A DNA stretch of 64,000 nucleotides, taken from Streptomyces yangpuensis. GTDB taxonomy: Bacteria > Actinomycetota > Actinomycetes > Streptomycetales > Streptomycetaceae. The DNA is taken from assembly GCF_001005295.1 (NCBI RefSeq), contig NZ_LBMK01000003.1:1202527-1266526 (forward strand). Direction: 5' to 3'. Positions 1 to 64,000 of this stretch are shown here, in pieces (the stretch's first letter is position 1; each line of letters opens with the position of its first letter). Under the pieces are notes generated by a model that ran no database searches, was not told where the DNA came from, and saw nothing but the letters and a program-made list of their open reading frames with translations. Made by a program: the position numbers and the translations under genes.

Positions 1-613
<613 letters not shown>

Positions 614-634
614 GGACGAAAGGCAAGCAGCCGG

Positions 635-976
635 ATGAACGACACGCACCGCGCCCTCATCGTCGCCCGCATGGCACCGGGTTCGGGCCCCGACATCGCC
701 GAGCTCTTCGCGGACTCCGACGCCGGTGAACTGCCGCGCCTGGTAGGGGTCACACGCCGGAGCCTCTTCCAGTTCGGCGACGTCTACATGCACTTCATCG
801 AGGCGGACCGGCCGCCCGGCCCGGCCATCGCCAAGGTCACGGAACACCCCGAGTTCCGCAGGCTGAGCGACCGGCTCCAGGCGTACATCAGCCCGCACGA
901 CCCGGAGACCTGGCGCAGTCCGAAGGACGCGATGGCCCACGAGTTCTACCGCTGGGAGAACCCCGGCGCGAAGTGA
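635..976 (+). CDS. whiE-ORFVII: TcmI-family polyketide cyclase
   Basis: A 113-residue small cyclase of the TcmI/WhiE ORFVII family (ferredoxin-like dimeric fold acting on late aromatic polyketide intermediates). Typical features are the ALIVARMAPGSGPDIAELF start, the RRSLFQFGDVYMHFIE strand pair and the HPEFRRLSDRLQAYISP helix. It is the last gene of the operon: a 14-bp hairpin follows 14 nt after the stop. The divergent hydroxylase often found beside whiE clusters is not present here. Confidence 0.85.
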   Translation: MNDTHRALIVARMAPGSGPDIAELFADSDAGELPRLVGVTRRSLFQFGDVYMHFIEADRPPGPAIAKVTEHPEFRRLSDRLQAYISPHDPETWRSPKDAMAHEFYRWENPGAK

Positions 977-990
977 CCCGGCGGCCCGGA

Positions 991-1022
991 CGGGACCCGC
1001 ACACCGGCGTGTGCGGGTCCCG
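991..1022 (+). terminator. Strong hairpin ending the spore-pigment operon
   Basis: A perfect 14-bp inverted repeat (left arm CGGGACCCGCACAC at 991-1004, right arm 1009-1022) with a CGGC tetraloop begins 14 nt after the cyclase stop. There is no U-tract, which is normal for streptomycete terminators. Confidence 0.75.
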
Positions 1023-1111
1023 CCGCGCGTCGGCCGCCCGCCCCGCCGCCGCGGCCTGCCACCGGCGGCCCGAGCGGAACAGCAGACAGCAGCAGAGGAG
1101 CAGGAGACGGC

Positions 1112-1819
1112 ATGAACCCGACCGACACCGACCACTTCCCGGCGGATCCGGGCCGCCCGCACGACGGTGAGCACCCGCGCACCTCGCTGCGCGCGCTCGT
1201 CCTGTCCGGGTCCTCGCGCACCGGCTCCGTCAACGTCCGGCTCGCGGCCCTCGTCGCCGCGACGGTGCGCGGCGCCGGGGCCGTCGCGGAACCCGTCACC
1301 CTCCGTGACTTCCCCATGCCGCCCTACGACGGCGACGCCGAGGCCGGCGACGGACTGCCGGAGGGCGCCCTCGCCCTGTGCAAACGGATCGAGTCCGCGC
1401 AAGCGCTGATCATCGCCTCGCCCGAGTACAACGCCTCCGTGCCGGGCGTACTGAAGAACGCCGTGGACTGGGTCTCCCGCTACCGTCCGCAGCCCTTCAA
1501 GGACAAGCAGACCCTGCTGGTCTCGGCCTCGCCCTCGATGGTCGGGGGCAACCGCGGACTGTGGGCCCTGCGCGTCCCCCTCGAACACCTCGGCGCCCGC
1601 GTCTACCCCGACATGTTCAGCCTGGCCGGTGCCCACCAGGCCTTCACCGAGGACGGCGCCCTGACCGACCCGGGCCTCGGCGAGCGGCTCACCGCCACGA
1701 TCGGCTCCTTCCTCGACCTCGTCGAGGCCGACACCCGCTACCTGTGCCTCCAGCGCCGCTGGTACGAGTTCCTGGGCGACCGCACCGACGCCCCGGTGAC
1801 CGCCCGCGCCCAGGACTGA
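1112..1819 (+). CDS. NADPH-dependent FMN reductase family flavoprotein
   Basis: This 235-residue protein has a flavodoxin-like fold. Around residue 27 begins the FMN phosphate loop (LVLSGSSRTGSVNVRL) and near residue 105 the family hallmark SPEYNASVPGVLKNAVDW. It would reduce FMN with NAD(P)H or act as a quinone or azo reductase; the substrate cannot be read from sequence. The ATG has a purine-rich site upstream (AGGAGCAGGAGACGGC). It lies after the whiE terminator, so co-transcription with the pigment genes is unlikely, although a reduced-flavin supply for a pigment monooxygenase is conceivable. Confidence 0.8.
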   Translation: MNPTDTDHFPADPGRPHDGEHPRTSLRALVLSGSSRTGSVNVRLAALVAATVRGAGAVAEPVTLRDFPMPPYDGDAEAGDGLPEGALALCKRIESAQALIIASPEYNASVPGVLKNAVDWVSRYRPQPFKDKQTLLVSASPSMVGGNRGLWALRVPLEHLGARVYPDMFSLAGAHQAFTEDGALTDPGLGERLTATIGSFLDLVEADTRYLCLQRRWYEFLGDRTDAPVTARAQD

Positions 1820-1882
1820 TCATCATCGGCCACGAGGGGTGAGCTATGTTTGGCGCGAGTGACATGAGAAGGAGGCCCTCCG

Positions 1883-2800
1883 GTGTCATCGGGGCAGCAG
1901 GCACGCGCGCAAGCGGCTGCGATCACGCCGAGCGGTCAGCCGGCCACCGAGGTCCGCCCTCCGGCCGACCGGCTCCTCGCGCTCTTCGACGGCCGCCGCC
2001 TGTCCCCGGGCCAGCGGCGCATCGCGCAGTACCTGATCGACCACCTCACCGAGGCCGCCTTCCTCTCGATCACCGAGCTCGCCGAGCGGGTCGGCGTCAG
2101 CCAGCCCTCGGTGACCCGCTTCGCGGCCTCCCTCGGCTTCAGCGGCTACCCGGCGCTGCGCGACGTGCTCCAGCCGATCGCGCTGAGCGCGGTGGCCGGC
2201 GCCCCGGACACCCGGGAGCAGATCCGTCGCAACGAACTGCAGGCCGCCGTCGACGCGGAGATCGAGAACCTGGAGAACGTGCGCCGGCTGCTCGCGGACA
2301 CCAACCAGGTCCTGGACATCGGCCGTGAGCTGGCCGCGTCGGTGCCGCTGACAATCCTCGGGCTGCGCATCTCGGTCTCCCTGGCGGAGTACTTCGCGTA
2401 CGCCGCCCGGCGGATCCACCCCGACGTGCGCCTCGTGACACGCGGCGGCAGCGTCGCCTTCGACGCGCTGCTCCAGTCCCGGGCGGCCGGCGGGACCTGG
2501 GTGCTGGCGTTCGCCATGCCGCGGCACGCCAAGGAGACCCTGTCCGCCATCCGGGCGGCCCGCAGTACGGGGCTGCGGGTGGTCCTGATCACCGATCCCA
2601 CCCTCGGGCCGCTGGTGGACGAGGCGGACGTGGCCCTGACGGCGGCGACCGGCTCCCGTCTGGTGTTCGACTCCTACGCGGCGCCCGGGATGCTTTCGGC
2701 GGCCCTGCTGCAGGCGATGGCGGACGCGGATCCCGAGCGGACGCAGGCCCGGCTGGAGGACTACGAGCACGTGGCCGACCAGCACGGCTTTTTCCTGTAG
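1883..2800 (+). CDS. MurR/RpiR family transcriptional regulator (HTH + SIS)
   Basis: A 305-residue regulator: an N-terminal HTH_6 domain at about residues 25-105 (AQYLIDHLTEAAFLSITELA, then VGVSQPSVTRFAASLGFSGY) followed by a SIS sugar-phosphate isomerase-like ligand domain at about 125-285. The GTG start is chosen for its strong AAGGAGG Shine-Dalgarno. RpiR proteins usually sense phosphosugars and control sugar or cell-wall amino-sugar genes; no such gene is adjacent here. A palindrome resembling RpiR boxes lies 56 nt after the stop (2857-2870). Confidence 0.88.
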   Translation: MSSGQQARAQAAAITPSGQPATEVRPPADRLLALFDGRRLSPGQRRIAQYLIDHLTEAAFLSITELAERVGVSQPSVTRFAASLGFSGYPALRDVLQPIALSAVAGAPDTREQIRRNELQAAVDAEIENLENVRRLLADTNQVLDIGRELAASVPLTILGLRISVSLAEYFAYAARRIHPDVRLVTRGGSVAFDALLQSRAAGGTWVLAFAMPRHAKETLSAIRAARSTGLRVVLITDPTLGPLVDEADVALTAATGSRLVFDSYAAPGMLSAALLQAMADADPERTQARLEDYEHVADQHGFFL

Positions 2801-2856
2801 CGGTTCGTAGCCGCTCCGCTCCGGCTTCACCAGGCGATATTCAGCCTTCGAGGTGC

Positions 2857-2870
2857 ATGAAATTTTTCAT
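2857..2870. promoter_or_regulatory. Candidate RpiR operator (TGAAA-type palindrome)
   Basis: ATGAAATTTTTCAT has 6-bp arms (ATGAAA/TTTCAT) around a TT spacer and matches the TGAAA-N-TTTCA pattern associated with MurR/RpiR family operators. It lies just after the rpiR-type gene and directly before an AT-rich, promoter-like stretch. In this very GC-rich DNA such an AT palindrome is unlikely by chance. Which regulator binds it is inference. Confidence 0.5.
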
Positions 2871-2900
2871 ACGCTTGCTTACTCGACGGTATATATGTTT
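2871..2900 (+). promoter_or_regulatory. AT-rich promoter-like stretch after the RpiR box
   Basis: The run TTGCTTACTCGACGGTATAT and the following ATGTTT form the most AT-rich segment for several kilobases. Candidate hexamers (TTGCTT, TATATA) are badly spaced, so no precise -35/-10 pair is claimed. A transcript from here would run rightward to the hairpin at 3043-3076. Confidence 0.3.
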
Positions 2901-3042
2901 ACTGACGACGGCGCTCCTGATCCACCAGATGCCAAGGAGGACGACCCCACGTCCTCTCGAACGCGCCGCGGTACGACGAACCTCCTCCTCACGTCGCGAC
3001 CGCGGGACGAGTCCAGGCTTACGGATCCCGCAGAGCGCCCAT

Positions 3043-3076
3043 GGCGGCCTCGGTCAACCCCTGGGCCGAGGCCGCC
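3043..3076 (+). terminator. 11-bp stem hairpin before the 3127 gene
   Basis: GGCGGCCTCGG (3043-3053) pairs perfectly with CCGAGGCCGCC (3066-3076) across a 12-nt loop, followed by CCTTCAG. It could end a short transcript from the promoter-like stretch at 2871-2900, or attenuate transcription into the next gene. Confidence 0.5.
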
Positions 3077-3126
3077 CCTTCAGAACGTCTCGATCAGAGC
3101 TTCGACACCACTCGGAAGTGACGAGA

Positions 3127-3513
3127 ATGCCCCAGACGGCCACGTTTACGCTCAGCCCGGACTGGCCCCTGCAGGTCAAGGCGCCAGGTACGCACGACTG
3201 GGAGCGCACGGCGACGCGCTGGCTGCGTGACCTCCTGCCGGCCCGCTACGGCGGCTACCTGACGCTCACCCGTCACCACGCGCTCCTCGCCCGGCACGTC
3301 CAGCTCCAGCTGCAGCACGAGATGCGCGCGGTGCGGGCGGCCCTGCAGACCAGCCGCGCCGAGCTGCCCACGATGGGCATAGCCGAGTCGGTCATCGAGA
3401 ACTCGATCAGGATGTACGCCCTGGAGCTGGAGCAGCTGAGCCGCCTCGCCCGCGGTGCGCGGCTCGTCTCGGACGCGCTCCTGGTGGGCACCCCCGCCCA
3501 GCGCCGGCGCTGA
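3127..3513 (+). CDS. Hypothetical protein, helical, 128 aa
   Basis: No family recognised. The ATG at 3127 is preferred over upstream in-frame codons because upstream residues are low-complexity Arg/Pro-rich and overlap the hairpin. The protein is mostly alpha-helical from residue 45 on (ARHVQLQLQHEMRAVRAALQ, then MYALELEQLSRLARGARLV), suggesting a small coiled-coil or helical bundle, with no signal peptide or TM segment. It is convergent with the Doc-like gene; the stops are 6 nt apart. Confidence 0.6.
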   Translation: MPQTATFTLSPDWPLQVKAPGTHDWERTATRWLRDLLPARYGGYLTLTRHHALLARHVQLQLQHEMRAVRAALQTSRAELPTMGIAESVIENSIRMYALELEQLSRLARGARLVSDALLVGTPAQRRR

Positions 3514-3519
3514 CCGGCC

Positions 3520-3894
3520 TCAGGCCGGCTGCCACGAGCGCAGCCGGGCGGCGACGTCGTAGACGCTGACGCGAAGCGTGCGGATGTCGGTGATCAGGTC
3601 GCGCCACTGCTCGTAGGAGGCCTCCACCGCCTTGCCGGAGGCCTCTATGTAGGCGACGGCGACCCCGTAGGCGAAGTACTCGTTCGAGGTGGGCAGCGGC
3701 CGGAGCAGCACGATCGCGTCCAGCAGGGCGGCCGCGCGCCAGTAGGCGTCGGGGTCGTCCACCTCCAGGCTGGGCGTGTTGACCCGGTGCCGGGCCACGG
3801 CGGCGACCAGGGCGGAGTGGTCGGCCACCGCCACGTCCTTGAACAGCGCCTCCTGCCGCTCCAGCAGCCAGCGGTGATCGATGTGCAGTTCCAC
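3520..3894 (-). CDS. Doc/Fic-like toxin-family protein, degenerate motif, no antitoxin seen
   Basis: A 124-residue protein from GTG 3894 resembling the short streptomycete proteins annotated as Fic-family toxin components: DHRWLLERQEA, then HSALVAAVARHRVNTPSLEV, AAALLDAIVLLRPLPTSNEY and VAVAYIEASG. The canonical HPFxxGN(G/K)R AMPylation/phosphotransfer motif is absent at the expected place, so catalytic activity is doubtful. A Phd-like or other antitoxin would normally lie directly upstream, but 3895-4079 contains only the divergent promoter region of the next gene. The upstream in-frame ATG (3984) would add a low-complexity tail and is not used. Confidence 0.55.
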   Translation of the reverse strand: MELHIDHRWLLERQEALFKDVAVADHSALVAAVARHRVNTPSLEVDDPDAYWRAAALLDAIVLLRPLPTSNEYFAYGVAVAYIEASGKAVEASYEQWRDLITDIRTLRVSVYDVAARLRSWQPA

Positions 3895-4079
3895 GCGTCC
3901 GAGTATCCCCGCCGCGGGCCCGGCCGTGGGGCTTTTCGGACCGGCCCGACGGCCGGTTCGCGGCGACCATCCCGTCCCGGCCACGGTGGCCGGATCGGAT
4001 CCGACCGCGCAAAGGTGTTCCGCAGCGGGACTTTGCCTCCTACGGTGCGTGCAGCACAGTTCCGGGACCAGGAGGCAGC

Positions 4080-4592
4080 GTGAAGCGCGAGATCGACATC
4101 GACATCGACCAGCTGGTGGCGGCCATGCGGGCGGTCGACGAGGCGGGGCGGCTCTTCGAGGAGGCGCTCGCGGCGTACGAGTCGCGCGGCCTCAAGCGCA
4201 CCAGCGACGACTTCATGGTGGCCGGCGGCTGCGTGCAGACGCTCCAGGGCGCCGAGGAGATGGCCCTGGGCACCCGGAAGTTCCTCGCCGAGCTCGCGCT
4301 GATCCTCGGCTACGCGACGGCGGGTGTCGAGGACCGGGTGGCCGCCCGGCCGACGGTGGTCCGCGCCGGATTCACCGGCATCGGCGGCGGCGGGGCCCGG
4401 ATGGCGCGCCCGCTGCTGGAACCCACGCTGCGGGGGCTGCGCCTGCTGCTCGACATCGACTTCTTCGAGCCCGCCTTCAAGGACGAGATCGAGGCGGTCG
4501 TCCTGGCCGAGAAGGCCACCTACCCCGACCCCGCCACGTTCCGCGTCCGGGCCTCGGCGGACGCCGCTGCCTCCGTCGGCCGGACGCGCTGA
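4080..4592 (+). CDS. Hypothetical protein, 170 aa
   Basis: Not recognised. The GTG start has a good AGGAGG site 5 nt upstream, and strong GC3 bias supports coding. The N-terminal half is acidic and helical (IDIDQLVAAMRAVDEAGRLF); the middle has a Gly-rich turn (FTGIGGGGARMARP). No signal peptide, TM helix or catalytic motif is evident. It diverges from the Doc-like gene. Confidence 0.65.
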   Translation: MKREIDIDIDQLVAAMRAVDEAGRLFEEALAAYESRGLKRTSDDFMVAGGCVQTLQGAEEMALGTRKFLAELALILGYATAGVEDRVAARPTVVRAGFTGIGGGGARMARPLLEPTLRGLRLLLDIDFFEPAFKDEIEAVVLAEKATYPDPATFRVRASADAAASVGRTR

Positions 4593-4635
4593 CTCCCGGG
4601 ATGCCGGACCGGGCCGCTCCGGCGAGGCTGGGGGT

Positions 4636-4884
4636 ATGCGTCACGCGCCCGTCGTCGTGCACCGGATCTTTCCCTCGGGAGGCCGGCAGGTGACCCTGCG
4701 GACCGCCGACCGGGAGGAGCCCCTCGGCCTGGCCCGTTCGGACGAGGACCTCATCGAGTTCCTGCGGCGTGCGGGCATGCCGGACCCCGACGACGTCGTC
4801 CTCGGCGGCGCCGAACTGGTGGAGTGGCAGTCCGACACCCCGCATGTCTACGAGGCCGACCCACCGACGGAGGACCTCCCCTGA
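4636..4884 (+). CDS. Small conserved-looking hypothetical protein, 82 aa
   Basis: Starts at ATG 4636 after GAGGCTGGGGGT. The product (RHAPVVVHRIFPSGGRQVTL, then LARSDEDLIEFLRRAGMPDP, ending PPTEDLP) is acidic and soluble with no recognised domain. GC3 bias and in-frame continuity support coding. The stop is 21 nt before the aldo/keto reductase start, and the promoter of that gene lies in between. Confidence 0.6.
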   Translation: MRHAPVVVHRIFPSGGRQVTLRTADREEPLGLARSDEDLIEFLRRAGMPDPDDVVLGGAELVEWQSDTPHVYEADPPTEDLP

Positions 4885-4893
4885 GCCTGGCCC

Positions 4894-4899
4894 TACTAG
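4894..4899 (+). promoter_or_regulatory. -10 element for a leaderless aldo/keto reductase mRNA
   Basis: TACTAG lies 6 nt before GTG 4906, the spacing typical of streptomycete leaderless transcripts. The sixth base is G instead of T, so the match is partial. Confidence 0.4.
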
Positions 4900-4905
4900 G
4901 GTGGC

Positions 4906-5871
4906 GTGGTGACGGACGAGGGTGTGGGCATGAACGACGACGACCGGGTGCTGTACGGGTGCATGGGCCTCGGCGGGAGCTGGGAGCCGGGACCGTACGG
5001 ACCTGGCGACATCGACGCCGCCGAGGCGGCTGTCGAGGCCGCCCTCGACAGCGGGATCACGGTCTTCGACCACGCCGACATCTACCGGCACGGCAAGTCC
5101 GAGGCGGTGTTCGGCGAGGTGCTCGCGCGGACGCCCGGTCTGCGGGACCGCATCACGCTGCAGACCAAGTGCGGGATCCGGCTCGGCGACGAGGACCGCC
5201 CGGGCCTGTACGACCTGCGCGGGGAGACCATCACCCGGCGGGTGGAGGAGAGCCTCACCCGGCTGAGGACGGACGTGATCGACGTCCTCCTGCTGCACCG
5301 CCCCGACCCGCTGGCGGACGTGGACTCCATCGCGGCGGCGCTGACCTCCCTGCACCGGCAGGGGCTGGTACGGCGCTTCGGCGTGTCCAACATGGGCGCC
5401 GCGCAGATCGCCCGCCTCCAGGCCCGGCTGGAGCTGCCGCTCGTGGCCAACCAGCTGGAGATGAGCCTGCACCAACGCGACTGGGTGGAGGCCGGGGTGC
5501 TGCTCAACACCCCCGCCGCCACGGCCAACGGCTTCCCCTTCGGCACCCTGGAACACTGCCGCGACCACGGCATCCGCCTCCAGGCGTGGGGGGCGCTGGC
5601 CCAGGGCCGGTTCACCGGCCGCCAGCAGACACCGGCCGAGCGGGCCACCGCCGGGCTGCTGGTCGAGCTGGCCCGGCGCAAGGGCACGACGCCCGAGACG
5701 GTCCTGCTGTGGTGGCTGATCCGGCACCCGTCGCGGATCGCCCCCGTCATCGGCACGGCCCGCCCCGACCGCATCCGCGCCTGCCGCGACGCGGCCGTGC
5801 GCGAACCCGACCTCACGCACGAGGAGTGGTACGAGCTCTGGGTCACGGCCCGCGGCGTCCCGCTGCCCTGA
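4906..5871 (+). CDS. Aldo/keto reductase family oxidoreductase (YdhF-like)
   Basis: A 321-residue (alpha/beta)8-barrel NADPH-dependent reductase of the YdhF subgroup. The catalytic tetrad is visible: Asp and Tyr in FDHADIYRHG, Lys in LQTKCGIRL and His in LLLHRPDPLAD; cofactor-binding segments include RRFGVSNMG and WGALAQGRF. Substrate unknown. GTG 4906 is favoured by the -10 element six bases upstream; ATG 4930 is an alternative that would remove eight residues. A small hairpin follows the stop. Confidence 0.85.
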   Translation: MVTDEGVGMNDDDRVLYGCMGLGGSWEPGPYGPGDIDAAEAAVEAALDSGITVFDHADIYRHGKSEAVFGEVLARTPGLRDRITLQTKCGIRLGDEDRPGLYDLRGETITRRVEESLTRLRTDVIDVLLLHRPDPLADVDSIAAALTSLHRQGLVRRFGVSNMGAAQIARLQARLELPLVANQLEMSLHQRDWVEAGVLLNTPAATANGFPFGTLEHCRDHGIRLQAWGALAQGRFTGRQQTPAERATAGLLVELARRKGTTPETVLLWWLIRHPSRIAPVIGTARPDRIRACRDAAVREPDLTHEEWYELWVTARGVPLP

Positions 5872-5891
5872 CCGGCGGACGCGCACGCCGG
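5872..5891 (+). terminator. Weak hairpin after the aldo/keto reductase
   Basis: CCGGCG (5872-5877) pairs with CGCCGG (5886-5891) immediately after the stop codon. The stem is only 6 bp but all GC. Confidence 0.35.
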
Positions 5892-6118
5892 CGGCCCAAG
5901 TCAGCACGCCGACACCGCGCAACCCGTACGGCTTCGCCGGCCTCCGCGGGGTGACGGCGACGGCACGCGGGCGCCGCAGCGGAGCCGTTCCGGCGGCGGT
6001 CCCGCGCGGCCGAGGTACCCGATTCTCATCCGTACTTGTGGGTACTGCGGCCGAATGGCGCCGGATTTGATAGTTCTGGACAGGTCCGGTGTGAAGAAAC
6101 CTGCGGGAAGGACTGGGC

Positions 6119-6292
6119 ATGTTCGATCTACTGCGCCCGGAGACCGTCATGTGCCCCTTCTGCAAGGCGACCGCCGCCGACGGCGCGGTGCGCACGCTGC
6201 GGACGGGGGCGGGCTCCCTCTCGGTGACCTGGCACGCCCTGAACTGCCCGCACTACGCGGCCGACCGCATCCTCGCCGAGCAGGAGAGCTGA
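6119..6292 (+). CDS. Small cysteine-motif protein, 57 aa
   Basis: A short ORF with a good GGGAAGGAC ribosome site before ATG 6119. It carries MCPFC near residues 11-15 and NCPHY near residues 44-48, so three cysteines plus a histidine could hold zinc in a minimal zinc-ribbon-like fold. GC3 bias is consistent with coding. No family recognised. It converges with the MFS gene. Confidence 0.6.
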   Translation: MFDLLRPETVMCPFCKATAADGAVRTLRTGAGSLSVTWHALNCPHYAADRILAEQES

Positions 6293-6312
6293 GGCCGGCA
6301 CCCGGGCCGGCG

Positions 6313-7617
6313 TCACGCCGCCGTGCCGGCCCCCGCACCGCTCGGCTCCGCCTCCCGGGCGGCCCGGCGGCGCAGCGCGTCCTCGTCGGTGTCCGCGTCG
6401 TACGAGATCAGCTTCGGCAGCAGCGCGGCCAGCACCGCCACCGAGGCCACACAGGCCAGCCCGCCGCTCCAGAAGGCCGGCCGGGTCCCCGTCCAGCCGG
6501 CCATGGTGCCCGCCCGGACCTGGCCGAGCTGGGGGCCCACGCTGTACGAGAGCACCTCGATGCCCGCCAGCCTGCCGCGCAGCTCCTCGGGGATCGTCTG
6601 GTTCCAGATCGTGGCGCGGCCCAGCCCGCTCAGCATGTCGGCGGCGCCCGCCACCGCGAGGCAGGCCAGCACCAGCCAGATGCCGGGCGCCACACCGGCC
6701 GCGGTGATCGCCAGACCCCAGACCGCCGCGCCGCACACCACCAGCAGCCCGTGCCGCCGCACCCGGGAGACCCAGCCGCTGGTCAGCCCCAGCAGCATCG
6801 AGCCCACCGCCCCGGCCGCGTACATCAGACCCAGCGCCCACACCGCGTCCAGCTCGTCCGCGAGGAACGGGAAGATCGTGTTCGGAAAGGCGAAGAGCAT
6901 CGCCGCGAGGTCCACGGCGTACGTGCCCAGCAGCACCGGCCGGCTCCAGGCGTAGCGCGCGCCCTCGGCGATCCCGCGCAGCGACGGACGTTCGGCGCCC
7001 TCGACGGGCGGAGCCGGATTGAGCCGCGAGCACAGCAGGACGGAGCCGAGGAAGCCCGCGACCGTGACGGCGTAGGCCGAGGCGTGACCGGCGTAGGCCA
7101 CGACCAGGCCGGCCAGCGCCGGACCGAGGATCGCCCCGAACTGGTAGCGAAGCCCGTTGAGCGCCGCGGCGGCCGTCAGCTGGTCGTGCGGCACGATCCG
7201 CGCCATCAGCGAGTCCAGGGCCGGCCGCTGCAGCCCGGCGAGGGCCGACACGCCCGCCGCGACCACGTACAGCGGCCAGAGCAGCGGGTCGGGCAGCAGC
7301 GCGTTCACCAGGAGTACCAGGGCCAGCACCCCTAGCCCGGCCTCGGTCAGCAGGATCATCCGCCGCCGGTCGACCGCGTCCGCGAGCGCGCCCCCGTACA
7401 GTCCGAAGACCACCAGCGGGACCAGCTCCACCGCACCCATCGCGCCGACGGCCAGCGGTGAGCCGGTCAGGTGCTTGATCTGCAGCGGCAGCGCGATCAT
7501 CGCCATGAAGGAGCCGAAGTACGTCACCGTCCCCTGGTAGAACAGGAGCCGGAAGTCACGGCTGGAACGCCACGGGGCGAGGTCGGGCAGTACGGCCGTC
7601 AGTCGGGAGGTGCTCAC
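6313..7617 (-). CDS. MFS transporter, EntS/MFS_3-like exporter
   Basis: A 434-residue polytopic protein with about 12 hydrophobic helices (DFRLLFYQGTVTYFGSFMAM at the start). The loop 2-3 region has GGALADAVDRRRM, and AALNGLRYQFGAILGPALAG is typical of the EntS-like drug/siderophore efflux branch. GTG 7617 is preferred to an upstream ATG because the extra residues are an Arg-rich tail. It is divergent from the AI-2E family permease. Substrate unknown. Confidence 0.85.
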   Translation of the reverse strand: MSTSRLTAVLPDLAPWRSSRDFRLLFYQGTVTYFGSFMAMIALPLQIKHLTGSPLAVGAMGAVELVPLVVFGLYGGALADAVDRRRMILLTEAGLGVLALVLLVNALLPDPLLWPLYVVAAGVSALAGLQRPALDSLMARIVPHDQLTAAAALNGLRYQFGAILGPALAGLVVAYAGHASAYAVTVAGFLGSVLLCSRLNPAPPVEGAERPSLRGIAEGARYAWSRPVLLGTYAVDLAAMLFAFPNTIFPFLADELDAVWALGLMYAAGAVGSMLLGLTSGWVSRVRRHGLLVVCGAAVWGLAITAAGVAPGIWLVLACLAVAGAADMLSGLGRATIWNQTIPEELRGRLAGIEVLSYSVGPQLGQVRAGTMAGWTGTRPAFWSGGLACVASVAVLAALLPKLISYDADTDEDALRRRAAREAEPSGAGAGTAA

Positions 7618-7692
7618 GGCAGGCCATCGTGCGCCGCCCGCCCGACCGGGGCAAAGGGTTTTCTTCCGGGCCCGCCGTGGCACCCATGGTCC

Positions 7693-8763
7693 ATGCCGCC
7701 GCCGGTGTCACCGTTCCTGCGTACAGCCGCGTCGTACGCCTGGCGCCTGCTGGTCGTCGGCGCCGCCGTCTACGTGGTCTTCGCCCTGCTGGGCAAGTTC
7801 CACGAGATCGCCGTCGCGGTCTTCCTCGGCCTCGTCGTCACCGCCCTGCTGTGGACGCCCACCCGTCGCCTCGCCCGGGCCGTGCCCCGGACGATCGCCG
7901 TCGCCGTGAGCCTCCTCGGCAGTGCGCTGCTCCTGCTGGGCGTGCTGACCCTGGTCGGCGAGGCGGTGGCGGGGGAGACCACGACCCTGGCCCGGGAGTT
8001 CCGCGCGGGACTCGCCAGCATCGAGGCCTGGCTGGAGAAGCCGCCCTTCCGGCTGAACCGGCAGGCCCTCTCCGACGTCCAGTCCCGGATCGGCGAGTAC
8101 CTCTCCAGCCACCGCTCCACGGTCCTCAGCCAGGCGGTCAGCGGAGCGGGCCGCCTCGTCCACGTTCTCACCGTCCTCGCCCTCGCCGTCTTCTGCTCCT
8201 TCTTCTTCCTGCACGGCGGCGACCGCCAGTGGGCGTGGTTCTGCGACCAGCTGCCCGGGACGGCACGGGAACGCGTGACGATCGCCGGCCGCGCGGGCTG
8301 GCGCACCTTCACCGGATACACCCACGGGATCGTGGTGGTCGCGGCGACGAACGCGGTCCTCGTGGGGCTGGCGCTGTACCTCCTCGGGGTCCCGCTGGCC
8401 GTGCCGCTGGCGCTGCTGGAGTTCTTCGCCGCCTTCATCCCCCTCATCGGGTCACCGGTCGCACTGGCGGTCGCCGCGGTGGTCGCCCTCGCCGCGAAGG
8501 GCCCGCTCGTCGCGGGGATCGTCGTCGCGCTCATCGTGGTCATCGGCCAGATCGAGGGACACGTGCTGCATCCGCTGGTGATGAGCCGGGCCGTCCGCCT
8601 GCACCCGCTGGTCGTGGCGATCTCTGTGGTCGCGGGCGCGATCGCCGCCGGCGTGGTCGGCGCCGTGGTCGCGGTCCCGCTGGTCTCCGTCGTCTGGTCG
8701 GTCCACTCGGCCCTGCGCGACGCCCGCGGCCCGCTTCCTGCACAATCGCCTGATGAGCGATGA
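7693..8763 (+). CDS. AI-2E family transporter (PF01594-type permease)
   Basis: A 356-residue membrane protein with the UPF0118/AI-2E exporter layout: two TM helices at the N-terminus, a soluble segment (residues about 100-150), a TM near residue 160 and four or five helices after residue 210, with the conserved region LEFFAAFIPLIGSPVAL and GQIEGHVLHPLVMSRAVRL. Family members export small molecules or act as Na+/H+ antiporters. It overlaps the oligopeptidase gene by 11 nt, so the two are coupled. Confidence 0.85.
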   Translation: MPPPVSPFLRTAASYAWRLLVVGAAVYVVFALLGKFHEIAVAVFLGLVVTALLWTPTRRLARAVPRTIAVAVSLLGSALLLLGVLTLVGEAVAGETTTLAREFRAGLASIEAWLEKPPFRLNRQALSDVQSRIGEYLSSHRSTVLSQAVSGAGRLVHVLTVLALAVFCSFFFLHGGDRQWAWFCDQLPGTARERVTIAGRAGWRTFTGYTHGIVVVAATNAVLVGLALYLLGVPLAVPLALLEFFAAFIPLIGSPVALAVAAVVALAAKGPLVAGIVVALIVVIGQIEGHVLHPLVMSRAVRLHPLVVAISVVAGAIAAGVVGAVVAVPLVSVVWSVHSALRDARGPLPAQSPDER

Positions 8764-10780
8764 AGACCCCTACCTGTGGCTGGAAGACGTATCCGGCGAA
8801 GCCGCCCTCGCCTGGGTCCGGGAGCGCAACGCCGAGACCGTCGACGCGCTGACCGGAGACCCCGGCTTCAAGGTGCTCGAGCAGGAGATGCGCGAGGTGC
8901 TGGACGACGACGGGCGGATCCCCTACGCCGTCCGCCGCGGCCGCCACCTCTACAACTTCTGGCAGGACGCCGACCACGTACGCGGCCTGTGGCGGCGCAC
9001 CACCCTGGAGGAGTACCGCACGGACCGCCCGGACTGGGAGGTGCTCCTGGACCTCGACGCGCTGGCCGAGGCCGAGGGGGAGAAGTGGGCGTGGGCCGGC
9101 AGCAGGGTCCTCGCCCCCGAGCACCGGCACGCCCTGGTCCTGCTCTCCCGGGACGGCGCCGACGCCTGCGTCGTGCGCGAGTTCGATCTGGAGACCCTGG
9201 AGTTCGTCGCGGACGGGTTCACGGTCGCCGAGGCCAAGACCCGGATCGGGTGGATCGACCACGACCGGGTCTGGATCGGGACCGACTTCGGTCCCGGCTC
9301 GCTGTCCACGTCCGGTTACCCGCTTCAGGTGCGCCGCTGGCTGCGCGGCACACCCCTCGAAGCCGCCGAGCTCGTCTACCAGGGCGGCCCGTCCGACCTG
9401 TCCGCCTCCGGCTGGCACGACGACACTCCCGGCTTCGAGCGGGACTTCGTCCACCGGCAGATCGACTTCTGGAACCAGGAGCTGTTCCTCCTCCCCGAGG
9501 ACGGCAACGGCCCGCCCGTGAAGATCGACGTACCGGACGACGCGAACGCCTCCGTCCACCGGGAATGGCTGACCGTCACCACCAGGACGCCGTGGCTCGG
9601 TCACCCGGCGGGCGCCCTCCTCGCCTTCGGCCTCACCGCGTTCCAGGAGGGGGCGCGGGAGGCCGAGGTGCTGTTCACCCCCGACGAGCGCACCGCCCTC
9701 GCCGGGTACAGCTGGACCCGCAACCACCTCATCCTCAGCACCCGGGCCGACGTCTCCTCCGCCATGGAGCTGCTCACCCCCGGCCCGGACGGCTGGAGCC
9801 GGGCACCGCTGCCGGGCCTGCCGGCCCTGTCCACCGCCTCGGTCACCTGCACCGACCCGGACGTCGGCGACGAGTACTTCCACCTCGTCACCGGCTTCCT
9901 CCAGCCCTCCACGCTCTACCGGGGCACGGCGGGCGCCGAGGACGACAGCGAGCCCGTCAAGCAGAGCCCGGCGCTCTTCGACACCACCGGCCTCACCGTC
10001 AGCCAGTTCTTCGCGACCTCCGCGGACGGCACCCGAGTGCCGTACTTCGTCGTGGGTCCCGAGGACCGGCCCGGTCCCGGACCCACCCTGCTCTACGGCT
10101 ACGGGGGCTTCGAGATCTCCATGGTCCCCTCCTACAGCGCGGTCACCGGCCGCGCCTGGCTCGCGCGCGGCGGCACCTACGTCGTCGCCGGCATCCGGGG
10201 CGGGCACGAGTACGGGCCCGCCTGGCACCGGGCGGCGCTCGGCGCGAACCGGGTCCGGGCGTACGAGGACTTCGCGGCCGTCGCCCGGGACCTCGTCGCC
10301 CGGGACATCACCACCCCGGCCCAGCTGGGCATCGAGGGCGGAAGCAACGGCGGCCTCCTCATGGGCGCGATGCTCACCCGCGAACCGGAACTGTTCGGCG
10401 CGGTCGTCGCGCACGTGCCGCTGCTGGACATGCTCCGCTTCCACAAGCTCCTCGCCGGCGCCAGCTGGATCGCCGAGTACGGCGACCCGGACGACCTCGC
10501 GGACCGGCCCCACCTGGAGGAGATCTCCCCCTACCACCGGATCCGGGCGGACGGGCCCGCGTACCCACCGCTGCTCCTGCTCACCTCGACCCGCGACGAC
10601 CGCGTCCACCCCGGGCACGCCCGCAAGATGGCCGCCCGGCTGCGCGAGGCCGGTCACCCGGTGTTCTTCCACGAGCACCTCGGCGGTGGCCACGCGGGCG
10701 CCACGGATCACCGGCAGACGGCCTTCAACGAGGCCCTCGTGCACACCTTCCTGTGGGAGCGCCTGACCCCGACGACGTGA
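8753..10780 (+). CDS. Prolyl oligopeptidase family serine peptidase (S9A)
   Basis: This 675-residue cytoplasmic enzyme has an N-terminal seven-bladed propeller region and a C-terminal alpha/beta-hydrolase domain. The catalytic triad is visible: Ser in EGGSNGGLLMG (about residue 531), Asp in TSTRDDRVHPGHA (about 614) and His in GGGHAGATDH (about 646). It would cleave short proline-containing peptides. No signal peptide. ATG 8753 overlaps the permease end by 11 nt, and a CACAAT-N6-ATG sequence could also give an independent leaderless transcript. Confidence 0.9.
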   Translation: MSDEDPYLWLEDVSGEAALAWVRERNAETVDALTGDPGFKVLEQEMREVLDDDGRIPYAVRRGRHLYNFWQDADHVRGLWRRTTLEEYRTDRPDWEVLLDLDALAEAEGEKWAWAGSRVLAPEHRHALVLLSRDGADACVVREFDLETLEFVADGFTVAEAKTRIGWIDHDRVWIGTDFGPGSLSTSGYPLQVRRWLRGTPLEAAELVYQGGPSDLSASGWHDDTPGFERDFVHRQIDFWNQELFLLPEDGNGPPVKIDVPDDANASVHREWLTVTTRTPWLGHPAGALLAFGLTAFQEGAREAEVLFTPDERTALAGYSWTRNHLILSTRADVSSAMELLTPGPDGWSRAPLPGLPALSTASVTCTDPDVGDEYFHLVTGFLQPSTLYRGTAGAEDDSEPVKQSPALFDTTGLTVSQFFATSADGTRVPYFVVGPEDRPGPGPTLLYGYGGFEISMVPSYSAVTGRAWLARGGTYVVAGIRGGHEYGPAWHRAALGANRVRAYEDFAAVARDLVARDITTPAQLGIEGGSNGGLLMGAMLTREPELFGAVVAHVPLLDMLRFHKLLAGASWIAEYGDPDDLADRPHLEEISPYHRIRADGPAYPPLLLLTSTRDDRVHPGHARKMAARLREAGHPVFFHEHLGGGHAGATDHRQTAFNEALVHTFLWERLTPTT

Positions 10781-10836
10781 GCGGCCGGCCGGGCACGCGC
10801 GTACCGCGTGCCCCCGTACGGCGGTCCCGGGGGCTG

Positions 10837-11850
10837 TCAGGCCGCCCTGCGGCGCAGGAGGGCCCGGAGGGCGATGCCGCAGAGCAGGAGGACTCCGGCG
10901 CCGGCACCGGCCCACAGCGCGATCTCCCGCCTTCAGCTCCACCCGCCAGAAGGGTGCCTCGCCGACGGCGATCGACTGCCGGTGGGTGCCCGGCCCGATG
11001 GGGGTGGCGCTGTTGAAGGAGAAGCCGCCCTCCGCGTCGGCACCGGTTCGGGGCTCCGGGGTGCGTGCTCCGGCCTCCTAGGTCGTGGCGTCGGCGATGC
11101 CGACGAGGAGCTCTACGGGCATCGGCCTGTCGCCGGACTTCGTCACGTCGTTCTCGACCATGATGCAGCCGGTGTCGTCGGGAGCGGGCTTGTCGTTGCC
11201 CGATCCGGGCTTGCTGCGGCCGCCGGCGGTGATGACGTTCGCCTACCCCATCGACTGGTCGAACTCGCGCAGCCACGCGCGGGGTTCGCCGTCTCCCGGC
11301 GGACCGGCGGCGACGGTGATCACGGAGCCCCGCCCGTACCCCTGCTCGGCGACAGCCGTGGCGCTCACCTGGAGCCGCTGGTCGGTCCGCTTCTTGACCT
11401 TGTAGTAGAGGTCGCGTCCCCCGGTGAACCTGTCCAGGTACTGGCCGGGTGCGACGAGCGGAGCGTCCTGGCAGCCGTTCAGGGAGCCGGAGACCGGCTT
11501 TCCGGTGGCCTGGTAGGTCCGCCATCCCTTGCGGAACAGGGTGCCCAGGTTGCCGGTCAGCGAGTCGGCGTCCTGGGCGTCCGCGTACGACCCGCCGGTC
11601 ACGTCGGCGATGCACTTCAGCTGCGTGCGCGCCGAGGAGGGCGTGCGGAAGCCGACGACGTCCACGGCGAGGTCGACCCCCTGGGCCTTCAGCTCACGGG
11701 CCACATCGCAGGGCGGCGGCGGAGCGCAGGTGTCCTCCCCGTCCGAGACCAGGACGATCCGGCGGTTGCCGGTCGTGCCGAGGTCCTTGGCGGCTTCGCG
11801 GAGGGAGACGCCGATCGGCGTGAACCCGGCCGCCGTGAAGCCCTCGAGGC
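10837..11850 (-). pseudogene. Decayed von Willebrand factor A domain membrane protein
   Basis: On the minus strand the reading EGFTAAGFTPIGVSLREAA, then NRRIVLVSDGEDTCAPPPPC and VDLAVDVVGF is clearly the middle of a vWA domain protein. Reading on, it meets an in-frame TAG near 11243, another stop near 11080, and needs a frameshift near 10925 to reach a C-terminal TM helix (ALWAGAGAGVLLLCGIALRA, then LLRRRAA and stop at 10837). The N-terminus with the metal-binding DxSxS motif is missing: homology stops at about 11850, where the sequence switches to an unrelated plus-strand fragment. The gene is therefore truncated and carries several inactivating lesions. Confidence 0.75.
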
Positions 11851-11982
11851 GACGGCTCCGAACTCCCCGTCCGGCACGCCGTCCACGGCCCCGGCCGGCT
11901 CACCACCTGCCTCGCCGAACCGGTGACGGCTCCCGGGGCCCGCATCAACCTCAGCTTCTACACGCCCGCGGACGCGCCCTGA
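11851..11982 (+). pseudogene. C-terminal fragment of an unrecognised plus-strand gene
   Basis: A 43-residue frame beginning DGSELPVRHAVHGPGRLTTC and ending NLSFYTPADAP reads as a natural protein tail with good GC3 bias. A stop codon lies just upstream in frame, inside the broken vWA gene, so this is a fragment joined to it at about 11850. Function unknown. After it, 11983-12240 holds no convincing gene; a minus-strand frame there contains a short charged helix (AGRAAIEQRVETLRKGQG) that may be another relic. Confidence 0.5.
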
Positions 11983-12240
11983 CCCTTGCGGAGGGTCTCG
12001 ACCCGCTGCTCGATCGCAGCCCGGCCGGCCCGCTCGCGCCGCCGGGCCCTCGACCCGGAACGCCTTCCGGCGCAGGCCGCGAAACGCCGGGCGAACGCCG
12101 CTGGAACGCCACATGGCGGGGGAGTGGCGTCCCGGGGGCGCCCGACAGACATCCGTTCGGGGGACTCGGGACGCCCGGGGCACGCGGAAGCCGCTTCCGT
12201 GCTCCACGATCGGCGGGTGCAACCCCGGAGGGAGGACCCC

Positions 12241-13062
12241 ATGAGCACCCCGTTCGCGTCCGCCGCCCCCTACTACGCCCGCTACCGGCCCCCGTATCCG
12301 CGGGAGTTCCACGACCTGCTCGCGGACCGCTTCGTGCTCGACGGCTCCCAGACCGTCCTGGACCTCGGCGCCGGCCCCGGCACGCTCGCTCTGCCCCTGG
12401 CCCCGCTGGCCGACCACGTGTACGCCGTGGACCCGGAGCCGGCGATGCTCGCCGAGGGGACACGGCTCGCCGAGGAGCGCGGCCTCACGAACATCTCGTG
12501 GCTGCGCGGCGACGACGCCGCCGTCACCCGGCTGTGCCTGCCCCGGATCGACCTGTGCGTCATCGGCAGGGCCTTCCGCCGGATGGACCGCGCGCGGGTG
12601 CTGACCGGCCTCGACGAGGTGCTCGCGCCCCGGGGCGGGCTCGCCGTCGTCGCCTGCCTGCACCCGCCCGGCGCACCGCGGCCGGCCTGGCTGACCGTGG
12701 TCGACGAGGTGCGCGCACGCTTCCTCGGAACCGGCCGGGCCGACGGGGACGGCCGGGAGGACACCGAGATCCGGGACGACTGGGAGGACTGGGTCGAGCT
12801 GGGCGAGCTGGGCGACCTCCTCGCGAAGTCGCCGCTCTCGCGCGTCGAAACCCACCAGTGGGACCAGACCGTCCGCCGCACCGTGGACGAGGTGGTCGGC
12901 CTCCAGCTCTCGCTCCCCTCCTGCGGCCCGGCCGTGCTGGGCGACCGTACGGCAGCCTTCGGGACGGAGCTGCGCCGGGCCCTCCTCGACCACGATCCCG
13001 GCGGCACCTACGTCCGGACCGTCCGTATCGGGGCCGCCGTCGCCACCAGGCCGCGGCGCTGA
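12241..13062 (+). CDS. Class I SAM-dependent methyltransferase
   Basis: A 273-residue protein with a Rossmann methyltransferase core: motif I VLDLGAGPGT at about residues 40-49, acidic ribose-binding VYAVDPEPAMLAE, and RIDLCVIGRAF as motif IV region. The N-terminal ASAAPYYARYRPPYP is the start common to UbiE/Methyltransf_11-type enzymes. A strong GGAGGGAGG ribosome site precedes ATG 12241. Substrate unknown; it is transcribed alone and converges with the reductase at 13108. Confidence 0.85.
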   Translation: MSTPFASAAPYYARYRPPYPREFHDLLADRFVLDGSQTVLDLGAGPGTLALPLAPLADHVYAVDPEPAMLAEGTRLAEERGLTNISWLRGDDAAVTRLCLPRIDLCVIGRAFRRMDRARVLTGLDEVLAPRGGLAVVACLHPPGAPRPAWLTVVDEVRARFLGTGRADGDGREDTEIRDDWEDWVELGELGDLLAKSPLSRVETHQWDQTVRRTVDEVVGLQLSLPSCGPAVLGDRTAAFGTELRRALLDHDPGGTYVRTVRIGAAVATRPRR

Positions 13063-13107
13063 CCGGGCCGCGGCGCTGACCGGGGCGGGTCGCGACCGCG
13101 GCCGGGC

Positions 13108-14115
13108 TCAGCCGTCGAGTTCGGCGCCGTCGAGCGCGGCGAGGAGTTCGCGTTCGTAGCCGGTGCTCAGGCCGGCCCGGCGGACGCGGTCCAGGCCCTC
13201 GGCGCGCTCCCACTCCAGGAGGTCCGCGAGCATCTGCGCGCGCGGCCGGTGCCGCAGCCCCGCCGCGCGCGCCGCGGCACCGCTGCGGGCGGAGAAGCCC
13301 GCCCACCGCGGGTCGGTCATCCACATGGCCAGCGACTCCGGCCCCATGAACGGCGCGACCTCCCGGTCCAGGAACCACTGCGGGTCCGCCGTCGCCACCT
13401 CCCCGGTGTGCCCGGCCACCCGGCGCGACAGGCCGACCCACTCGTCGAACGGCACGACGGGCCCCACCGCGTCGAAGGTCCCGGCCGTGCCCTCCCGCGC
13501 CAGGTCCAGCAGCCATCCCGCGAGATCACGCACGTCCACCACCTGCGTCGGCAGGCCGGGGGAGTGCGGTACGAGCATCGGCTGGTCCACCGTGCGGGCG
13601 GCGCGCGCCACCCAGTAGCCCGACCGCCCGGTGTGGTCGCCCGGGCCGCCGATCAGTCCGGCCCGGGCGACGACGAGCCGGTCCCCGACCGCCGCGCGTA
13701 CGGCCGCTTCGCAGGCGACCTTGGCCTCCCCGTACTCCTCCCGCCCCACGTACTGCTGCTCCGTGGGCGCGAGGAGCGCCGCCGACTCGTCGGCGCCGAC
13801 CGTGCCGTGGTCGGCGTAGGCGCTGACGGACGAGACGTACGTCCAGTGCCGGGTCCGCTCCGCCAGTGCCACCAGTGCGTCGCGGACGAACGCCGGCTGC
13901 CAGGACACCTCCAGTACGGCGTCCCAGTCGCGGTCCAGGAGACCGGCGTAGGCGGCGGCCCCGTCCTGCCGGTCCGCCGCCACCAGCCGGGCGCCCGGTG
14001 CGACTTCGCCGCTCTCGCCGCGGGCAAGGCATGTGACGTGGTGGCCGCGTTCCACCGCCTGCCGGGTGATCTCACGCCCCAGCCACGCGGTCCCGCCCAG
14101 TATCAGAAGCTCCAT
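13108..14115 (-). CDS. NAD-dependent epimerase/reductase (extended SDR)
   Basis: A 335-residue extended SDR: nucleotide-binding [14 protein letters not shown] at residues 3-16, [15 protein letters not shown] with the active-site Ser, and [15 protein letters not shown] with the YxxxK pair (YGEAK). A sugar-nucleotide or small aldehyde/ketone substrate is possible. ATG 14115 is chosen because it directly precedes the Rossmann strand and has a GGGGTGG-type site. Confidence 0.8.
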
Positions 14116-14193
14116 CCGTCCACCCCAGCACACCGGGGCCGCCGGCCGCGACCCCGGTTCGCGGTCGGCGAAGACGCGGGCGCCGCACCCGCC

Positions 14194-14700
14194 TCACAGA
14201 TCGCGGCGCATGCAGACACGGGGCCACCGGTCCAGCCCGTGCGCCGCCTCGCGCGCGCGGATCTCCCGCAGGCCCGCAGTGAGCGCCTCCGCGGCGAGGG
14301 GACGGAAGCCGCAGCGGACGTAGTACGGGGCGTTCCACGGGACCTCGGTGAAGGTGGTGAGCGTCAGCGCGGGCACGCCCTCGCCCACGGCGACCGCGGC
14401 GAGGTGCTCCAGCAGGGACCGGCCGATGCCGCGGCGGGCGTGGTCCGGATGCACGGACACCTGCTCGACGTGGAGGTTGCCCGCCACGCGTTCGGCGATG
14501 AGGTAGGCGACCGGGGCGTCGGCACCGTCCACCGCCACCCAGGCGAGCCCCGCCTCCCGGTAGGGGGCGAGCTCGCCGAGCGTCAGCGGCTCGTCGTCGG
14601 CGATCTCCGGCATTCCGATGTCCCGGAAGCAGCGCCCGGCCGCCCTCTCGATGTCCTGGAGGACCGTCAGTTCGTCAGCATGGACCGCGCGTACAGGCAT
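14194..14700 (-). CDS. GNAT family N-acetyltransferase
   Basis: A 168-residue GNAT fold protein. The acetyl-CoA pyrophosphate loop is visible as VSVHPDHARRGIGRSLLEHL (Q/RxxGxG/A as RRGIGR, about residues 85-100), followed by ALTLTTFTEVPWNAPYYVRCG typical of the beta5-alpha4 region. Acceptor substrate unknown. The start has GACAAT six bases upstream, suggesting a leaderless mRNA. Confidence 0.85.
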   Translation of the reverse strand: MPVRAVHADELTVLQDIERAAGRCFRDIGMPEIADDEPLTLGELAPYREAGLAWVAVDGADAPVAYLIAERVAGNLHVEQVSVHPDHARRGIGRSLLEHLAAVAVGEGVPALTLTTFTEVPWNAPYYVRCGFRPLAAEALTAGLREIRAREAAHGLDRWPRVCMRRDL

Positions 14701-14855
14701 GGCGGCATTGTCCGCGCGGAACCACCCGGATGCACACGGGTTTTCGCCGCGGCCGCGGTGGTCTGTGCTCCGTCCGAGTTCACTTCGGGTGCCCGTTCGG
14801 CCCCAGGGCCGAGCGCATGATCATCATGTTGGCTCCCCATCGGTTTGATACGGCT

Positions 14856-16298
14856 ATGCCACGAATGCGACGGACACAACCGACCAAGGCGTGGGGCGCC
14901 GTGGCTGCGGTGACGGGGGCCATGCTGGTCGTCGCCGCAGCGCCGGGCCGGGCCCCCGATACGACCTCACCGGACACCACCCCCGCGGGCCAGGCGCGCG
15001 AAGCCGCGGTCACCCTGCTGGTGGGCAGGGTGCTCGAAGGGGCCCACGGTACCGGCGAAGGGCGGTGCGCCGCCCGGGTGTTGCAGCCCGGCCTGTGCGA
15101 CGGCTGGCAGGAGCAGCGGGTACGGGCCACCGCACGCGGCGTGGGGTCCGTACTGAAGGAGCCGGCCTTCGCCGACGCCGCCTGGGCGGAGGTACGGCCC
15201 ACCGACGCGGGCGGGCCCCTGGAGATCACCCTCGGCGAACCGGGCCGTATCACGGACGTGACCGTGCGGGACGGACACGGCCGCCACCTGGCCGGTGAAC
15301 TGGGCCCGCACAACGACCGCTGGCTCAACACCGAGTCGCTGCGCGCCGGGGAGACGTACACCGTGCAGGTCGGCGCGCAGGACGCGGTCGGCAGCCCGGT
15401 CGGCGTGACCATGGCCTTCCGTACCGCGCCGCCCGCGGACGGGGGCAGGCTGACCGTCGAGTTCGGGCCGGGCCCGGGCACCTACGGAGCCGGGGAGATC
15501 GTGACGGCCGCCCTCAGTCGGCCGGTCCCCGCCGGCGACCCCGTGGCGCGCGCCCGGCTGGAGCAGGCGCTGGAGGTGACCTCGGAGCCGCCTGTCGAGG
15601 GCGCCTGGCACTGGGTCGACGCATCGACCCTGCACTTCCGCCCCCGTACGTACTGGCCCGCGCACACGGTGGTCCGCGTCCGCAGCGGACTCGACGGGGT
15701 CGAGGTCGGCGACCAGGCCTACGGCGGCCCCTCCGAGGACCTGCAGTTCACCATCGGGGACCGCATCGAGGCCGTCACCGACTCCGCCACCCACCGGATG
15801 ACCGTACGCCGCAACGGACGCGTGATCAGGACCATCCCGGTCACCACCGGCAAGGAGGGGTTCAGGACCCGCAGCGGCATCAAGGTGGTCCTGCGCAAGG
15901 AGTCCAAGGTCCGTATGCGCGGTGACACCGTCGGCATCAAACGCGGCACCAAGGAGTTCTACGACCTGCCCGTCTCCTACGCGACCCGGGTGACCTGGAG
16001 CGGCGAGTACATCCACGCCGCGCCCTGGTCGGTCGAGGCGCAGGGCGAGGAGAACGTCAGCCACGGCTGTACGGGGATGAGCACCGAGAACGCCGCCTGG
16101 TTCTTCGACACCGTCCGGGAGGGGGACATCGTGGAGGTCGTCAACAGCGGCGGCGAGAGGATGGCCCCCTTCGACAACGGCTTCGGCGACTGGAACGTGG
16201 ACTGGCCCAGCTGGCTGGCCGGCAGCGCACTGGCCGACGTCGACGCCGCCTCGCCCGGTTCACCGCTCACCCCGTCCCGCCTGCACCCCACCACCTGA
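14856..16298 (+). CDS. Secreted L,D-transpeptidase (Ig-like + YkuD)
   Basis: A cell-wall enzyme that would form 3-3 peptidoglycan cross-links. After a signal-type N-terminus (RRTQPTKAWGAVAAVTGAML) come an unassigned segment, an Ig-like domain (about residues 200-310) and a YkuD domain with the catalytic signature YIHAAPWSVEAQ, then SHGCTGMS, containing the catalytic Cys. No lipobox cysteine is seen. ATG 14856 is used because TTGATA sits 5 nt upstream as a leaderless -10; ATG 14817 is an alternative. A 9-bp tandem repeat overlaps the stop codon. Confidence 0.85.
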   Translation: MPRMRRTQPTKAWGAVAAVTGAMLVVAAAPGRAPDTTSPDTTPAGQAREAAVTLLVGRVLEGAHGTGEGRCAARVLQPGLCDGWQEQRVRATARGVGSVLKEPAFADAAWAEVRPTDAGGPLEITLGEPGRITDVTVRDGHGRHLAGELGPHNDRWLNTESLRAGETYTVQVGAQDAVGSPVGVTMAFRTAPPADGGRLTVEFGPGPGTYGAGEIVTAALSRPVPAGDPVARARLEQALEVTSEPPVEGAWHWVDASTLHFRPRTYWPAHTVVRVRSGLDGVEVGDQAYGGPSEDLQFTIGDRIEAVTDSATHRMTVRRNGRVIRTIPVTTGKEGFRTRSGIKVVLRKESKVRMRGDTVGIKRGTKEFYDLPVSYATRVTWSGEYIHAAPWSVEAQGEENVSHGCTGMSTENAAWFFDTVREGDIVEVVNSGGERMAPFDNGFGDWNVDWPSWLAGSALADVDAASPGSPLTPSRLHPTT

Positions 16299-16365
16299 CG
16301 GACCTGACGGACCTGACGGACCTGACGGACCTGACGGACCCGACGGACCCGACGGACCCGACGGG
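16294..16365. repeat. 9-bp tandem repeat, eight units
   Basis: Five copies of CCTGACGGA, two of CCCGACGGA and one CCCGACGGG are arranged head to tail. The array begins at the last codon of the transpeptidase gene and contains its TGA stop. In the antisense direction it spells an artificial Gly-Pro-Ser repeat. Confidence 0.95.
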
Positions 16366-16385
16366 GCGTCCGGGCGGCCCTGGCA

Positions 16386-16391
16386 TACGAT
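16386..16391 (+). promoter_or_regulatory. -10 element for a leaderless HAD hydrolase mRNA
   Basis: TACGAT followed by exactly six bases (CACCCC) and the ATG at 16398 is a textbook TANNNT-N6-start leaderless promoter. No Shine-Dalgarno sequence is present. Confidence 0.55.
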
Positions 16392-16397
16392 CACCCC

Positions 16398-17090
16398 ATG
16401 ATCCGAGGAGTGATGTTCGACTTCTCCGGCACGCTGCTGCGCATCGAGTCGACGGAGGAGTGGCTCGGCGCGGGCCTGGCGGCGACCGGCATCCGGCTGT
16501 CCGACGAGGAGTTCCGCGAGACGGCGGGGCGGCTGACGGAGTACGGCGCCCTGCCGGGCGGTTCCGCGCCCCGGCGGATGCCCCCACACCTCGAAGCCGT
16601 GTGGCAGGAACGGGACGTGAGCACCGATCAGCACCGGGCCGCCTACGGCGGTCTGGCGCTGGCCGCCGGCCTTCCCGCGCCGGAGCTGGCGCAGGCGCTC
16701 TACGACCGCCACATGAGCCCGGCCGCCTGGCGGCCGTACCCGGACGCCGTACCCACGCTGCGCGAGCTGCGGCGCCGGGGCGTCCCGGTGGCCGTGGTGA
16801 GCAACATCGGCTGGGACCTGAGGCCGGTCTTCCGTGCGCACGGCCTGGACGAGCTGGTCGACGTGTACGTGCTCTCCTATGAGCTGGGCGTCCAGAAGCC
16901 CGATCCCCTGATGTTCCGGACCGCCTGCGACCGGCTCGGCCTGCCGCCCGGCGAGGTGCTGATGGTCGGCGACGACCGCACCGCGGACGGCGGCGCCGCG
17001 GCGCTCGGCTGCCCGGTGCACTTCGTCGACCACCTGCCGGTCGGCCGGCGGCCGCACGGCCTCACACCCCTCCTGGACCTGCTGGGATAG
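16398..17090 (+). CDS. HAD superfamily hydrolase (subfamily IA)
   Basis: This 230-residue phosphatase-type HAD has motif I FDFSGTLL (nucleophile Asp kept; the usual second Asp is Ser), motif II VAVVSNIGW, motif III Lys in ELGVQKPDPLMF and motif IV MVGDDRTADGG. A helical cap lies between residues 15 and 100. The Asp-to-Ser change at the general acid/base position occurs in some actinomycete HADs and may alter activity. It overlaps the convergent zinc-ribbon gene by 29 nt. Confidence 0.82.
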   Translation: MIRGVMFDFSGTLLRIESTEEWLGAGLAATGIRLSDEEFRETAGRLTEYGALPGGSAPRRMPPHLEAVWQERDVSTDQHRAAYGGLALAAGLPAPELAQALYDRHMSPAAWRPYPDAVPTLRELRRRGVPVAVVSNIGWDLRPVFRAHGLDELVDVYVLSYELGVQKPDPLMFRTACDRLGLPPGEVLMVGDDRTADGGAAALGCPVHFVDHLPVGRRPHGLTPLLDLLG

Positions 17091-17631
17091 ACGCCGGCGG
17101 CGGGTCGCCGTCGATGTTCCACCGGGACGGCAGCGGCCCGTCGCAGAACACGCACACGAAGTCGTCCTCGCGCACGATGCCGACCTCCCGGCACCCGGGG
17201 CACCGGCGGAACACCACCTCGTGCGTGTACCCGCCCGGGTGCCCGATCCCCGCCGCCCCCAGCGCTTCCGCGACGGCCGCCCAGGAGACGACGTCGGGGC
17301 AGTACCCGGTCGACTGGTTGCTGACCTCGCCGACCGCCCACGCACCGGCCGCCGCCCGGGAGAACCCCATCTCACCGGCGGCCAGGACGGCCGCGCCGCC
17401 CGCGCACACGACGTGCTCGCTGCGCCGTGGCGCGAGCCGCAGCACACCGGTGGTGTCGACGACGAACGTGAACGGCTCGGCGAGCTCCCGCGCGGGCAGC
17501 GCGGAGAGCCACGCCTCGGCATCCGCTGCCGACCGGATGCCGAGGCCCCCGCTCCCCGGCCGGACCAGTGACAGCGGCCCGGCGGGCCCCACGTACCGGT
17601 AGGCCCGGTGGGGGCGCCCTCGTATGCCCAT
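17062..17631 (-). CDS. Conserved hypothetical protein with C-terminal zinc ribbon
   Basis: This 189-residue protein has a C-terminal Cys pattern RRCPGCREVGIV, then DFVCVFCDGPLP: two CxxC knuckles about 15 residues apart, fitting a zinc ribbon. The N-terminal part (GIRSAADAEAWLSALPAREL, then FTFVVDTTGVLRLAPRRSEH) looks like a small alpha/beta domain without a recognised family. It is divergent from the methyltransferase at 17686. Confidence 0.7.
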   Translation of the reverse strand: MGIRGRPHRAYRYVGPAGPLSLVRPGSGGLGIRSAADAEAWLSALPARELAEPFTFVVDTTGVLRLAPRRSEHVVCAGGAAVLAAGEMGFSRAAAGAWAVGEVSNQSTGYCPDVVSWAAVAEALGAAGIGHPGGYTHEVVFRRCPGCREVGIVREDDFVCVFCDGPLPSRWNIDGDPPPASIPAGPGGV

Positions 17632-17685
17632 GGGGACACCGTAAATGACGCGCCCTCAGCCGGGCGGTGTGCCATCCTCGGCTTC

Positions 17686-18528
17686 GTGATCGACACCCCG
17701 GCGAACGCCGACGACGCGGCCGCGCTGAACCGCGCCATGTGGGAGACCCGCGCCCGGGTCCACGGCTCGACGGCCACCGACCGGTTCTACGACGTGGAGT
17801 CCTTCGTCGCGGGACGCGAGACGCTCCACCTGCTGGAACGCGAGCTGGTCGGCGACGTCGCCGGCAAGGACCTGCTCCACCTCCAGTGCCACTTCGGCAT
17901 GAACACCCTGAGCTGGGCCCGGCGGGGAGCCCGCGTCACCGGCGTCGACTTCTCGCCGACGGCCGTCGAACGGGCCCGCCGGCTGGCCGAACGGACCGGC
18001 CTGCCCGCCACCTTCGTCGAGGCCGACACCCAGCGGCTCCCCGACAGCCTGGCCGGCCGCTTCGATCTCGCTGTCGCCACCTACGGGATCCTGTGCTGGA
18101 TCGGCGACCTCGACGCCTGGATGCGCGGCGCGGCCATGGCCCTCAGGCCGGGCGGCAGCCTGGTCCTGGTCGATCTGCACCCGGCCTTCCAGACCGTCGC
18201 CACGCTCGAACCGCTCGTCGTCGACTGGCCCTACGGCGGCGGCGAGCCCCACCGCGACACCGTCACCGGGACCTACGCCGAACCGGGCCTCAGCCTGCCG
18301 GCGCAGGACGTCATCGAATACCCGCACTCCCTCGGGGAGATCGTCACCGCGGCCGCGACCGCCGGCCTGACGGTGAAACACCTCGGCGAGCACGTCGCCG
18401 CGGAGTTCGACCCCCGCGGCATCCTGCACCAGGGACCGGACGGCCTGTACCGGCTGCCGTTCGGTGACTCCCACCTCCCCGTCATGTACTCACTGGTCGC
18501 CCGCGCCCCGCATCCGCACGCCTCCTGA
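17686..18528 (+). CDS. Class I SAM-dependent methyltransferase
   Basis: A 280-residue enzyme with motif I LLHLQCHFGMNTLSWAR (the HLQCHFG version found in a distinct actinobacterial group), VTGVDFSPTAVERA as the acidic loop, and MALRPGGSLVLVDLHP as post-III. GTG 17686 is chosen over the ORF's upstream ATG because CATCCT lies 7 nt before it as a leaderless -10. Substrate unknown. Confidence 0.82.
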   Translation: MIDTPANADDAAALNRAMWETRARVHGSTATDRFYDVESFVAGRETLHLLERELVGDVAGKDLLHLQCHFGMNTLSWARRGARVTGVDFSPTAVERARRLAERTGLPATFVEADTQRLPDSLAGRFDLAVATYGILCWIGDLDAWMRGAAMALRPGGSLVLVDLHPAFQTVATLEPLVVDWPYGGGEPHRDTVTGTYAEPGLSLPAQDVIEYPHSLGEIVTAAATAGLTVKHLGEHVAAEFDPRGILHQGPDGLYRLPFGDSHLPVMYSLVARAPHPHAS

Positions 18529-18625
18529 GGAGGCTCCGGCCGGTTACGGCCGACACACCCCGCCGCGGGACTGTGGTGCCCGCGCACATGGGAACGGGCC
18601 ACCGGCGTGGCCGATGATTCCCGCC

Positions 18626-19426
18626 ATGACGAGCGCGAGCGCCATCCCTCCCGGCTCCCACGGGACAGCAGCCGCCGCAGGCATCGACCTGGCGGGCCGT
18701 ACCGCCCTGGTGACCGGAGCCGGGAGCGGGATCGGGCGGGCGTGCGCCCTCGCGCTCGCCGGTGCCGGGGCCCACGTGCACGTGGTGGACATCGACGCCG
18801 CGGCGGCCGCGTCCGTCGCCGCGTCGACCGGCGGCCGGGCCCACGTCGTCGACCTGGCCCAGGCCGCACCCGTCGGGGAACTCCCCGCAGAGGTCGACAT
18901 CCTGGTCAACAACGCCGGGCTCCAGCACGTCGCGCCGCTGACCGACTTCCCGCCGGACCGGTTCGAACTCCTCCAGCGGGTGATGGTCCACGCCCCGTTC
19001 CTGCTGCTCCGCCGGGTCCTGCCGTACATGTACGCCCGGGGCTGGGGCCGCGTCGTCAACATCTCCAGCGTGCACGGCCTGCGCGCCAGCGCGTACAAGG
19101 CGGGCTACGTGACCGCGAAGCACGCCCTCGAAGGGCTGAGCAAGGTCACGGCCGTCGAGGGCGCCCCGCACGGGGTCACCAGCAACTGCGTCAGCCCCGG
19201 CTACGTCCGCACACCGCTGGTGGAGCGGCAGGTCGCCGCCCAGGCGGCCGCCCACGGCCTCGACGCCGACCGCGTCGTCTCCGAGGTGATGCTCGGCCGC
19301 TCCGCCGTCAAACGGCTGATCGAACCGGAGGAGGTGGCCGCAGTCGTCCTCTGGCTCTGCGGTCCCCACACCGGCCACCTCACCGGCGCATCCCTCCCCC
19401 TGGACGGCGGCTGGACGGCCACGTGA
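18626..19426 (+). CDS. Short-chain dehydrogenase, 3-hydroxybutyrate dehydrogenase-like
   Basis: A 266-residue classical SDR: TGxxxGIG as ALVTGAGSGIGRA, LVNNAGLQHVAPL, catalytic Ser in VVNISSVHGLRAS and YxxxK in YVTAKHALEG, ending GASLPLDGGWTA. The LQHVAP and SVHGL segments resemble bacterial D-3-hydroxybutyrate dehydrogenases, so that activity is a reasonable guess, but other ketone substrates cannot be excluded. Transcribed alone. Confidence 0.82.
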   Translation: MTSASAIPPGSHGTAAAAGIDLAGRTALVTGAGSGIGRACALALAGAGAHVHVVDIDAAAAASVAASTGGRAHVVDLAQAAPVGELPAEVDILVNNAGLQHVAPLTDFPPDRFELLQRVMVHAPFLLLRRVLPYMYARGWGRVVNISSVHGLRASAYKAGYVTAKHALEGLSKVTAVEGAPHGVTSNCVSPGYVRTPLVERQVAAQAAAHGLDADRVVSEVMLGRSAVKRLIEPEEVAAVVLWLCGPHTGHLTGASLPLDGGWTAT

Positions 19427-19572
19427 CAAATGTAATGGTCCGTCAAGGTGCATCTACGTCCGAAGGTTGATGCCTGTTTCGTCCTGGCGGAGGAAGAGCC
19501 GCCGCGGACCCGTCGCGAAGAATCGACGTGTACCGGTCACCGGCCCCACCAGGCCCGCGTCGAGGAGCCGCC

Positions 19573-20919
19573 ATGAGTCACCCCCGTCCCGTCGTCCGTC
19601 CTGCCCGGCGCCGCGCGGCCTCGGCCACCGCCGTCGCCGTGGCCCTGCTGGCGGGTCTCGCCCCCGCCGCCAGTGCCGCGGGCCCCGGCGGGCAGGCCGC
19701 CGGGGCGGCGGCCGCCGGTCACCGCCTCGACCGGGCAGAGCTCCAGGCCAGGCTCGACGCGGTCCGGGACGCGGGCGTGTACGGCATCTTCTCCGCAGCC
19801 CGCGACGGCCGCGAGCGCTTCGACGGCGCCGCCGGAACCGCCGACCTCTCCACCGGGCGCCCCGTCCGTGCCGACCTCCGGCACCGCGTCGGCAGCGTCA
19901 CCAAGACGTTCACCGCCGTCGCCGTGCTCCAGCAGAACGCCAAGGGCCGCATGGACCTGGACCGGCCGGTCGGCGACTACGTGCCCGACCTCCTGCCCGG
20001 CGAGCGCGGCCGCAAGGTGACCGTGCGCATGCTCCTCAACCACACGAGCGGCATCGAGGACTACATCGCGGACGCCTTCCCCTCCCTCCAGAAGGGCGCC
20101 ACCGGCAGCCTGGACTACCACCGCTACCGGACGATCCGCCCCGCCGAGCTGATCGGTTACGGCGTGGCCCGGCCCCAGCGGTTCGAGCCCGGCACCGACT
20201 GGTACTACTCCAACACCAACTACGTGCTGCTGGGCGAGATCCTCCGCAAGGTGACCGGCCAGGACCCCGAGCGGCTCATCGCCAAGGACGTCATCCGGCG
20301 CGCAGGCCTGCGCGACACCTATTTCCCCGGCACCGACCCCCACATCCGCGGTGCCCACGCCCGCATGTACGAGAGCTTCTACGGGATCATCGACCCGCCG
20401 CGCGACTACAGCGTCTACAACATGACCTGGGGCGGCACCGCGGGAGCGCTCGTCTCCACCCCGCAGGACCTGAACACCTTCTACCGGGCCCTGCTGACCG
20501 GTGACCTCCTGCCGCGCCGCCAGCTGGACCAGATGCGCACCACGTACGAGGTCAAGGACGGGAAGGGAGAGGTGGTCCTGCGCTACGGCCTCGGCATCTA
20601 CTCCCTGGACACCCCGTGCGGCCCGGCCTGGGGCCATGACGGAGGCGTCTGGGGCGCCGGCACCATGGCCCTGTCCAGCCCGGACGGCACCCGGCAGTTC
20701 GCACTCGGGTACAACCTGATGAAGTATCAGCGCATCGACGAGGCGGGCACCGCGTTCGACCCGCACCCGGCCGACGCCGCCATGACGGACTACCGCGACC
20801 AGGCCCTGTGCGGCAGGACCGTGCCGAAGCCGTCGCAGGCGCCGCAGGTCCCGAAGCACGGTGCCGTCGAAGCCCCGGCGCCCCTGTCACCGGCCCTTCC
20901 GGCGCTCCCCGCTCGCTGA
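19573..20919 (+). CDS. Secreted serine hydrolase (class C beta-lactamase/DD-peptidase fold)
   Basis: A 448-residue exported protein. The signal peptide is Arg-rich then hydrophobic (RRRAASATAVAVALLAGLAP, then AASAAG). The catalytic SxxK is RVGSVTKTFTAV, the YxN is YYSNTNYVLL and the third motif is GHDGGVWGAG (HxG). This is the serine beta-lactamase-like family containing Streptomyces R61 D-Ala-D-Ala carboxypeptidase and various esterases. ATG 19573 has GAGGAGC upstream. Confidence 0.85.
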   Translation: MSHPRPVVRPARRRAASATAVAVALLAGLAPAASAAGPGGQAAGAAAAGHRLDRAELQARLDAVRDAGVYGIFSAARDGRERFDGAAGTADLSTGRPVRADLRHRVGSVTKTFTAVAVLQQNAKGRMDLDRPVGDYVPDLLPGERGRKVTVRMLLNHTSGIEDYIADAFPSLQKGATGSLDYHRYRTIRPAELIGYGVARPQRFEPGTDWYYSNTNYVLLGEILRKVTGQDPERLIAKDVIRRAGLRDTYFPGTDPHIRGAHARMYESFYGIIDPPRDYSVYNMTWGGTAGALVSTPQDLNTFYRALLTGDLLPRRQLDQMRTTYEVKDGKGEVVLRYGLGIYSLDTPCGPAWGHDGGVWGAGTMALSSPDGTRQFALGYNLMKYQRIDEAGTAFDPHPADAAMTDYRDQALCGRTVPKPSQAPQVPKHGAVEAPAPLSPALPALPAR

Positions 20920-21051
20920 GCCGGCGCAGCCGCCGTAGGGGTCACCCGGCCGCCTCCTCCGGGGCGGCCGGAGGCGCAGCCGGGCGGCGAGCACGGCGAC
21001 GTCGTCCGCGGCGTGCTGCGCGTCGAGGCCCCCGAACCGGCAGGACACCCC
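20887..21051 (-). pseudogene. C-terminal remnant of a PP2C/SpoIIE-type phosphatase
   Basis: Directly after the VOC gene stop, and in the same frame, the minus strand reads RFGGLDAQHAADDVAVLAAR, then LRLRPP. This is the typical last strand (DDVAVLAARL) of SpoIIE/PP2C-like phosphatases. No start or body is present, so this is a fragment. It overlaps the convergent serine hydrolase end. Confidence 0.4.
20946..20971. terminator. Hairpin between convergent serine hydrolase and VOC genes
   Basis: CCGGCCGCC (20946-20954) pairs with GGCGGCCGG (20963-20971) around an 8-nt loop, 27 nt after the serine hydrolase stop. Confidence 0.5.
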
Positions 21052-21432
21052 CTACGCCCCGTCCGCCTCCAGCACGGAGAGGATGTTCCCGGCCGGGTCC
21101 TTGAACCAGGCGATGGGGGGTCCGCCCTCCTCGCGGCAGATGCCCTTCTCGTCCTGACGGAAGCCGTCGTACCGCTCGAAGGCCACACCGCGCGAACCGA
21201 GGTCGTCGACGGCCCGCTCGATGTCGGGCACCGGGAAGTTCAGCACGGTGAAGGTCGCCGGGGCATGGTTCTCCTTGGGGTACACCAGGACGTCCGTGCC
21301 GCCGCCGAGGTGCAGGGACAGCAGCCCGTTGTCCTCGGAGACCCGCAGGCCGAGGGCCGAGCCGTAGAAGTCCTTCGCGGTGTCGACGCTGTCGACCGAA
21401 AAACCGCTGAATGCCTTGCTGTCTCCCAGCAT
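21052..21432 (-). CDS. VOC/glyoxalase family protein
   Basis: A 126-residue vicinal-oxygen-chelate fold protein: [40 protein letters not shown] and [20 protein letters not shown], ending with the usual DPxGNxLxxxE strand. It could be a lyase, dioxygenase-like or resistance protein. A perfect GAAGGAGA site precedes ATG 21432. Confidence 0.8.
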
Positions 21433-21506
21433 GGTCTCTCCTTCCGCCCGTCCCGTCACGGCTCCATCGTCCCTCCGGACACGGGCTGCCGCATGGCCGC
21501 CCCGGC

Positions 21507-22160
21507 TCAGGGCGCGGCGGTCAGCGGCTCGTCGCCGCCCATGTCGAGCCGGAACGGCGGGTACGAGTCCGTCATCAGGGAGGTGTAGGCGGCGACCCGG
21601 AGCACCCACCGGTTGAGCCCGATGATCAGGTCGAACAGGTCGCGGGGGTACTTCTCGGTGAAGGCCAGGGTGACGACGGCGATCAGGGCGAGAAGCCCGA
21701 TGAGCCCTGCGCCCCACGTACCGCTGTGCAGGGCGCCGGTGAAGATGCCGATCACGAGGTACTGCGGGATGGCGAGGAGCCACCACTTCACCAGGACCAG
21801 GCCGCGGGAGAGCCGCTCGGGATAGGCGATGTCCAGCCGGGCCGGGTAGTCGGGCTCGGGGCCGAGGCTGAAGGGCGGGTACCGGTCGGTGCCGAGGGCG
21901 CCGTACGCGTAGTACGACACCCGCCAGGACCAGCGGAGCACTCCGAGGTTGAAGTCGAACAGTGCGCGCGGGTAGCGCTCGGTGAAGAGGATCGCGAAGA
22001 AGGCGATCACGCTGATGACCAGGAACGCGAGCCACAGGAAGGCCAGTACGACGTAGTGGGGGATCGCGAGGATCCACTTGACCAGCCACAGCCAGCGCGA
22101 CAGCGGTGCGTCCAGCCGGGCCGACACCGTCACCGGCGGATAGGGGGTCTGCATGGTCAT
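21507..22160 (-). CDS. DUF4389 membrane protein
   Basis: A 217-residue membrane protein made of two homologous halves. Each has TM helices and a RYPRxLFDFxxGxxRW motif: [18 protein letters not shown] and [18 protein letters not shown], with YPPFxL after each ([20 protein letters not shown]). This is the DUF4389 pattern; its role is unknown. ATG 22160 is used, with 22154 as an alternative two codons later. It is divergent from the 2OG oxygenase, with two palindromes between them. Confidence 0.8.
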
Positions 22161-22259
22161 CGCGCCCACCTCATCACGTTGCCTCGCCTCGCACCCTCCA
22201 TCCTCCTTCCGCCCCGCGTCCCGCGCGATCTGCGGCAGCGGTCCGGGCAGGCGGTGGCG

Positions 22260-22294
22260 CCGGCGTACGCCGGGTCCGCCGCGCGGCGGACCCG
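22260..22294. promoter_or_regulatory. Two abutting perfect palindromes in a divergent intergenic region
   Basis: CCGGCGTACGCCGG (22260-22273) is a perfect 14-bp palindrome. Overlapping its end, 22271-22294 is a perfect 24-bp palindrome with arms CGGGTCCGCCGC and GCGGCGGACCCG. Together they could form cruciforms or hairpins or bind a dimeric regulator. They sit between the divergent DUF4389 and oxygenase genes, where a terminator for either gene is not expected. Confidence 0.5.
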
Positions 22295-22392
22295 CCCGCG
22301 CCCGCAAGCGCATGGCGCCGGTACGCCGTTCCCCCGTGCGCCCCCATGTGCCCCTTCGACGGCTCCCGCCGCCGCGCGTACGGTTCCGGGCC

Positions 22393-23250
22393 ATGAGCGG
22401 ATACGCGATGGAATCGGCCACCCCGGCGGAAATCGACACCCAGGCCCTGCCTCCCTCCGATCGGTGGTCCACGGCCCCCGTGGTACCGGCACCGGTGTGC
22501 CGCTTCGAGAACTTCCTCGGCGCCGGACGCGCCGCCACCCTGCTGTCGTACGCGATCTCCCGGGAGGCCGACTTCCACGCGGGAACGGTCCTCGACCCCC
22601 TCTCGGGCCAGGTCTCCCACAAGGGCCGCAGCTCCCTCGTCCTCCCCGTGACCAGCTCCGTCTTCAGCGCCCACCTGGCGGACTGCCTGCCGCTCGTCCA
22701 GGAGATCCTCGGTCACCGCGGGGCCCTCACCCAGACCCTGACGGTCCTGACGTCGCACGGCGAAGGGGGCCACTACGGCATTCACACCGACGCCTCACGG
22801 GTCCGCGACGTCGGCACGGCCCTCTCCGCCGTGTACTACCTCCACCGCACACCGCGCGGCTTCGGCGGCGGCCGGCTGCGGCTGTACGACACCCTGCTCG
22901 CCGACGGCGGGGCCCGGCCGGCGGAGTCGTACCGCACCATCGAGCCCGAGCACGACACCATCGTGTTCTTCCCGGCCGGGGCGTTCCACGAGGTCGTGCC
23001 CTCTACTTGCCCCAGCGGCCACTTCGCCGACCACCGCTTCACCCTCACCACGTGGATCAGCGGCACCGGGCCCGCGCCGACGGACTCCGGCGACCCGTTC
23101 CGGATCTGGCCATGGCTCGCCCACGCGGCCGAACGCACCCGCCCGCTGGCGGACGTCGAACACGACCATGACGGCGCCAGCCCCATCGCCCTCCCGGCCG
23201 CCGGCCCGGCCACCCGTCTCACCCTCCCCACGCCCCGCAGGACGTCATAG
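22393..23250 (+). CDS. 2-oxoglutarate/Fe(II) oxygenase (prolyl hydroxylase-like)
   Basis: A 285-residue protein with a double-stranded beta-helix core. The metal ligands are visible as HxD in [11 protein letters not shown] and the distal His in [11 protein letters not shown]; the 2OG-binding basic residue is likely Arg in [12 protein letters not shown]. It resembles P4H/2OG-FeII_Oxy_3 enzymes that hydroxylate amino acids or proteins. TACGGT lies 8 nt before ATG 22393, so a short-leader transcript is likely. Substrate unknown. Confidence 0.8.
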
Positions 23251-23354
23251 AGGGGTGTCCGCACTCGGCGCCGGACCGGCACGGGGGCCTTAAGTACGCG
23301 TGCTCAGGCCCCCCGCCTCCCGCCCGCACCCTCCGAGTCGCCCGATCGGTCCCG

Positions 23355-25853
23355 GTGGCGACAGCATGGAGGGAGAGCGGTCGCTCGGCGGGACGGTTCC
23401 GGGAGGAGGCGACACGGACAGTGAGCAGACATCGCTTTGCGTTCTGCGGTGCGCAGCTCGCCGCCGTCTACGTGGCCGCCGACCAGGACCGGGAACTCCA
23501 TCTGGCCGAACTGACCGGAAACCGCGGCGTGCTGTACGGACTGCCGGCGATCCTCGCCGTGGCCGGCCATTCGCCCGCCGCCAACGCCTTCCGCTCCGGC
23601 CGCCCGCTGTGGCTGACCCCCAAGGAACTCGCCACGTTCATCGAGGAGGATCCCCACCACTTCCCCACCCGGGTCCGGGACGGAGACCCGACCTCCCCGG
23701 CCCGGATCTCGCTGGGCGCCCTGCCCCTGGGCCACGGCGACCAGGAACTCGGCTGCCTGATCGTCGCCGGCGACGTCGGGGAGGGCTTCAGCGCCGACGA
23801 CCGCAGCCTGCTGGAACTGTACGCCGACCAGGTGGCCGCCGGACTCGAATCGGTCGCCGCCCGCTTCGCCGGGCGCAGGGCCCCGCAGGCACATCTCGTC
23901 CAGTCACTCGTCCCCGACCAGGGCGGCGCCTTCATCCTCGACCTCGGCACCGGCCGCATGGAGGCCCACGCGCACGTGCTCGAACTGCTCGGCCTGTCCC
24001 CCGAGCAGTTCGACGGGCAGGTGGAGACCCTGCTCGCCTGCGCCGTCCCGGACGACATGCCCGCGCTGATGGCCGTCGTCGAGCCGGACCGGCTGGCCGC
24101 CACCGGGCAGCAGCTGGCGTTCCGTATCCGCCGCCCCGGCGGCGAGCTGCGCTGGCTGGGCCTGCGCTGCCGGGTGGAGGTGGACCCCGACGGCGCCCCC
24201 CAGCGCGTCCTGGGTGTGGTCGCCGACGCCTCCTACCTGCGGCCCAGCGCCGACGAGGTCTCCCTCGTACAGCGGCTGTCGGCCACGCTCGCGGGAGCGG
24301 CGACCATCCGCGAGGTCAGCCGACTGGCGGTCGCCGCCCTGCGCGAGCCGCTCGGCGCCTCCCGGGTCGCGGTCGGCGAGCTGGAACCCGAACGGCTCAT
24401 CGTCACCGCACTCGACCCCCCGGAGCCGGACGCCTGGCCCGAGGCCTGGCGCGCCGAATGGCGGTCCGAGTGGCCCGATGTGTCGCTCGGCGACCTGCCC
24501 ACCCTGCAGAGCGCACTCCGGGCCGGCCACATGAGCCTGTGGCCGCCGGGCGCTCCGCTCGAACCGGGCCTCCTCGGCGTCGGACCCGGCGGTCTCGCCG
24601 TGCTGCCGCTGCCCGCCGAGGGCAGGATGGTCGGGGTCTGCCTCGTGGGGTGGGACGAGGAGCACCGGTTCGCGCCGGAGGAGCGGTCGCTGCTGACCGC
24701 GACCGCGGGGCTGGTCGGGCAGGCCCTGGTACGCGCCCACGCTCTGGACGCCGGCCACGAACTCGCCACCATGCTCCAGCGCAGCCTGCTGCCCCGTAAG
24801 CTCCCGGAGCTGCCCGGCGGCGTCGCCGTCGCCCGCTACCTGCCGGCGACGGCGGGACTGGAGGTCGGCGGCGACTGGTACGACGTCATCCCGCTCGGCG
24901 ACGCCCACGTGGCGTTCGTCATCGGGGACGTACAGGGCCACAGCGCCGGCGCCGCCACGATCATGGGCCAGATGCGTACGGCGGTCAGGGCCTACGCGGT
25001 GGAGGGCCATCCGCCCGACGTGGTGGTCGCGCGGGCCAACCGGCTGCTCGTCGGCATGGAGACCGATCTGTTCGCCACGTGTACGTATGTGGACCTCGAC
25101 ATGGAGGAGGGCATCGCCAGGGTCGTCCGAGCGGGCCACCTGCCGCCGGTCCTGCGCCATCCCGACGGCGTCGCCGAGGAGATGGCGGTCGAGGGCGGGC
25201 CGCCGCTGGGGGTGCTCGCGGAAGCCGAATTCCCCATGACCGAACTGGGGTTGCTCCCCGGAACCCTGCTCGTCCTGCTGACGGACGGCCTGGTCGAGTC
25301 GGCCCGGCTGCCGCTGGAGGAGGGCATGCGGCGGGTGTGCGAGGACCTCGCCGAGGCCGAGGGGCGGCTACAGCCCCCACAGCGGCTGCTCAACCAGCGG
25401 CCCGTGCGTCGTCGCGACGACGACGTGGCACTTCTGCTGCTGCGCTACGACGGCACCGCGGGCCGGCCCAAGCGGGGCCACTGGACGGTGTGGCGCCTGC
25501 CCAAGGCCGTTCTGCACGCGCGCCGCTTCACCGCGCGCACGCTGCGGTCCTGGGGTGTGGTGGAGGAGACCGACACGGCTCTGCTGATCGTGTCCGAGCT
25601 GGTCACCAACGCGATCGCGCACACGCAGGGCGAGGTGGGGATGGACCTGACGCTGTCGGCGGACCGGCTGCGGATCGCCGTGAACGACGCGTCGCCGCGC
25701 AGCCCCGTCAAACCGGTGTCGGTGAGCTGGGAGTCGACCGGCGGCCGCGGTCTGCTCATCGTCGAGGCGACGGCGACGGCCTGGGGCTCCGTGCCGCTCA
25801 GCGGCGGCAAGCAGGTCTGGGCCGAGATCCCCTGGCACGCCCCGACCGCGTGA
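23355..25853 (+). CDS. GAF-PAS-GAF-SpoIIE phosphatase with C-terminal HATPase domain
   Basis: An 832-residue regulatory protein phosphatase. Domains in order: GAF (about 30-170), PAS (about 190-290), GAF (about 300-465), SpoIIE PPM phosphatase (about 470-690; metal sites in GGDWYDVIPL and GDVQGHSAGA, then LTDGLVES and DDDVALLLLRYD) and an anti-sigma-type HATPase (about 705-830; ELVTNAIAHT N-box, GRGLLIV). Such proteins control sigma factors by dephosphorylating anti-anti-sigma factors while the kinase domain acts as the opposing anti-sigma. A STAS partner candidate lies at 33982-34422. GTG 23421, which follows GGGAGGAGG, is an alternative start. Confidence 0.88.
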   Translation: MATAWRESGRSAGRFREEATRTVSRHRFAFCGAQLAAVYVAADQDRELHLAELTGNRGVLYGLPAILAVAGHSPAANAFRSGRPLWLTPKELATFIEEDPHHFPTRVRDGDPTSPARISLGALPLGHGDQELGCLIVAGDVGEGFSADDRSLLELYADQVAAGLESVAARFAGRRAPQAHLVQSLVPDQGGAFILDLGTGRMEAHAHVLELLGLSPEQFDGQVETLLACAVPDDMPALMAVVEPDRLAATGQQLAFRIRRPGGELRWLGLRCRVEVDPDGAPQRVLGVVADASYLRPSADEVSLVQRLSATLAGAATIREVSRLAVAALREPLGASRVAVGELEPERLIVTALDPPEPDAWPEAWRAEWRSEWPDVSLGDLPTLQSALRAGHMSLWPPGAPLEPGLLGVGPGGLAVLPLPAEGRMVGVCLVGWDEEHRFAPEERSLLTATAGLVGQALVRAHALDAGHELATMLQRSLLPRKLPELPGGVAVARYLPATAGLEVGGDWYDVIPLGDAHVAFVIGDVQGHSAGAATIMGQMRTAVRAYAVEGHPPDVVVARANRLLVGMETDLFATCTYVDLDMEEGIARVVRAGHLPPVLRHPDGVAEEMAVEGGPPLGVLAEAEFPMTELGLLPGTLLVLLTDGLVESARLPLEEGMRRVCEDLAEAEGRLQPPQRLLNQRPVRRRDDDVALLLLRYDGTAGRPKRGHWTVWRLPKAVLHARRFTARTLRSWGVVEETDTALLIVSELVTNAIAHTQGEVGMDLTLSADRLRIAVNDASPRSPVKPVSVSWESTGGRGLLIVEATATAWGSVPLSGGKQVWAEIPWHAPTA

Positions 25854-25899
25854 CCCCGCCCCGGCCGGGCCGGGCCCGAGTCCACGGGCACGCCCGGCG

Positions 25900-26167
25900 C
25901 ACGGCCGGTCACCCTGCCGCAGAACGCGTGACGAGGCGCCGGCTGCCGTGGACCGCAGCCATCCGCCGTCCACGAGCAGACCGCCGCCATGCTGCACGAT
26001 GGCGTCCGGGTTCGACCGGGCGGAGCCGGGCGGTTGGACCGGACAGGCGCGGGCCGCCGCGGCGTCGGCGGCGGGCAGCACCCCGACCGCTACGTCGGTG
26101 CCGGACAGCTCCTGGACGAGGAGCGGCCGGGCCGGCCCCCGACGCCGATCAGCTCATCGATCTCGCG
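25900..26167 (-). pseudogene. Decayed DUF2625-like gene remnant
   Basis: The minus strand reads REIDELIGV, then after a frameshift VQELSGTDVAVGVLPAADAA, then NPDAIVQHGGGLLVDGGWLR. The combination of an REIDELI-like start, a VLPADxxAAR segment and GGLLVDGGWLR matches the N-terminal part of DUF2625 proteins as I remember them. It breaks off after about 90 codons and begins inside the end of the VOC gene at 26154. No intact frame remains. Confidence 0.45.
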
Positions 26168-26606
26168 CGTCCGGGGACTCTCGCCGGGGCCGGTCGATGG
26201 CGACGAGTTCGACCTCGAAGCCGTCGGTGTTCACCAGGTACGCGGCGTAACTCCCTTCGCCACCGGCATGCGGGTGGCGATCGGGGAACAGCAGACTCCA
26301 GCCGTGTTCCCGGCCTTCGGTGACCAGCCGTTCCACCGTCTCGTGGTCCTTTACGTGGAACGCCAGGTGGTTCAGCCCGGGCCGGCAACGGTCGTGCCGG
26401 TCGGAGGTGAGGTCCGGGGACCGTTCGAACACCAGGTAGGTCGCTCCGAGCCGCCAGCTGTGTCCGTCGCTCCAGCTCTGGAACGGCGTGTAGCCCAACG
26501 CCTGGAGCAGCCAGCCGAACGAGGCGACGGCCCGGCCGAGGTCGGGCACCCAGATCTCGACGTGGTGCAGCATTCCGCCGGCGGCGGCCGGTGTGCTGTC
26601 GGACAT
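26154..26606 (-). CDS. VOC/glyoxalase family protein
   Basis: A 150-residue single VOC protein: LHHVEIWVPDLGRAVASFGW with the first metal His, GLNHLAFHVKDHETVERLV, and AAYLVNTDGFEVELVAID with the final Glu. These are the glyoxalase I-like metal ligands. AAGGAGG precedes ATG 26606. The C-terminal tail overlaps the DUF2625-like remnant, hinting at a deletion junction near the gene's end. Confidence 0.8.
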   Translation of the reverse strand: MSDSTPAAAGGMLHHVEIWVPDLGRAVASFGWLLQALGYTPFQSWSDGHSWRLGATYLVFERSPDLTSDRHDRCRPGLNHLAFHVKDHETVERLVTEGREHGWSLLFPDRHPHAGGEGSYAAYLVNTDGFEVELVAIDRPRRESPDARDR

Positions 26607-26739
26607 GGCGCGTACTCCTCCTTCTCCGGGCACCCGGGACGGCGCTGCTCATGATGACGCACACCCCGCGCGAGGCAACCGTCCGGGCACCCCGCGGGTC
26701 TTTCCTGCCACGGGGCAGGCGTGGCGACGGGGGAGTTGG

Positions 26740-27078
26740 ATGGGGGTCCGCAAGACGGTGAAGGGGGTCGGTGACTTCCTGGTGGAGACGGTCGGCGAAG
26801 TGGTGGCCGAGGTGGTGCTGAGCGTGCTCGCCTGCGTGCTGCTCGGCCTGCTGGCCCTGATCGCCTATCTGGCGTGGTCCTTCAGCCCGCGCGCGACCCT
26901 CGCGGGGGCGGGTGTCCTGAGCCTCGCGCTCGCGCATGGCGCCTGGGTGACCTTCCGCGCCCCGGCGAAGGGCCGCGGCCGGCGCGGACTCGCGGCCGTG
27001 ACCTCGGCCGGCTTCGTCCTGACCGCCGCGACTGCGGCCTTCCTGGTGCTGTACGGCCCGGGCTGTGAATGCCTCTGA
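26740..27078 (+). CDS. Small membrane protein, 112 aa
   Basis: Three hydrophobic segments are visible: VVLSVLACVLLGLLALIAYL at about residues 25-46, LAGAGVLSLALAHGAW at about 54-69 and VTSAGFVLTAATAAFLVLYG at about 88-107. The N-terminus is amphipathic (RKTVKGVGDFLVETVGEVVA) and the C-terminus ends PGCECL. No family recognised. The ATG is preceded by GGGGGAGTTGG. Confidence 0.6.
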   Translation: MGVRKTVKGVGDFLVETVGEVVAEVVLSVLACVLLGLLALIAYLAWSFSPRATLAGAGVLSLALAHGAWVTFRAPAKGRGRRGLAAVTSAGFVLTAATAAFLVLYGPGCECL

Positions 27079-27129
27079 GCCACCCCGGCCGGTCCTCGAC
27101 TTCAGCAGCATCGCGTGCACCGGGCCGAG

Positions 27130-27226
27130 GGTGTACTTCCTGGCAGGCTTCGTGGACCGCATCCGGGTCGGCAGAGGTGAAGGCTCGCAGCAGCAGCCGG
27201 TCGGTCCCGATCGTCACCGGATCCAT
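27130..27226 (-). pseudogene. N-terminal fragment of a GNAT acetyltransferase
   Basis: MDPVTIGTDRLLLRAFTSAD followed by PDAVHEACQ is a standard GNAT N-terminus, then the frame loses similarity. CATACT lies six bases before the ATG (leaderless-like), so the start region is intact but the body is gone. The rest of 27079-27308 holds nothing recognisable. Confidence 0.5.
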
Positions 27227-27308
27227 GGCGGCAGTATGAACACCACCGCCAGCAACGACCAGCGAATATCGCCCGGGGCCGTCGACGCCGCAGGCCCCCG
27301 GTGCGGGG

Positions 27309-28211
27309 TCAGGTGGTGGTGCCGCCGTCGACCGGGATGTCCAGGTGGTCGGCCAGGGCGGTGAGGGCCGTACCCAGGGGGAGCGCGACCCGGGTCACGG
27401 CGTGCCGGTCTCCGCGGGTGGGGTCCCGGTTGACGATGAGCACGGGCTTGCCGGCCTGCGCCGCCTGCCGGACGAACCGGAGGCCCGACATCACCGTCAG
27501 TGAGGAGCCGAGGACCAGCAGCGAGGTCGCGCCGTCGACCAGCTCGCGGCAGCGCCCGACCCGCGACGCGGGCACCGTCTCGCCGAAGAACACCACGTCC
27601 GGTTTGAGGACGCCCCCGCACTGCGCGCAGGGCACCACGCAGAAGCCGCCGACCTGGTCGTCGGTGAGGTCGGCGTCGCCGTCCGGGTTGAGCCGGGCGG
27701 CCACGGGCTCGAAGCCCGTATTGGCCGCCTCCAGCCGCCGCGCGAGGTCACGGCGTGAGCCGGAGGCGCCGCAGGAGAGGCACACGACCCGGTCCAGGCT
27801 GCCGTGGAGCTCCACCACGTCCTCGCTGCCGGCGGCCTGGTGCAGGCCGTCCACGTTCTGGGTGATCACCCCGGCGAGCAGCCCGTGCCGCCCGAACGCC
27901 GTGACGGCCCGGTGCCCGGCGTTCGGCCTGGCGCGGCCGAAGGTGCGCCATCCGAGGTGGCTGCGCGCCCAGTACCGGCGCCGGGCCTGGGCACTCGCGG
28001 TGAACTCCTGGTAGGTCATCGGGGTGTGCCGGTGCAGGCTGCCGCCCTCGCCCCGGTAGTCGGGGATGCCCGACTCGGTGGAGATGCCCGCCCCGCTGAG
28101 CACCAGTACGCCGCCGGCCCGCAGCGCGTCGGCGACCGGCCCCGGATCCGTGCTGCCGGGCCGCAGGTCCTCGGTGGTGGGTGTCCAGCTCAGGGTGGGG
28201 CGCGTACGCAT
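27309..28211 (-). CDS. NAD-dependent protein deacylase (sirtuin, SIR2 family)
   Basis: A 300-residue sirtuin. The NAD-binding GAGISTESGIPDYRG is at about residues 40-54, the catalytic His motif TQNVDGLHQAAGS at about 118, zinc cysteines CLSCG and CAQCGG, and LLVLGSSLTVMSGLRF and LIVNRDPT near the C-terminus. It would remove acyl groups from lysines using NAD+, typically tuning central metabolism enzymes. A strong TACCCT-N6-ATG leaderless promoter fixes the start. Confidence 0.92.
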   Translation of the reverse strand: MRTRPTLSWTPTTEDLRPGSTDPGPVADALRAGGVLVLSGAGISTESGIPDYRGEGGSLHRHTPMTYQEFTASAQARRRYWARSHLGWRTFGRARPNAGHRAVTAFGRHGLLAGVITQNVDGLHQAAGSEDVVELHGSLDRVVCLSCGASGSRRDLARRLEAANTGFEPVAARLNPDGDADLTDDQVGGFCVVPCAQCGGVLKPDVVFFGETVPASRVGRCRELVDGATSLLVLGSSLTVMSGLRFVRQAAQAGKPVLIVNRDPTRGDRHAVTRVALPLGTALTALADHLDIPVDGGTTT

Positions 28212-28217
28212 GCGACC

Positions 28218-28223
28218 AGGGTA
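28218..28223 (-). promoter_or_regulatory. -10 element for a leaderless sirtuin mRNA
   Basis: On the minus strand TACCCT is followed by six bases (GGTCGC) and the ATG of the sirtuin gene, a perfect TANNNT-N6-start arrangement. Confidence 0.55.
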
Positions 28224-28379
28224 CGGAACGGGCGGCGGCAGCGGCGTGGCCGGAAGTCGCCCGGCGAAGGTGAACAGAGGGCTACGGGCTGGTAACTTGC
28301 GCGAGTTGATCAAGGTCGAGGCGTGGCCGGCCTGCGCGCCCGTCCCGGCCCGAGCCACCCCCCCAGTCAAGGAACCACA

Positions 28380-29987
28380 TTGGCACGCACCGTCCGTACG
28401 ACGGCCCTCGTCTCCACCTCGGCCCTCGCACTCGGCATCTCCCTCCTCGGCGCCACCGCCCCCGCCCACGCGGCGGAGGCGCCCACCCCGCACCTGGACT
28501 CGATCGAGCAGACCCTGCGCCAGGTCTCGCCGGGCCTGGAGGGCTCGGTCTGGGAGCGCACCTCCGGAAACCGCCTCGGCTCCTCCACGCCCGGCGGCGC
28601 CGACTGGCTGCTCCAGACCCCCGGCTGCTGGGGCGACGCCACCTGCACCGACCGGCCCGGATCGCGCCGGCTCCTGGACAAGATGCGCCAGGACATCGCC
28701 GGCGCCCGGGAGACCGTCGACATATCGACGCTGGCCCCCTTCCCCAACGGCGGCTACCAGGACGCGATCGTCGCGGGTCTGAAGGAGTCCGCCCAGAAGG
28801 GCAACCGGCTGAAGGTGCGCATCATGGTGGGCGCCGCGCCCATCTACCACTCCACGGTCATCCCCTCGTCCTACCGGGACGAGCTGCTCGCGAAGCTCGG
28901 CCCCGCCGCCGCGGCCAACATCACCCTCAACGTGGCCTCGATGACCACCTCGAAGACCTCCTTCTCCTGGAACCACTCCAAGCTGGTCGTGGTGGACGGC
29001 GGTTCGGTGATCACCGGCGGTATCAACAGCTGGAAGGACGACTACCTCGACACGACCCATCCGGTCAGCGACGTCAACCTGGCGCTGTCCGGGCCCGCTG
29101 CCGGCTCCGCGGGCCGCTACCTGGACTCCCTGTGGGACTGGACCTGCCGCAACAGGACCAGCTGGAGCTCGGTCTGGTTCGCCGCCTCGCCCGGCGCGGA
29201 CTGCATGCCCACCCTGCCGCGGCCCGCCTCTCCTGCGGGCGGCGGGGACGTGCCCGCGCTCGCCGTCGGCGGCCTCGGCGTCGGCATCCGCCAGAACGAC
29301 CCCACCTCGTCCTTCCGCCCCGTCCTGCCCACGGCCGGTGACACCAAGTGCGGCATCGGGGTGCCCGACAAGACCAACAACGACCGGGACTACGACACCG
29401 TCAACCCGGAGGAGAGCGCCCTGCGCGCCCTCGTCTCCAGCGCGACCTCGCACATCGAGATCTCCCAGCAGGACGTGCACGCCACCTGCCCGCCCCTGCC
29501 CCGCTACGACGTGCGCCTCTACGACGCCCTCGCCGCGAAGCTCGTCTCCGGCGTGAAGGTCCGCATCGTGGTGAGCGATCCGGCGAACCGCGGCACCATC
29601 GGCAGCGGCGGCTACTCGCAGATCAGGTCGCTCTCCGAGGTGAGCGACGCCCTGCGCGGCCGGGTGACGGCCCTGACCGGTGACGGCGGCCGGGCCCGCA
29701 CGGCCATGTGTGAGAACCTCCAGCTGGCCACGTTCCGTGCGTCCGACCGGCCGACCTGGGCGGATGGGAAGCCGTACGCCCAGCACCACAAGCTGGTCTC
29801 CGTGGACGGATCGGCCTTCTACATCGGCTCGAAGAACCTCTACCCGTCGTGGCTGCAGGACTTCGGCTACATCGTCGAGAGCCCGGCCGCGGCCGGACAG
29901 CTGGGGAGTGATCTGCTGGATCCGCAGTGGCGCTACTCGCAGGCCACCGCGACGTACGACTACGCCCGCGGACTCTGCCAGGGCTGA
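28380..29987 (+). CDS. Secreted phospholipase D (Streptomyces PLD type)
   Basis: A 535-residue exported enzyme. The signal peptide is [20 protein letters not shown], then [11 protein letters not shown]. Two HKD catalytic motifs are present: [11 protein letters not shown] at about residue 198 and [11 protein letters not shown] at about residue 469, each with HxKx4D. Length and layout match secreted Streptomyces PLDs that hydrolyse and transphosphatidylate phosphatidylcholine. TTG 28380 is chosen because AAGGAAC lies just upstream and an Arg/Lys-type signal start follows. A 15-bp stem hairpin lies 45 nt after the stop. Confidence 0.9.
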
Positions 29988-30032
29988 CGGGGCCGGCGTC
30001 ACCCCGACCCACCGCCCACCACCCCGACCCGT

Positions 30033-30067
30033 GCGCTCCGCCCGGCCTCCCCGGCCGGGCGGAGCGC
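30033..30067 (+). terminator. 15-bp stem terminator of the phospholipase D gene
   Basis: GCGCTCCGCCCGGCC (30033-30047) pairs perfectly with GGCCGGGCGGAGCGC (30053-30067) around a 5-nt loop. It also lies at the 3' side of the convergent ArsR gene and may serve both. Confidence 0.8.
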
Positions 30068-30101
30068 CCTTCCTCGGCACGCACCAACGGACGGACGCCG
30101 C

Positions 30102-30461
30102 CTACAGCGGGGGAGATCCCGTGTGGACCGACGTGTCGGCGTGCCGCAGCTCGGCGAGCAACTCGCTCTGCCCGACCAGCAGTTCGGTGAGAATGCGTCG
30201 AGCGGCCCGCAGCAGTTCCGCCACATCGCCACCGGCGAGGGCGTAACTGACCGTCGAGCCGTCGCGTATGGAGATCACGATGCCGGATCGGCGCAGTACC
30301 GCGAGTTGTTGCGAGAGATTCGACGGTTCGATCTCGATCTCGTTCAGCAGCTCGCGCACGGGTACGGGGCCGTTCTGAAGCAGCTCTAGTACGCGGATGC
30401 GGACGGGGTGTCCGAGCATCCGGAAGAACTCCGCCTTGGCCTGGTACAGCGGGACCTGCAT
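30102..30461 (-). CDS. ArsR-family winged-helix transcriptional regulator
   Basis: A 119-residue protein: LYQAKAEFFRMLGHPVRIRV and LELLQNGPVPVRELLNEIEI, recognition helix EPSNLSQQLAVLRRSGIV, and wing ISIRDGSTVSYALAGG. The ELCVC-type metal cysteines of classical ArsR/SmtB are absent, so it probably senses something other than arsenic or cadmium by that site. A strong palindrome upstream at 30604-30625 is a likely autoregulatory operator. Confidence 0.85.
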   Translation of the reverse strand: MQVPLYQAKAEFFRMLGHPVRIRVLELLQNGPVPVRELLNEIEIEPSNLSQQLAVLRRSGIVISIRDGSTVSYALAGGDVAELLRAARRILTELLVGQSELLAELRHADTSVHTGSPPL

Positions 30462-30603
30462 GTGGCAACGCTCCTACCCGGGTTCTGACCAATGGACGGG
30501 GACGGCGTTCGGTACTGCCGGGCCCGCCCCCGGTGACCATGACCAGCCATTCTCCTGTACCCCGACCCCGACCGAACGACCGGTGACGGCATTCGGATGT
30601 GCC

Positions 30604-30625
30604 GAGTTGAAGATTTCTTCAACTC
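30604..30625. promoter_or_regulatory. 22-bp palindrome, candidate ArsR-type operator
   Basis: Arms GAGTTGAAGA (30604-30613) and TCTTCAACTC (30616-30625) are perfectly complementary around a TT spacer. The inner TTGAA/TTCAA halves fit ArsR-family operators. It sits 143 bp upstream of the ArsR start and 37 bp beyond the roadblock gene stop. It is AT-rich for this genome. Confidence 0.5.
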
Positions 30626-30661
30626 ATGGGCAAAAAAAGGAAACGGGGTACAGGAAGGCGG

Positions 30662-31033
30662 CTAGAGTTCCAGGTCGGATTCGATGCGCTTGAGCTGGTG
30701 CCGGGCCATGGCCAGGTTCGACTTGGCCTTGTCCAGGACGATGTAGAGGAACAGGCCGTTGCCCCCGCGCCCCTTGAGCAGCCGGATCAGGTGGTACTGG
30801 TTGCCGAGGGTGATCAGTACGTCCTCGATGTCCTCCTTGAGGCCCAGCATTTCCATGGTGCGGGTCTTCGCCCGGATCACGTCGGTGTTCCCCGCGGCCG
30901 CGACCGTCAGGTCGAGATCCTTGCTGCCTCCCAGCGTGCCGAGAGCCATGCCGCTCGTGTAGTCGACCAGTGCCGCTCCCACGCTCCCCTCGATCGAGGT
31001 CATGGCCTCTTTCAGGGACGTCTCTACGTTCAT
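30662..31033 (-). CDS. Roadblock/LC7-like domain protein
   Basis: A 123-residue protein with the roadblock/longin-like pattern: SLKEAMTSIEGSVGAALVDY, GMALGTLGGSKDLDLTVAAA, EDIEDVLITLGNQYHLIRLL and LFLYIVLDKAKSNLAMARHQ. Streptomycete proteins of this type often act with small GTPases and signal proteins (conservon-like systems), but no conservon partner is adjacent. AGAGG precedes the ATG. Confidence 0.75.
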   Translation of the reverse strand: MNVETSLKEAMTSIEGSVGAALVDYTSGMALGTLGGSKDLDLTVAAAGNTDVIRAKTRTMEMLGLKEDIEDVLITLGNQYHLIRLLKGRGGNGLFLYIVLDKAKSNLAMARHQLKRIESDLEL

Positions 31034-31448
31034 CGTTGCAGCCTCTCGTTTCTCACGACCCTGGCCGGCTTCGCGCCTCCGGCCGGGTTGGACTGGAGGG
31101 ACGCTACGCGCCGGATACCGGGGCCGTGGCGAACATCAGGTATTCGGGGAGGATATGGACCTCCATCCGCTAAAGTTCGGGCCCGCGATCACCCGACTGC
31201 CGGAAAACACCGGGGAGTCGGCACCGGACCCGGGCGTTCCGACCGACGGACACGCTGCCCGGAGCGGTGGATCCGTGCAGCTCAGCACCGGTCGGTGCGC
31301 CGACGGCTCGCCTTCGCGACGCCAAGTACGCCCGGGGCGCGGCAGGTTGGCGGGTTTGGCCGACAGAAGCCGGTCGCGATCACCGACGGGGCGTTGTCAG
31401 TGGTGATCGGTACGGTCGGCGGACCTGATCAGCTGAGGAGCGCCCACC
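31034..31448. other. Intergenic region between divergent roadblock and HEAT genes
   Basis: No ORF with convincing codon bias is seen. It must hold the two divergent promoters. A short inverted repeat (GGAGG-N7-CCTCC near 31155) and a CTGATCAG palindrome near 31428 were noted, but no clear -35/-10 pair could be assigned. Confidence 0.4.
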
Positions 31449-33314
31449 ATGAGATCTCCGGCCGAACTGGACCAGGTCCAGTGGCACGACCTGACCCACG
31501 CCTACGGACCGGCCGAGGACGTACCCGAGCTGATCAGGGCGCTCTACGAGGACGACGCCGACACCGTCGGCGAGGCGATCCACGAGCTGTACGGCAACAT
31601 CCACCACCAGGGCACCGTCTACCCGGCCTCCGCACCTGCCGTGCCGTTCCTCGCGCACGCCGTCCTGCACGTCCCCGGCCGGCGCGACGAGCTGCTGATA
31701 CTGCTCGCCGTCCTCGCCGACCACGACCCGGAGGACACCGGATCCCCGCACTGGCCCGGCCGTCCCGTCGCCGCGATCTGCGCAGAAATCGCCCGGGTGC
31801 TACCGCAGTTGCTGCCCTGCCTGGCGGACACCGCGCGCCCGGTGCGCAGGGCGGCACTCCGAGTGGTCGGCGCCGTGGCCGGTCTCCTGCCTGCCGAGGT
31901 CCGGGCCGCGGCCGAACGCCGCGTCGACGAGCTGTACACCACCGATCCCGAACCGGCCGTACGGGCGGACGCCCTGGCCGTCCTCGCCCGGCTGGGCCGC
32001 GAGACCGAGGCCCTCGACAGCCCGTTCCCCGAAGTCCGGCTGGCCGCGGCCCTGCTCGCCGCCGAACGGTCCGGACCCCCGTACGAGAAGCCGTTGGTGG
32101 ACGTCTTCACCGAGGACGGGGCCGAGCCGGATCCGGGAGACGACGGCCTGGCCTGGGCGGGCACCACCTCACCGGACGACCGGCTCACCCACCTGCTCAC
32201 CCGCGACGTCGACGCCGGCCTCACCGTGGCCGCCCGCTGGATCGCCGCCGGAGACCTCGGATCGCGCGGATCCCGGCTCGGCGGGCAGATCGCCGAGACC
32301 TGGCGCGACCGGGAGCCCGAGGTCCTCGACCTGATGCTCACCGCCCTCCCGCACCAGAGGGACGCCCACGGCCGGGCCGAATGCCTCACCACGATCGGCC
32401 GGTGGATCGAGCGCCTTCCCGAGCCCGGCGCGGACCTCAGGGACATGCTGTACCAGTACGCCCGCTCGGACGACGAGAGCGAAGCCGCACCCGCACTCCT
32501 CGCCCTGGCGCGCTCACGCGACCCCCGAGCCCTGGAGCTGGTACTGCGCACTCCCGGCCCCGACACGCTCAGAGCCGCCGCCTCGGCGTGCCCCGGGGCG
32601 GCCGACCGGCTGATACCGGAGATCCGCCGCACACTGGCCTCCGGCGCCACCGGCAACGAGGCCATCGACCTGATCGGCGCCCTGACAGGACTCGGCGCCG
32701 CCGTGCGCCAGGCGCAGCCGGAACTGCTCGACTGCCTCCGCACCCGCCGCGCGGCCGTCGTCGCCGCCCGGCAGATCGGGCTCAACGGCGTCGTGACCCC
32801 CGAGATCACCGCCCTGCTCCACGAGGCCACGCACAGCACCGACCCCTCGCTGAGGGCCGCGGCCGCCCTGGCCCACCACCGGCTGACCGGCGACGCCGCC
32901 CCCGCGCTGCGCGTCTTCGAGGGCCTGCTCGCCGCCCGGGGCCCCGTCCACTGGCACCTGAGCAGCCTCCCGCCGCTCGGCAGCGCCGCCGCTCCCCTGC
33001 TGCCGCTCATCGAGCCGCTGCTGACCGCACGCTACGAGTGGACCCGGATGGCAGCCGCCGAGGCCCACCACACGGCCACCGGATCGCCGGAACGGGCCGT
33101 CCCGATCCTCGCCGGGCTGATCGGCCCCACCCCGGTCGGGCTCTCCGCCCTCAAAGCCCTCGCCGCCATCGGCCGGGTCCCCGAGGAACTCCGCCCCGCG
33201 CTGCGTGCCTTCGCCTTCTCCCCGCTGCGCCTGCTCCCCGCGATGCCGTTCTCGGACGTCCACCCCGACGAGGAACTCCGCGCTCTGGCCCGGAGCCTGC
33301 TCGAGATCCACTGA
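31449..33314 (+). CDS. HEAT-repeat protein, 621 aa
   Basis: An all-helical repeat protein: repeated pairs of Ala/Leu-rich helices with Asp/Arg turns (DTARPVRRAALRVVGAVAGL, PEPAVRADALAVLARLGRE, DPSLRAAAALAHHRLTGDAA, TPVGLSALKALAAIGRVPEE). The N-terminal block ELYGNIHHQGTVYPASAPAV, then PFLAHAVLHVPG is shared by a family of actinobacterial HEAT proteins of unknown function. It is probably a cytoplasmic protein-binding scaffold. GAGGAG precedes ATG 31449. Confidence 0.75.
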   Translation: MRSPAELDQVQWHDLTHAYGPAEDVPELIRALYEDDADTVGEAIHELYGNIHHQGTVYPASAPAVPFLAHAVLHVPGRRDELLILLAVLADHDPEDTGSPHWPGRPVAAICAEIARVLPQLLPCLADTARPVRRAALRVVGAVAGLLPAEVRAAAERRVDELYTTDPEPAVRADALAVLARLGRETEALDSPFPEVRLAAALLAAERSGPPYEKPLVDVFTEDGAEPDPGDDGLAWAGTTSPDDRLTHLLTRDVDAGLTVAARWIAAGDLGSRGSRLGGQIAETWRDREPEVLDLMLTALPHQRDAHGRAECLTTIGRWIERLPEPGADLRDMLYQYARSDDESEAAPALLALARSRDPRALELVLRTPGPDTLRAAASACPGAADRLIPEIRRTLASGATGNEAIDLIGALTGLGAAVRQAQPELLDCLRTRRAAVVAARQIGLNGVVTPEITALLHEATHSTDPSLRAAAALAHHRLTGDAAPALRVFEGLLAARGPVHWHLSSLPPLGSAAAPLLPLIEPLLTARYEWTRMAAAEAHHTATGSPERAVPILAGLIGPTPVGLSALKALAAIGRVPEELRPALRAFAFSPLRLLPAMPFSDVHPDEELRALARSLLEIH

Positions 33315-33650
33315 ACCACCCCGCCGCCGTCGGGGGCGCCCCGGGGGTTGCAGGCTGCGGGGTGCGATGGCCGTGGGGGAGAGGTGCGACGGAAGCCTGC
33401 AGAGCCGTGCAGCGCATGGATCCCCCACCGCCGAGGGGGGCGATTCCTGTGAGGACGCGCTCCGCGGCCCGACCACGGCGGAGTTCGACGGGAGGATCAC
33501 GGCGACGGTGCGGCTGTCTCACTACTTCTCGCAGGTGAACGCCACCGGTCCGTTCCGCTGATTGGGTGTCACTTAACGTGTTTAGAGCGCCTGATAATGG
33601 AAACGCTGAGTAGCCACAGGGTGTAAAGGTCAAGGCGAAAGGCGGGACCC
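33315..33650. other. Intergenic region with a doubtful short frame
   Basis: A plus-strand frame from ATG 33367 to 33561 (64 codons, ending YFSQVNATGPFR) has weak codon bias and no recognised relative. It may be a gene remnant. From about 33561 the GC drops (GTCACTTAACGTGTTTAGAG), which is probably the promoter region of the small membrane protein gene. Confidence 0.35.
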
Positions 33651-33866
33651 ATGTCCGTGAGCATTGCAATCATCCTCGTCCTGGTGGCGGCATCCATCGC
33701 TGCGATCGCGCTCTTCCCGGCGGTGGCACCCGCACAACCCGACCAGACCGCAGGCCGATCCGATGACGACGACCCGCGCAGGACCGCCCCGGGGCGACCT
33801 CCTGCCCGCCGACTGCGCACCATCCCACCGCAGCAGAGCAGGGAACACCGGCGCAGCTTCGGCTGA
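33651..33866 (+). CDS. Small single-pass membrane protein, 71 aa
   Basis: The N-terminal helix SVSIAIILVLVAASIAAIAL (then FPAVAPA) is a clear TM or uncleaved signal segment. It is followed by a charged Arg/Asp-rich cytoplasmic-type tail (DDDDPRRTAPGRPPARRLRT). AAAGGCGGGACCC precedes the ATG. No family recognised; a proteolipid-like or toxin-like role cannot be judged. Confidence 0.5.
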   Translation: MSVSIAIILVLVAASIAAIALFPAVAPAQPDQTAGRSDDDDPRRTAPGRPPARRLRTIPPQQSREHRRSFG

Positions 33867-33981
33867 TTCGCCGGCCCCGGCCTGCCCGCCCCCTGCCGGC
33901 CGGGCAGGACCCGAAACCACGGGCCGGCCGTGGGGCGGGGGCAGGCCCGTGGGGTGACCGGGCCCACCACCCCTGCGTCGT

Positions 33982-34422
33982 CTACCCCGTGGGGCCCAGG
34001 TACGAGGGCGGCTGGGGGCGGTGGGCCAGGGAGCCGTCGGGAGGCCGGGTCACCGCGGCGGCCGCGCGCAGGAGGCGTTCCACGGCCCGGGAGCGATGGG
34101 TGAGCCTGAGACGGCGTCCCCGCCGGGGCCACCAGTCCAGCGCGGCCAGGAAGCCCGAGTCACAGAAGGTGACCCGCGAGCAGTCCAGCACCACGCCGGT
34201 ATGGCCGTTGTCGGCGGCCGAGGCCAGGAACACCCTCAGCGGTGCGGCGCTGAAGTGGTCGATCTCGCCCGCGAGGTGGACGACCAGGGTGGTACCGAGG
34301 GTGGTGCAGGAGTGGATGAGTATGACGCCGGGCGCGGTGTCCGCGCCCGAGTCGTGCCCGGTGGGTGGCGCCTCGGCCGTGCGAGGGACGGGCAGTATCG
34401 GGGCGGTGCTTGAGGTATTCAC
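33982..34422 (-). CDS. STAS-domain anti-sigma factor antagonist
   Basis: A 146-residue protein: LVVHLAGEIDHFSAAPLRVF, then NGHTGVVLDCSRVTFCDSGF. The phosphorylatable Ser lies in CDSGFLAALDWW (DSxGx site). It would bind HATPase-type anti-sigma kinases when unphosphorylated; the SpoIIE-HATPase protein at 23355 is a type of partner, though not a neighbour. GTG 34422 has GGGAGG upstream. Confidence 0.75.
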   Translation of the reverse strand: MNTSSTAPILPVPRTAEAPPTGHDSGADTAPGVILIHSCTTLGTTLVVHLAGEIDHFSAAPLRVFLASAADNGHTGVVLDCSRVTFCDSGFLAALDWWPRRGRRLRLTHRSRAVERLLRAAAAVTRPPDGSLAHRPQPPSYLGPTG

Positions 34423-34603
34423 GTCCCCGTCAACGCCTCCCGCCCAGGGCCGGGAAACGACTGGCGCGCGCCTTTCACCCCATACGACCAGCGGAGAGCC
34501 CCGGTCGGGGGAAAGATCCACCCGGACGAGGCAGCAGGGCGCCCGGGCGGGTGCCCGAGCGATCCCCGCCCGGGCAGCACGGCACGGTCTGCCGCCACTG
34601 CGG

Positions 34604-36409
34604 TCAGACCCGCCAGGCCAGCCAGGGGTCCTCACGGCAGTCCTGCTGGAAGGCCGGATCGTTCGCCCCGCCGCCGACCCGTGCCGCCACGCACTTGCCG
34701 CTGTTGACGTTGACCAGCTGCCATGCGGCGGAGGCGGCGTGGAAACGCAGGGTCCACAACTGGTCGGGGAACAGCCCCTGACGGTCCCCGCACAGGTACT
34801 GGGTGACCGCGGCGTCGTTGGTGACCCGGGCCGCGTCCACGGACAGGCACAGGCCGCTGAACCGGTTGCGGATCGAGTACACGGTCCCGGCCGCGCCGCC
34901 GGACTCCTTCGTGAGGTGCCACAGCTGCTCGTGATCCTCACCGCAGTCGGCCAGGGCCAGAGGGTCGGCCGGGGTGGTGCTGTCCTGGGGCACGCTCAGG
35001 CACCGGTTGCTGCCGGCGTTGGCCAGCCGGAGCAGACCGGCGGCCGGCAGGGACGGTTCCGCCCCGTCCGGGGGCGTCCGCGGGGCGGTGGGGGAGGGCG
35101 GCATGGGCCCGCCGGCGCCCGGTGCGGGAGCGGGCGGGGTCGCCGGCCCGGGCATCGGCGGTGGCGCGCCGGGCTGACTCCCGGCCGGTGCCGTTACCGG
35201 TGCGGGCGCGGATGCCGACGCGGGGGCGGAGCCGGACGGCCCGGCGGACGTGGGCGCGGTGCCGGCCGCAGAGCCGGTCTGCGGACCGCCCCGGGGGTGC
35301 GCGTACGGCTGTACCGGACCTGCTCCGACCGGTACGACCAGTGGCTGGCTGCCCCCGAGGACGACCAGCACCGCCGCGGTGATCGTGACAACGCCGAGCA
35401 CGGCCGCGGCGGCGAAACCGGCACGGCCCGGCGTGGCCCGGGTGACGGCCGGGGGTATCACGGCGAGCGTGCCGCCGGGGCCGGGGCCGGGGCCGGGGCC
35501 GGGGCCGGGGCCGGGGGGCCGGGACGGCGAGGCCGGGGTGCCGGGCACGGCGGTCACGGGCGCCGCCGCCGGGCGGTCGGTGCGTTCCAGGACCACGCCC
35601 TCGATCGGCCCCCGGTGGGCGAGGCACTCCTCGTACGCGTCCTGTTCCAGGCAGCCCGCCTCCCACCGGACGTACTCCAACACGTTCGCCGTCCGCGCCA
35701 GTTCGAGGGCGAGCCCGCCGCTCCCCGGGAGCAGTGCCCCCGGCCCGGTCGGGGCCGCGTCCCCGAGCGCGGTGATCCGCCGGGCCGTTGCGCGAACGGC
35801 CCACACCGCGGCGAGCTGCTCCATCGCACGGTCCAGCAACCCGGCCCCGGCGCCGCCCTCTTGTGCGCAGACCGGCTCGGAGACCGGCTCGGAGGCCGAC
35901 GCGGAGTCGGGCTCGGAGGCGGGCTCGGAGGCCGGCCGGGGATGCGGCGTCGCCTTCGGCCGCGTCGACCCGGGATCCGTCGCCGTCGCCGCCGCGGCCT
36001 CCTGCTCAGCCAGCAACGTGGCGATGACCGACGCCAGTTGCCGCACGATCCGTTCCGACTCCGCGAGATCCGCCTCGGCGCGCCGCAGTGCCTCGTCGAG
36101 CCGGGCCGGGGGCTCGGCCTCCACCCCGGCGACCAGGGCCGCGTCGTGCAGCCGTCCGGCCCGGCGCAGCATGTCCTCGCGGCCACGCCCGTCGCGCACC
36201 CGGTCCCGTACCACCGCGTTCAGCCGGCCCAGCGGGATGATCCGGATTCCGGAACGGTACTCGCCCCAGCTGGTCTTGCCCCCGCCGTACCGCTGGGCCA
36301 TCTCGCGCACGGTGAGCCCCGCGGTGAGCTCGACCAGGAACCGGGCGAGCTCGTCCGCCGCCCGCGTCGCACCCTTCATGGCCCCCTGCGGGCGCCCCGC
36401 TCGCGCCAT
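34604..36409 (-). CDS. HTH-like, coiled, Pro-rich, single-TM protein with C-terminal ricin B lectin domain
   Basis: A 601-residue protein of unusual architecture. Residues about 10-60 form an HTH-like helical unit (LTVREMAQRYGGGKTSWGEY). A long helical region follows (LDEALRRAEADLAESERIVR), then a Gly-Pro repeat (about 300-312), one TM helix at about 328-350 (AGFAAAAVLGVVTITAAVLV), a Pro/Ala-rich stalk and a ricin-type trefoil (about 458-601; QLWHL and QLWTLRF QxW motifs, conserved Cys). Topology would place the HTH in the cytoplasm and the lectin outside, so carbohydrate sensing is a reasonable inference. ATG 36409 has AGGGGGGAAGC upstream. Confidence 0.75.
   Translation of the reverse strand: MARAGRPQGAMKGATRAADELARFLVELTAGLTVREMAQRYGGGKTSWGEYRSGIRIIPLGRLNAVVRDRVRDGRGREDMLRRAGRLHDAALVAGVEAEPPARLDEALRRAEADLAESERIVRQLASVIATLLAEQEAAAATATDPGSTRPKATPHPRPASEPASEPDSASASEPVSEPVCAQEGGAGAGLLDRAMEQLAAVWAVRATARRITALGDAAPTGPGALLPGSGGLALELARTANVLEYVRWEAGCLEQDAYEECLAHRGPIEGVVLERTDRPAAAPVTAVPGTPASPSRPPGPGPGPGPGPGPGGTLAVIPPAVTRATPGRAGFAAAAVLGVVTITAAVLVVLGGSQPLVVPVGAGPVQPYAHPRGGPQTGSAAGTAPTSAGPSGSAPASASAPAPVTAPAGSQPGAPPPMPGPATPPAPAPGAGGPMPPSPTAPRTPPDGAEPSLPAAGLLRLANAGSNRCLSVPQDSTTPADPLALADCGEDHEQLWHLTKESGGAAGTVYSIRNRFSGLCLSVDAARVTNDAAVTQYLCGDRQGLFPDQLWTLRFHAASAAWQLVNVNSGKCVAARVGGGANDPAFQQDCREDPWLAWRV
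35477..35512. repeat. GGGGCC hexanucleotide repeat, six units
   Basis: Six perfect GGGGCC units, followed by GGGGGGCC, encode the Gly-Pro repeat of the membrane lectin on the opposite strand. Such a microsatellite can change copy number in frame. Confidence 0.9.
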
Positions 36410-36430
36410 GCTTCCCCCCTGATCGTCCGC

Positions 36431-36448
36431 GGACAACCAGGGTTGTCC
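36431..36448. promoter_or_regulatory. Inverted repeat upstream of the membrane lectin gene
   Basis: GGACAAC (36431-36437) and GTTGTCC (36442-36448) form perfect 7-bp arms around a 4-bp spacer, 22 bp upstream of the ATG at 36409. This is an operator-like position and arrangement for a dimeric HTH regulator. Confidence 0.45.
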
Positions 36449-36595
36449 GACCTCCCGCGACCGGCGAAGTCCGGCACCACGGAACACCGGCCGGTCGGTA
36501 GCGTCCAGCGGAAGGCATGCGGTTGTCTCGAATCCACCGCGCAAACGTCCGCACGCCGGGCATCGGCCCGGCCCGGCGGCCTGGGCCGCCCCGGG

Positions 36596-36976
36596 TCAGC
36601 CGGTGCCCGTACGCCTCCAGGTCAGGGACAGGGCGAGGCCGTGGCCCGGGTGCAGGGGTTCGAGCACCAGGCGGTCCGGGTCGACGAGGGTGGCGCGGCG
36701 GCGCAGTTCCTGGCCCGGCCTGAACGGCCAGGTGCCGATGCCGACCCGGTGCACGGCCTCGTCGCCCTCGGTCCGGAAGAGCCCCGTGTAGGCGAACGTC
36801 CTGCCCAGGCGCAGGGGGCGTTCCACGTGCAGCTCCATCACCGTCGTCACGGTGCCGGCGGCGGTGTAGACGAGGGTGCCGGTGGCGGCGGCGGGAACAC
36901 GCCGGGAGCGCCAGCGCACGCTCGAACCGGTGAGCTCCCAGAACCCCACCAGCCCGCCCTGCGGCAATCCGCTCAT
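36596..36976 (-). CDS. Lipocalin-like domain protein, 126 aa
   Basis: The sequence GLVGFWELTGSSVRWRSRR and TGTLVYTAAGTVTTVMELHV, then TFAYTGLFRT and VHRVGIGTWPF follow the small lipocalin-like beta-barrel pattern (GxWxL start, YxxxGxMxxxL). No signal peptide. ATG 36976 is the first start directly before the barrel. It may bind a small hydrophobic ligand; function unknown. Confidence 0.55.
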   Translation of the reverse strand: MSGLPQGGLVGFWELTGSSVRWRSRRVPAAATGTLVYTAAGTVTTVMELHVERPLRLGRTFAYTGLFRTEGDEAVHRVGIGTWPFRPGQELRRRATLVDPDRLVLEPLHPGHGLALSLTWRRTGTG

Positions 36977-37119
36977 CTTGCCCCCGATCCCGTCTGCGTC
37001 GTGGTGCCGTCGCCGGTGCCCGGACCGCGGAGCGGTCCATGTACTGCCGATCATGACGTGGGCCGCCGCGTCGCGCGCGCGGGGCGCGCCCGTCGGCTTC
37101 GGGACCGGCTGTGCGGCGC

Positions 37120-37610
37120 CCTCAGCCGCTGTGCCGGGCACCTTCCGGTGTGGGTCCCGGAACGCTTCGCCGAGGCGGGTCAGGTCGTCGGGGGAGGTCC
37201 CCGCGGCCGAGGGTGGGGACGCTGCCGCTGCCGGACCACGAGCGGTTGAGGAGCAGGTCGGCGGCAACGGCCGCGAGGTCCGCGCACGCGACGCGGGGTG
37301 CCTCGGGGCGGCGTCGACGGCGTCGGCGAAGACGCCGGTCGCGCGCAGGGCGTCCGCGTCCTCCAGGAGGTTCACGAAGAAGGACGGGCGGGCCAGTTTG
37401 GTGCCGGTGACCAGGTTGTCCATGGCGAGGGAAGCGGTGGGGTAGGGGCCGGGTGGCGTCGTCGGCGTTGACGGGGCCGGCGCACAAGGCGAGGACGGCG
37501 GCGGCGCAGGTGGCGAAGGCGGCGGCCGGTATCAGCCTGCGGTTCGCGGGTTCCTTCGGTCGGGCGGTCGGGCCTGGATCCGCCCCGGGTGGACGGGACA
37601 TACGGCTCAT
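37120..37610 (-). pseudogene. Scrambled remnant: signal-peptide start and NmrA-like reductase fragments
   Basis: From ATG 37610 one frame reads an export signal (RRLIPAAAFATCAAAVLALC, then AGPVNADD). Next, other frames give NmrA/NAD(P)H-binding reductase pieces: LARPSFFVNLLEDADALRAT and GVFADAVDA, then VACADLAAVAADLLLNRSWS (GSGSVPTLG) and SPDDLTRLGEAFRD. At least two frameshifts are needed to join the NmrA parts, and both ends of that gene are missing. The rest of 36977-37723 shows no intact gene. Confidence 0.5.
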
Positions 37611-37723
37611 CCTGACATTCGAAGATCCACACAACACCGCCTCGGCTGTCCGTCCGATGACGTAATCTGCCGAAACGGGGGCGCGATCCGCGCGGTCAGC
37701 AGACAGATCGATGGCGGGAGTGG

Positions 37724-38602
37724 ATGACATACCGGGGGAACGACGGAGTGCCGGGTGACGCCGGCTCAGGCAGCGGAGCGCCGCAGCCGGACCGCACCTG
37801 GAACTCGGGGCTTTCGGGCGGGGAGTTGGCCGCGATCAGCGGGGTCGGGTTCGAGCCGGTCGGGCAGGTGCTCGGCACAGCTGTCTACAACATCGGGTAC
37901 ACGGGTGTCTGGGGCTGCCCCGGCAACTGGTCGGTCACCGACGACAACAAGGCGGTGCCGTCGTCGAGATGGACGTCCTCCCTGTCGCAGCTGGTGCGGA
38001 CGATGTACGCGGCGCGCAGGTTGGCCGTGGCGCGCGCGGTGGCCGAATGCGGGGCGCTCGGCGGCGACGGGATCGTCGGTGTGGAGCTGCGTGTCGGTGA
38101 ATTCCCGGCAGGAGGAATGGAGTTCACCGTGCGGGGCACTGCCGTGCGGGCGCGGTCGCGGATTCGGCCGCGTGCGCCGTTCACCTCCCACCTGGGCGGC
38201 CGGGACTTCGCCGCGCTCATCGGGTCGGAGTGGGTGCCCGTCGGACTCGCCTTCGGCATCGCCTTCGCGATCCGCCACGACGACTGGCGCACCTCCCTGC
38301 GGATCCCCTCCGGCGCCAGGAACCAGGAAGTCGACGGCTACACCCAGCTGATCGGCCACGTCCGCCGGGAGGCGCGCAGGCAACTGGCCGTCGACACGGC
38401 GCAACACGGCGCTGACGGGGTGGTGGTGGACGACGTGGAGTTGCGTGTGGGCGAGAGCGAGTGCCCCTCCTACGGGTCGACGCGCGACGTCACCGCGGAG
38501 GCGGTCTTCGTCGGCACCTCGATCGCCCGGTTCGGGCGCTCCGGACGGCCCGCGGGCGCCAGACCGCCACTGACCATCATGAGACTGGAGCGAGAGCGCT
38601 GA
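37724..38602 (+). CDS. YbjQ-type (heavy-metal-binding-domain) protein, two repeats
   Basis: A 292-residue cytoplasmic protein with two copies of a YbjQ/DUF74-like fold: FEPVGQVLGTAVYNIGYTGV, then GGDGIVGVELRVGEF and FTVRGTAV; and VPVGLAFGIAFAIRHDDW, then GADGVVVDDVELRVG and VTAEAVFVGTSI. It is first in a three-gene operon, with one base before the next start. Metal binding is only the family label; function unproven. GGGAG precedes the ATG. Confidence 0.7.
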   Translation: MTYRGNDGVPGDAGSGSGAPQPDRTWNSGLSGGELAAISGVGFEPVGQVLGTAVYNIGYTGVWGCPGNWSVTDDNKAVPSSRWTSSLSQLVRTMYAARRLAVARAVAECGALGGDGIVGVELRVGEFPAGGMEFTVRGTAVRARSRIRPRAPFTSHLGGRDFAALIGSEWVPVGLAFGIAFAIRHDDWRTSLRIPSGARNQEVDGYTQLIGHVRREARRQLAVDTAQHGADGVVVDDVELRVGESECPSYGSTRDVTAEAVFVGTSIARFGRSGRPAGARPPLTIMRLERER

Positions 38603-38603
38603 G

Positions 38604-39485
38604 ATGACCGAACGAACGGGGCGGGACATGAGCGGGGAAGCCGTGCAGCCGGCGGACGAGGGTGCGGCCGAGGATGCCATGCGCCGGCTCGCACGGCTCC
38701 AGCCGGGGGAGAAGGGTTCGCCGGGGGAGAAGCGCGGGATGTTCACCTCGGACCTGACGGTGAACGAGTTCCTGCTGGTGCGTGAGGCCGGCTTCCGCCC
38801 GCTCGGTCTCGTCCTCGGTTCCTCCGTCCACCATGTCGGCCTCCAGCTCGGCCGGTGGTCGAAGAACCAGGAGCTGACCAAGCTGTCGCAGGCCATGTAC
38901 CAGGCGCGCGAGTTCGCGATGAGCCGGATGGAGGCCGAGGCGAGCGCTCTGGGGGCGGACGGGATCGTGGGCGTGCGGCTGGACATCGAGTTCAAGGAGT
39001 TCGGGTCGGACATCGCCGAGTTCATCGCGGTCGGCACGGCGGTGAAGGCGGACGGTGCGGACCCGGGACCGGCCGGGACGTGGCTCAACAACAAGGGCAA
39101 GCCGTTCACGTCGGACCTGTCCGGCCAGGAATTCTGGACGCTGATCCGGGCCGGGTACGCGCCCCTGGACCTGGTCATGGGGTCGTGCGTCTACCACGTC
39201 GCGCACCAGCGCTTCACCCAGGTGCTCAGCAACGCCGGCCGCAATGTCGAGATCGAGCCGTTCACCCAGGCCCTGTACGAGGCGCGCGAACTGGCCATGA
39301 GCCGGATGCGGGCGGAGGGCGAGGTCCTGGACGCCGAGGGCATCGTGGCGGTGCAGCTGAAACAGCACTCGCACACCTGGGGAAGCCACACCACCGAGTT
39401 CTTCGCCATCGGGACGGCGGTGCGCCCGCTGTACGACGACCACGTCATCGACCGGCCGGCCATGGTGGTGAGCCTCGATGCCTGA
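38604..39485 (+). CDS. YbjQ-type protein, two repeats (paralogue of the preceding gene)
   Basis: A 293-residue protein with two repeats: MFTSDLTVNEFLLVREAGFR, then PLGLVLGSSVHHVG, GADGIVGVRLDIEF and FIAVGTAV; and PFTSDLSGQEFWTLIRAGYA, then PLDLVMGSCVYHVA, AEGIVAVQLKQHS and FFAIGTAV. It clearly arose by duplication with the upstream gene, so the operon carries four copies of the fold. His-rich loops (VHHVG, KQHSHTWGSH) may be ligand sites. It overlaps the next gene by 8 nt. Confidence 0.7.
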   Translation: MTERTGRDMSGEAVQPADEGAAEDAMRRLARLQPGEKGSPGEKRGMFTSDLTVNEFLLVREAGFRPLGLVLGSSVHHVGLQLGRWSKNQELTKLSQAMYQAREFAMSRMEAEASALGADGIVGVRLDIEFKEFGSDIAEFIAVGTAVKADGADPGPAGTWLNNKGKPFTSDLSGQEFWTLIRAGYAPLDLVMGSCVYHVAHQRFTQVLSNAGRNVEIEPFTQALYEARELAMSRMRAEGEVLDAEGIVAVQLKQHSHTWGSHTTEFFAIGTAVRPLYDDHVIDRPAMVVSLDA

Positions 39486-39912
39486 GTCGGAGTCGGAGCC
39501 GGAGCTGGAGCCCGGGACGGAGCCCGGGACGGACGTACAACTGCTGGCCGCGGCGTTGCGCCGGGACAGCGCCGACCTGAGCCTCTACGCACAGGTGCTG
39601 TCGGCGGAGCTGGCGGATTCGCTGCCGCCCGGCGCCGTGCGGGTCCGGCGCAGGCGCTCCCTCGCGGAACGGGTGGCCGGGCGCGAGGGTGCTGTCGTGG
39701 AACTGGACGTCGCCCTCGGAGAGCAGAGGCTCGCGCTGCGGATGGAGCGCGGACGGGTGGCCGGGGAGGTCCTGCACGAGGTGCGGGGCATCGTGCTGTC
39801 GCGGCGCCAGGTGGAGCTGGACGAGTGGATCGATGCCCTGGCCCGGTCCCTGGCGAAGGCCGCGGCCTCGAATGCCCGGGCCCGCGCGGCCGTGGAACGC
39901 TTCCTGGCCTGA
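39478..39912 (+). CDS. Hypothetical protein, 144 aa, last gene of the YbjQ operon
   Basis: Starts at ATG 39478 inside the end of the upstream gene (8-nt overlap), so it is translationally coupled. The N-terminus is a Glu/Pro/Ser-rich linker (PESESEPELEPGTEPGTDVQ), followed by a small domain with VRVRRRRSLAERVAGREGAV, VELDVALGEQRLALRM and RQVELDEWIDALARSLAKAA. No family recognised. Confidence 0.65.
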   Translation: MPESESEPELEPGTEPGTDVQLLAAALRRDSADLSLYAQVLSAELADSLPPGAVRVRRRRSLAERVAGREGAVVELDVALGEQRLALRMERGRVAGEVLHEVRGIVLSRRQVELDEWIDALARSLAKAAASNARARAAVERFLA

Positions 39913-40303
39913 GCGCCGCCGAGCCGGCCGAGTGCCGCCGAGCGCCGCCCGAACCCCACCGAGCGCCGCAGGCCACGTCCTACGGCAACTGCGCCTGCCG
40001 CGGGCGGCGTTCATAACCGACGGAATGAGCGCCTCCGCAGGGGCGTGATCACAGATGAACCTTTTCGGTCAGGGTGGAACTGGTTACTCAGGGTAAGGGG
40101 TAACGTCCGCCCTTCCCGCGTGTCCCCTGTTCCCCCTTGCCCTGTCCACCTCCTGGTGCACACGCAACCGACAGGAATTCACGCGGCCTTACCCCGGGTA
40201 TCGCGAAGAATTTCCCGACCGACGTCCATAGGGCAGCGAAACGAGTCCGAAAGTGACAGGTTTATTTTGACTCCTGATCGATGGATCCGTGAATGTCGTT
40301 CAC
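39913..40303. other. Regulatory-looking intergenic region ahead of the NRPS operon
   Basis: A 391-bp, relatively AT-rich spacer without a gene. It contains the inverted repeat GTTAC (40083-40087)/GTAAC (40100-40104), an 11-mer TGGTTACTCAG at 40081 that recurs upstream of the HxlR gene, a 3'-end motif GGAATGAGCG near 40022, and a promoter-like TTGACT-N18-GAATGT ending 7 nt before the MFS start. It looks like the main control region of the cluster. Confidence 0.5.
40267..40296 (+). promoter_or_regulatory. Promoter of the NRPS operon (TTGACT-N18-GAATGT)
   Basis: TTGACT (40267-40272) and GAATGT (40291-40296) are 18 bp apart; the expected start site would be at or next to the ATG at 40304, giving a leaderless or nearly leaderless mRNA. 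The -10 match is partial. Confidence 0.45.
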
Positions 40304-41695
40304 ATGTCCGACACATCCGGAGCCTCCACCGGGGGCCCCATGCGCTTGCGCGACTTCCGACTCCTGCTCGCCGGAGCCGCCACGGGACAGTTCGGCGCTC
40401 AGGTGACGCTGGTGGCGCTGCCCCTCGTGGCCGTTCTCGAACTCGAGGCCCCCGCCTTCCAGGTGGGCCTCCTGACGGCCGCCGAAACCGCCGCCTTCCT
40501 GCTCGTCGGGCTGCCCGCCGGTGCGCTCACCGACCGCATGCGCAAACGGCCCCTGATGATCCGCGCGGACCTGGTGCGCGCCGTGGCCATGCTGAGTATT
40601 CCCGCCGCCGCGCTCGCCGACGTCCTGACCATGGTCCAGCTGTACGCCGTCGCGCTCGTGACCGGCGTGGCGACCGTGTTCTTCGACGTCGCCCATCAGA
40701 GCTACCTGCCGCAGATCCTGCCCCGTGACCAACTGGTGGCCGGGAACGGCGCGCTGGAGACGGTCCGGTCCACCGCCCACGTCACCGGCCCCGGCATCGG
40801 CGGCGGACTGGTCCAGCTCGTCGGAGCGCAGTTCGCGGTCCTCGTCGACGCCGTCGGTTACGTGCTCTCCGCCCTGTTCCTGCTCCGCGTGAAGCAGACC
40901 GAGGAGACACCCGAGCGCGCCCCTGGTGGGTCCCTGCGCAAGGAGATCGGCGAGGGCGTCCGCTTCATCTTCGGGCACCCCCTGCTCCGCGTCATCGCCT
41001 TCACCACCGGCCTCGCCAACTTCTGCACGGCCGTCCTCATGGCGACACAGACCGTGCACCTCGTCCGCGTCGTCGGCCTGGAGGCCGGCGGCCTCGGTCT
41101 GGTGCTCTCCGCGTCCGCCGTGGGAGGTCTCCTCGGCGCCCTGTGCGCCGGACGTCTCGCCGCCCGGCTGGGACAGGCCCGGGTCATCCTCCTGTCCCTC
41201 CTCGTGACCGGCCCGTTCGCGCTGCTGTGGCCCCTGTCCGGTCACGGTGTCACCGGCGCGGTCCTGTTCGCCGGCGGTTCCGCGGTCGTCTCCTTCGGCG
41301 CCGTCGTCTACAACGTCGCCCAGGTCAGTTTCCGCCAGGGGATGTGCCCGCCACGGCTCCTCGGCCGGATGAACGCCACCCTGCGCTTCCTCATGTGGGG
41401 CACCCTGCCCCTCGGCGCGCTCCTCGGGGGAGCCCTCGCCCAGTCCTACGGGTCGCGCACGGCCCTCGCCTGGTGCGCCGTCGGCATCCTCGCCGTCCCC
41501 CTGCCGCTGCTGCTCTCCCCCCTGCGCCGGATGCGGGACCTGCCCGCCGCGCAGGACGACGGCCACGACGGCCAAGGCGGCCACGACGGCCACGACGACC
41601 AAGGCGGCGCCGTCGGCGCCGCCCCCGGAACCCCACGGGGCACCGCCGCCGCCACCGACGGCGACGAACGCCCGGCCCCCGCACCCACGGGCTGA
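40304..41695 (+). CDS. MFS transporter with His/Asp-rich tail, first gene of the NRPS operon
   Basis: A 463-residue EntS/MFS_3-like exporter: FRLLLAGAATGQFGAQVTLV, AGALTDRMRKRPLMIRADLV as the loop 2-3 motif, VAGNGALETVRSTAHVTGPG and about 12 TM helices. The C-terminal cytoplasmic tail (about residues 413-430) is DDGHDGQGGHDGHDDQGG, a His/Asp/Gly-rich repeat coded by 9-bp DNA repeats. Its place at the head of the NRPS genes suggests product export. It precedes the C-domain gene by 58 nt. Confidence 0.82.
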   Translation: MSDTSGASTGGPMRLRDFRLLLAGAATGQFGAQVTLVALPLVAVLELEAPAFQVGLLTAAETAAFLLVGLPAGALTDRMRKRPLMIRADLVRAVAMLSIPAAALADVLTMVQLYAVALVTGVATVFFDVAHQSYLPQILPRDQLVAGNGALETVRSTAHVTGPGIGGGLVQLVGAQFAVLVDAVGYVLSALFLLRVKQTEETPERAPGGSLRKEIGEGVRFIFGHPLLRVIAFTTGLANFCTAVLMATQTVHLVRVVGLEAGGLGLVLSASAVGGLLGALCAGRLAARLGQARVILLSLLVTGPFALLWPLSGHGVTGAVLFAGGSAVVSFGAVVYNVAQVSFRQGMCPPRLLGRMNATLRFLMWGTLPLGALLGGALAQSYGSRTALAWCAVGILAVPLPLLLSPLRRMRDLPAAQDDGHDGQGGHDGHDDQGGAVGAAPGTPRGTAAATDGDERPAPAPTG

Positions 41696-41753
41696 TGCCG
41701 GCAGCCACCGCCACACCATTCCCCCCGACCGCGGACACGACGAAGAGGACGAC

Positions 41754-43079
41754 GTGCTCAGCATCACCAGTCAGTACCTGGCCCGCTACCGACGCCTCGT
41801 CGGCGACCGGTCCGACACCCTGCTGCCGGTCACGGGAGCACAGCGCCGCTTCGTGCTGGTGCGGTCCCTCGACCCGTCGGGACGCCCCGACCTCGTACCG
41901 ATGTTCTTCGCGTTCCCGTACGGAACCATCGACCCCGAAAGGCTGCGGGCCGCCGCCCGAGGACTCGCGGCCCGGCACACCGCCCTGCGCTCGCGCGTCG
42001 GCGTGGTACGCGGCACACCCGTCCTCAGCGTCCCCGCCGACCCGGACGCCGTCGTGACCCGGCCGGACCTCCTGCCGGGGGAGTCACCCGCCGACGCGAT
42101 CCGCCGCGCACTGGCCTCCTGGGACGCGCAGGGCCCCGCCATGCGGCTTCTCCTCGTGAGCGACGAGGAACGCGAGGAGGACATCCTCGCCGTCGTCCTC
42201 GACCACGCCGCCTGCGACGGCCGTTCGCTCGCGCGGATCGTCGACGAACTCGGCGCCGCCTACGACGAGGACGACCCCGCAGCCCCGACCGCACCGGAGG
42301 AGACGCACGCCGAACTCGCCGCCTACCGGGACGCCGTCCTCGGCCAACTCGCCGCCGAGGAGAGGGCGGAGACGCCCGAGGCAGCCGCGTACTGGGCGGA
42401 CCGGCTGCGCGCGATCGACACCCACGCCCCGGCACCCCGCCCGGCCCGCGTACCCGAAGGCGCACGGCCCAGCGGCGCCGCGCAGGCCCGGCTGCCCGCA
42501 CACGAGGGCGGCGGCGTGTCCTTCCCCGGACTGCTCGACGCCTGCCGCGCCGCGACCGGCGAGCTGTACGGCACCGACCGCACGGTCCCGCTCGGCTACC
42601 CGTGGGGCGGCCGCCCCGCAGGAGCGGAACCGGTCATCGGCTGCTTCCTCAACACCCTCGTCTTCCCGGTCGACACGGGCCGCGGCTCAGGCCCCCGACC
42701 CGGCCCCGGCCCCGGCACCGGCTCGGAGGGGACGGCCGACGCCTGGTGGGACGACCTCGACCGGGCCGACGTACCGTTCGACGCGGTCGTCACCGCCGTA
42801 CGCTCCGCCGGCTCGCCCTGGACCGGAGGCCTCGACGGCCTGCTCACCGTGGACGACGACACGCGCCGCCCGCCGCTGAAGCTGGCCGGAGTCGAGGGAC
42901 GCGAGATCCACGTCGACGGCAGGCCGGTCCGCGCTCCCTTCGCCCTGTCCGTCACGCAGGGAGCGGAGACCCGTCTGCGGATGGTCTGGGACCGGGCGGT
43001 CCTCGACGACGAGACCGCACACCGGGCCTTCGACGCGCTCACCCACGCGCTGCGCCCCTCGGACCCCACCGTGCGGTGA
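41754..43079 (+). CDS. Stand-alone NRPS condensation domain
   Basis: A 441-residue free C domain: LPVTGAQRRFVLVRSLDPSG as C1 region, the HHxxxDG motif as DHAACDG (about residues 144-150; catalytic second His and Asp kept, first His replaced by Asp), EAAAYWADRLRAID and LGYPWGG, then IGCFLNTLVFPVD as later C motifs. No A or T domain is attached. It could condense an acyl starter or act between the split modules. AAGAGGACGAC precedes GTG 41754. Confidence 0.85.
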   Translation: MLSITSQYLARYRRLVGDRSDTLLPVTGAQRRFVLVRSLDPSGRPDLVPMFFAFPYGTIDPERLRAAARGLAARHTALRSRVGVVRGTPVLSVPADPDAVVTRPDLLPGESPADAIRRALASWDAQGPAMRLLLVSDEEREEDILAVVLDHAACDGRSLARIVDELGAAYDEDDPAAPTAPEETHAELAAYRDAVLGQLAAEERAETPEAAAYWADRLRAIDTHAPAPRPARVPEGARPSGAAQARLPAHEGGGVSFPGLLDACRAATGELYGTDRTVPLGYPWGGRPAGAEPVIGCFLNTLVFPVDTGRGSGPRPGPGPGTGSEGTADAWWDDLDRADVPFDAVVTAVRSAGSPWTGGLDGLLTVDDDTRRPPLKLAGVEGREIHVDGRPVRAPFALSVTQGAETRLRMVWDRAVLDDETAHRAFDALTHALRPSDPTVR

Positions 43080-43464
43080 AACCCCCGCTGCCCGGACATC
43101 CGGTCGCCGCCGACGGCCCCCGCGACGCAGCGGCACCACCACCCCGCCCCGGAACGGCGCCCGCCCGCCGCCGCTCCCGTCACCCGATCGGCCCACGCCT
43201 CGCCGGCGCCCCGGCCGCCCCGGGGCCCGTACCGGCCCGCGGCCCTCGCGCCCGGCACTCACGCGCAGCCGCGCGACACTCACCGGCGCGGCCCGACGCG
43301 CCCCGGCGCCCGGCGCATCCCCCGCCGCCGCGCCCCCAGCCTCCCCCCACGGCAATCCCCCCACGCAGAAAACGGCACCGCGCGACCCGCGGCGCCGCCC
43401 GCACCTCCGCCGGACACGACCGTGACCGGCCCGGAGACCGACCCGACAACCTCAGGGATCGCCC
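43080..43464. other. C-rich, gene-free spacer inside the NRPS operon
   Basis: This 385-bp segment between two co-oriented NRPS genes has no plausible ORF. On the plus strand it has far more C than G and long C runs (for example CCCCCAGCCTCCCCCCACGG), unlike neighbouring coding DNA. An RNA copy would be largely unstructured and C-rich, like Rho-loading sites. No promoter could be assigned. Confidence 0.5.
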
Positions 43465-46400
43465 ATGTTCGCCCTCTCCTCCTCGCAGGAGATCGTCTGG
43501 CTGCACGAGCAGATGCAGCCCGGCAGTCGCGCCTACAACTTCACCGCATCACTCGACCTGTGGGGCACGCTCGACACCGAGGCACTGCACCGGGGGCTCG
43601 CCGCCACCCTGGCACGCCACCCCGGCCTGCGCCTCGAACTCGTCGCCTCCAGCCGATCCGTACCGGCGCAGCAGGTCGCACCGCGGTGCGCCCCGAGGCT
43701 GCACACCGTCGACCTCAGCACGGAGGAGGACCCGGAGGCCGCCTTCGCGCGTCTGCTGCGCACCGAGGCCGAGACCCCGCTCGACACCTTCGAGGCACCG
43801 CTCATCCGCTGGACGCTCGTACGACTGGCCGAGCGCCACCACCGGCTCGTCCACGTCGAGCACCACCTGATCCACGACGGACACTCCTTCGCGATCCTGC
43901 TCGACGACGTCTTCCGCGTCTACCGCGCCCACGTCCTCGGCGAGACCCTGGAGCTCCCGCCCGCCTCGTCCTACGCCGACCACGTCCGGGAGCGGGCCGA
44001 AGCCGCGTACGCCCCCGAGTCGCTCGACTTCTGGCGGGCCGAACTCCGCGACCAGCAGCACGACCTGCCGCTCCCGGGCCTGACCCGCCCCGGTGCCCGT
44101 CGCCGGCACCACGGCGGCCAGCTGCGCCAGACGATCGGTGCCGATCTCGCCCAACGCCTGCGCGCCCACGCCCGTACGCGCGGCCTCACCCCCTTCGCCA
44201 CGCTCCTCGGGCTGTTCGCCGAGCTCCTGCGCCGGCACAGCGGCCGCTCCCGCATGGTCATCGGCACCGCCGTCGGCAACCGCCCCCTCGGCTACGAGGA
44301 CGCCGTGGGCATGTTCGTCAACACCATCCCGCTGCCGCTCGCACTGGACGCCGCTGCCCCCGCCCAGGACACCATGGACGAGGTCACCGACACCCTCATC
44401 CGGGCCCTGCCGCACCAGGACGTGCCCGTCCAGGAGCTGACCCGGGCCCTGGGCATGCACACCTCCGGCGCCGACAACCCGCTCTTCTCGGTCATGTTCA
44501 GCGCCCACGACGCACCGCTGCCCGAGATCGACGTTCCCGGCCTCGACATCACCCTCTTCGAAGGCTTCAACACCGGCACCACCCGTTTCGACCTCGATGT
44601 GGTCCTGCTCCCGGACGACCGGCGCGGCGTCACCACGCGTCACGGCGCGCCCGGCATGACGCTGGTCTGGGACTACGACATGGACCTCTTCGGCGAGGAC
44701 GTGGCCCGCCTCGTCTCCGGCCGCTTCCTCGACCTGCTGCGCGCCTATCTCGACAGCCCCGTCACGCCGCTGGCCGACCTCGCCCCGACCGCCGTCGAAC
44801 CGCCCGCCGAGGCCCCGCCCGTCCCGGCCGACCGCGATCCGCTGGATCCGGTGGCCGCGCACCACCCGTCGCTGCCCGCCCTGCTGTGCGGCGCCCGCCG
44901 CCTCACCTACGGCGAACTCGACGAGCGCGTCGGCGCGCTCGCGGAGCGGTTGAAGGCCGCGGGCGTGACCGCCGGCCGGCCGGTGGCCACGGTGCTGCCC
45001 CGGGGGACCGACTCGGTCGTCGCCCTGCTCGCGTGCCTGCGGACCGGCGCCGTCCACTGCCCGCTGTCCCCGTCCGACCCGCCGGCCCGGCTCGGCCTGC
45101 TCCTGGAGCGGCTCGCCCCCGCGCTGGTCCTGACCGGTGACAGCACCCCGGACCTGCCGGAAGGACTGCCGACCGCCCGGATCGACGCCCCGGTGCTGCC
45201 GCCCGCGCGCGACGGCGCCGTACTGCCCGCCGCCGCGTACGTCATCCACACCTCCGGCTCCACCGGGACGCCCAAGCCGGTCGCCGTCGGCCCCGCCGCC
45301 CTGGTGCACCACATGACGGCGACCGCCGACCGGTTCGGCCTCACCACCTCCGACCGGGTGCTGATGTTCGCGCAGCCGTCCTTCGACGTGGCGCTGGAGG
45401 AGGTACTGCCGACCCTGCACGCCGGTGCGTGCCTGGTCCTGCCCGAGTACGAGGTGCCCACGGGCGCGGAACTCGCCGAACTGCTCGCAGCGGCCCGGGT
45501 GACCGTCGCCAACCTGCCCACCAGCTACTTCCTCGCCACCCGCGAGGACCTGCGCGCCGCACTGCGCGACGAGAGCTGGGCGCCCAGGCTGCTGGTCCTC
45601 GGCGGCGAACGCCTTCCCGCGGAGGCGCTGAGCGGCGTCCTCGCCGACACCGACGCCACCGTGCTCAACGTGTACGGGGTCACGGAGGCGGCCATCAGCT
45701 CGACCGTCCACGAGATCTCCCGCGACGCCCTCGTCGCAGGCACCGAGATCCCCCTGGGCACCGAGCTCCCGGGCGAGCGGGTCCACGTACTGGACGCACA
45801 CCACCGCCCGCTGCCGACCGGGGCGGTCGGTGAACTCGCCGTCGCCGGGCCCGGCCTCGCCGAGGGCTACCCCGGCAACGCGGACGCGACCGCCGCCCGG
45901 TTCGTCACCGTCGACGCGCTCGACGGAGAGCGCGTCTACCTCACCGGCGACCTCGGCTACCGCGGCCTCGACGGGCTGCTGTACTTCCTCGGGCGGCGCG
46001 ACAACCAGATCAAGCTGCGCGGTCACCGCATCGAGCTGGAGGAGATCGAGGCGGCGGCGTCCGCGGCGCTGGGCGGCCGCTCCTGCGCGGTCGTCCTGGA
46101 CCGGGAGAGCGCGGGCGGGCCCCGGCTCGTCGGCTTCCTCGAAGGCGCCGAGAACGGAGCCGACGGCCCGGCCTTCGACGAGAAGGCTCTCCACGCCGAG
46201 CTGAGCCGCCGTCTGCCCGGCCCCCTCGTGCCCGCCCGGTGGGCACCCCTGGACAGCATGCCGACCCTCGCAGGCGGCAAGCCCGACCGTGTGGCGCTGT
46301 CCCGCCGGGCGGCGGAGCTGGACCCCGAGGACACCGCCACGCCCGGGCACGAGGCCGGGCACGAATCCGAGGCCGTGCCCCGCACAGCCGCAGCCGCAGC

Positions 46401-46707
46401 CGCAGGCACCGGCACCGAGCACGAGCCGACCACCGCCGCCGCGCCCGTCGATCCGATGACGGCCTTGCTCACCGAAGGCTGGCGCAAGGTCCTCGGCCAC
46501 AGCCGGTTCGACGCCCGTTCCCACTTCTTCCACAGCGGGGGCCACTCCCTGCTGGCCGCCGAGCTGGCCGCCTGGCTGGAGCCCCGGCTGGGCACGCGCC
46601 CGCCGCTGAAGGTGCTCTTCCGCAACCCGGTGCTCGCCGACCAGGCCACCGCCCTCGCCGCCACCGCCCCCGCTCTCGCCGCCGCCTCGTCCTCAACGGA
46701 GTCGTGA
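43465..46707 (+). CDS. NRPS C-A-T protein
   Basis: This 1080-residue synthetase has C (about 1-420, HHLIHDG at about 133), A (about 455-960; HTSGSTGTPKPVAV, NVYGVTE, YLTGDLGYR, GRRDNQIKLRGHRIELEEIE, catalytic Lys in LAGGKPDRVA) and T (about 1005-1075, FHSGGHSLLAAE with the phosphopantetheine Ser). Reading the A pocket by eye against GrsA gives D-V-E-N-V-G-V-I-S-K, whose DxENxGxI pattern resembles ornithine or N5-hydroxyornithine activating domains; this is a tentative reading. Its stop shares one base with the next start. Confidence 0.9.
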   Translation: MFALSSSQEIVWLHEQMQPGSRAYNFTASLDLWGTLDTEALHRGLAATLARHPGLRLELVASSRSVPAQQVAPRCAPRLHTVDLSTEEDPEAAFARLLRTEAETPLDTFEAPLIRWTLVRLAERHHRLVHVEHHLIHDGHSFAILLDDVFRVYRAHVLGETLELPPASSYADHVRERAEAAYAPESLDFWRAELRDQQHDLPLPGLTRPGARRRHHGGQLRQTIGADLAQRLRAHARTRGLTPFATLLGLFAELLRRHSGRSRMVIGTAVGNRPLGYEDAVGMFVNTIPLPLALDAAAPAQDTMDEVTDTLIRALPHQDVPVQELTRALGMHTSGADNPLFSVMFSAHDAPLPEIDVPGLDITLFEGFNTGTTRFDLDVVLLPDDRRGVTTRHGAPGMTLVWDYDMDLFGEDVARLVSGRFLDLLRAYLDSPVTPLADLAPTAVEPPAEAPPVPADRDPLDPVAAHHPSLPALLCGARRLTYGELDERVGALAERLKAAGVTAGRPVATVLPRGTDSVVALLACLRTGAVHCPLSPSDPPARLGLLLERLAPALVLTGDSTPDLPEGLPTARIDAPVLPPARDGAVLPAAAYVIHTSGSTGTPKPVAVGPAALVHHMTATADRFGLTTSDRVLMFAQPSFDVALEEVLPTLHAGACLVLPEYEVPTGAELAELLAAARVTVANLPTSYFLATREDLRAALRDESWAPRLLVLGGERLPAEALSGVLADTDATVLNVYGVTEAAISSTVHEISRDALVAGTEIPLGTELPGERVHVLDAHHRPLPTGAVGELAVAGPGLAEGYPGNADATAARFVTVDALDGERVYLTGDLGYRGLDGLLYFLGRRDNQIKLRGHRIELEEIEAAASAALGGRSCAVVLDRESAGGPRLVGFLEGAENGADGPAFDEKALHAELSRRLPGPLVPARWAPLDSMPTLAGGKPDRVALSRRAAELDPEDTATPGHEAGHESEAVPRTAAAAAAGTGTEHEPTTAAAPVDPMTALLTEGWRKVLGHSRFDARSHFFHSGGHSLLAAELAAWLEPRLGTRPPLKVLFRNPVLADQATALAATAPALAAASSSTES

Positions 46708-48629
46708 TGATCCAGTCCCCGACCGCAGTGGTCCTTCCCGCCGTGTCCCTCGACAGCGCCGCCGCGCCGAGCATCGCGTACGGCCCCTCCGCCGAACCGA
46801 CCCGTGTGCTCGCCCGCTTCGAGGACTGGGCCCGGCGCGCCCCGCAGGCCCCGGCGGTGATCGACGCCACCCGGACCTGGACGTACCAGGACCTCGACGC
46901 GGCGGCCGCGCGCGTCGCGGCCGCCCTCGGCGACCGCGTCCGGCCCGGCGACCTCGTCGGCGTCTGTCTCGACCGTTCCGCCGCCCTGGTGGTGACCGCC
47001 GTCGCCCTCGCCCGGATCGGCGCCGTCTACCTGCCGCTCGGCCCCCGCCCCGGCGAACGCCGTACCCAGGCCGTCACCGAGGACCTCGACGTGGCCTGCC
47101 TCATCGGCGACCCCGGCGTCCTGCCCGAGGCACACCGCGGCGGGGAGCACACCCCGCTGCCGCTGCCCACCGACGGCGTCAACGCCCCCGCCACCGCGGT
47201 CGCGGCCTTCAGCGACGCCGTCCGCGGCGCGCGGCGCGCGCCCGAGGGCTCCCTGTACGCCGTCCTCACCTCCGGCTCCACCGGCCGCCCCAAGGCGGTG
47301 GCCGTGGCCGAGCCCTCGCTGTCCGTCGCCCTGGACTGGTACCGGGCCGAGACCGGCCTCGCCCCCGGCGACCGCCAGTCGCTGCTCATCGGCGTCGCGT
47401 TCGACCCGCACCTGCTGGAACTGTGGGCCGCCCTGACCTCGGGAGCCGCCCTCGTCCCCGCGCCGGACGACACCCGCTGGGACAGCCGCGTCCTCACCGA
47501 CTGGTGGCGTGACACCGCCCTCACGCACGCCGTGGCGGCCACCCCCACCGTCGAGCCGCTCCTGGACCGGCCGTGGCCGCAGGGCCTGAAGCTGCGTCAC
47601 CTCGTCGTCGGCGGCGACCGCATGCGCCGCCGGCCCGGCGCCGACGTCACCGCCACCGTCCACAACGCCTACGGCCCCGCCGAAGCCACCGTCCTCACCA
47701 CCGCACACACCATGCGCGGCACCGACCCGGAGGCCGGCGACCAGGCCCCGCCCCCCATAGGCACCGCGCTGCCGGGCGTCACCCTCGTCGTCACGGACGA
47801 GGAGGGCCGCCCCGTCGCCCGCGGCCAGGAAGGCGAACTGCGCGTCGGCGGTCACTGCCTGGCCCTCGGCTACCTCGACCCGGAACTCACCGCCCGCCGC
47901 TTCACCGCGCCCCCGCGGGAAGCGGAGCTGCCCGCGGTCGACCGCCTGTACCGCACCGGTGACCGGGTACGGATGAACGCCGACGACAGCCTCGACTTCC
48001 TCGGCCGCCTCGACGACCAGGTGAAGATCAGCGGAGTACGGATCGAACCGGTCGAGGTGGAAGCCGCCTTCGAGCAGGACCCCCGCGTGCGCACCGCCGT
48101 GGTCACCGTGCTGCGCGACAGCTCCGGCCACGGCCGCCTGGTCGCCCACGTACGGGCCGCCGACGGCGCCGACCCGGCGCCCGGGGAACTCCTCGACGCG
48201 GTCCGCGCCTGGCTCCCCGAGCAGGCCGTCCCCACCGCAGTACGGATCGTCGACGGCTTCCCGCTCGACGCCAACGGCAAGGTGGACCGGCCGGCCCTGG
48301 CGGCCCTGGCCCGGTCCGAGGCCCCGGAGACGCACCGGACCGCCGCCGCGGGCGCCCCGGCCGACGCCGACACCGATGCCCGCGCCACGCCCACCGAGCG
48401 GCTCGTGCTGACGACCGTGCGCGACCTCCTCGGCCGGCCCGCCACCGCACTGGCCGACAACTTCACCGACGCCGGCGGCACTTCCATCATCGCCGCACGC
48501 CTGCTGGCCGCCGTCGAAGCGGAGACCGGCGTACGCCTGCGCGCCCCCGAGCTGCTGCGCAGCCCCGACCTGCGCACCTTCGCCGCCCTCGTCGAACAAC
48601 GCCGGACCCCGCGCCCGGAAGGAGCCTGA
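46707..48629 (+). CDS. NRPS A-T didomain
   Basis: A 640-residue protein with no C domain. A domain at about 25-535: LTSGSTGRPKAVAV near residue 187, AFDPHLLELWAALTSG (A4), HNAYGPAEATVLTT (A5), YRTGDRVRM, GRLDDQVKISGVRIEPVEVE and Lys in LDANGKVDRPAL. T domain with FTDAGGTSIIAARL (Ser about 591). The pocket read by eye is D-P-L-A-V-G-A-V-L-K, with no confident match known to me. The start overlaps the previous stop (TGATG), giving tight coupling. Confidence 0.9.
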   Translation: MIQSPTAVVLPAVSLDSAAAPSIAYGPSAEPTRVLARFEDWARRAPQAPAVIDATRTWTYQDLDAAAARVAAALGDRVRPGDLVGVCLDRSAALVVTAVALARIGAVYLPLGPRPGERRTQAVTEDLDVACLIGDPGVLPEAHRGGEHTPLPLPTDGVNAPATAVAAFSDAVRGARRAPEGSLYAVLTSGSTGRPKAVAVAEPSLSVALDWYRAETGLAPGDRQSLLIGVAFDPHLLELWAALTSGAALVPAPDDTRWDSRVLTDWWRDTALTHAVAATPTVEPLLDRPWPQGLKLRHLVVGGDRMRRRPGADVTATVHNAYGPAEATVLTTAHTMRGTDPEAGDQAPPPIGTALPGVTLVVTDEEGRPVARGQEGELRVGGHCLALGYLDPELTARRFTAPPREAELPAVDRLYRTGDRVRMNADDSLDFLGRLDDQVKISGVRIEPVEVEAAFEQDPRVRTAVVTVLRDSSGHGRLVAHVRAADGADPAPGELLDAVRAWLPEQAVPTAVRIVDGFPLDANGKVDRPALAALARSEAPETHRTAAAGAPADADTDARATPTERLVLTTVRDLLGRPATALADNFTDAGGTSIIAARLLAAVEAETGVRLRAPELLRSPDLRTFAALVEQRRTPRPEGA

Positions 48630-48630
48630 C

Positions 48631-50559
48631 ATGACCGCGCCCCACCTGACCGTGCCCGCCACGACCGCACCCGCCACGACCGCGCCGGACCTGGCCGTGC
48701 CCGACGCGATGACGACCGCGACCGGCACGACCCCCGGCAGCCCGCTGCCCGCCGCCCCGGCCCCCGGCAGGGCGACCACCCTGCCCGCCCTCGTCGCCCG
48801 GCAGGCCGAGCTCACCCCCGACGCCCTCGCCGTCGTCGACGGCGACACGACCCTCACCTACGGCCGGCTCATCCAGGCCGGCCACGCCCTCGCCGCCCGC
48901 CTGCGCGAACACGAGGTGGTCCGCGGAGACCGGGTGGCACTGCTGACGGCACGCTCGTACCGGACCGTCGTGGCTCAGCTCGGGCTGTGGCTGGCCGGAG
49001 CCGTGTGCGTGCCCCTCGATCCGGCCCAGCCCAGGCCGCGCACCGAGGCGATGATTGCCGATGCGGAGGTGACGCTCACCCTCGGCGATGCGAAGCTGCT
49101 GGACGCCGCCACCCTCCCCGGCCCCGTACTCACCCTGCCCGAGGAGCCGCTCACGAGCGGCCGTCCGGTCGACGAGTCCGACCCGGACAGCCCGGCGTTC
49201 ATCATGTTCACCTCCGGCTCGACGGGCCGCCCCAAGGGCGTCCTCGTGCCGCACGGCGCCATCGCCGAGCTGGTCACCGCGCCCGACTACGTCACCCTCA
49301 ACGGCCGCGACCGGGTCCTGTTCCACTCGCCCATGACCTTCGACGCCTCGACGTTCGAGGTCTGGGTCGCACTCGCGGGCGGTGCCGCGGTCGTCGTCTG
49401 CACCGAACAGCGGCCTTCCCTGGAGGACCTCGCCCGGCACGTCGAACGGCACGGCGTGACGGTGGCGTTCTTCACCACCGCCCTCTTCCACCAGCTCGCC
49501 GCGCGCCGCTCCCGGGTCTTCGCCCAGCTCCGCTCGGTCGTCGTGGGCGGCGAGGCGATGGCCGCCGCCCAGGCCCGCGAGGTGCTCACCGCCTTCCCCT
49601 GGCTGGAGCTCGTCAACGGCTACGGACCGACCGAGACGACCACCTTCGCGACCGCCCACCGGGTCACGGTGCGGGACTGCGAAGGGCCGGTACCGATCGG
49701 CAGGCCCATCGCCGGGGCCACGGCGTACGTTCTCGACGCCGCCGGGCGCCCGGTCGCCGAGGGCGAGCGCGGCGAGCTGTGGATCGGCGGCAGCAGGCTC
49801 GCCCACGGGTACACGGGCCTGCCCGGACTCACCGCCGAACGGTTCGTCGAGCATCCCGCAGCCGACGGCGGGCGGCTCTACCGCACGGGTGACATCGTCT
49901 CCCTCCGCCCCGACGGCATCCTGCAGTTCCACGGACGCAACGACGACCAGGTGAAGGTGCGGGGCTTCCGCATCGAACCCGCCGAGGTCGAACACGCTCT
50001 CCGGGAGCAGCCGGACGTGGACGACGCCGCCGTGACCGTCGACGGCGCGGGCACCCCCGAGGCACGCCTCGTCGCGTTCGTCGTGGCCGCGCCCGGCCCG
50101 GTGCCCACCGGAGCGGCGCTGCGCGAGCGGCTGACCGCAGCCCTGCCCGCCCACCTGGTGCCCGACACGGTCACCGTGCTGGAACGGCTGCCCCTCACCC
50201 CGGCCGGCAAGGTCGACCGGCGTGCCCTCACCGGACAGGTACGCACCGCCGAGAGCGGCCCCTCCGGCGAGCCGGCCGCGATGACCCCGCTGGAACAGGC
50301 CGTGGCCGACGTGTGGAGCCAGGCACTGGGCACCGAGGTGACCCGCGCCGACTCCGAGTTCCTCCTCCTCGGCGGCCATTCGCTGCTCGCCCTCGTCGTC
50401 ACCGAGGACCTGCGCGAGGAACTCGGCGTGGAGATCGCCCTCGCCGACTTCTTCGCCGCCCCGACCGTCGCCGCCCAGGCCGCGCTGGTCGAACGCGCCC
50501 TCCTGGACGCACACCGAGACCTCCACCCCGAGACACCGGAGCACAGCGATGCCCACTGA
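48631..50559 (+). CDS. NRPS A-T didomain, probably branched-chain aliphatic substrate
   Basis: A 642-residue protein with an Ala/Thr/Pro-rich N-terminal linker of about 50 residues, then an A domain (FTSGSTGRPKGVLV near 193, TFDASTFEVWVALAGG, NGYGPTETTTFATA, YRTGDIVSL, GRNDDQVKVRGFRIEPAEVE, LTPAGKVDRRAL) and a T domain (LLLGGHSLLALVV, Ser about 582). The pocket read by eye, D-A-F-F-V-G-G-T-F-K, is close to codes reported for Val and Ile. It starts one base after the previous stop and overlaps the next gene by 11 nt. Confidence 0.9.
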   Translation: MTAPHLTVPATTAPATTAPDLAVPDAMTTATGTTPGSPLPAAPAPGRATTLPALVARQAELTPDALAVVDGDTTLTYGRLIQAGHALAARLREHEVVRGDRVALLTARSYRTVVAQLGLWLAGAVCVPLDPAQPRPRTEAMIADAEVTLTLGDAKLLDAATLPGPVLTLPEEPLTSGRPVDESDPDSPAFIMFTSGSTGRPKGVLVPHGAIAELVTAPDYVTLNGRDRVLFHSPMTFDASTFEVWVALAGGAAVVVCTEQRPSLEDLARHVERHGVTVAFFTTALFHQLAARRSRVFAQLRSVVVGGEAMAAAQAREVLTAFPWLELVNGYGPTETTTFATAHRVTVRDCEGPVPIGRPIAGATAYVLDAAGRPVAEGERGELWIGGSRLAHGYTGLPGLTAERFVEHPAADGGRLYRTGDIVSLRPDGILQFHGRNDDQVKVRGFRIEPAEVEHALREQPDVDDAAVTVDGAGTPEARLVAFVVAAPGPVPTGAALRERLTAALPAHLVPDTVTVLERLPLTPAGKVDRRALTGQVRTAESGPSGEPAAMTPLEQAVADVWSQALGTEVTRADSEFLLLGGHSLLALVVTEDLREELGVEIALADFFAAPTVAAQAALVERALLDAHRDLHPETPEHSDAH

Positions 50560-53557
50560 CGCCGACTCCGCGGCCCACGACGACCGCCGGCAACTCCAGC
50601 GGGAACTGCTGCGCCGGGCCCGCGCCGGAACGGCCCGGCGCCCGACGGCCGGACCCGCCACCACCCCGGCGCCCGCCACCGCCCCGGAGGCCGCCACCGC
50701 CGGTGAGGCCGGCGGCGTCCCCGAGGCAAGAAGCGGGCCGGAGGCCGGAAGGGTCCCGCTGTCCCGCGCCCAGCGCCGCATGTGGCTGATGGAACGGCTC
50801 GGCGGCGCGGGCGACTCCTACCACGTACCGTTCGCCACCCGGCTGCGCGGCCCGTTCGACGTGGCCGCTCTCGCCACCGCCCTCACGTCCCTGGTGGCCC
50901 GGCACTCCATTCTCCGCACCCGCTACGCGGAGCACGAGGGCGAACCCTACCAGGAGGTGCTCCCCACACCGCGGACGGTCCCCGTGCACGTCGTCGACAC
51001 CGACCCGGCGCAGGCGCCCGCACTGCTGCGGCGCGAGAGCGCCCGGCCGTTCGACCTCGCGGCCGCGGACGCCGTACGTGCCCTCGTCCTGCGGCACGGA
51101 CCGCAGGACCACACCCTGCTGCTGACGTTCCATCACATCGCCATGGACGGCGCGTCGCTGGAGACCGTGGCAGCCGAACTGGCCGTGCTCTACGCGTCCG
51201 CCACCGGCGCGGCGACCCCGTCGGCCCTCGCCGAGGCCCCGCAGTACGCCGACCACGCGCGCCGCGAGCACGACGGCCTGCCGGGCTTCGGGACGGAACT
51301 GAAGCACTGGAGCGACCTGCTGGCCGACGCCGCCCCGCCGCGCCTGCCCCGGCGGGCGGGGGACGCGCCGCAGACAGCCGTGCGTCCCGCGGGCGTGCAC
51401 ACCGTGCCGCTGGCGCCGGCCGTCCCCGACGCCCTGCGGGCGCTCGGCGCGCAGCGGCACGCCACGCTCTTCGCCGTGACCCTCACCGCGGCCTTCGCCG
51501 CACTGCACCGTCTCACCGGCGACGAGGACCTCGTCATCGGCGTGGCCGGCACCCACCGCAGCGGAACCGCCATGCGCGGTCTGGTCGGCCTGTGCGTCAA
51601 CACCCTGCCGGTACGCGTGGACGTCTGCGGCGCCCCGACCTTCGCGGAGCTGCTGCGACGCGTGAACGAGGCACTCCTGGAGGCCCAGCGCCACCGGCAC
51701 GTCCCCTTCGACCTGGTCCTCGAACGCCTCGGCGCCGGGGCGCGCGGAGCCGACGGCACCGCGCTGGTCCGCGTCACCTCCGACGTCCTCGGCGAGCCGA
51801 CCGTGCTCCGGCTCCCCGGCACGTCGGCCGAGTACGTCGACGTCCCCTCCGACGGCGCGAAGTTCACCCTGTCGTACGGCCTGGCACTCGGCGACGCCGA
51901 GCAGCCCCGGGCACTCGTCCAGTACGACGCGAACACCCTGGACGGCACCGTCGCCGAGGCGGCCGTACGGGACTACGCGGCGCTGCTCCACGCGGTGGCG
52001 GCCGACCCCGAACTGGCCCTGAACGAGCTGCCTGTCCCCGGCCCGGAGCACGCCGCCGCCACCCGGGACGGCTCCGCTCCGGACGACGGTGGCCACCCAG
52101 CCGCGCAGGCCCTGCGCGCCCATCCGGACGTCGCCGACGCCGAGGTGGTCCGGCCCGGGCAGGGGCCGGCCGTCGCCTACGCCGTCCTGCGCGACAGCGT
52201 CGGCCCGTCCGGCCACGAACTGCTGGGCCTGCTGCGCCGGTCACTCCCGCCCGAGCACGTACCCGCCGCCGTCACGCTGCTCGACGCACTGCCGCGTACG
52301 GCCGCCGGGCCGCTCGATCCCGCACGGCTGCCCGGGTCGTGCGGGCCCTCCGCGCCGTCCGGCCCGAGCGCTCCCGCCGATCCCCGGGCCACAGCGGTCA
52401 CGGAGGCTTTCACCGCCGTGCTCGGTCTCGCCCCGACGCCGGACGACGACTTCTTCGCCCTCGGCGGCCACTCCCTCAAAGCCGTCCAGCTCGCCGAACG
52501 GCTGCGTACGGACCTCGGACTGCCGCTCACCGGACTCGACGTGCTCCAGGCCCGCACACCGCGGGCACTGACCGCCCTCCTCGGCGAACGGGCGGTACGG
52601 CAGAGTGCCGCGAAGGCCGCGAGCAGGCCGGCCCCCCGCTCCCGGGACGTCCGCCCGGGCACGGTACTGGTCACCGGGGCGACGGGCGGCGTCGGCGCCT
52701 TCGTCGTACGTGAACTCGCCGCACAGGGGCGTCCCGTACTGGCACTGGCCCGGCCCGAGTCCGCGCATCTGATCGCCGTCGAGGGCGTCGACGTCATCGA
52801 GGGCGACCTCGGCGACCCGGACGGGCTCCGGGACGCCGTCGCGCAGGCGGACGCGGTCGTCCACGCCGCCTGCACCTTCACCCGGCACGACGTGGACCTG
52901 GCGGCGACGCGGGCCATGGTCGACGCTTGGCGGCGCGGACCGTTCGTCTTCGTCAGCAGCGTCGACGCCTACGGCCACCCCGGTACGGAGCGGGTCGCCG
53001 AGGAGTCGGCGCCCCACGAGCCGGTCAGCCCCTACGGGAAGGCCAAGCTCGACTGCGAGGCCATGGTGCTGGGCGCTGCGGGCACCGGGGGACGCGGCGG
53101 CGCGAGCGCCGTGCGGTCACCGATCGTCTGGGGTGCGCACGACCGGCTGCGCGAGCAGCTGCGCTGGGGCGCCATCGGCACGCTCTACCAGGCCGCCCGC
53201 GAGGGCCGGCCGATCGAACTGCCGCGTCCCGGAACCGGCGGACACGCCTGGTACGGAGCCGCCTGGGTGCACGCGGCCGCCCTGGCCCGCGCGGTGGCCG
53301 AGTGCCTGGACCGGCCCGTTCACGGAGTCGCCAACGCGTGCAGCGGTCACGTGTCCTGGCGCGACCTCGCCCAGGACCTCACGGAACTCCTGGGCACCGA
53401 AGCGGAGTTCCGCGAGACGGGAACGGTTCCCCGGGACCTGGACCACCGCTGGCACTACGACAGCAGTCGGCTGGCCCGCCCCCTGCGGCCCCGCCCCGGC
53501 GAGGACCGGCGGACCGTACTGGCGGAGATGATCGCCGCCATGGCCGCCACGAGCTGA
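50549..53557 (+). CDS. NRPS C-(A_sub relic)-T-SDR termination protein
   Basis: A 1002-residue protein. After a disordered Ala/Pro-rich leader comes a C domain (about 66-500, FHHIAMDGAS near 195). Then only the C-terminal subdomain of an A domain follows (about 515-600): the normal GKxDR segment reads PRTAAGPLDPARL, so the catalytic Lys is gone and the A core is missing. A T domain (FALGGHSLKAVQL, Ser about 640) is followed by an extended SDR (about 704-1002; VLVTGATGGVGAF, FVSSVDAYG, SPYGKAKLDCE with YxxxK). The SDR may release the chain reductively or modify it. The last T must be loaded in trans. Confidence 0.88.
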   Translation: MPTDADSAAHDDRRQLQRELLRRARAGTARRPTAGPATTPAPATAPEAATAGEAGGVPEARSGPEAGRVPLSRAQRRMWLMERLGGAGDSYHVPFATRLRGPFDVAALATALTSLVARHSILRTRYAEHEGEPYQEVLPTPRTVPVHVVDTDPAQAPALLRRESARPFDLAAADAVRALVLRHGPQDHTLLLTFHHIAMDGASLETVAAELAVLYASATGAATPSALAEAPQYADHARREHDGLPGFGTELKHWSDLLADAAPPRLPRRAGDAPQTAVRPAGVHTVPLAPAVPDALRALGAQRHATLFAVTLTAAFAALHRLTGDEDLVIGVAGTHRSGTAMRGLVGLCVNTLPVRVDVCGAPTFAELLRRVNEALLEAQRHRHVPFDLVLERLGAGARGADGTALVRVTSDVLGEPTVLRLPGTSAEYVDVPSDGAKFTLSYGLALGDAEQPRALVQYDANTLDGTVAEAAVRDYAALLHAVAADPELALNELPVPGPEHAAATRDGSAPDDGGHPAAQALRAHPDVADAEVVRPGQGPAVAYAVLRDSVGPSGHELLGLLRRSLPPEHVPAAVTLLDALPRTAAGPLDPARLPGSCGPSAPSGPSAPADPRATAVTEAFTAVLGLAPTPDDDFFALGGHSLKAVQLAERLRTDLGLPLTGLDVLQARTPRALTALLGERAVRQSAAKAASRPAPRSRDVRPGTVLVTGATGGVGAFVVRELAAQGRPVLALARPESAHLIAVEGVDVIEGDLGDPDGLRDAVAQADAVVHAACTFTRHDVDLAATRAMVDAWRRGPFVFVSSVDAYGHPGTERVAEESAPHEPVSPYGKAKLDCEAMVLGAAGTGGRGGASAVRSPIVWGAHDRLREQLRWGAIGTLYQAAREGRPIELPRPGTGGHAWYGAAWVHAAALARAVAECLDRPVHGVANACSGHVSWRDLAQDLTELLGTEAEFRETGTVPRDLDHRWHYDSSRLARPLRPRPGEDRRTVLAEMIAAMAATS

Positions 53558-53600
53558 CCTGCTGCCCGCCGACGGGCCGCCCACCGTACGACATGGGAAA

Positions 53601-53634
53601 GGTTCGGGCACCCCCTAGCGGGGGTGCCCGAACC
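53601..53634. terminator. Perfect 15-bp bidirectional terminator
   Basis: GGTTCGGGCACCCCC (53601-53615) pairs with 53620-53634 around the tetraloop TAGC, 43 nt after the NRPS operon stop. The convergent small membrane gene ends inside the hairpin: its stop codon occupies 53615-53617, mostly in the loop. Confidence 0.8.
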
Positions 53635-53857
53635 GCCACAGGACGTGGATCACACGCAGCACCGCGAGGAGACCGGCGACCGCGGCCCCCGCCGTCCGCA
53701 GGACCTCCTCGACCACGGCGGGGAGGGACCAGACCAGAGTCGGCCCGGCGATCGCACCGAACATGACGGCGCCGAGGAAACATGCGCTGACCAGCGCATA
53801 GCCGATCTCGACCGTGATCGCGTCCCGTTCGGCCCGGCTCTGTCGTGTTGTCGTCAT
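53615..53857 (-). CDS. Small membrane protein, 80 aa
   Basis: Two hydrophobic segments: IGYALVSACFLGAVMFGAIA and AGAAVAGLLAVLRVIHVLW, with a charged N-terminus (TTTRQSRAERDAITVE). No family recognised. ATG 53857 is used because upstream in-frame sequence is low complexity. It ends in the loop of the shared terminator and is convergent with the NRPS operon. Confidence 0.6.
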   Translation of the reverse strand: MTTTRQSRAERDAITVEIGYALVSACFLGAVMFGAIAGPTLVWSLPAVVEEVLRTAGAAVAGLLAVLRVIHVLWRFGHPR

Positions 53858-54046
53858 GGTGGTAAGGATCGCACCCGGCCGGGCCGTGGACCAGGGGGTT
53901 CTGCGGGTGCCGGCCGGCGCTTCGGCGCGGGTCCGGACGGGCGGCGGTCGGGCCGTCGAGGTGGTGTCGCATCCGTATCGGGGGGATCCGCGGAACACAG
54001 TGGACGGGCGGCACGTGCCGCACGGACAGGTGAGAGAGGTGGTCGT

Positions 54047-55366
54047 ATGTCCGCATCCTCGGGCGGGACGGGTGTGACGGACGGGACCGACGTGCTGGTC
54101 GTCGGGGCGGGTGTCGCCGGGCTGGCGTGTGCCCGTGATCTGGCCGCGGCCGGTGTGAGCGTACGGGTGGTGGAGGCGGGCGACGCGGTCGGCGGCCGGA
54201 TGCGTTCGGACCGGATCGGGGGCTTCGTCGTGGACCGCGGGTTCCAGGTGTTCAACACCGCCTACCCCCAGGTCCGGCGCAGGTTCGACCTGAAGGAACT
54301 TCGGCTGAGGCCCTTCACGCCGGGCTTCCTCGTCCACACTCCCACCGGCAGACTCGGCTTCAGCGATCCCACCCGCCGACCGCGTGCGCTGCCCGAACTG
54401 CTGTCGGGCCGCCTCGCCGGCCCGCGTGACGTGGCCGCCCTCGGCCTGATGTCCGCCCGCGACATGCTGCTGCCCCCCGGCCGGCTCAAACGGCGCCCGG
54501 ACACCACCGCCCGCACCGCCTTCGCCGACGCGGGGATCTCCGACGAGTTCGTCGAGAAGTTCTTCCGGCCCTTCGTGTCAGGGGTCTTCCTGGAGGACGA
54601 ACTGGAGACTTCCGCCCGGGTGTTCCACCTGGTCTGGCGGAGCATGCTGCGCGGAACCATCTGCCTGCCGACCGAGGGCATCGGGGCGGTTCCGCGGGCC
54701 CTCGCGGCCGGTCTGCCCGAGGGTGCCGTACGGCTGGAGACTCCGGTGACCGGGCTCACGGACGACGGCGTGCTGACGGCAGCGGGAGTGGAGATCCCCG
54801 CGCGCGCCGTCGTGGTCGCCACCGGTCCGCAGCCCGTGTCGATGCTGCTGCCCGAGGTCGCCGTGCCCGCCTACCGGATCGTGACGACGTACTACCACGT
54901 CGCTCCGCGATCGCCCCTCGGCGAGCCGACCCTGCTCGTGGACACCCGCCGCCGCTTCCTCAACACCTGTGTCCTCAGCGACGTCGTGCCGGAGTACGCC
55001 CCGCCCGGCCACACCCTCGTCGCCACCTCGGTCCTCGGGCGGGACGGGCAGGGGCGTGAGCGCGAGCTCCGGGCCGCGCTCGGCGAGGCGTACGGGACCG
55101 GCACGGACGGCTGGGACCTCCTCACCGTGCGCACCATCGAGGACGCGCTGCCCGCCATGGCGCCGCCGCAGCCGCTGACCCGCACATCGCGGGTGTCGCC
55201 GGGCCGGTACGTGTGCGGCGATCACCGTGCCACCGCTTCCGTCCAGGGCGCGCTGGCCTCCGGCGCCCGGGCGGCCCGTGAGGTCCTGCGCGATCTGCGC
55301 GAGCTGCGGGTCCCGGGGGGAGCCGGGGGAGCGGGAGCGGGAGCAGGCGTCAGCCGGTACAGGTGA
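54047..55366 (+). CDS. FAD-dependent oxidoreductase (amine oxidase/phytoene desaturase-like)
   Basis: A 439-residue flavoprotein: dinucleotide-binding VLVVGAGVAGLACARDLAAA (about 15-34), VVEAGDAVGGRMRSDRIGGF, the PTEGIGAVPRALAAGL segment, and the C-terminal FAD contact GRYVCGDHRATASVQGALAS. The family includes amine oxidases and carotenoid desaturases. It lies after the NRPS terminator and may be unrelated to the cluster or act as a tailoring oxidase. It overlaps the convergent kinase gene by 17 nt. Confidence 0.8.
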   Translation: MSASSGGTGVTDGTDVLVVGAGVAGLACARDLAAAGVSVRVVEAGDAVGGRMRSDRIGGFVVDRGFQVFNTAYPQVRRRFDLKELRLRPFTPGFLVHTPTGRLGFSDPTRRPRALPELLSGRLAGPRDVAALGLMSARDMLLPPGRLKRRPDTTARTAFADAGISDEFVEKFFRPFVSGVFLEDELETSARVFHLVWRSMLRGTICLPTEGIGAVPRALAAGLPEGAVRLETPVTGLTDDGVLTAAGVEIPARAVVVATGPQPVSMLLPEVAVPAYRIVTTYYHVAPRSPLGEPTLLVDTRRRFLNTCVLSDVVPEYAPPGHTLVATSVLGRDGQGRERELRAALGEAYGTGTDGWDLLTVRTIEDALPAMAPPQPLTRTSRVSPGRYVCGDHRATASVQGALASGARAAREVLRDLRELRVPGGAGGAGAGAGVSRYR

Positions 55367-56831
55367 TCGAGAAGGGGACGGGGTGGGAGAGGGCGCGGGT
55401 CGGACTCTGGAGTTCCACGGCCATCCCGGTGCTCAGGGTGCCCGTCTTCGCGTAGGCCGTCAGCCGGACGGTGTCGCGGGCGGTGGGGTTGGCCTTGTCC
55501 CCGATCGACAGAGTGCGCCACCGGGGGTCCACCACCGAGCCGTCGCCGGACACCCACCGGTAGGAGATCCGCGTCGGCCGGGTGGCGGTGAACGTCGCCG
55601 TGAATGCCGGGGCCCGGCCCTCGGGGATCGGGCAGCCGCCGGTGTAGGCCGTGTTCGTCCCCGCCACCGACACCCGTACGCCCGAACCACCTGTACCGCC
55701 CGAGCCGCCCGCGTTGTCGTCCCCGTTGCCGGCGAAGGCGTAGGCGAGCCCGCCGGCGATCAACAGGCAGGCGGCCGCGCCGGCCGCGACGAACGCCGCC
55801 GCCCGCTGCCTTCGCGGTGGGGCGGAGGCCGCACGGCGCCCTGGAGGCCGCCCGGCCGAGGCTTCCGCCGTGGCCGTGGCCGTGGCCGCGGCCGGGCCGG
55901 TCTCCTCGGGGGCCGACAGGGTGCGGGAGCCCATGGTGGTAACGCCCGCGCCGCCCGCGATGTCGCCCAGGGCTGCTGCGACTTCGGCGGCGGGGGTCCG
56001 CTCGGCCGGCTCCTTGCGGAGCAGCCCGGCGATGACCGGGGTGAGCGGGCCGGCCCGGGTCGGCGTCGGCGGCTCCTGTTCCACCACGGCCCGCAGGGTG
56101 CTCAGCGCGGTGTCGTGCCGGAACGGGGAGATCCCCTCCACGGCCGCGTACAGCATCACACCGAGGGACCACAGGTCGGACTCGGGCCCCGAGGAGCGGC
56201 CCAGCGCCCGTTCCGGCGGCAGGTACTCGGGCGAGCCGACCACCTCACCGGTCATGGTCAGGGCGGTGCTGCCCTCCACCATCGCGATCCCGAAGTCACT
56301 CAGCACCACCCGTCCGTCGTCGGAGAGCAGCACGTTCGCCGGTTTCACGTCCCGGTGTTCCACCCCGGCGGCGTGCGCGGCACGCAGCGCGCCCAGCACC
56401 TCCGCGCCGATGCGCGCGGCCTGCCGCGGGGGGAGGGGGCCCGCGGCCCGCAGCAGGTCGGCCAGCGACCGACCGCGGATCAGTTCCATCACGATCCAGG
56501 GCCGGTCGTTCGCCACGACCACGTCGTGGACCGTGATCACGCCACGGTCGTGTATCCGGGCCGCCGCCCACGCCTCCCGCTCCAGCCTGCCGTACATCCG
56601 CGTGACGTCGTCGGAGCCCAGACCGGCCGGGGCCCGTACCTCCTTGACGGCGACCTCCCGGTGCAGGGTTTCGTCATGAGCCCGCCACACGGTGCCCATG
56701 CCGCCCTCGCCGAGCCGCGACAGCAGCCGGTAGCGGCCCGCGATCAGCCCGTCCGAGCCGGCCGTACCCGCCGCCGTCCCCGCGGGTGCCGCGGCGGTCT
56801 CAGCCAGGGTCTCGGATTCATCGTTGTGCAT
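55350..56831 (-). CDS. Membrane Ser/Thr protein kinase (PknB-like)
   Basis: A 493-residue kinase with a catalytic domain at about 30-290: LLSRLGEGGMGTVWRAHDET (P-loop), EVAVKEVRAP (Lys), HRDVKPANVLL near 157, VLSDFGIAM (DFG) and GSPEYLPPERA. One TM helix (AAAFVAAGAAACLLIAGGLA, about 342-366) leads to a small extracellular beta-rich domain with a Cys pair (GGCPIPEGRAP and SITCTG). There are no PASTA repeats. It would relay an external signal by phosphorylation; targets unknown. Confidence 0.88.
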   Translation of the reverse strand: MHNDESETLAETAAAPAGTAAGTAGSDGLIAGRYRLLSRLGEGGMGTVWRAHDETLHREVAVKEVRAPAGLGSDDVTRMYGRLEREAWAAARIHDRGVITVHDVVVANDRPWIVMELIRGRSLADLLRAAGPLPPRQAARIGAEVLGALRAAHAAGVEHRDVKPANVLLSDDGRVVLSDFGIAMVEGSTALTMTGEVVGSPEYLPPERALGRSSGPESDLWSLGVMLYAAVEGISPFRHDTALSTLRAVVEQEPPTPTRAGPLTPVIAGLLRKEPAERTPAAEVAAALGDIAGGAGVTTMGSRTLSAPEETGPAAATATATAEASAGRPPGRRAASAPPRRQRAAAFVAAGAAACLLIAGGLAYAFAGNGDDNAGGSGGTGGSGVRVSVAGTNTAYTGGCPIPEGRAPAFTATFTATRPTRISYRWVSGDGSVVDPRWRTLSIGDKANPTARDTVRLTAYAKTGTLSTGMAVELQSPTRALSHPVPFSITCTG

Positions 56832-57415
56832 GGGGGCGGTCTCCCTCGTATCACCGGCCGACGCGAACATCACGTACGGCGCCCGGAGCGGGTTCAGGGG
56901 GACTCAAAGATCCTCGAAAATGCTTCTGGGAGACCGAACCTGGCACCTTCGTGCGAATCCAGGTGGTGGTGCGGCCATGGTGGCCGGACCGGCCCGGACC
57001 AGCGCTGGCTCAACCCCATCCCACGCAGCCGCGCCGCGTCCAGCGGGCGCGATGAACCGCCGGAGTCAGAGCCGACGCGCCGGCGGCCCGGAGCTGCGAC
57101 ACCTCTACCGCGTCCTCGGCCGGCACGAAGTCCCGGCCCCGCACGCGGCGTCCCGCGCCGCGGTACCCGGCGGCTCGTGGGCCGTGCCGCGATCCGCCTG
57201 TCCCCGTAGGCCGAACGGGCGGGCACGAGGTGGGGCGTGCGGGGAGAGCGCGCGTGCCCCCGTACGCCCGGAGCGCACCACCGCAGGGGTGTCGGCGCCA
57301 GATCCCGGCCCCGTCGTCAACGGCCAGCGAGAGCGGCGCAGATTGTCACTCTATTCCCGCCTTCGGATGGCTCGGGTAGGTCCGTGGATCTTCGCGTGCT
57401 TATGCTTCACCCGCT
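56832..57415. other. 584-bp gap without a recognised gene
   Basis: The part near 56895-56965 is clearly less GC-rich than its surroundings and contains a nested stem-loop (CCTGG/CCAGG outer, CAC/GTG inner with a CTTC loop, 56939-56963). Frames at 57050-57330 have some coding-like bias but no known relative and may be a gene relic. The right end (from about 57340) is AT-richer and holds the promoter of the monooxygenase gene. Confidence 0.4.
57401..57406 (+). promoter_or_regulatory. -10 element of the monooxygenase/methyltransferase pair
   Basis: TATGCT lies 9 nt before ATG 57416 in an AT-enriched stretch; no Shine-Dalgarno sequence is present, so a leaderless or very short-leader mRNA is likely. 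No convincing -35 was found. Confidence 0.4.
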
Positions 57416-58645
57416 ATGACGGAAAGTCACGACTCTCACACGTTACGTGAATCGGCCGATGTGGTCGTCCTCGGCGCAGGCCCCGCCGGACTCGTCCTCG
57501 GAGTCCTGTTGCACACCGCCGGAATCGACTGCGTCGTCCTGGAACGCGCCTCCCGCACCCACGTGCAGACCCGGGCCCGCGCCGGATTCCTCGCCCCGAA
57601 CACCGTGCGGATCCTGGAGCGTCACGGCCTCGCCGACGGCCTGCACAGCAGGGGCCGACGCCACGGCACCTGCGAATTCCGCACGGAGGACGGCCGGTTC
57701 CGCATCGACTACGGGGCCCTCGGCGACGGCGGGCACCACCACGTCTACCCGCAGCAGAACCTGGTCACGGACCTCCTGACCCACTACCTCGCCATCGGCG
57801 GACGCATCCGCTTCCACACCGAGGCGGTCGTCGTGCGGGACGCGGACGGCGCCCAGCCGTACGTCACGACGCGCGAGCCCGACGGCCGGCCCGCCCGGTG
57901 GACCGCTCGCTACGTCGCCGGCTGTGACGGCCGGCACGGGGCGGCCCGCCGCTCACTGCCACCGGGCGCCGTCCGCCACCACCAGCACGACCACGGCGTG
58001 ACCTGGCTCGGCCTGCTCGCAGAAGCCCCGCCGAGCCTCGACGCCGTCGGCTACGCCATCCACGCCCGCGGCTTCGCCGGACACATGGCCCGCAGCCAGG
58101 ACGTCACCCGCTACTACCTGCAGTGGCACCGCGGCACACCCGCCGACTCCTGGTCCGAGCAACGGATCTGGGACGAACTCGACGCCCGCATGCGCGCCGA
58201 GGACCACGGCCCGCTGCGCCGGGGCGCACTCCTGGAACGCGCGGCCTTCGACCTGACCTGCGACGTCGTCGAACCTCTGCGTCACGGCTCGCTCTTCCTG
58301 GCGGGAGACGCGGCGAGCCTGCTCGCCCCTGCCGCCGCCAAGGGCGCCAACCTCGCCGTGCTGGAGGCCGAGATCCTGGCGGAAGCCCTGACCGGCGCCC
58401 TGGCCCGGGGGGACAGCGCGGGACTCGACGCGTACTCGGACCGGTGCCTGGCGCACATCTGGCGTGCCCAGGAGTTCACCGGGTGGATGACCCGCCTGCT
58501 GCACGCGACATCCGACACATCCGACCGTGACGACCACGGTGCCGGATCGTTCTTCCTCGCCGCGCTGCAGCGTTCACGGCTCAACTCACTGCGCACCTCC
58601 CGCATCCACCGGGACTGGTTCGCCGAGAACTACGTCGGCGTGTGA
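57416..58645 (+). CDS. FAD-dependent aromatic monooxygenase (4-hydroxybenzoate 3-hydroxylase-like), early TTA codon
   Basis: A 409-residue class A flavin hydroxylase: VVVLGAGPAGLVLGVLLHTA (GxGxxG, about 16-35), TRARAGFLAPNTVRILERHG, the DG motif VAGCDGRHGAARRSL, and LFLAGDAASLLAPAAAKGAN (GD motif). This matches 4-hydroxybenzoate 3-monooxygenases; the true substrate may be another phenol. Codon 10 is TTA (57443-57445), which in streptomycetes needs the bldA tRNA and ties expression to development. It is followed by the methyltransferase fusion, likely one transcript. Confidence 0.85.
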   Translation: MTESHDSHTLRESADVVVLGAGPAGLVLGVLLHTAGIDCVVLERASRTHVQTRARAGFLAPNTVRILERHGLADGLHSRGRRHGTCEFRTEDGRFRIDYGALGDGGHHHVYPQQNLVTDLLTHYLAIGGRIRFHTEAVVVRDADGAQPYVTTREPDGRPARWTARYVAGCDGRHGAARRSLPPGAVRHHQHDHGVTWLGLLAEAPPSLDAVGYAIHARGFAGHMARSQDVTRYYLQWHRGTPADSWSEQRIWDELDARMRAEDHGPLRRGALLERAAFDLTCDVVEPLRHGSLFLAGDAASLLAPAAAKGANLAVLEAEILAEALTGALARGDSAGLDAYSDRCLAHIWRAQEFTGWMTRLLHATSDTSDRDDHGAGSFFLAALQRSRLNSLRTSRIHRDWFAENYVGV

Positions 58646-58730
58646 CCGACCCACCCGCAGTACCCCTACTCCTCTTCTCGCCTCTCCCTCCGCCCTGCCA
58701 TGCCTGCGCCCCGCCGAGCAATGCCACGCC

Positions 58731-58780
58731 TGCCCTGCCCTGCCCAGCCCGGCCCAGCCCTGCCCAGCCCTGCCCAGCCC
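58731..58780. repeat. 10-bp tandem repeat in a C-rich spacer
   Basis: TGCCCAGCCC occurs three times and GGCCCAGCCC once in tandem (58741-58780), preceded by the related TGCCCTGCCC. The array fills the spacer between the monooxygenase and methyltransferase genes, which is almost pure C/T-rich on the plus strand. Confidence 0.9.
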
Positions 58781-58806
58781 CGTACCGGCTTGAGGACACC
58801 CTTACG

Positions 58807-60633
58807 ATGACGACGACCTTCCCCGACAAAACGTTGCTTCCGGACGACACCGCCAGCCTGCGTGCGGCGGCCCGGTTCGTCCGAGAGCACGACAGCGCCG
58901 CCCTGCTCCCTCTCCTCCTGCCCGGCCTCGGTGGCCCGGACCTGCAGGCGCTGGCCGGGCACTGCCGGTTCGCACACGCGGGGCTGCTGCTCTTCCCGCC
59001 GGACGCGGACAGCCTGCGGGCCCAACTCGCCTTCTGCGGACTGGCCGTCGACACCCCCTCGCATCCCAGCGTGGTGGTCCGGGAACGCCTCGCCCGGCGC
59101 CACGGGCGCGACCCCGCCGAGCTCGATGTCCGGATCCTGCGCCCGCAGGTGCACGGCCGTCACGGGGAGCGGCGCGCGGTCGAGGTGTTCGCCCTGACCG
59201 CGCCACCGCACTCGGGCCTGGAACCGATCGCCGCCCACGAACGCACCCACCAGCACGAGGCACACCTCGCCTTCGAGGTCGAGGACCCGGAGCCGCTGGC
59301 CCTGCGTGGCCTGTGCGCGATCCTCGTCCGGCACGGTGCGAGGCCCGACGGCGGCGGCTACAACCCCCACGAGGACGGCACAGTCCTCTACTTCGCCCTT
59401 CCCGCCGAGGCGGCCTGTGACTACGGGCGGCTGGAGCTGTACGCCCGCGGCGACCACCGGGACACCCTCGCCGCCCATCTCGACCACCCGGGCTACCCCG
59501 GTCACGCCGAGGACCCGTACGACCGCACCCGCCGCGACGGACGGCAGCCGGCCGAAACGCTCCTCCACCTCCTCACCGGCGCCTGGACGACACAGGCACT
59601 CGCCGCCTCCGCCCGGCTGGGCCTGCCCGACGTCATGGACACCCGTACCGCGTACCGGACCGAGGACCTCGCCCGGCTGACCGGTACCGACCGCCGGAGC
59701 CTGGCCACGCTCCTGCGCTACCTCGCCATGCTCGGCGCAGTGACCCAGGAGCTGGAGCCGGAGCCCGCCCAGGAGCCGGACCAGGAGTCGCATCGCAAGC
59801 AGGAACGATTCCGCCTGACGGAGCTCGGTGCTCTGCTGCGCGCGGACGTACCCGGTTCGATGCGGTCGCTGGCCCTGATGTACGGCGGCCCCTTCTACCG
59901 CTCCTTCGGCGGCCTCGACCATGCCGTGCGCACCGGACAGCCGGCCTTCGACCACCTCTTCGGCGAGAGCCACTTCGACCACTTCGCCCGCGACCCCGAA
60001 CTCGGCCCGCTCTTCGACCAGTCCATGGCCGCGAGTTCACGGATGTTCCATCCGCTCCCCGGCCATCCGGTCATCACCGCCGCCGCCCGGGCGCACGCCC
60101 CGGCGACCGTCGTCGACGTCGCCGGGGGGAACGGAGAACTCCTCGGCAGGATCCTCACCGCACACCCGCACCTGCGCGGCGTCCTCCTTGAACGCCCGCA
60201 CGCCGTCGCGGCCGCCCGTCGCCGGCTCGACGCAGCGGGCTGCGGCGCGCGCTGCGACTACCGGGCCGGCGACTTCGCCGACGTACCGCCCGGCGGCGAC
60301 GTATACGTCCTCTCGCGCGTGCTGCACGACTGGGACGACGACCGCTGCCGTGAGATCCTCCGCCACTGCGCCCGTGCGATGCCCGCCCACGCGGACCTGC
60401 TCGTCGTGGAACGCCTCCTGCCCGCCGACGCCTCCCCCTCGCTGGCCACCGCCTGGGACCTGCACATGCTGTGCAACGTCGGGGGCCGCGAACGCCGCGC
60501 CGACCACTACGCGCGCCTGCTCGCCGACGCCGGCCTCGAACTCGTCGGCCGCAGCCCCCTGCCGCTGGACGCGCATGTGCTGCACGCCCGCAAGGCGGCC
60601 GCCGTACCGGATCCGGTCACCCGGCGGAGCTGA
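58807..60633 (+). CDS. Fusion of a VOC-like N-terminal domain with an O-methyltransferase
   Basis: A 608-residue protein. The C-terminal 340 residues are an acetylserotonin-OMT-type methyltransferase: an N-terminal winged-helix dimerisation part (GLPDVMDTRTAYRTEDLARL), SAM motif VVDVAGGNGELLGRIL, LSRVLHDWDDDRC with the catalytic His, and DLLVVERLLP. The first 240 residues are extra: HEAHLAFEVEDPEPLALRGL and GTVLYFALP, then GRLELYARG, resembling a vicinal-oxygen-chelate half-barrel. ATG 58807 follows GAGGACACCC. It probably methylates the phenol made by the neighbouring hydroxylase; that link is inference. Confidence 0.8.
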   Translation: MTTTFPDKTLLPDDTASLRAAARFVREHDSAALLPLLLPGLGGPDLQALAGHCRFAHAGLLLFPPDADSLRAQLAFCGLAVDTPSHPSVVVRERLARRHGRDPAELDVRILRPQVHGRHGERRAVEVFALTAPPHSGLEPIAAHERTHQHEAHLAFEVEDPEPLALRGLCAILVRHGARPDGGGYNPHEDGTVLYFALPAEAACDYGRLELYARGDHRDTLAAHLDHPGYPGHAEDPYDRTRRDGRQPAETLLHLLTGAWTTQALAASARLGLPDVMDTRTAYRTEDLARLTGTDRRSLATLLRYLAMLGAVTQELEPEPAQEPDQESHRKQERFRLTELGALLRADVPGSMRSLALMYGGPFYRSFGGLDHAVRTGQPAFDHLFGESHFDHFARDPELGPLFDQSMAASSRMFHPLPGHPVITAAARAHAPATVVDVAGGNGELLGRILTAHPHLRGVLLERPHAVAAARRRLDAAGCGARCDYRAGDFADVPPGGDVYVLSRVLHDWDDDRCREILRHCARAMPAHADLLVVERLLPADASPSLATAWDLHMLCNVGGRERRADHYARLLADAGLELVGRSPLPLDAHVLHARKAAAVPDPVTRRS

Positions 60634-60644
60634 GGCGGTACGGC

Positions 60645-60682
60645 CCTCCGGCGGAACACCCCTCGGGTGAACCCGCCGGAGG
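60645..60682. terminator. Hairpin between convergent methyltransferase and RidA genes
   Basis: CCTCCGGCGG (60645-60654) pairs with CCGCCGGAGG (60673-60682) around an 18-nt loop, 12 nt after the methyltransferase stop. Confidence 0.65.
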
Positions 60683-60711
60683 CCGGCCGGTCGCGCCGTC
60701 CGGGCGTTCCG

Positions 60712-61119
60712 TCAGTCGATGACCGCGATGGCTTCGATCTCCACCAGGTGTTCGGGTACGTCCAGGGCCGCCACACCCAGCAGCGTGGCCGGCGGGGCCG
60801 CGGTGACCCCCAGCTTCGCGGCCGCCCGGTCGATCCCTTCCAGGAGCCGGGGCATCTGGTCGGGGGTCCAGTCGACGACGTGGACGTTGAGCTTCGCCAC
60901 GTCGTCGAAGGTTGCGCCGGCTCCGGCCAGGGCGGTGCCGACGTTCAGGTAGCACTGTTCGACCTGCGCGGCGAGGTCGCCCTCGCCGACCGTGACCCCC
61001 TCGGCGTCCCAGGAGACCTGTCCGGCGATGAAGACGAGCTTCGATCCGGTCGCCACCGACACCTGCCGGTAGACGTCGATCTCGGGCAGTCCGGTGGGAT
61101 TGATCAGGGTGACGGCCAT
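60712..61119 (-). CDS. ridA: RidA/YjgF family enamine/imine deaminase
   Basis: A 135-residue protein: INPTGLPEIDVYRQVSVATG, LVFIAGQVSWDAEGVTVGEG, AKLNVHVVDWTPDQMPRLLE and PPATLLGVAALDVPEHLVEI, the usual RidA strands with the VAAL and EIEAIA C-terminus. It hydrolyses reactive enamine or imine intermediates. Divergent from an HxlR regulator, which is likely its controller. GGAGTCACAGCC precedes the ATG. Confidence 0.85.
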   Translation of the reverse strand: MAVTLINPTGLPEIDVYRQVSVATGSKLVFIAGQVSWDAEGVTVGEGDLAAQVEQCYLNVGTALAGAGATFDDVAKLNVHVVDWTPDQMPRLLEGIDRAAAKLGVTAAPPATLLGVAALDVPEHLVEIEAIAVID

Positions 61120-61143
61120 GGCTGTGACTCCTTGGGTCTCTTG

Positions 61144-61202
61144 TGGTTACTCAGAAACCGTAGGAGAGTGAGCGCTGACGTGGAAGAACGCACTTTTAAG
61201 TG
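61144..61202. promoter_or_regulatory. Divergent ridA/hxlR control region with two inverted repeats
   Basis: GGTT (61145-61148) and AACC (61156-61159) flank CTCAG, and CACTT-TT-AAGTG (61191-61202) is a 5-bp-arm palindrome. The stretch is AT-rich for this genome. The 11-mer TGGTTACTCAG at 61144 also occurs at 40081 upstream of the NRPS operon. HxlR binding is likely by position but unproven. Confidence 0.45.
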
Positions 61203-61215
61203 ACTGGGGAACCCA

Positions 61216-61626
61216 ATGGTTACCAAGCAGTTCACCGGCTCGCCGGACGACGCGGATCTGCGCCGCGCGGACTCCCTGGCGCGGGAGATCTTCTCGGACG
61301 TCGCCAACAAGTGGGCGCTCCTGATCATCGAGGCACTGGGGGGACGGGTCCTGCGCTTCAGCGAGCTGCGTGACGAAGTCGAGGGCATCAGCCACAAGAT
61401 GCTCACGCAGAACCTGCGCATGCTGGAGCACAACGGTCTGATCGAGCGGACGGTGTACCCGGTGGTGCCGCCACGGGTGGAGTACGCCCTCACCGAGCCG
61501 GGCCAGGCCCTGCGGGTGACGATCGACGCGCTGTGCGACTGGACCCACCGCCACCTCGGCCAGATCGAGGCCGCCCGCCGCCGCACGGATGCGGCGGCTG
61601 CGGACTCGCCGGACACGGAGCGGTGA
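61216..61626 (+). CDS. HxlR-family winged-helix transcriptional regulator
   Basis: A 136-residue protein: AREIFSDVANKWALLIIEAL, RVLRFSELRDEVEGISHKML and TQNLRMLEHNGLIERTVYPV, then PPRVEYALTEPGQAL, the standard MarR-like HxlR DNA-binding unit. No cysteine is present in the DNA-binding core, so thiol/aldehyde sensing of the YodB type is not supported. The tail is Ala/Arg-rich. Divergent from ridA. Confidence 0.88.
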   Translation: MVTKQFTGSPDDADLRRADSLAREIFSDVANKWALLIIEALGGRVLRFSELRDEVEGISHKMLTQNLRMLEHNGLIERTVYPVVPPRVEYALTEPGQALRVTIDALCDWTHRHLGQIEAARRRTDAAAADSPDTER

Positions 61627-61764
61627 GCTGTTCCGGAAGGGCCTGCCGGAGAGCTTCGGCAGAGGGCTCCGGTGGAGGGCTCCGGTGGGGGGAAGATCGA
61701 CTTCCCGGTTGAGGGACTCGCCGCGAAAATGGGGAGAGGGTGAGCGACCGGGAGGCTGAGGCGC

Positions 61765-61965
61765 GTGATGGCGGATTCAGAGGACGCGCTGACCATACGC
61801 GCTGTCGCCGAGCGGCTGATGAAGTCGCACCCGCGGGTGGACGCCGGCCTGGTGCAGAGCTCGGTGCAGACCGCGTACGAGGAGCTCAGGTACGCCCGCG
61901 TGCGCGCCTACCTGCCCGTACTGATGGAACGCAGGGCGCAGGACCTCCTGCCCGCGGACGAGTGA
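61765..61965 (+). CDS. Three-helix-bundle dimerisation-like small protein
   Basis: A 66-residue all-helical protein (IRAVAERLMKSHPRVDAGLV, then QSSVQTAYEELRYARVRAYL and PVLMERRAQDLL), similar to streptomycete proteins with a three-helix bundle dimerisation domain of unknown function. GTG 61765 and ATG 61768 are both possible starts. Just upstream a 13-bp direct repeat (GAGGGCTCCGGTG twice, about 61666-61691) was noted. It ends 6 nt before the Ser-repeat gene, so they may be co-transcribed. Confidence 0.6.
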   Translation: MMADSEDALTIRAVAERLMKSHPRVDAGLVQSSVQTAYEELRYARVRAYLPVLMERRAQDLLPADE

Positions 61966-61971
61966 CAGAGA

Positions 61972-62409
61972 ATGGGTGCCGTGACCACACCGCATGCGAC
62001 GTCGAAGCCGTGGTGCCGGGGCGACGGCAGGTCCTGCCTCTCGCTCTGCTCCAAGGACTCGATCCTGTCCATCGGGTCCGTCGGATCGGTCCTGTCGATC
62101 GGATCGGTCGGCTCGGTGCTGTCCGTCGGATCGGCCGGCTCCGCCCTCTCCGCCGCGTCCATCGGCTCCAGTCTCTCGCTGCTCTCCGCAGGGTCCTGGC
62201 TCAGCACCGGCTCGCTGTTGTCCGCACGGTCCTGCTGGTCGGTACTGTCCTGGCGCTCACGCGACGGCTTCATGGCGGCGGGATTCGTCGCCGTGGCCAC
62301 CGTCGCCGCTACCGCTACCGCTGCCGCTACCGCCATCGCCGCAGTCGCCCTGCGCGCCACGCACCGGCGGACCCGCGGGGACGGCGGCGCCGGCAGGACG
62401 GCCGGCTGA
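61972..62409 (+). CDS. Ser-x-x tripeptide-repeat protein with a C-terminal TM helix
   Basis: This 145-residue protein has Ser at every third position from about residue 21 to 96 (26 serines in strict register), with many units grouping as nine-residue blocks of the type xLSxGSxGS (ILSIGSVGS, VLSIGSVGS, VLSVGSAGS). Four cysteines occur before or within the repeat (PWCR, SCLSLCS and SCWS). A TM helix follows (GFMAAGFVAVATVAATATAA, about 100-128) and then a basic tail. Similar Ser/Gly-repeat proteins occur in streptomycetes without known function. The regularity suggests a solenoid or amyloid-like stacked structure. Confidence 0.65.
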   Translation: MGAVTTPHATSKPWCRGDGRSCLSLCSKDSILSIGSVGSVLSIGSVGSVLSVGSAGSALSAASIGSSLSLLSAGSWLSTGSLLSARSCWSVLSWRSRDGFMAAGFVAVATVAATATAAATAIAAVALRATHRRTRGDGGAGRTAG

Positions 62410-62426
62410 GGCAGTGGCGGCCCCGC

Positions 62427-62714
62427 TCACTTCGCCCTGAGCAGCTGGTCGACCCGCGGCACGGAGAGCCCGGTCAGTTCCGCAACCTCCTTGAGGGTGC
62501 GGCCCTGCCTCAACTCGCCCATGGCGGCGCTGCGTATGAGCTTGGCCTCCTTGGCGCCGGTGAGCATGTCATCGGTGACCAGCCGGGCGCCGCGTTCACG
62601 GGTGAGCGGGGAGTCGATCTCCGCGAGGCGCGCACGGACCGCCTGCATGTACTGGTCCGTCAGGGTACGCAGGTCGGCGTACACCTGTTCGTCGTTCGTG
62701 CTGGTATCGGTCAT
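62427..62714 (-). CDS. Small HTH-containing protein, 95 aa
   Basis: The N-terminal helix [20 protein letters not shown] and the C-terminal [23 protein letters not shown] suggest a small DNA-binding protein with a region-4-like HTH at the very end. The middle ([20 protein letters not shown]) is helical. Start ATG 62714 is chosen because the longer upstream frame is low-complexity. No signal peptide. Confidence 0.6.
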
Positions 62715-62929
62715 GCGGGTCAGCGTACTTCGGAGCGGGGCGGCTTCTGGTTCCTCTGTCACGCAGCGCGCATCAAGGACCGATTCCCCTTGTTGTGGCG
62801 CAAATTGACGGTACGTCGGCAAACGGTGGCGGCTCGCCGGGGAGTCGTGTGCGGCGGCCTTTGCGCCGTATCCGCGGTCGCCGCCGTATCCGGCGGGCGA
62901 CCGCGGTCGCATCGAGGCGGTGGCCCCCG

Positions 62930-63139
62930 TCACGTGATCTTCTGGCTGGTTCCGTCGGGCAGGGTGCAGGTGTCTCCGCCGTAGGGGATCGACTTGATCT
63001 GCCCACCGGCGTCCGTGCATTCCTGCCGGGTGATGGTGGGGGACGCGGCCGCCTGGGCGCCGGCGGTACCGACGGCTGCTCCCGCGCCGGCCAGGGTCGC
63101 TGCGGCCAGGACGAGGCCCAGCGTTCTGCGGATGCGCAT
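62930..63139 (-). CDS. Small secreted protein, 69 aa
   Basis: A clear signal peptide ([20 protein letters not shown], cleavage likely after GAQAAA) leaves a mature peptide of about 38 residues with two cysteines ([18 protein letters not shown]) that could form one disulfide. GAGGAGGAAGCC gives a strong ribosome site for ATG 63139. No family recognised. Confidence 0.7.
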
Positions 63140-63346
63140 GGCTTCCTCCTCTCGGGCGCCTCGCTCGGCCCGGTGGGAGGACAGCCCTCAGGCCGAAGGT
63201 GCCCTGCTTCCCAGCATGGGCGCTGCCCGCAGGGACCGCGAGGCGAGCCGGACACCGCCGCGGGACTATTTCGCACCCGGCGGGGCAGTCATCGGTCGCG
63301 GGTCCCGGTCGCGGGGCCGGAGAGAGACGGCGTGGAGGGTTCGGCC

Positions 63347-63550
63347 ATGGCTCAGGGGACTGTGAAGTGGTTCAACGGTGAGAAGGGGTTCGGGTTCATC
63401 TCGCCGGACGAGGGCGGGGCGGACGTCTTTGTCCACTTCAGCGCGATCGTCGGCAACGGGTACCGGAACCTGGACGAGAACCAGCGGGTGGAGTTCGAGA
63501 TCCAGCAGGGCCAGCGCGGCCCCCAGGCGGCCAACGTGAAGGCTCTCTGA
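63347..63550 (+). CDS. Cold-shock protein (CspA family)
   Basis: A 67-residue single cold-shock domain: [20 protein letters not shown] (RNP1 KGFGFI), VFVHFSAI (RNP2) and the C-terminal [10 protein letters not shown]. It binds single-stranded RNA/DNA as a chaperone. GGAGGG precedes ATG 63347, and a strong hairpin follows the stop. The 200-bp upstream region may include a structured leader. Confidence 0.95.
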
Positions 63551-63569
63551 CACACCGCCGCAGGCGAGC

Positions 63570-63592
63570 GGGCGGCCCGGTCCGGGCCGCCC
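63570..63592 (+). terminator. Hairpin after the cold-shock gene
   Basis: GGGCGGCCCG (63570-63579) pairs with CGGGCCGCCC (63583-63592) around a 3-nt loop, 20 nt after the csp stop. The convergent gene at the right edge may share it. Confidence 0.7.
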
Positions 63593-63615
63593 CCATGACC
63601 TGGCCGCCCCGTGAC

Positions 63616-64000
63616 CTACCGGAACAGGCGGTCACCGGACGTGGCCATGCGGTGGGTACCGCTGCTGCGGTTCAGCCAGTCGCGGATGAGGCTGATGGAG
63701 TTGGCGCACTGCCAGCTGTCGTCGTACTCGCGCACCCCGGTGAAGGACCCGTAGCCCGCGATGATGCCGTCCACCCGGCCGTCATCCAGCAGCTTGTCGA
63801 CGTACCACGGGTCGTTGTACGTGGTCGTCCCCTCCTGGAGCGACTCGATGTCCGCGAGCACCAGCCCCGCGGTCCGCTGGTACTCCCGGACGAGCCCTTG
63901 ACGTTCCTCCGGGAAGTTGCCGCTCAGCATCCGGCGGGTGACGGTCTCCTCCATCATGCGGAGGTACGGAAGGAGGGTGTGGTGCAGGAGGCCGGCGGTG
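63616..64000 (-). CDS. Unrecognised protein, C-terminal part (runs off the right edge)
   Basis: The frame is open to the window edge and reads AGLLHHTLLPYLRMMEETVT and GIIAGYGSFTGVREYDDSWQ, then CANSISLIRDWLNRSSGTHR, so ATG 63957 is probably not the start. The visible 127 residues are soluble, aromatic-rich and acidic, with one Cys. Codon bias supports coding. I do not recognise the family. Confidence 0.6.
   Translation of the reverse strand, partial: TAGLLHHTLLPYLRMMEETVTRRMLSGNFPEERQGLVREYQRTAGLVLADIESLQEGTTTYNDPWYVDKLLDDGRVDGIIAGYGSFTGVREYDDSWQCANSISLIRDWLNRSSGTHRMATSGDRLFR

Follow-up and report, generated by a model that had tools for sequence, protein, structure and literature searches.

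The locus described here raises the question of which product can be expected from a set of nonribosomal peptide synthetase (NRPS) genes whose domains do not add up to complete modules. The window, a stretch of 64,000 nucleotides from Streptomyces yangpuensis that spans positions 1202527-1266526 of its contig and has a GC content of 73%, belongs to a genome of 7.65 Mb in 14 contigs, in which 28 Condensation matches were found genome-wide. Six plus-strand genes between 40304 and 53557 encode an MFS exporter, a free condensation (C) domain, a C-A-T protein, two A-T proteins and a C-(A stub)-T-SDR protein (Table 1), all of them where a first-pass annotation of the sequence had placed them. Pfam returned the same domain tally as that annotation, i.e., three C, three adenylation (A) and four carrier (T) domains together with one A_C stub and one SDR domain, distributed over five NRPS genes. 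Neither an MbtH-like nor a thioesterase gene is apparent in the first-pass annotation or in the gene list of the window. The last T domain does lack an A domain of its own, as no AMP-binding match was obtained with Pfam for the C-(A stub)-T-SDR protein, only the AMP-binding_C stub. The coding nature of the six genes is backed by codon-position GC and domain matches, with GC3 values of 0.90-0.93 in five of them and 0.87 in the first A-T gene, which was scored from an over-long start. The MFS gene (counted from 40304) is separated by 58 bp from the free C domain and the latter by 385 bp from the C-A-T gene, followed by an overlap of 4 bp, a spacing of 1 bp and an overlap of 11 bp between the remaining genes. 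Because of the 385-bp gap, a single transcript for all six genes is a candidate only, and the set may be transcribed as two units.

Table 1. Features of the NRPS locus and its surroundings (positions in the window).
Feature	Position	Strand	Description
MFS exporter	40304..41695	+	Pfam MFS_1/MFS_3; opens the gene row in 26 loci; alternative GTG start at 40289
Free-standing C domain	41754..43079	+	Pfam Condensation, weak, 36.4 bits; DHAACDG at 42201-42221
Inverted repeat CCGCG-CGACC-CGCGG (CCGCGCGAYCCGCGG; CCGCGCGACCCGCGG)	43378..43392		Candidate regulatory site of the four-gene NRPS block; fixed place
C(urea)-A-T, predicted Arg module	43465..46707	+	Condensation + AMP-binding + PP-binding; EHHLIHDG at 43858-43881
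First A-T didomain protein, predicted to load Phe	46704..48629	+	AMP-binding + AMP-binding_C + PP-binding; OmnD-like place by letter order
Second A-T didomain, predicted Val module	48631..50559	+	AMP-binding + AMP-binding_C + PP-binding; code DAFFVGGTF; OmnE-like place
C-(A_C stub)-T-SDR (P0006), predicted last condensation and reductive release	50549..53557	+	Condensation + AMP-binding_C + PP-binding + Epimerase/SDR
A_C stub, residues 516-594	52094..52330	+	Pfam AMP-binding_C 520-587; A10 lysine missing
Extended-type SDR domain	52661..53557	+	Pfam Epimerase; TGATGGVG, VSSVDAYG, YGKAK; Foldseek matches to extended SDRs
Perfect 15-bp stem with 4-nt loop	53601..53634	+	Candidate terminator without T tail; 43 bases past the operon stop

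That the six genes form one biosynthetic system, as had also been proposed, is supported by their relatives. When the last protein (P0006) was searched against genome contigs, 60 stretches matched and 40 loci were found to encode a relative. All six genes occur in the same order in 26 of these 40 loci, which rules out a chance assembly of the gene set; among the 26, L033 contains one extra gene, and L028 and L033 are cut at the MFS end. The rest comprise L031 with four genes and L032 with a fragment, both located at contig ends, and 12 loci with general NRPS matches only. Across 199 genomes of the genus, the free C domain gave some match in 148 and a match with E <= 1e-50 in 19, its own genome included, the next value being 1.6e-20; these genomes overlap with those of the P0006 search, and the two counts are not independent. 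From the 18 other genomes with a close free C match, 10 regions were taken, one of which is a duplicate, leaving out G073, where the match is split, and seven more. The cluster of L030 lies on the 1.07 Mb plasmid SNP1 of Streptomyces nigrescens (AP026074.1); among 72,556 plasmid records, no other had a single place covering at least 80% of P0006.

In an unrooted tree of 37 C-A-T proteins, the window adjoins loci of Streptomyces virginiae and S. amritsarensis. The tree contains a group A of 16 rows (100/100) and a group C, in which the seven loci with an extra gene lie on one side of a branch (100/100) and L071 sits on a long branch, while the remaining loci, referred to as group B, are not one clade. 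The flank genes of the window fall in no flank family common to at least three loci, which supports the six genes as one system, with little upstream DNA available for most loci. An extra flank gene common to the relatives was rejected, since families present in at least three loci are mostly limited to seven related group B loci (one family also took in L033, and a general SDR occurs in L019, L024 and L028); this test is weak upstream, where most loci have less than 1 kb. The next plus-strand gene after the cluster encodes a flavin amine oxidase, and upstream of the cluster, at 37724-39485, lie two adjoining genes that match YbjQ (putative heavy-metal-binding), the second with two matched stretches.

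The gap between the free C domain and the C-A-T gene contains the inverted repeat listed in Table 1. With at most two mismatches, and beginning 86-96 bp ahead of the C-A-T start, it is present in 29 of 30 group A and group B sequences (the exception being L028), a non-independent test, as the repeat had been spotted visually in the alignment and the subsequent count used overlapping, related sequences; at that place it is absent in all seven group C loci. A loose form of the pattern was found 18 times in the whole window, as opposed to 23.3 expected, and since it is no commoner than chance, the fixed place alone is telling. Upstream of the MFS gene, the best versions in 25 sequences show 3-6 mismatches. 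The conserved position suggests that the four NRPS genes from C-A-T onwards may have a control point of their own. A small gene inside the 385-bp gap was considered and discarded, as the better-conserved last ~110 bp contain frame-breaking indels and look non-coding. A scan for sigma-70 promoters and T-tail terminators returned none of either, with 0.1 and 1.6 expected, respectively. Around the stem past the operon, the segment 53585-53650 folds with -41.3 kcal/mol compared to -23.0 (sd 3.1) in 200 shuffles (z -5.9), none of which was as stable.

The domain counts lead to a product class. Four T domains correspond to four residues, three C domains to three bonds and three A domains to three kinds of residue, so that one residue must be reused. 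Antipain (Phe-CO-Arg-Val-argininal) and MAPI (Phe-CO-Arg-Val-phenylalaninal) are small peptide aldehydes that block protein-cutting enzymes, and their structures imply that one A domain serves two T domains. The first-pass annotation had regarded the product as not predictable; for the product class this did not hold, as the counts match a peptide of four residues in which one kind occurs twice. We consider it highly probable that the cluster belongs to the antipain family and makes a ureido tetrapeptide aldehyde with reductive release by the SDR domain. The exact residues, namely Phe-CO-Arg-Val followed by argininal and/or phenylalaninal as in antipain and MAPI, are our favoured assignment, which we hold with fair confidence.

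Maxson et al. reportedly studied the antipain / deimino-antipain cluster in 2016. It is listed as MIBiG BGC0002051 (PMC10548850), and discrete NRPS parts, reductive release and a ureido bond, all predicted for the window, are features that the two would share. Among the clusters reported, one of S. virginiae THA-960 is labelled Antipain_29 (PMC13273461), one of S. nojiriensis shows 66% similarity to deimino-antipain (PMC8466323), and one of LN699 matches antipain at 100% in MIBiG, with mass spectrometry giving putative antipain, leupeptin and MAPI congeners (PMC11212599). An NRPS cluster of strain H27-S2 (S. antarcticus) is described as "identical to antipain" (PMC12451607). Our locus L012 comes from H27-S2, and its six proteins share 78-88% identity with those of the window (best segments). 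As only one sequence of the H27-S2 genome is close to the free C domain (84%, E 1.8e-223; next 31%, 4e-16), the reported antipain cluster is very probably L012.

The omn cluster of Streptomyces sp. 1647, with five NRPS genes and three A domains, is described as a homologue of the clusters for deimino-antipain and chymostatin; Arg is putatively the residue of module OmnB, and OmnE sets the penultimate residue, which is Val, Ile, Leu or Met (PMC12783407). As far as omn is described there, the window resembles it in the five NRPS genes, the three A domains and the terminal short extended-SDR, as well as in the predicted Arg module B, penultimate module E and terminal module F. Unlike the cluster of the window, omn includes a TetR regulator, omnC for a homologue of an arginine cyclase, and omnG, an additional SDR (PMC12783407); neither a TetR nor an SDR gene was found among the ten neighbouring genes scanned, and an SDR-like gene at 18464-19426 is some 21 kb upstream of the cluster. 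A cluster of known product with the same gene set, which the first-pass annotation had named as a finding that would overturn its account, thus appears to exist in substance, by analogy with the antipain/omicsynin family.

For the assembly we propose the following order. The first A-T protein would load Phe onto its own T domain, and the C-A-T protein would load Arg, its C(urea) domain joining both amino groups via a carbonyl to give Phe-CO-Arg. Val would be loaded by the second A-T protein and linked to Arg by the free C domain. The last condensation, by the C domain of the C-T-SDR protein, would then attach the chain to whichever residue the fourth T domain carries; this T domain has no A domain of its own, and the A domain for Arg or that for Phe would charge it in trans. 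Finally, reduction of the thioester by the fused SDR domain would set the peptide free, as argininal in the case of antipain or phenylalaninal in that of MAPI, and the MFS protein would export it.

Several motifs bear on these steps. EHHLIHDG, found in the C domain of the C-A-T protein, occurs only once in the whole genome of the window, and EHHL[IV]HDG is shared by all 28 C-A-T orthologues. According to Yu and van der Donk, EHHXXHDG is the signature of ureido-forming C domains and is missing from other MIBiG C domains, and in ureido clusters the outer residue usually comes from the loading A-T and the inner one from the C(urea)-A-T (PMC11212132). The signature of a ureido-forming C domain is therefore located in the C-A-T module, as an antipain-type cluster requires. 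The free C domain has DHAACDG in place of HHxxxDG, with Asp at the first His and the second His and the Asp retained, and this departure speaks against the antipain reading. This second His and Asp are found in all 27 sequences, the first position being Asp in 25 and Glu in two, and the Gly is replaced in L033. Formation of the Arg-Val amide bond is proposed for this domain by elimination. In the last protein, the C motif HHxxxDG is present in 27 of 28 sequences.

The A codes, read in the GrsA register, are DVENVGVIS (A1), DPLAVGAVL (A2) and DAFFVGGTF (A3), each followed by an A10 lysine. Judged against the Val code, A3 is Val-like; LgrA, whose first module takes Val, is among the solved structures nearest to it. 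The codes of A1 and A2 are largely conserved across the orthologues and match no citable Arg or Phe code, which also counts against the antipain reading; going by gene order, A1 would be specific for Arg and A2 for Phe. By analogy, the group C genes after the exporter can be read as omnA-F, with C-A-T as B (Arg), the dehydrogenase as C, the A-T genes as D and E, and C-T-SDR as F, which fits the functions stated for the Omn proteins. In L033 (6331-10507), the second and third A codes are DPMLSGHVL and DAMLVGASV, unlike those of the other 27, and these deviating codes make a different product likely for this locus.

The terminal T domain is followed by a short (~300 aa) domain of the extended-SDR type, as indicated by a PF01370 match, the motifs TGxxGxxG and YxxxK, and the fold. 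The SDR motifs TG[AG]TGGVG, VSSVDAYG and YGxxK are present in all 28 sequences. A Foldseek search with the modelled residues 480-1002 listed extended SDR epimerases first, and the NRPS T-R didomain 6vtj at rank 12 with a TM score of 0.40 and an rmsd of 13.7, a poor superposition. PF07993, the canonical NRPS thioester reductase, was not among the 11 Pfam families obtained for P0006 at E <= 0.001. The R domain of OmnF is likewise described as an extended SDR of ~300 residues, unlike other NRPS R domains, and its deletion in the omicsynin cluster led to C-terminal carboxylates (PMC12783407). By analogy with OmnF, the SDR domain of the window may work like a thioester reductase; SDR release, like the ureido signature, is published for relatives.

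Two loci differ at this end of the cluster. In L076 (G012:C1:2663500-2683000), the last NRPS gene loses similarity past the C domain, and the stub, T and SDR parts were not found in the stretch examined, so that it appears to be a natural variant without the SDR release domain. L071 (G105:C1:1441000-1460500) contains the exporter, free C domain, C-A-T, dehydrogenase and first A-T, followed by other parts instead of A-T and C-T-SDR, i.e., judged by eye, a SARP-type regulator-like gene, other NRPS parts and a PKS start; it is possibly a hybrid variant.

The A_C stub of the last protein lacks the A10 lysine in all 27 aligned stub-bearing sequences. In the model of residues 480-1002, the mean pLDDT is 76, with values mostly of 80-94 in the stub and poor linkers. 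The dN/dS values for group A/group B, calculated as mean dN over mean dS (Nei-Gojobori) from 105 and 66 non-independent pairs, respectively, are 0.42/0.36 for the stub, 0.36/0.37 for C, 0.21/0.20 for T, 0.23/0.24 for SDR and 0.86/0.49 for the linkers. With slightly different limits, the stub shows 0.39/0.34, whereas the corresponding subdomain of the three active A domains ranges over 0.20-0.36/0.22-0.27. The stub appears to be under purifying selection, less so than its active counterparts, and in group B the margin to the linkers is modest. Four of the seven group C loci (L033, L067, L068 and L072) lack it, which counts against a needed role, and L069 and L070 retain it without the lysine. 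We suggest only tentatively, and with more doubt than conviction, that the stub has been kept by selection for docking or positioning and enables A domains of other proteins to charge the T domain; two of these A domains would compete in trans and set the fourth residue, the Arg or Phe aldehyde. A fungal precedent exists in the siderophore NRPS SidD/Nps6, in whose module 2 the A domain is truncated at its N-terminus and dead, and the adjoining T domain is described as being charged by the A domain of another module (PMC10192304). The fourth T domain of the window similarly adjoins a truncated, dead A domain. As described there, the loading domain SidD A1 is part of the same protein, whereas that of the window must act from another protein and for a different product.

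The reading as antipain or MAPI has to be weighed against a capreomycidine variant within the same family, in which a cyclase gene located elsewhere would account for cyclisation of one arginine or of both. Chymostatin contains capreomycidine and uses Phe twice, and chymostatin-type clusters follow the same logic as the window, which, unlike them, is missing the candidate cyclase gene. L033 and L067-L072 possess a gene for an FAD dehydrogenase-like protein of 385-393 aa between C-A-T and the first A-T, where omnC would fall by letter order; OmnC is described as a homologue of the arginine cyclase AnpI, and omnC is additional to the antipain-like clusters reported (PMC12783407). The same account has Cap at the C-terminus of omicsynins E and ties AnpI to antipain biosynthesis itself (PMC12783407), which sits badly with the notion that no cyclase gene means antipain. 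The extra gene of group C is acyl-CoA dehydrogenase-like, its sub-cut-off NCBIfam matches include L-prolyl-[carrier protein] dehydrogenase, and by analogy we infer that it may be the omnC/anpI arginine cyclase. This cyclase is, reportedly, an FAD-dependent dehydrogenase-cyclase (Cui et al. 2021). However, the gene is missing in the window (best tblastn E 0.54) and in the DNA, mostly with little upstream sequence, examined around 29 other group A and group B loci. A hidden cyclase elsewhere in the genome appears unlikely, as the best match there has 38% identity and stands among 31 matches, as expected for acyl-CoA dehydrogenases. Since the flavin dehydrogenase gene of the seven farther loci is missing here, the product is probably free of capreomycidine, and we regard the cyclised variant as unlikely.

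Shorter products have also been considered, in that the chief product would be a smaller aldehyde or its cyclised pyrazinone of the argvalin/phevalin type, with the tetrapeptide as one of several. Putative pyrazinones of the same amino acids are reported from LN699 extracts (PMC11212599), and the deletion of the OmnF R domain gave tripeptides that skip OmnB (PMC12783407). We nevertheless judge this to be quite improbable, given that conservation of the C(urea) motif and of all four T domains extends to 28 of 28 orthologue sets, or as many of them as were available, which would be needless for a dipeptide. A siderophore or an unrelated peptide with a superficial likeness to antipain is scarcely credible: the MFS protein does match the model of the enterobactin exporter EntS, though with 90.4 bits far under the cut-off of 324, no hydroxamate or catechol families matched among the ten neighbouring genes scanned, and the C(urea) signature, the gene order and the SDR fusion fit antipain.

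The cluster is real and conserved, very probably joins the antipain family and is ordinary in kind, the stub and the palindrome being side points. A cluster considered unpredictable thereby becomes a testable product class, that of serine/cysteine protease inhibitors. The dead but constrained stub, with its absence from four of the seven group C loci, provides a natural set for testing the in-trans charging of a carrier without its own A domain. If the extra gene of group C is an arginine cyclase, gene content would separate Arg-type from capreomycidine-type members of the family.
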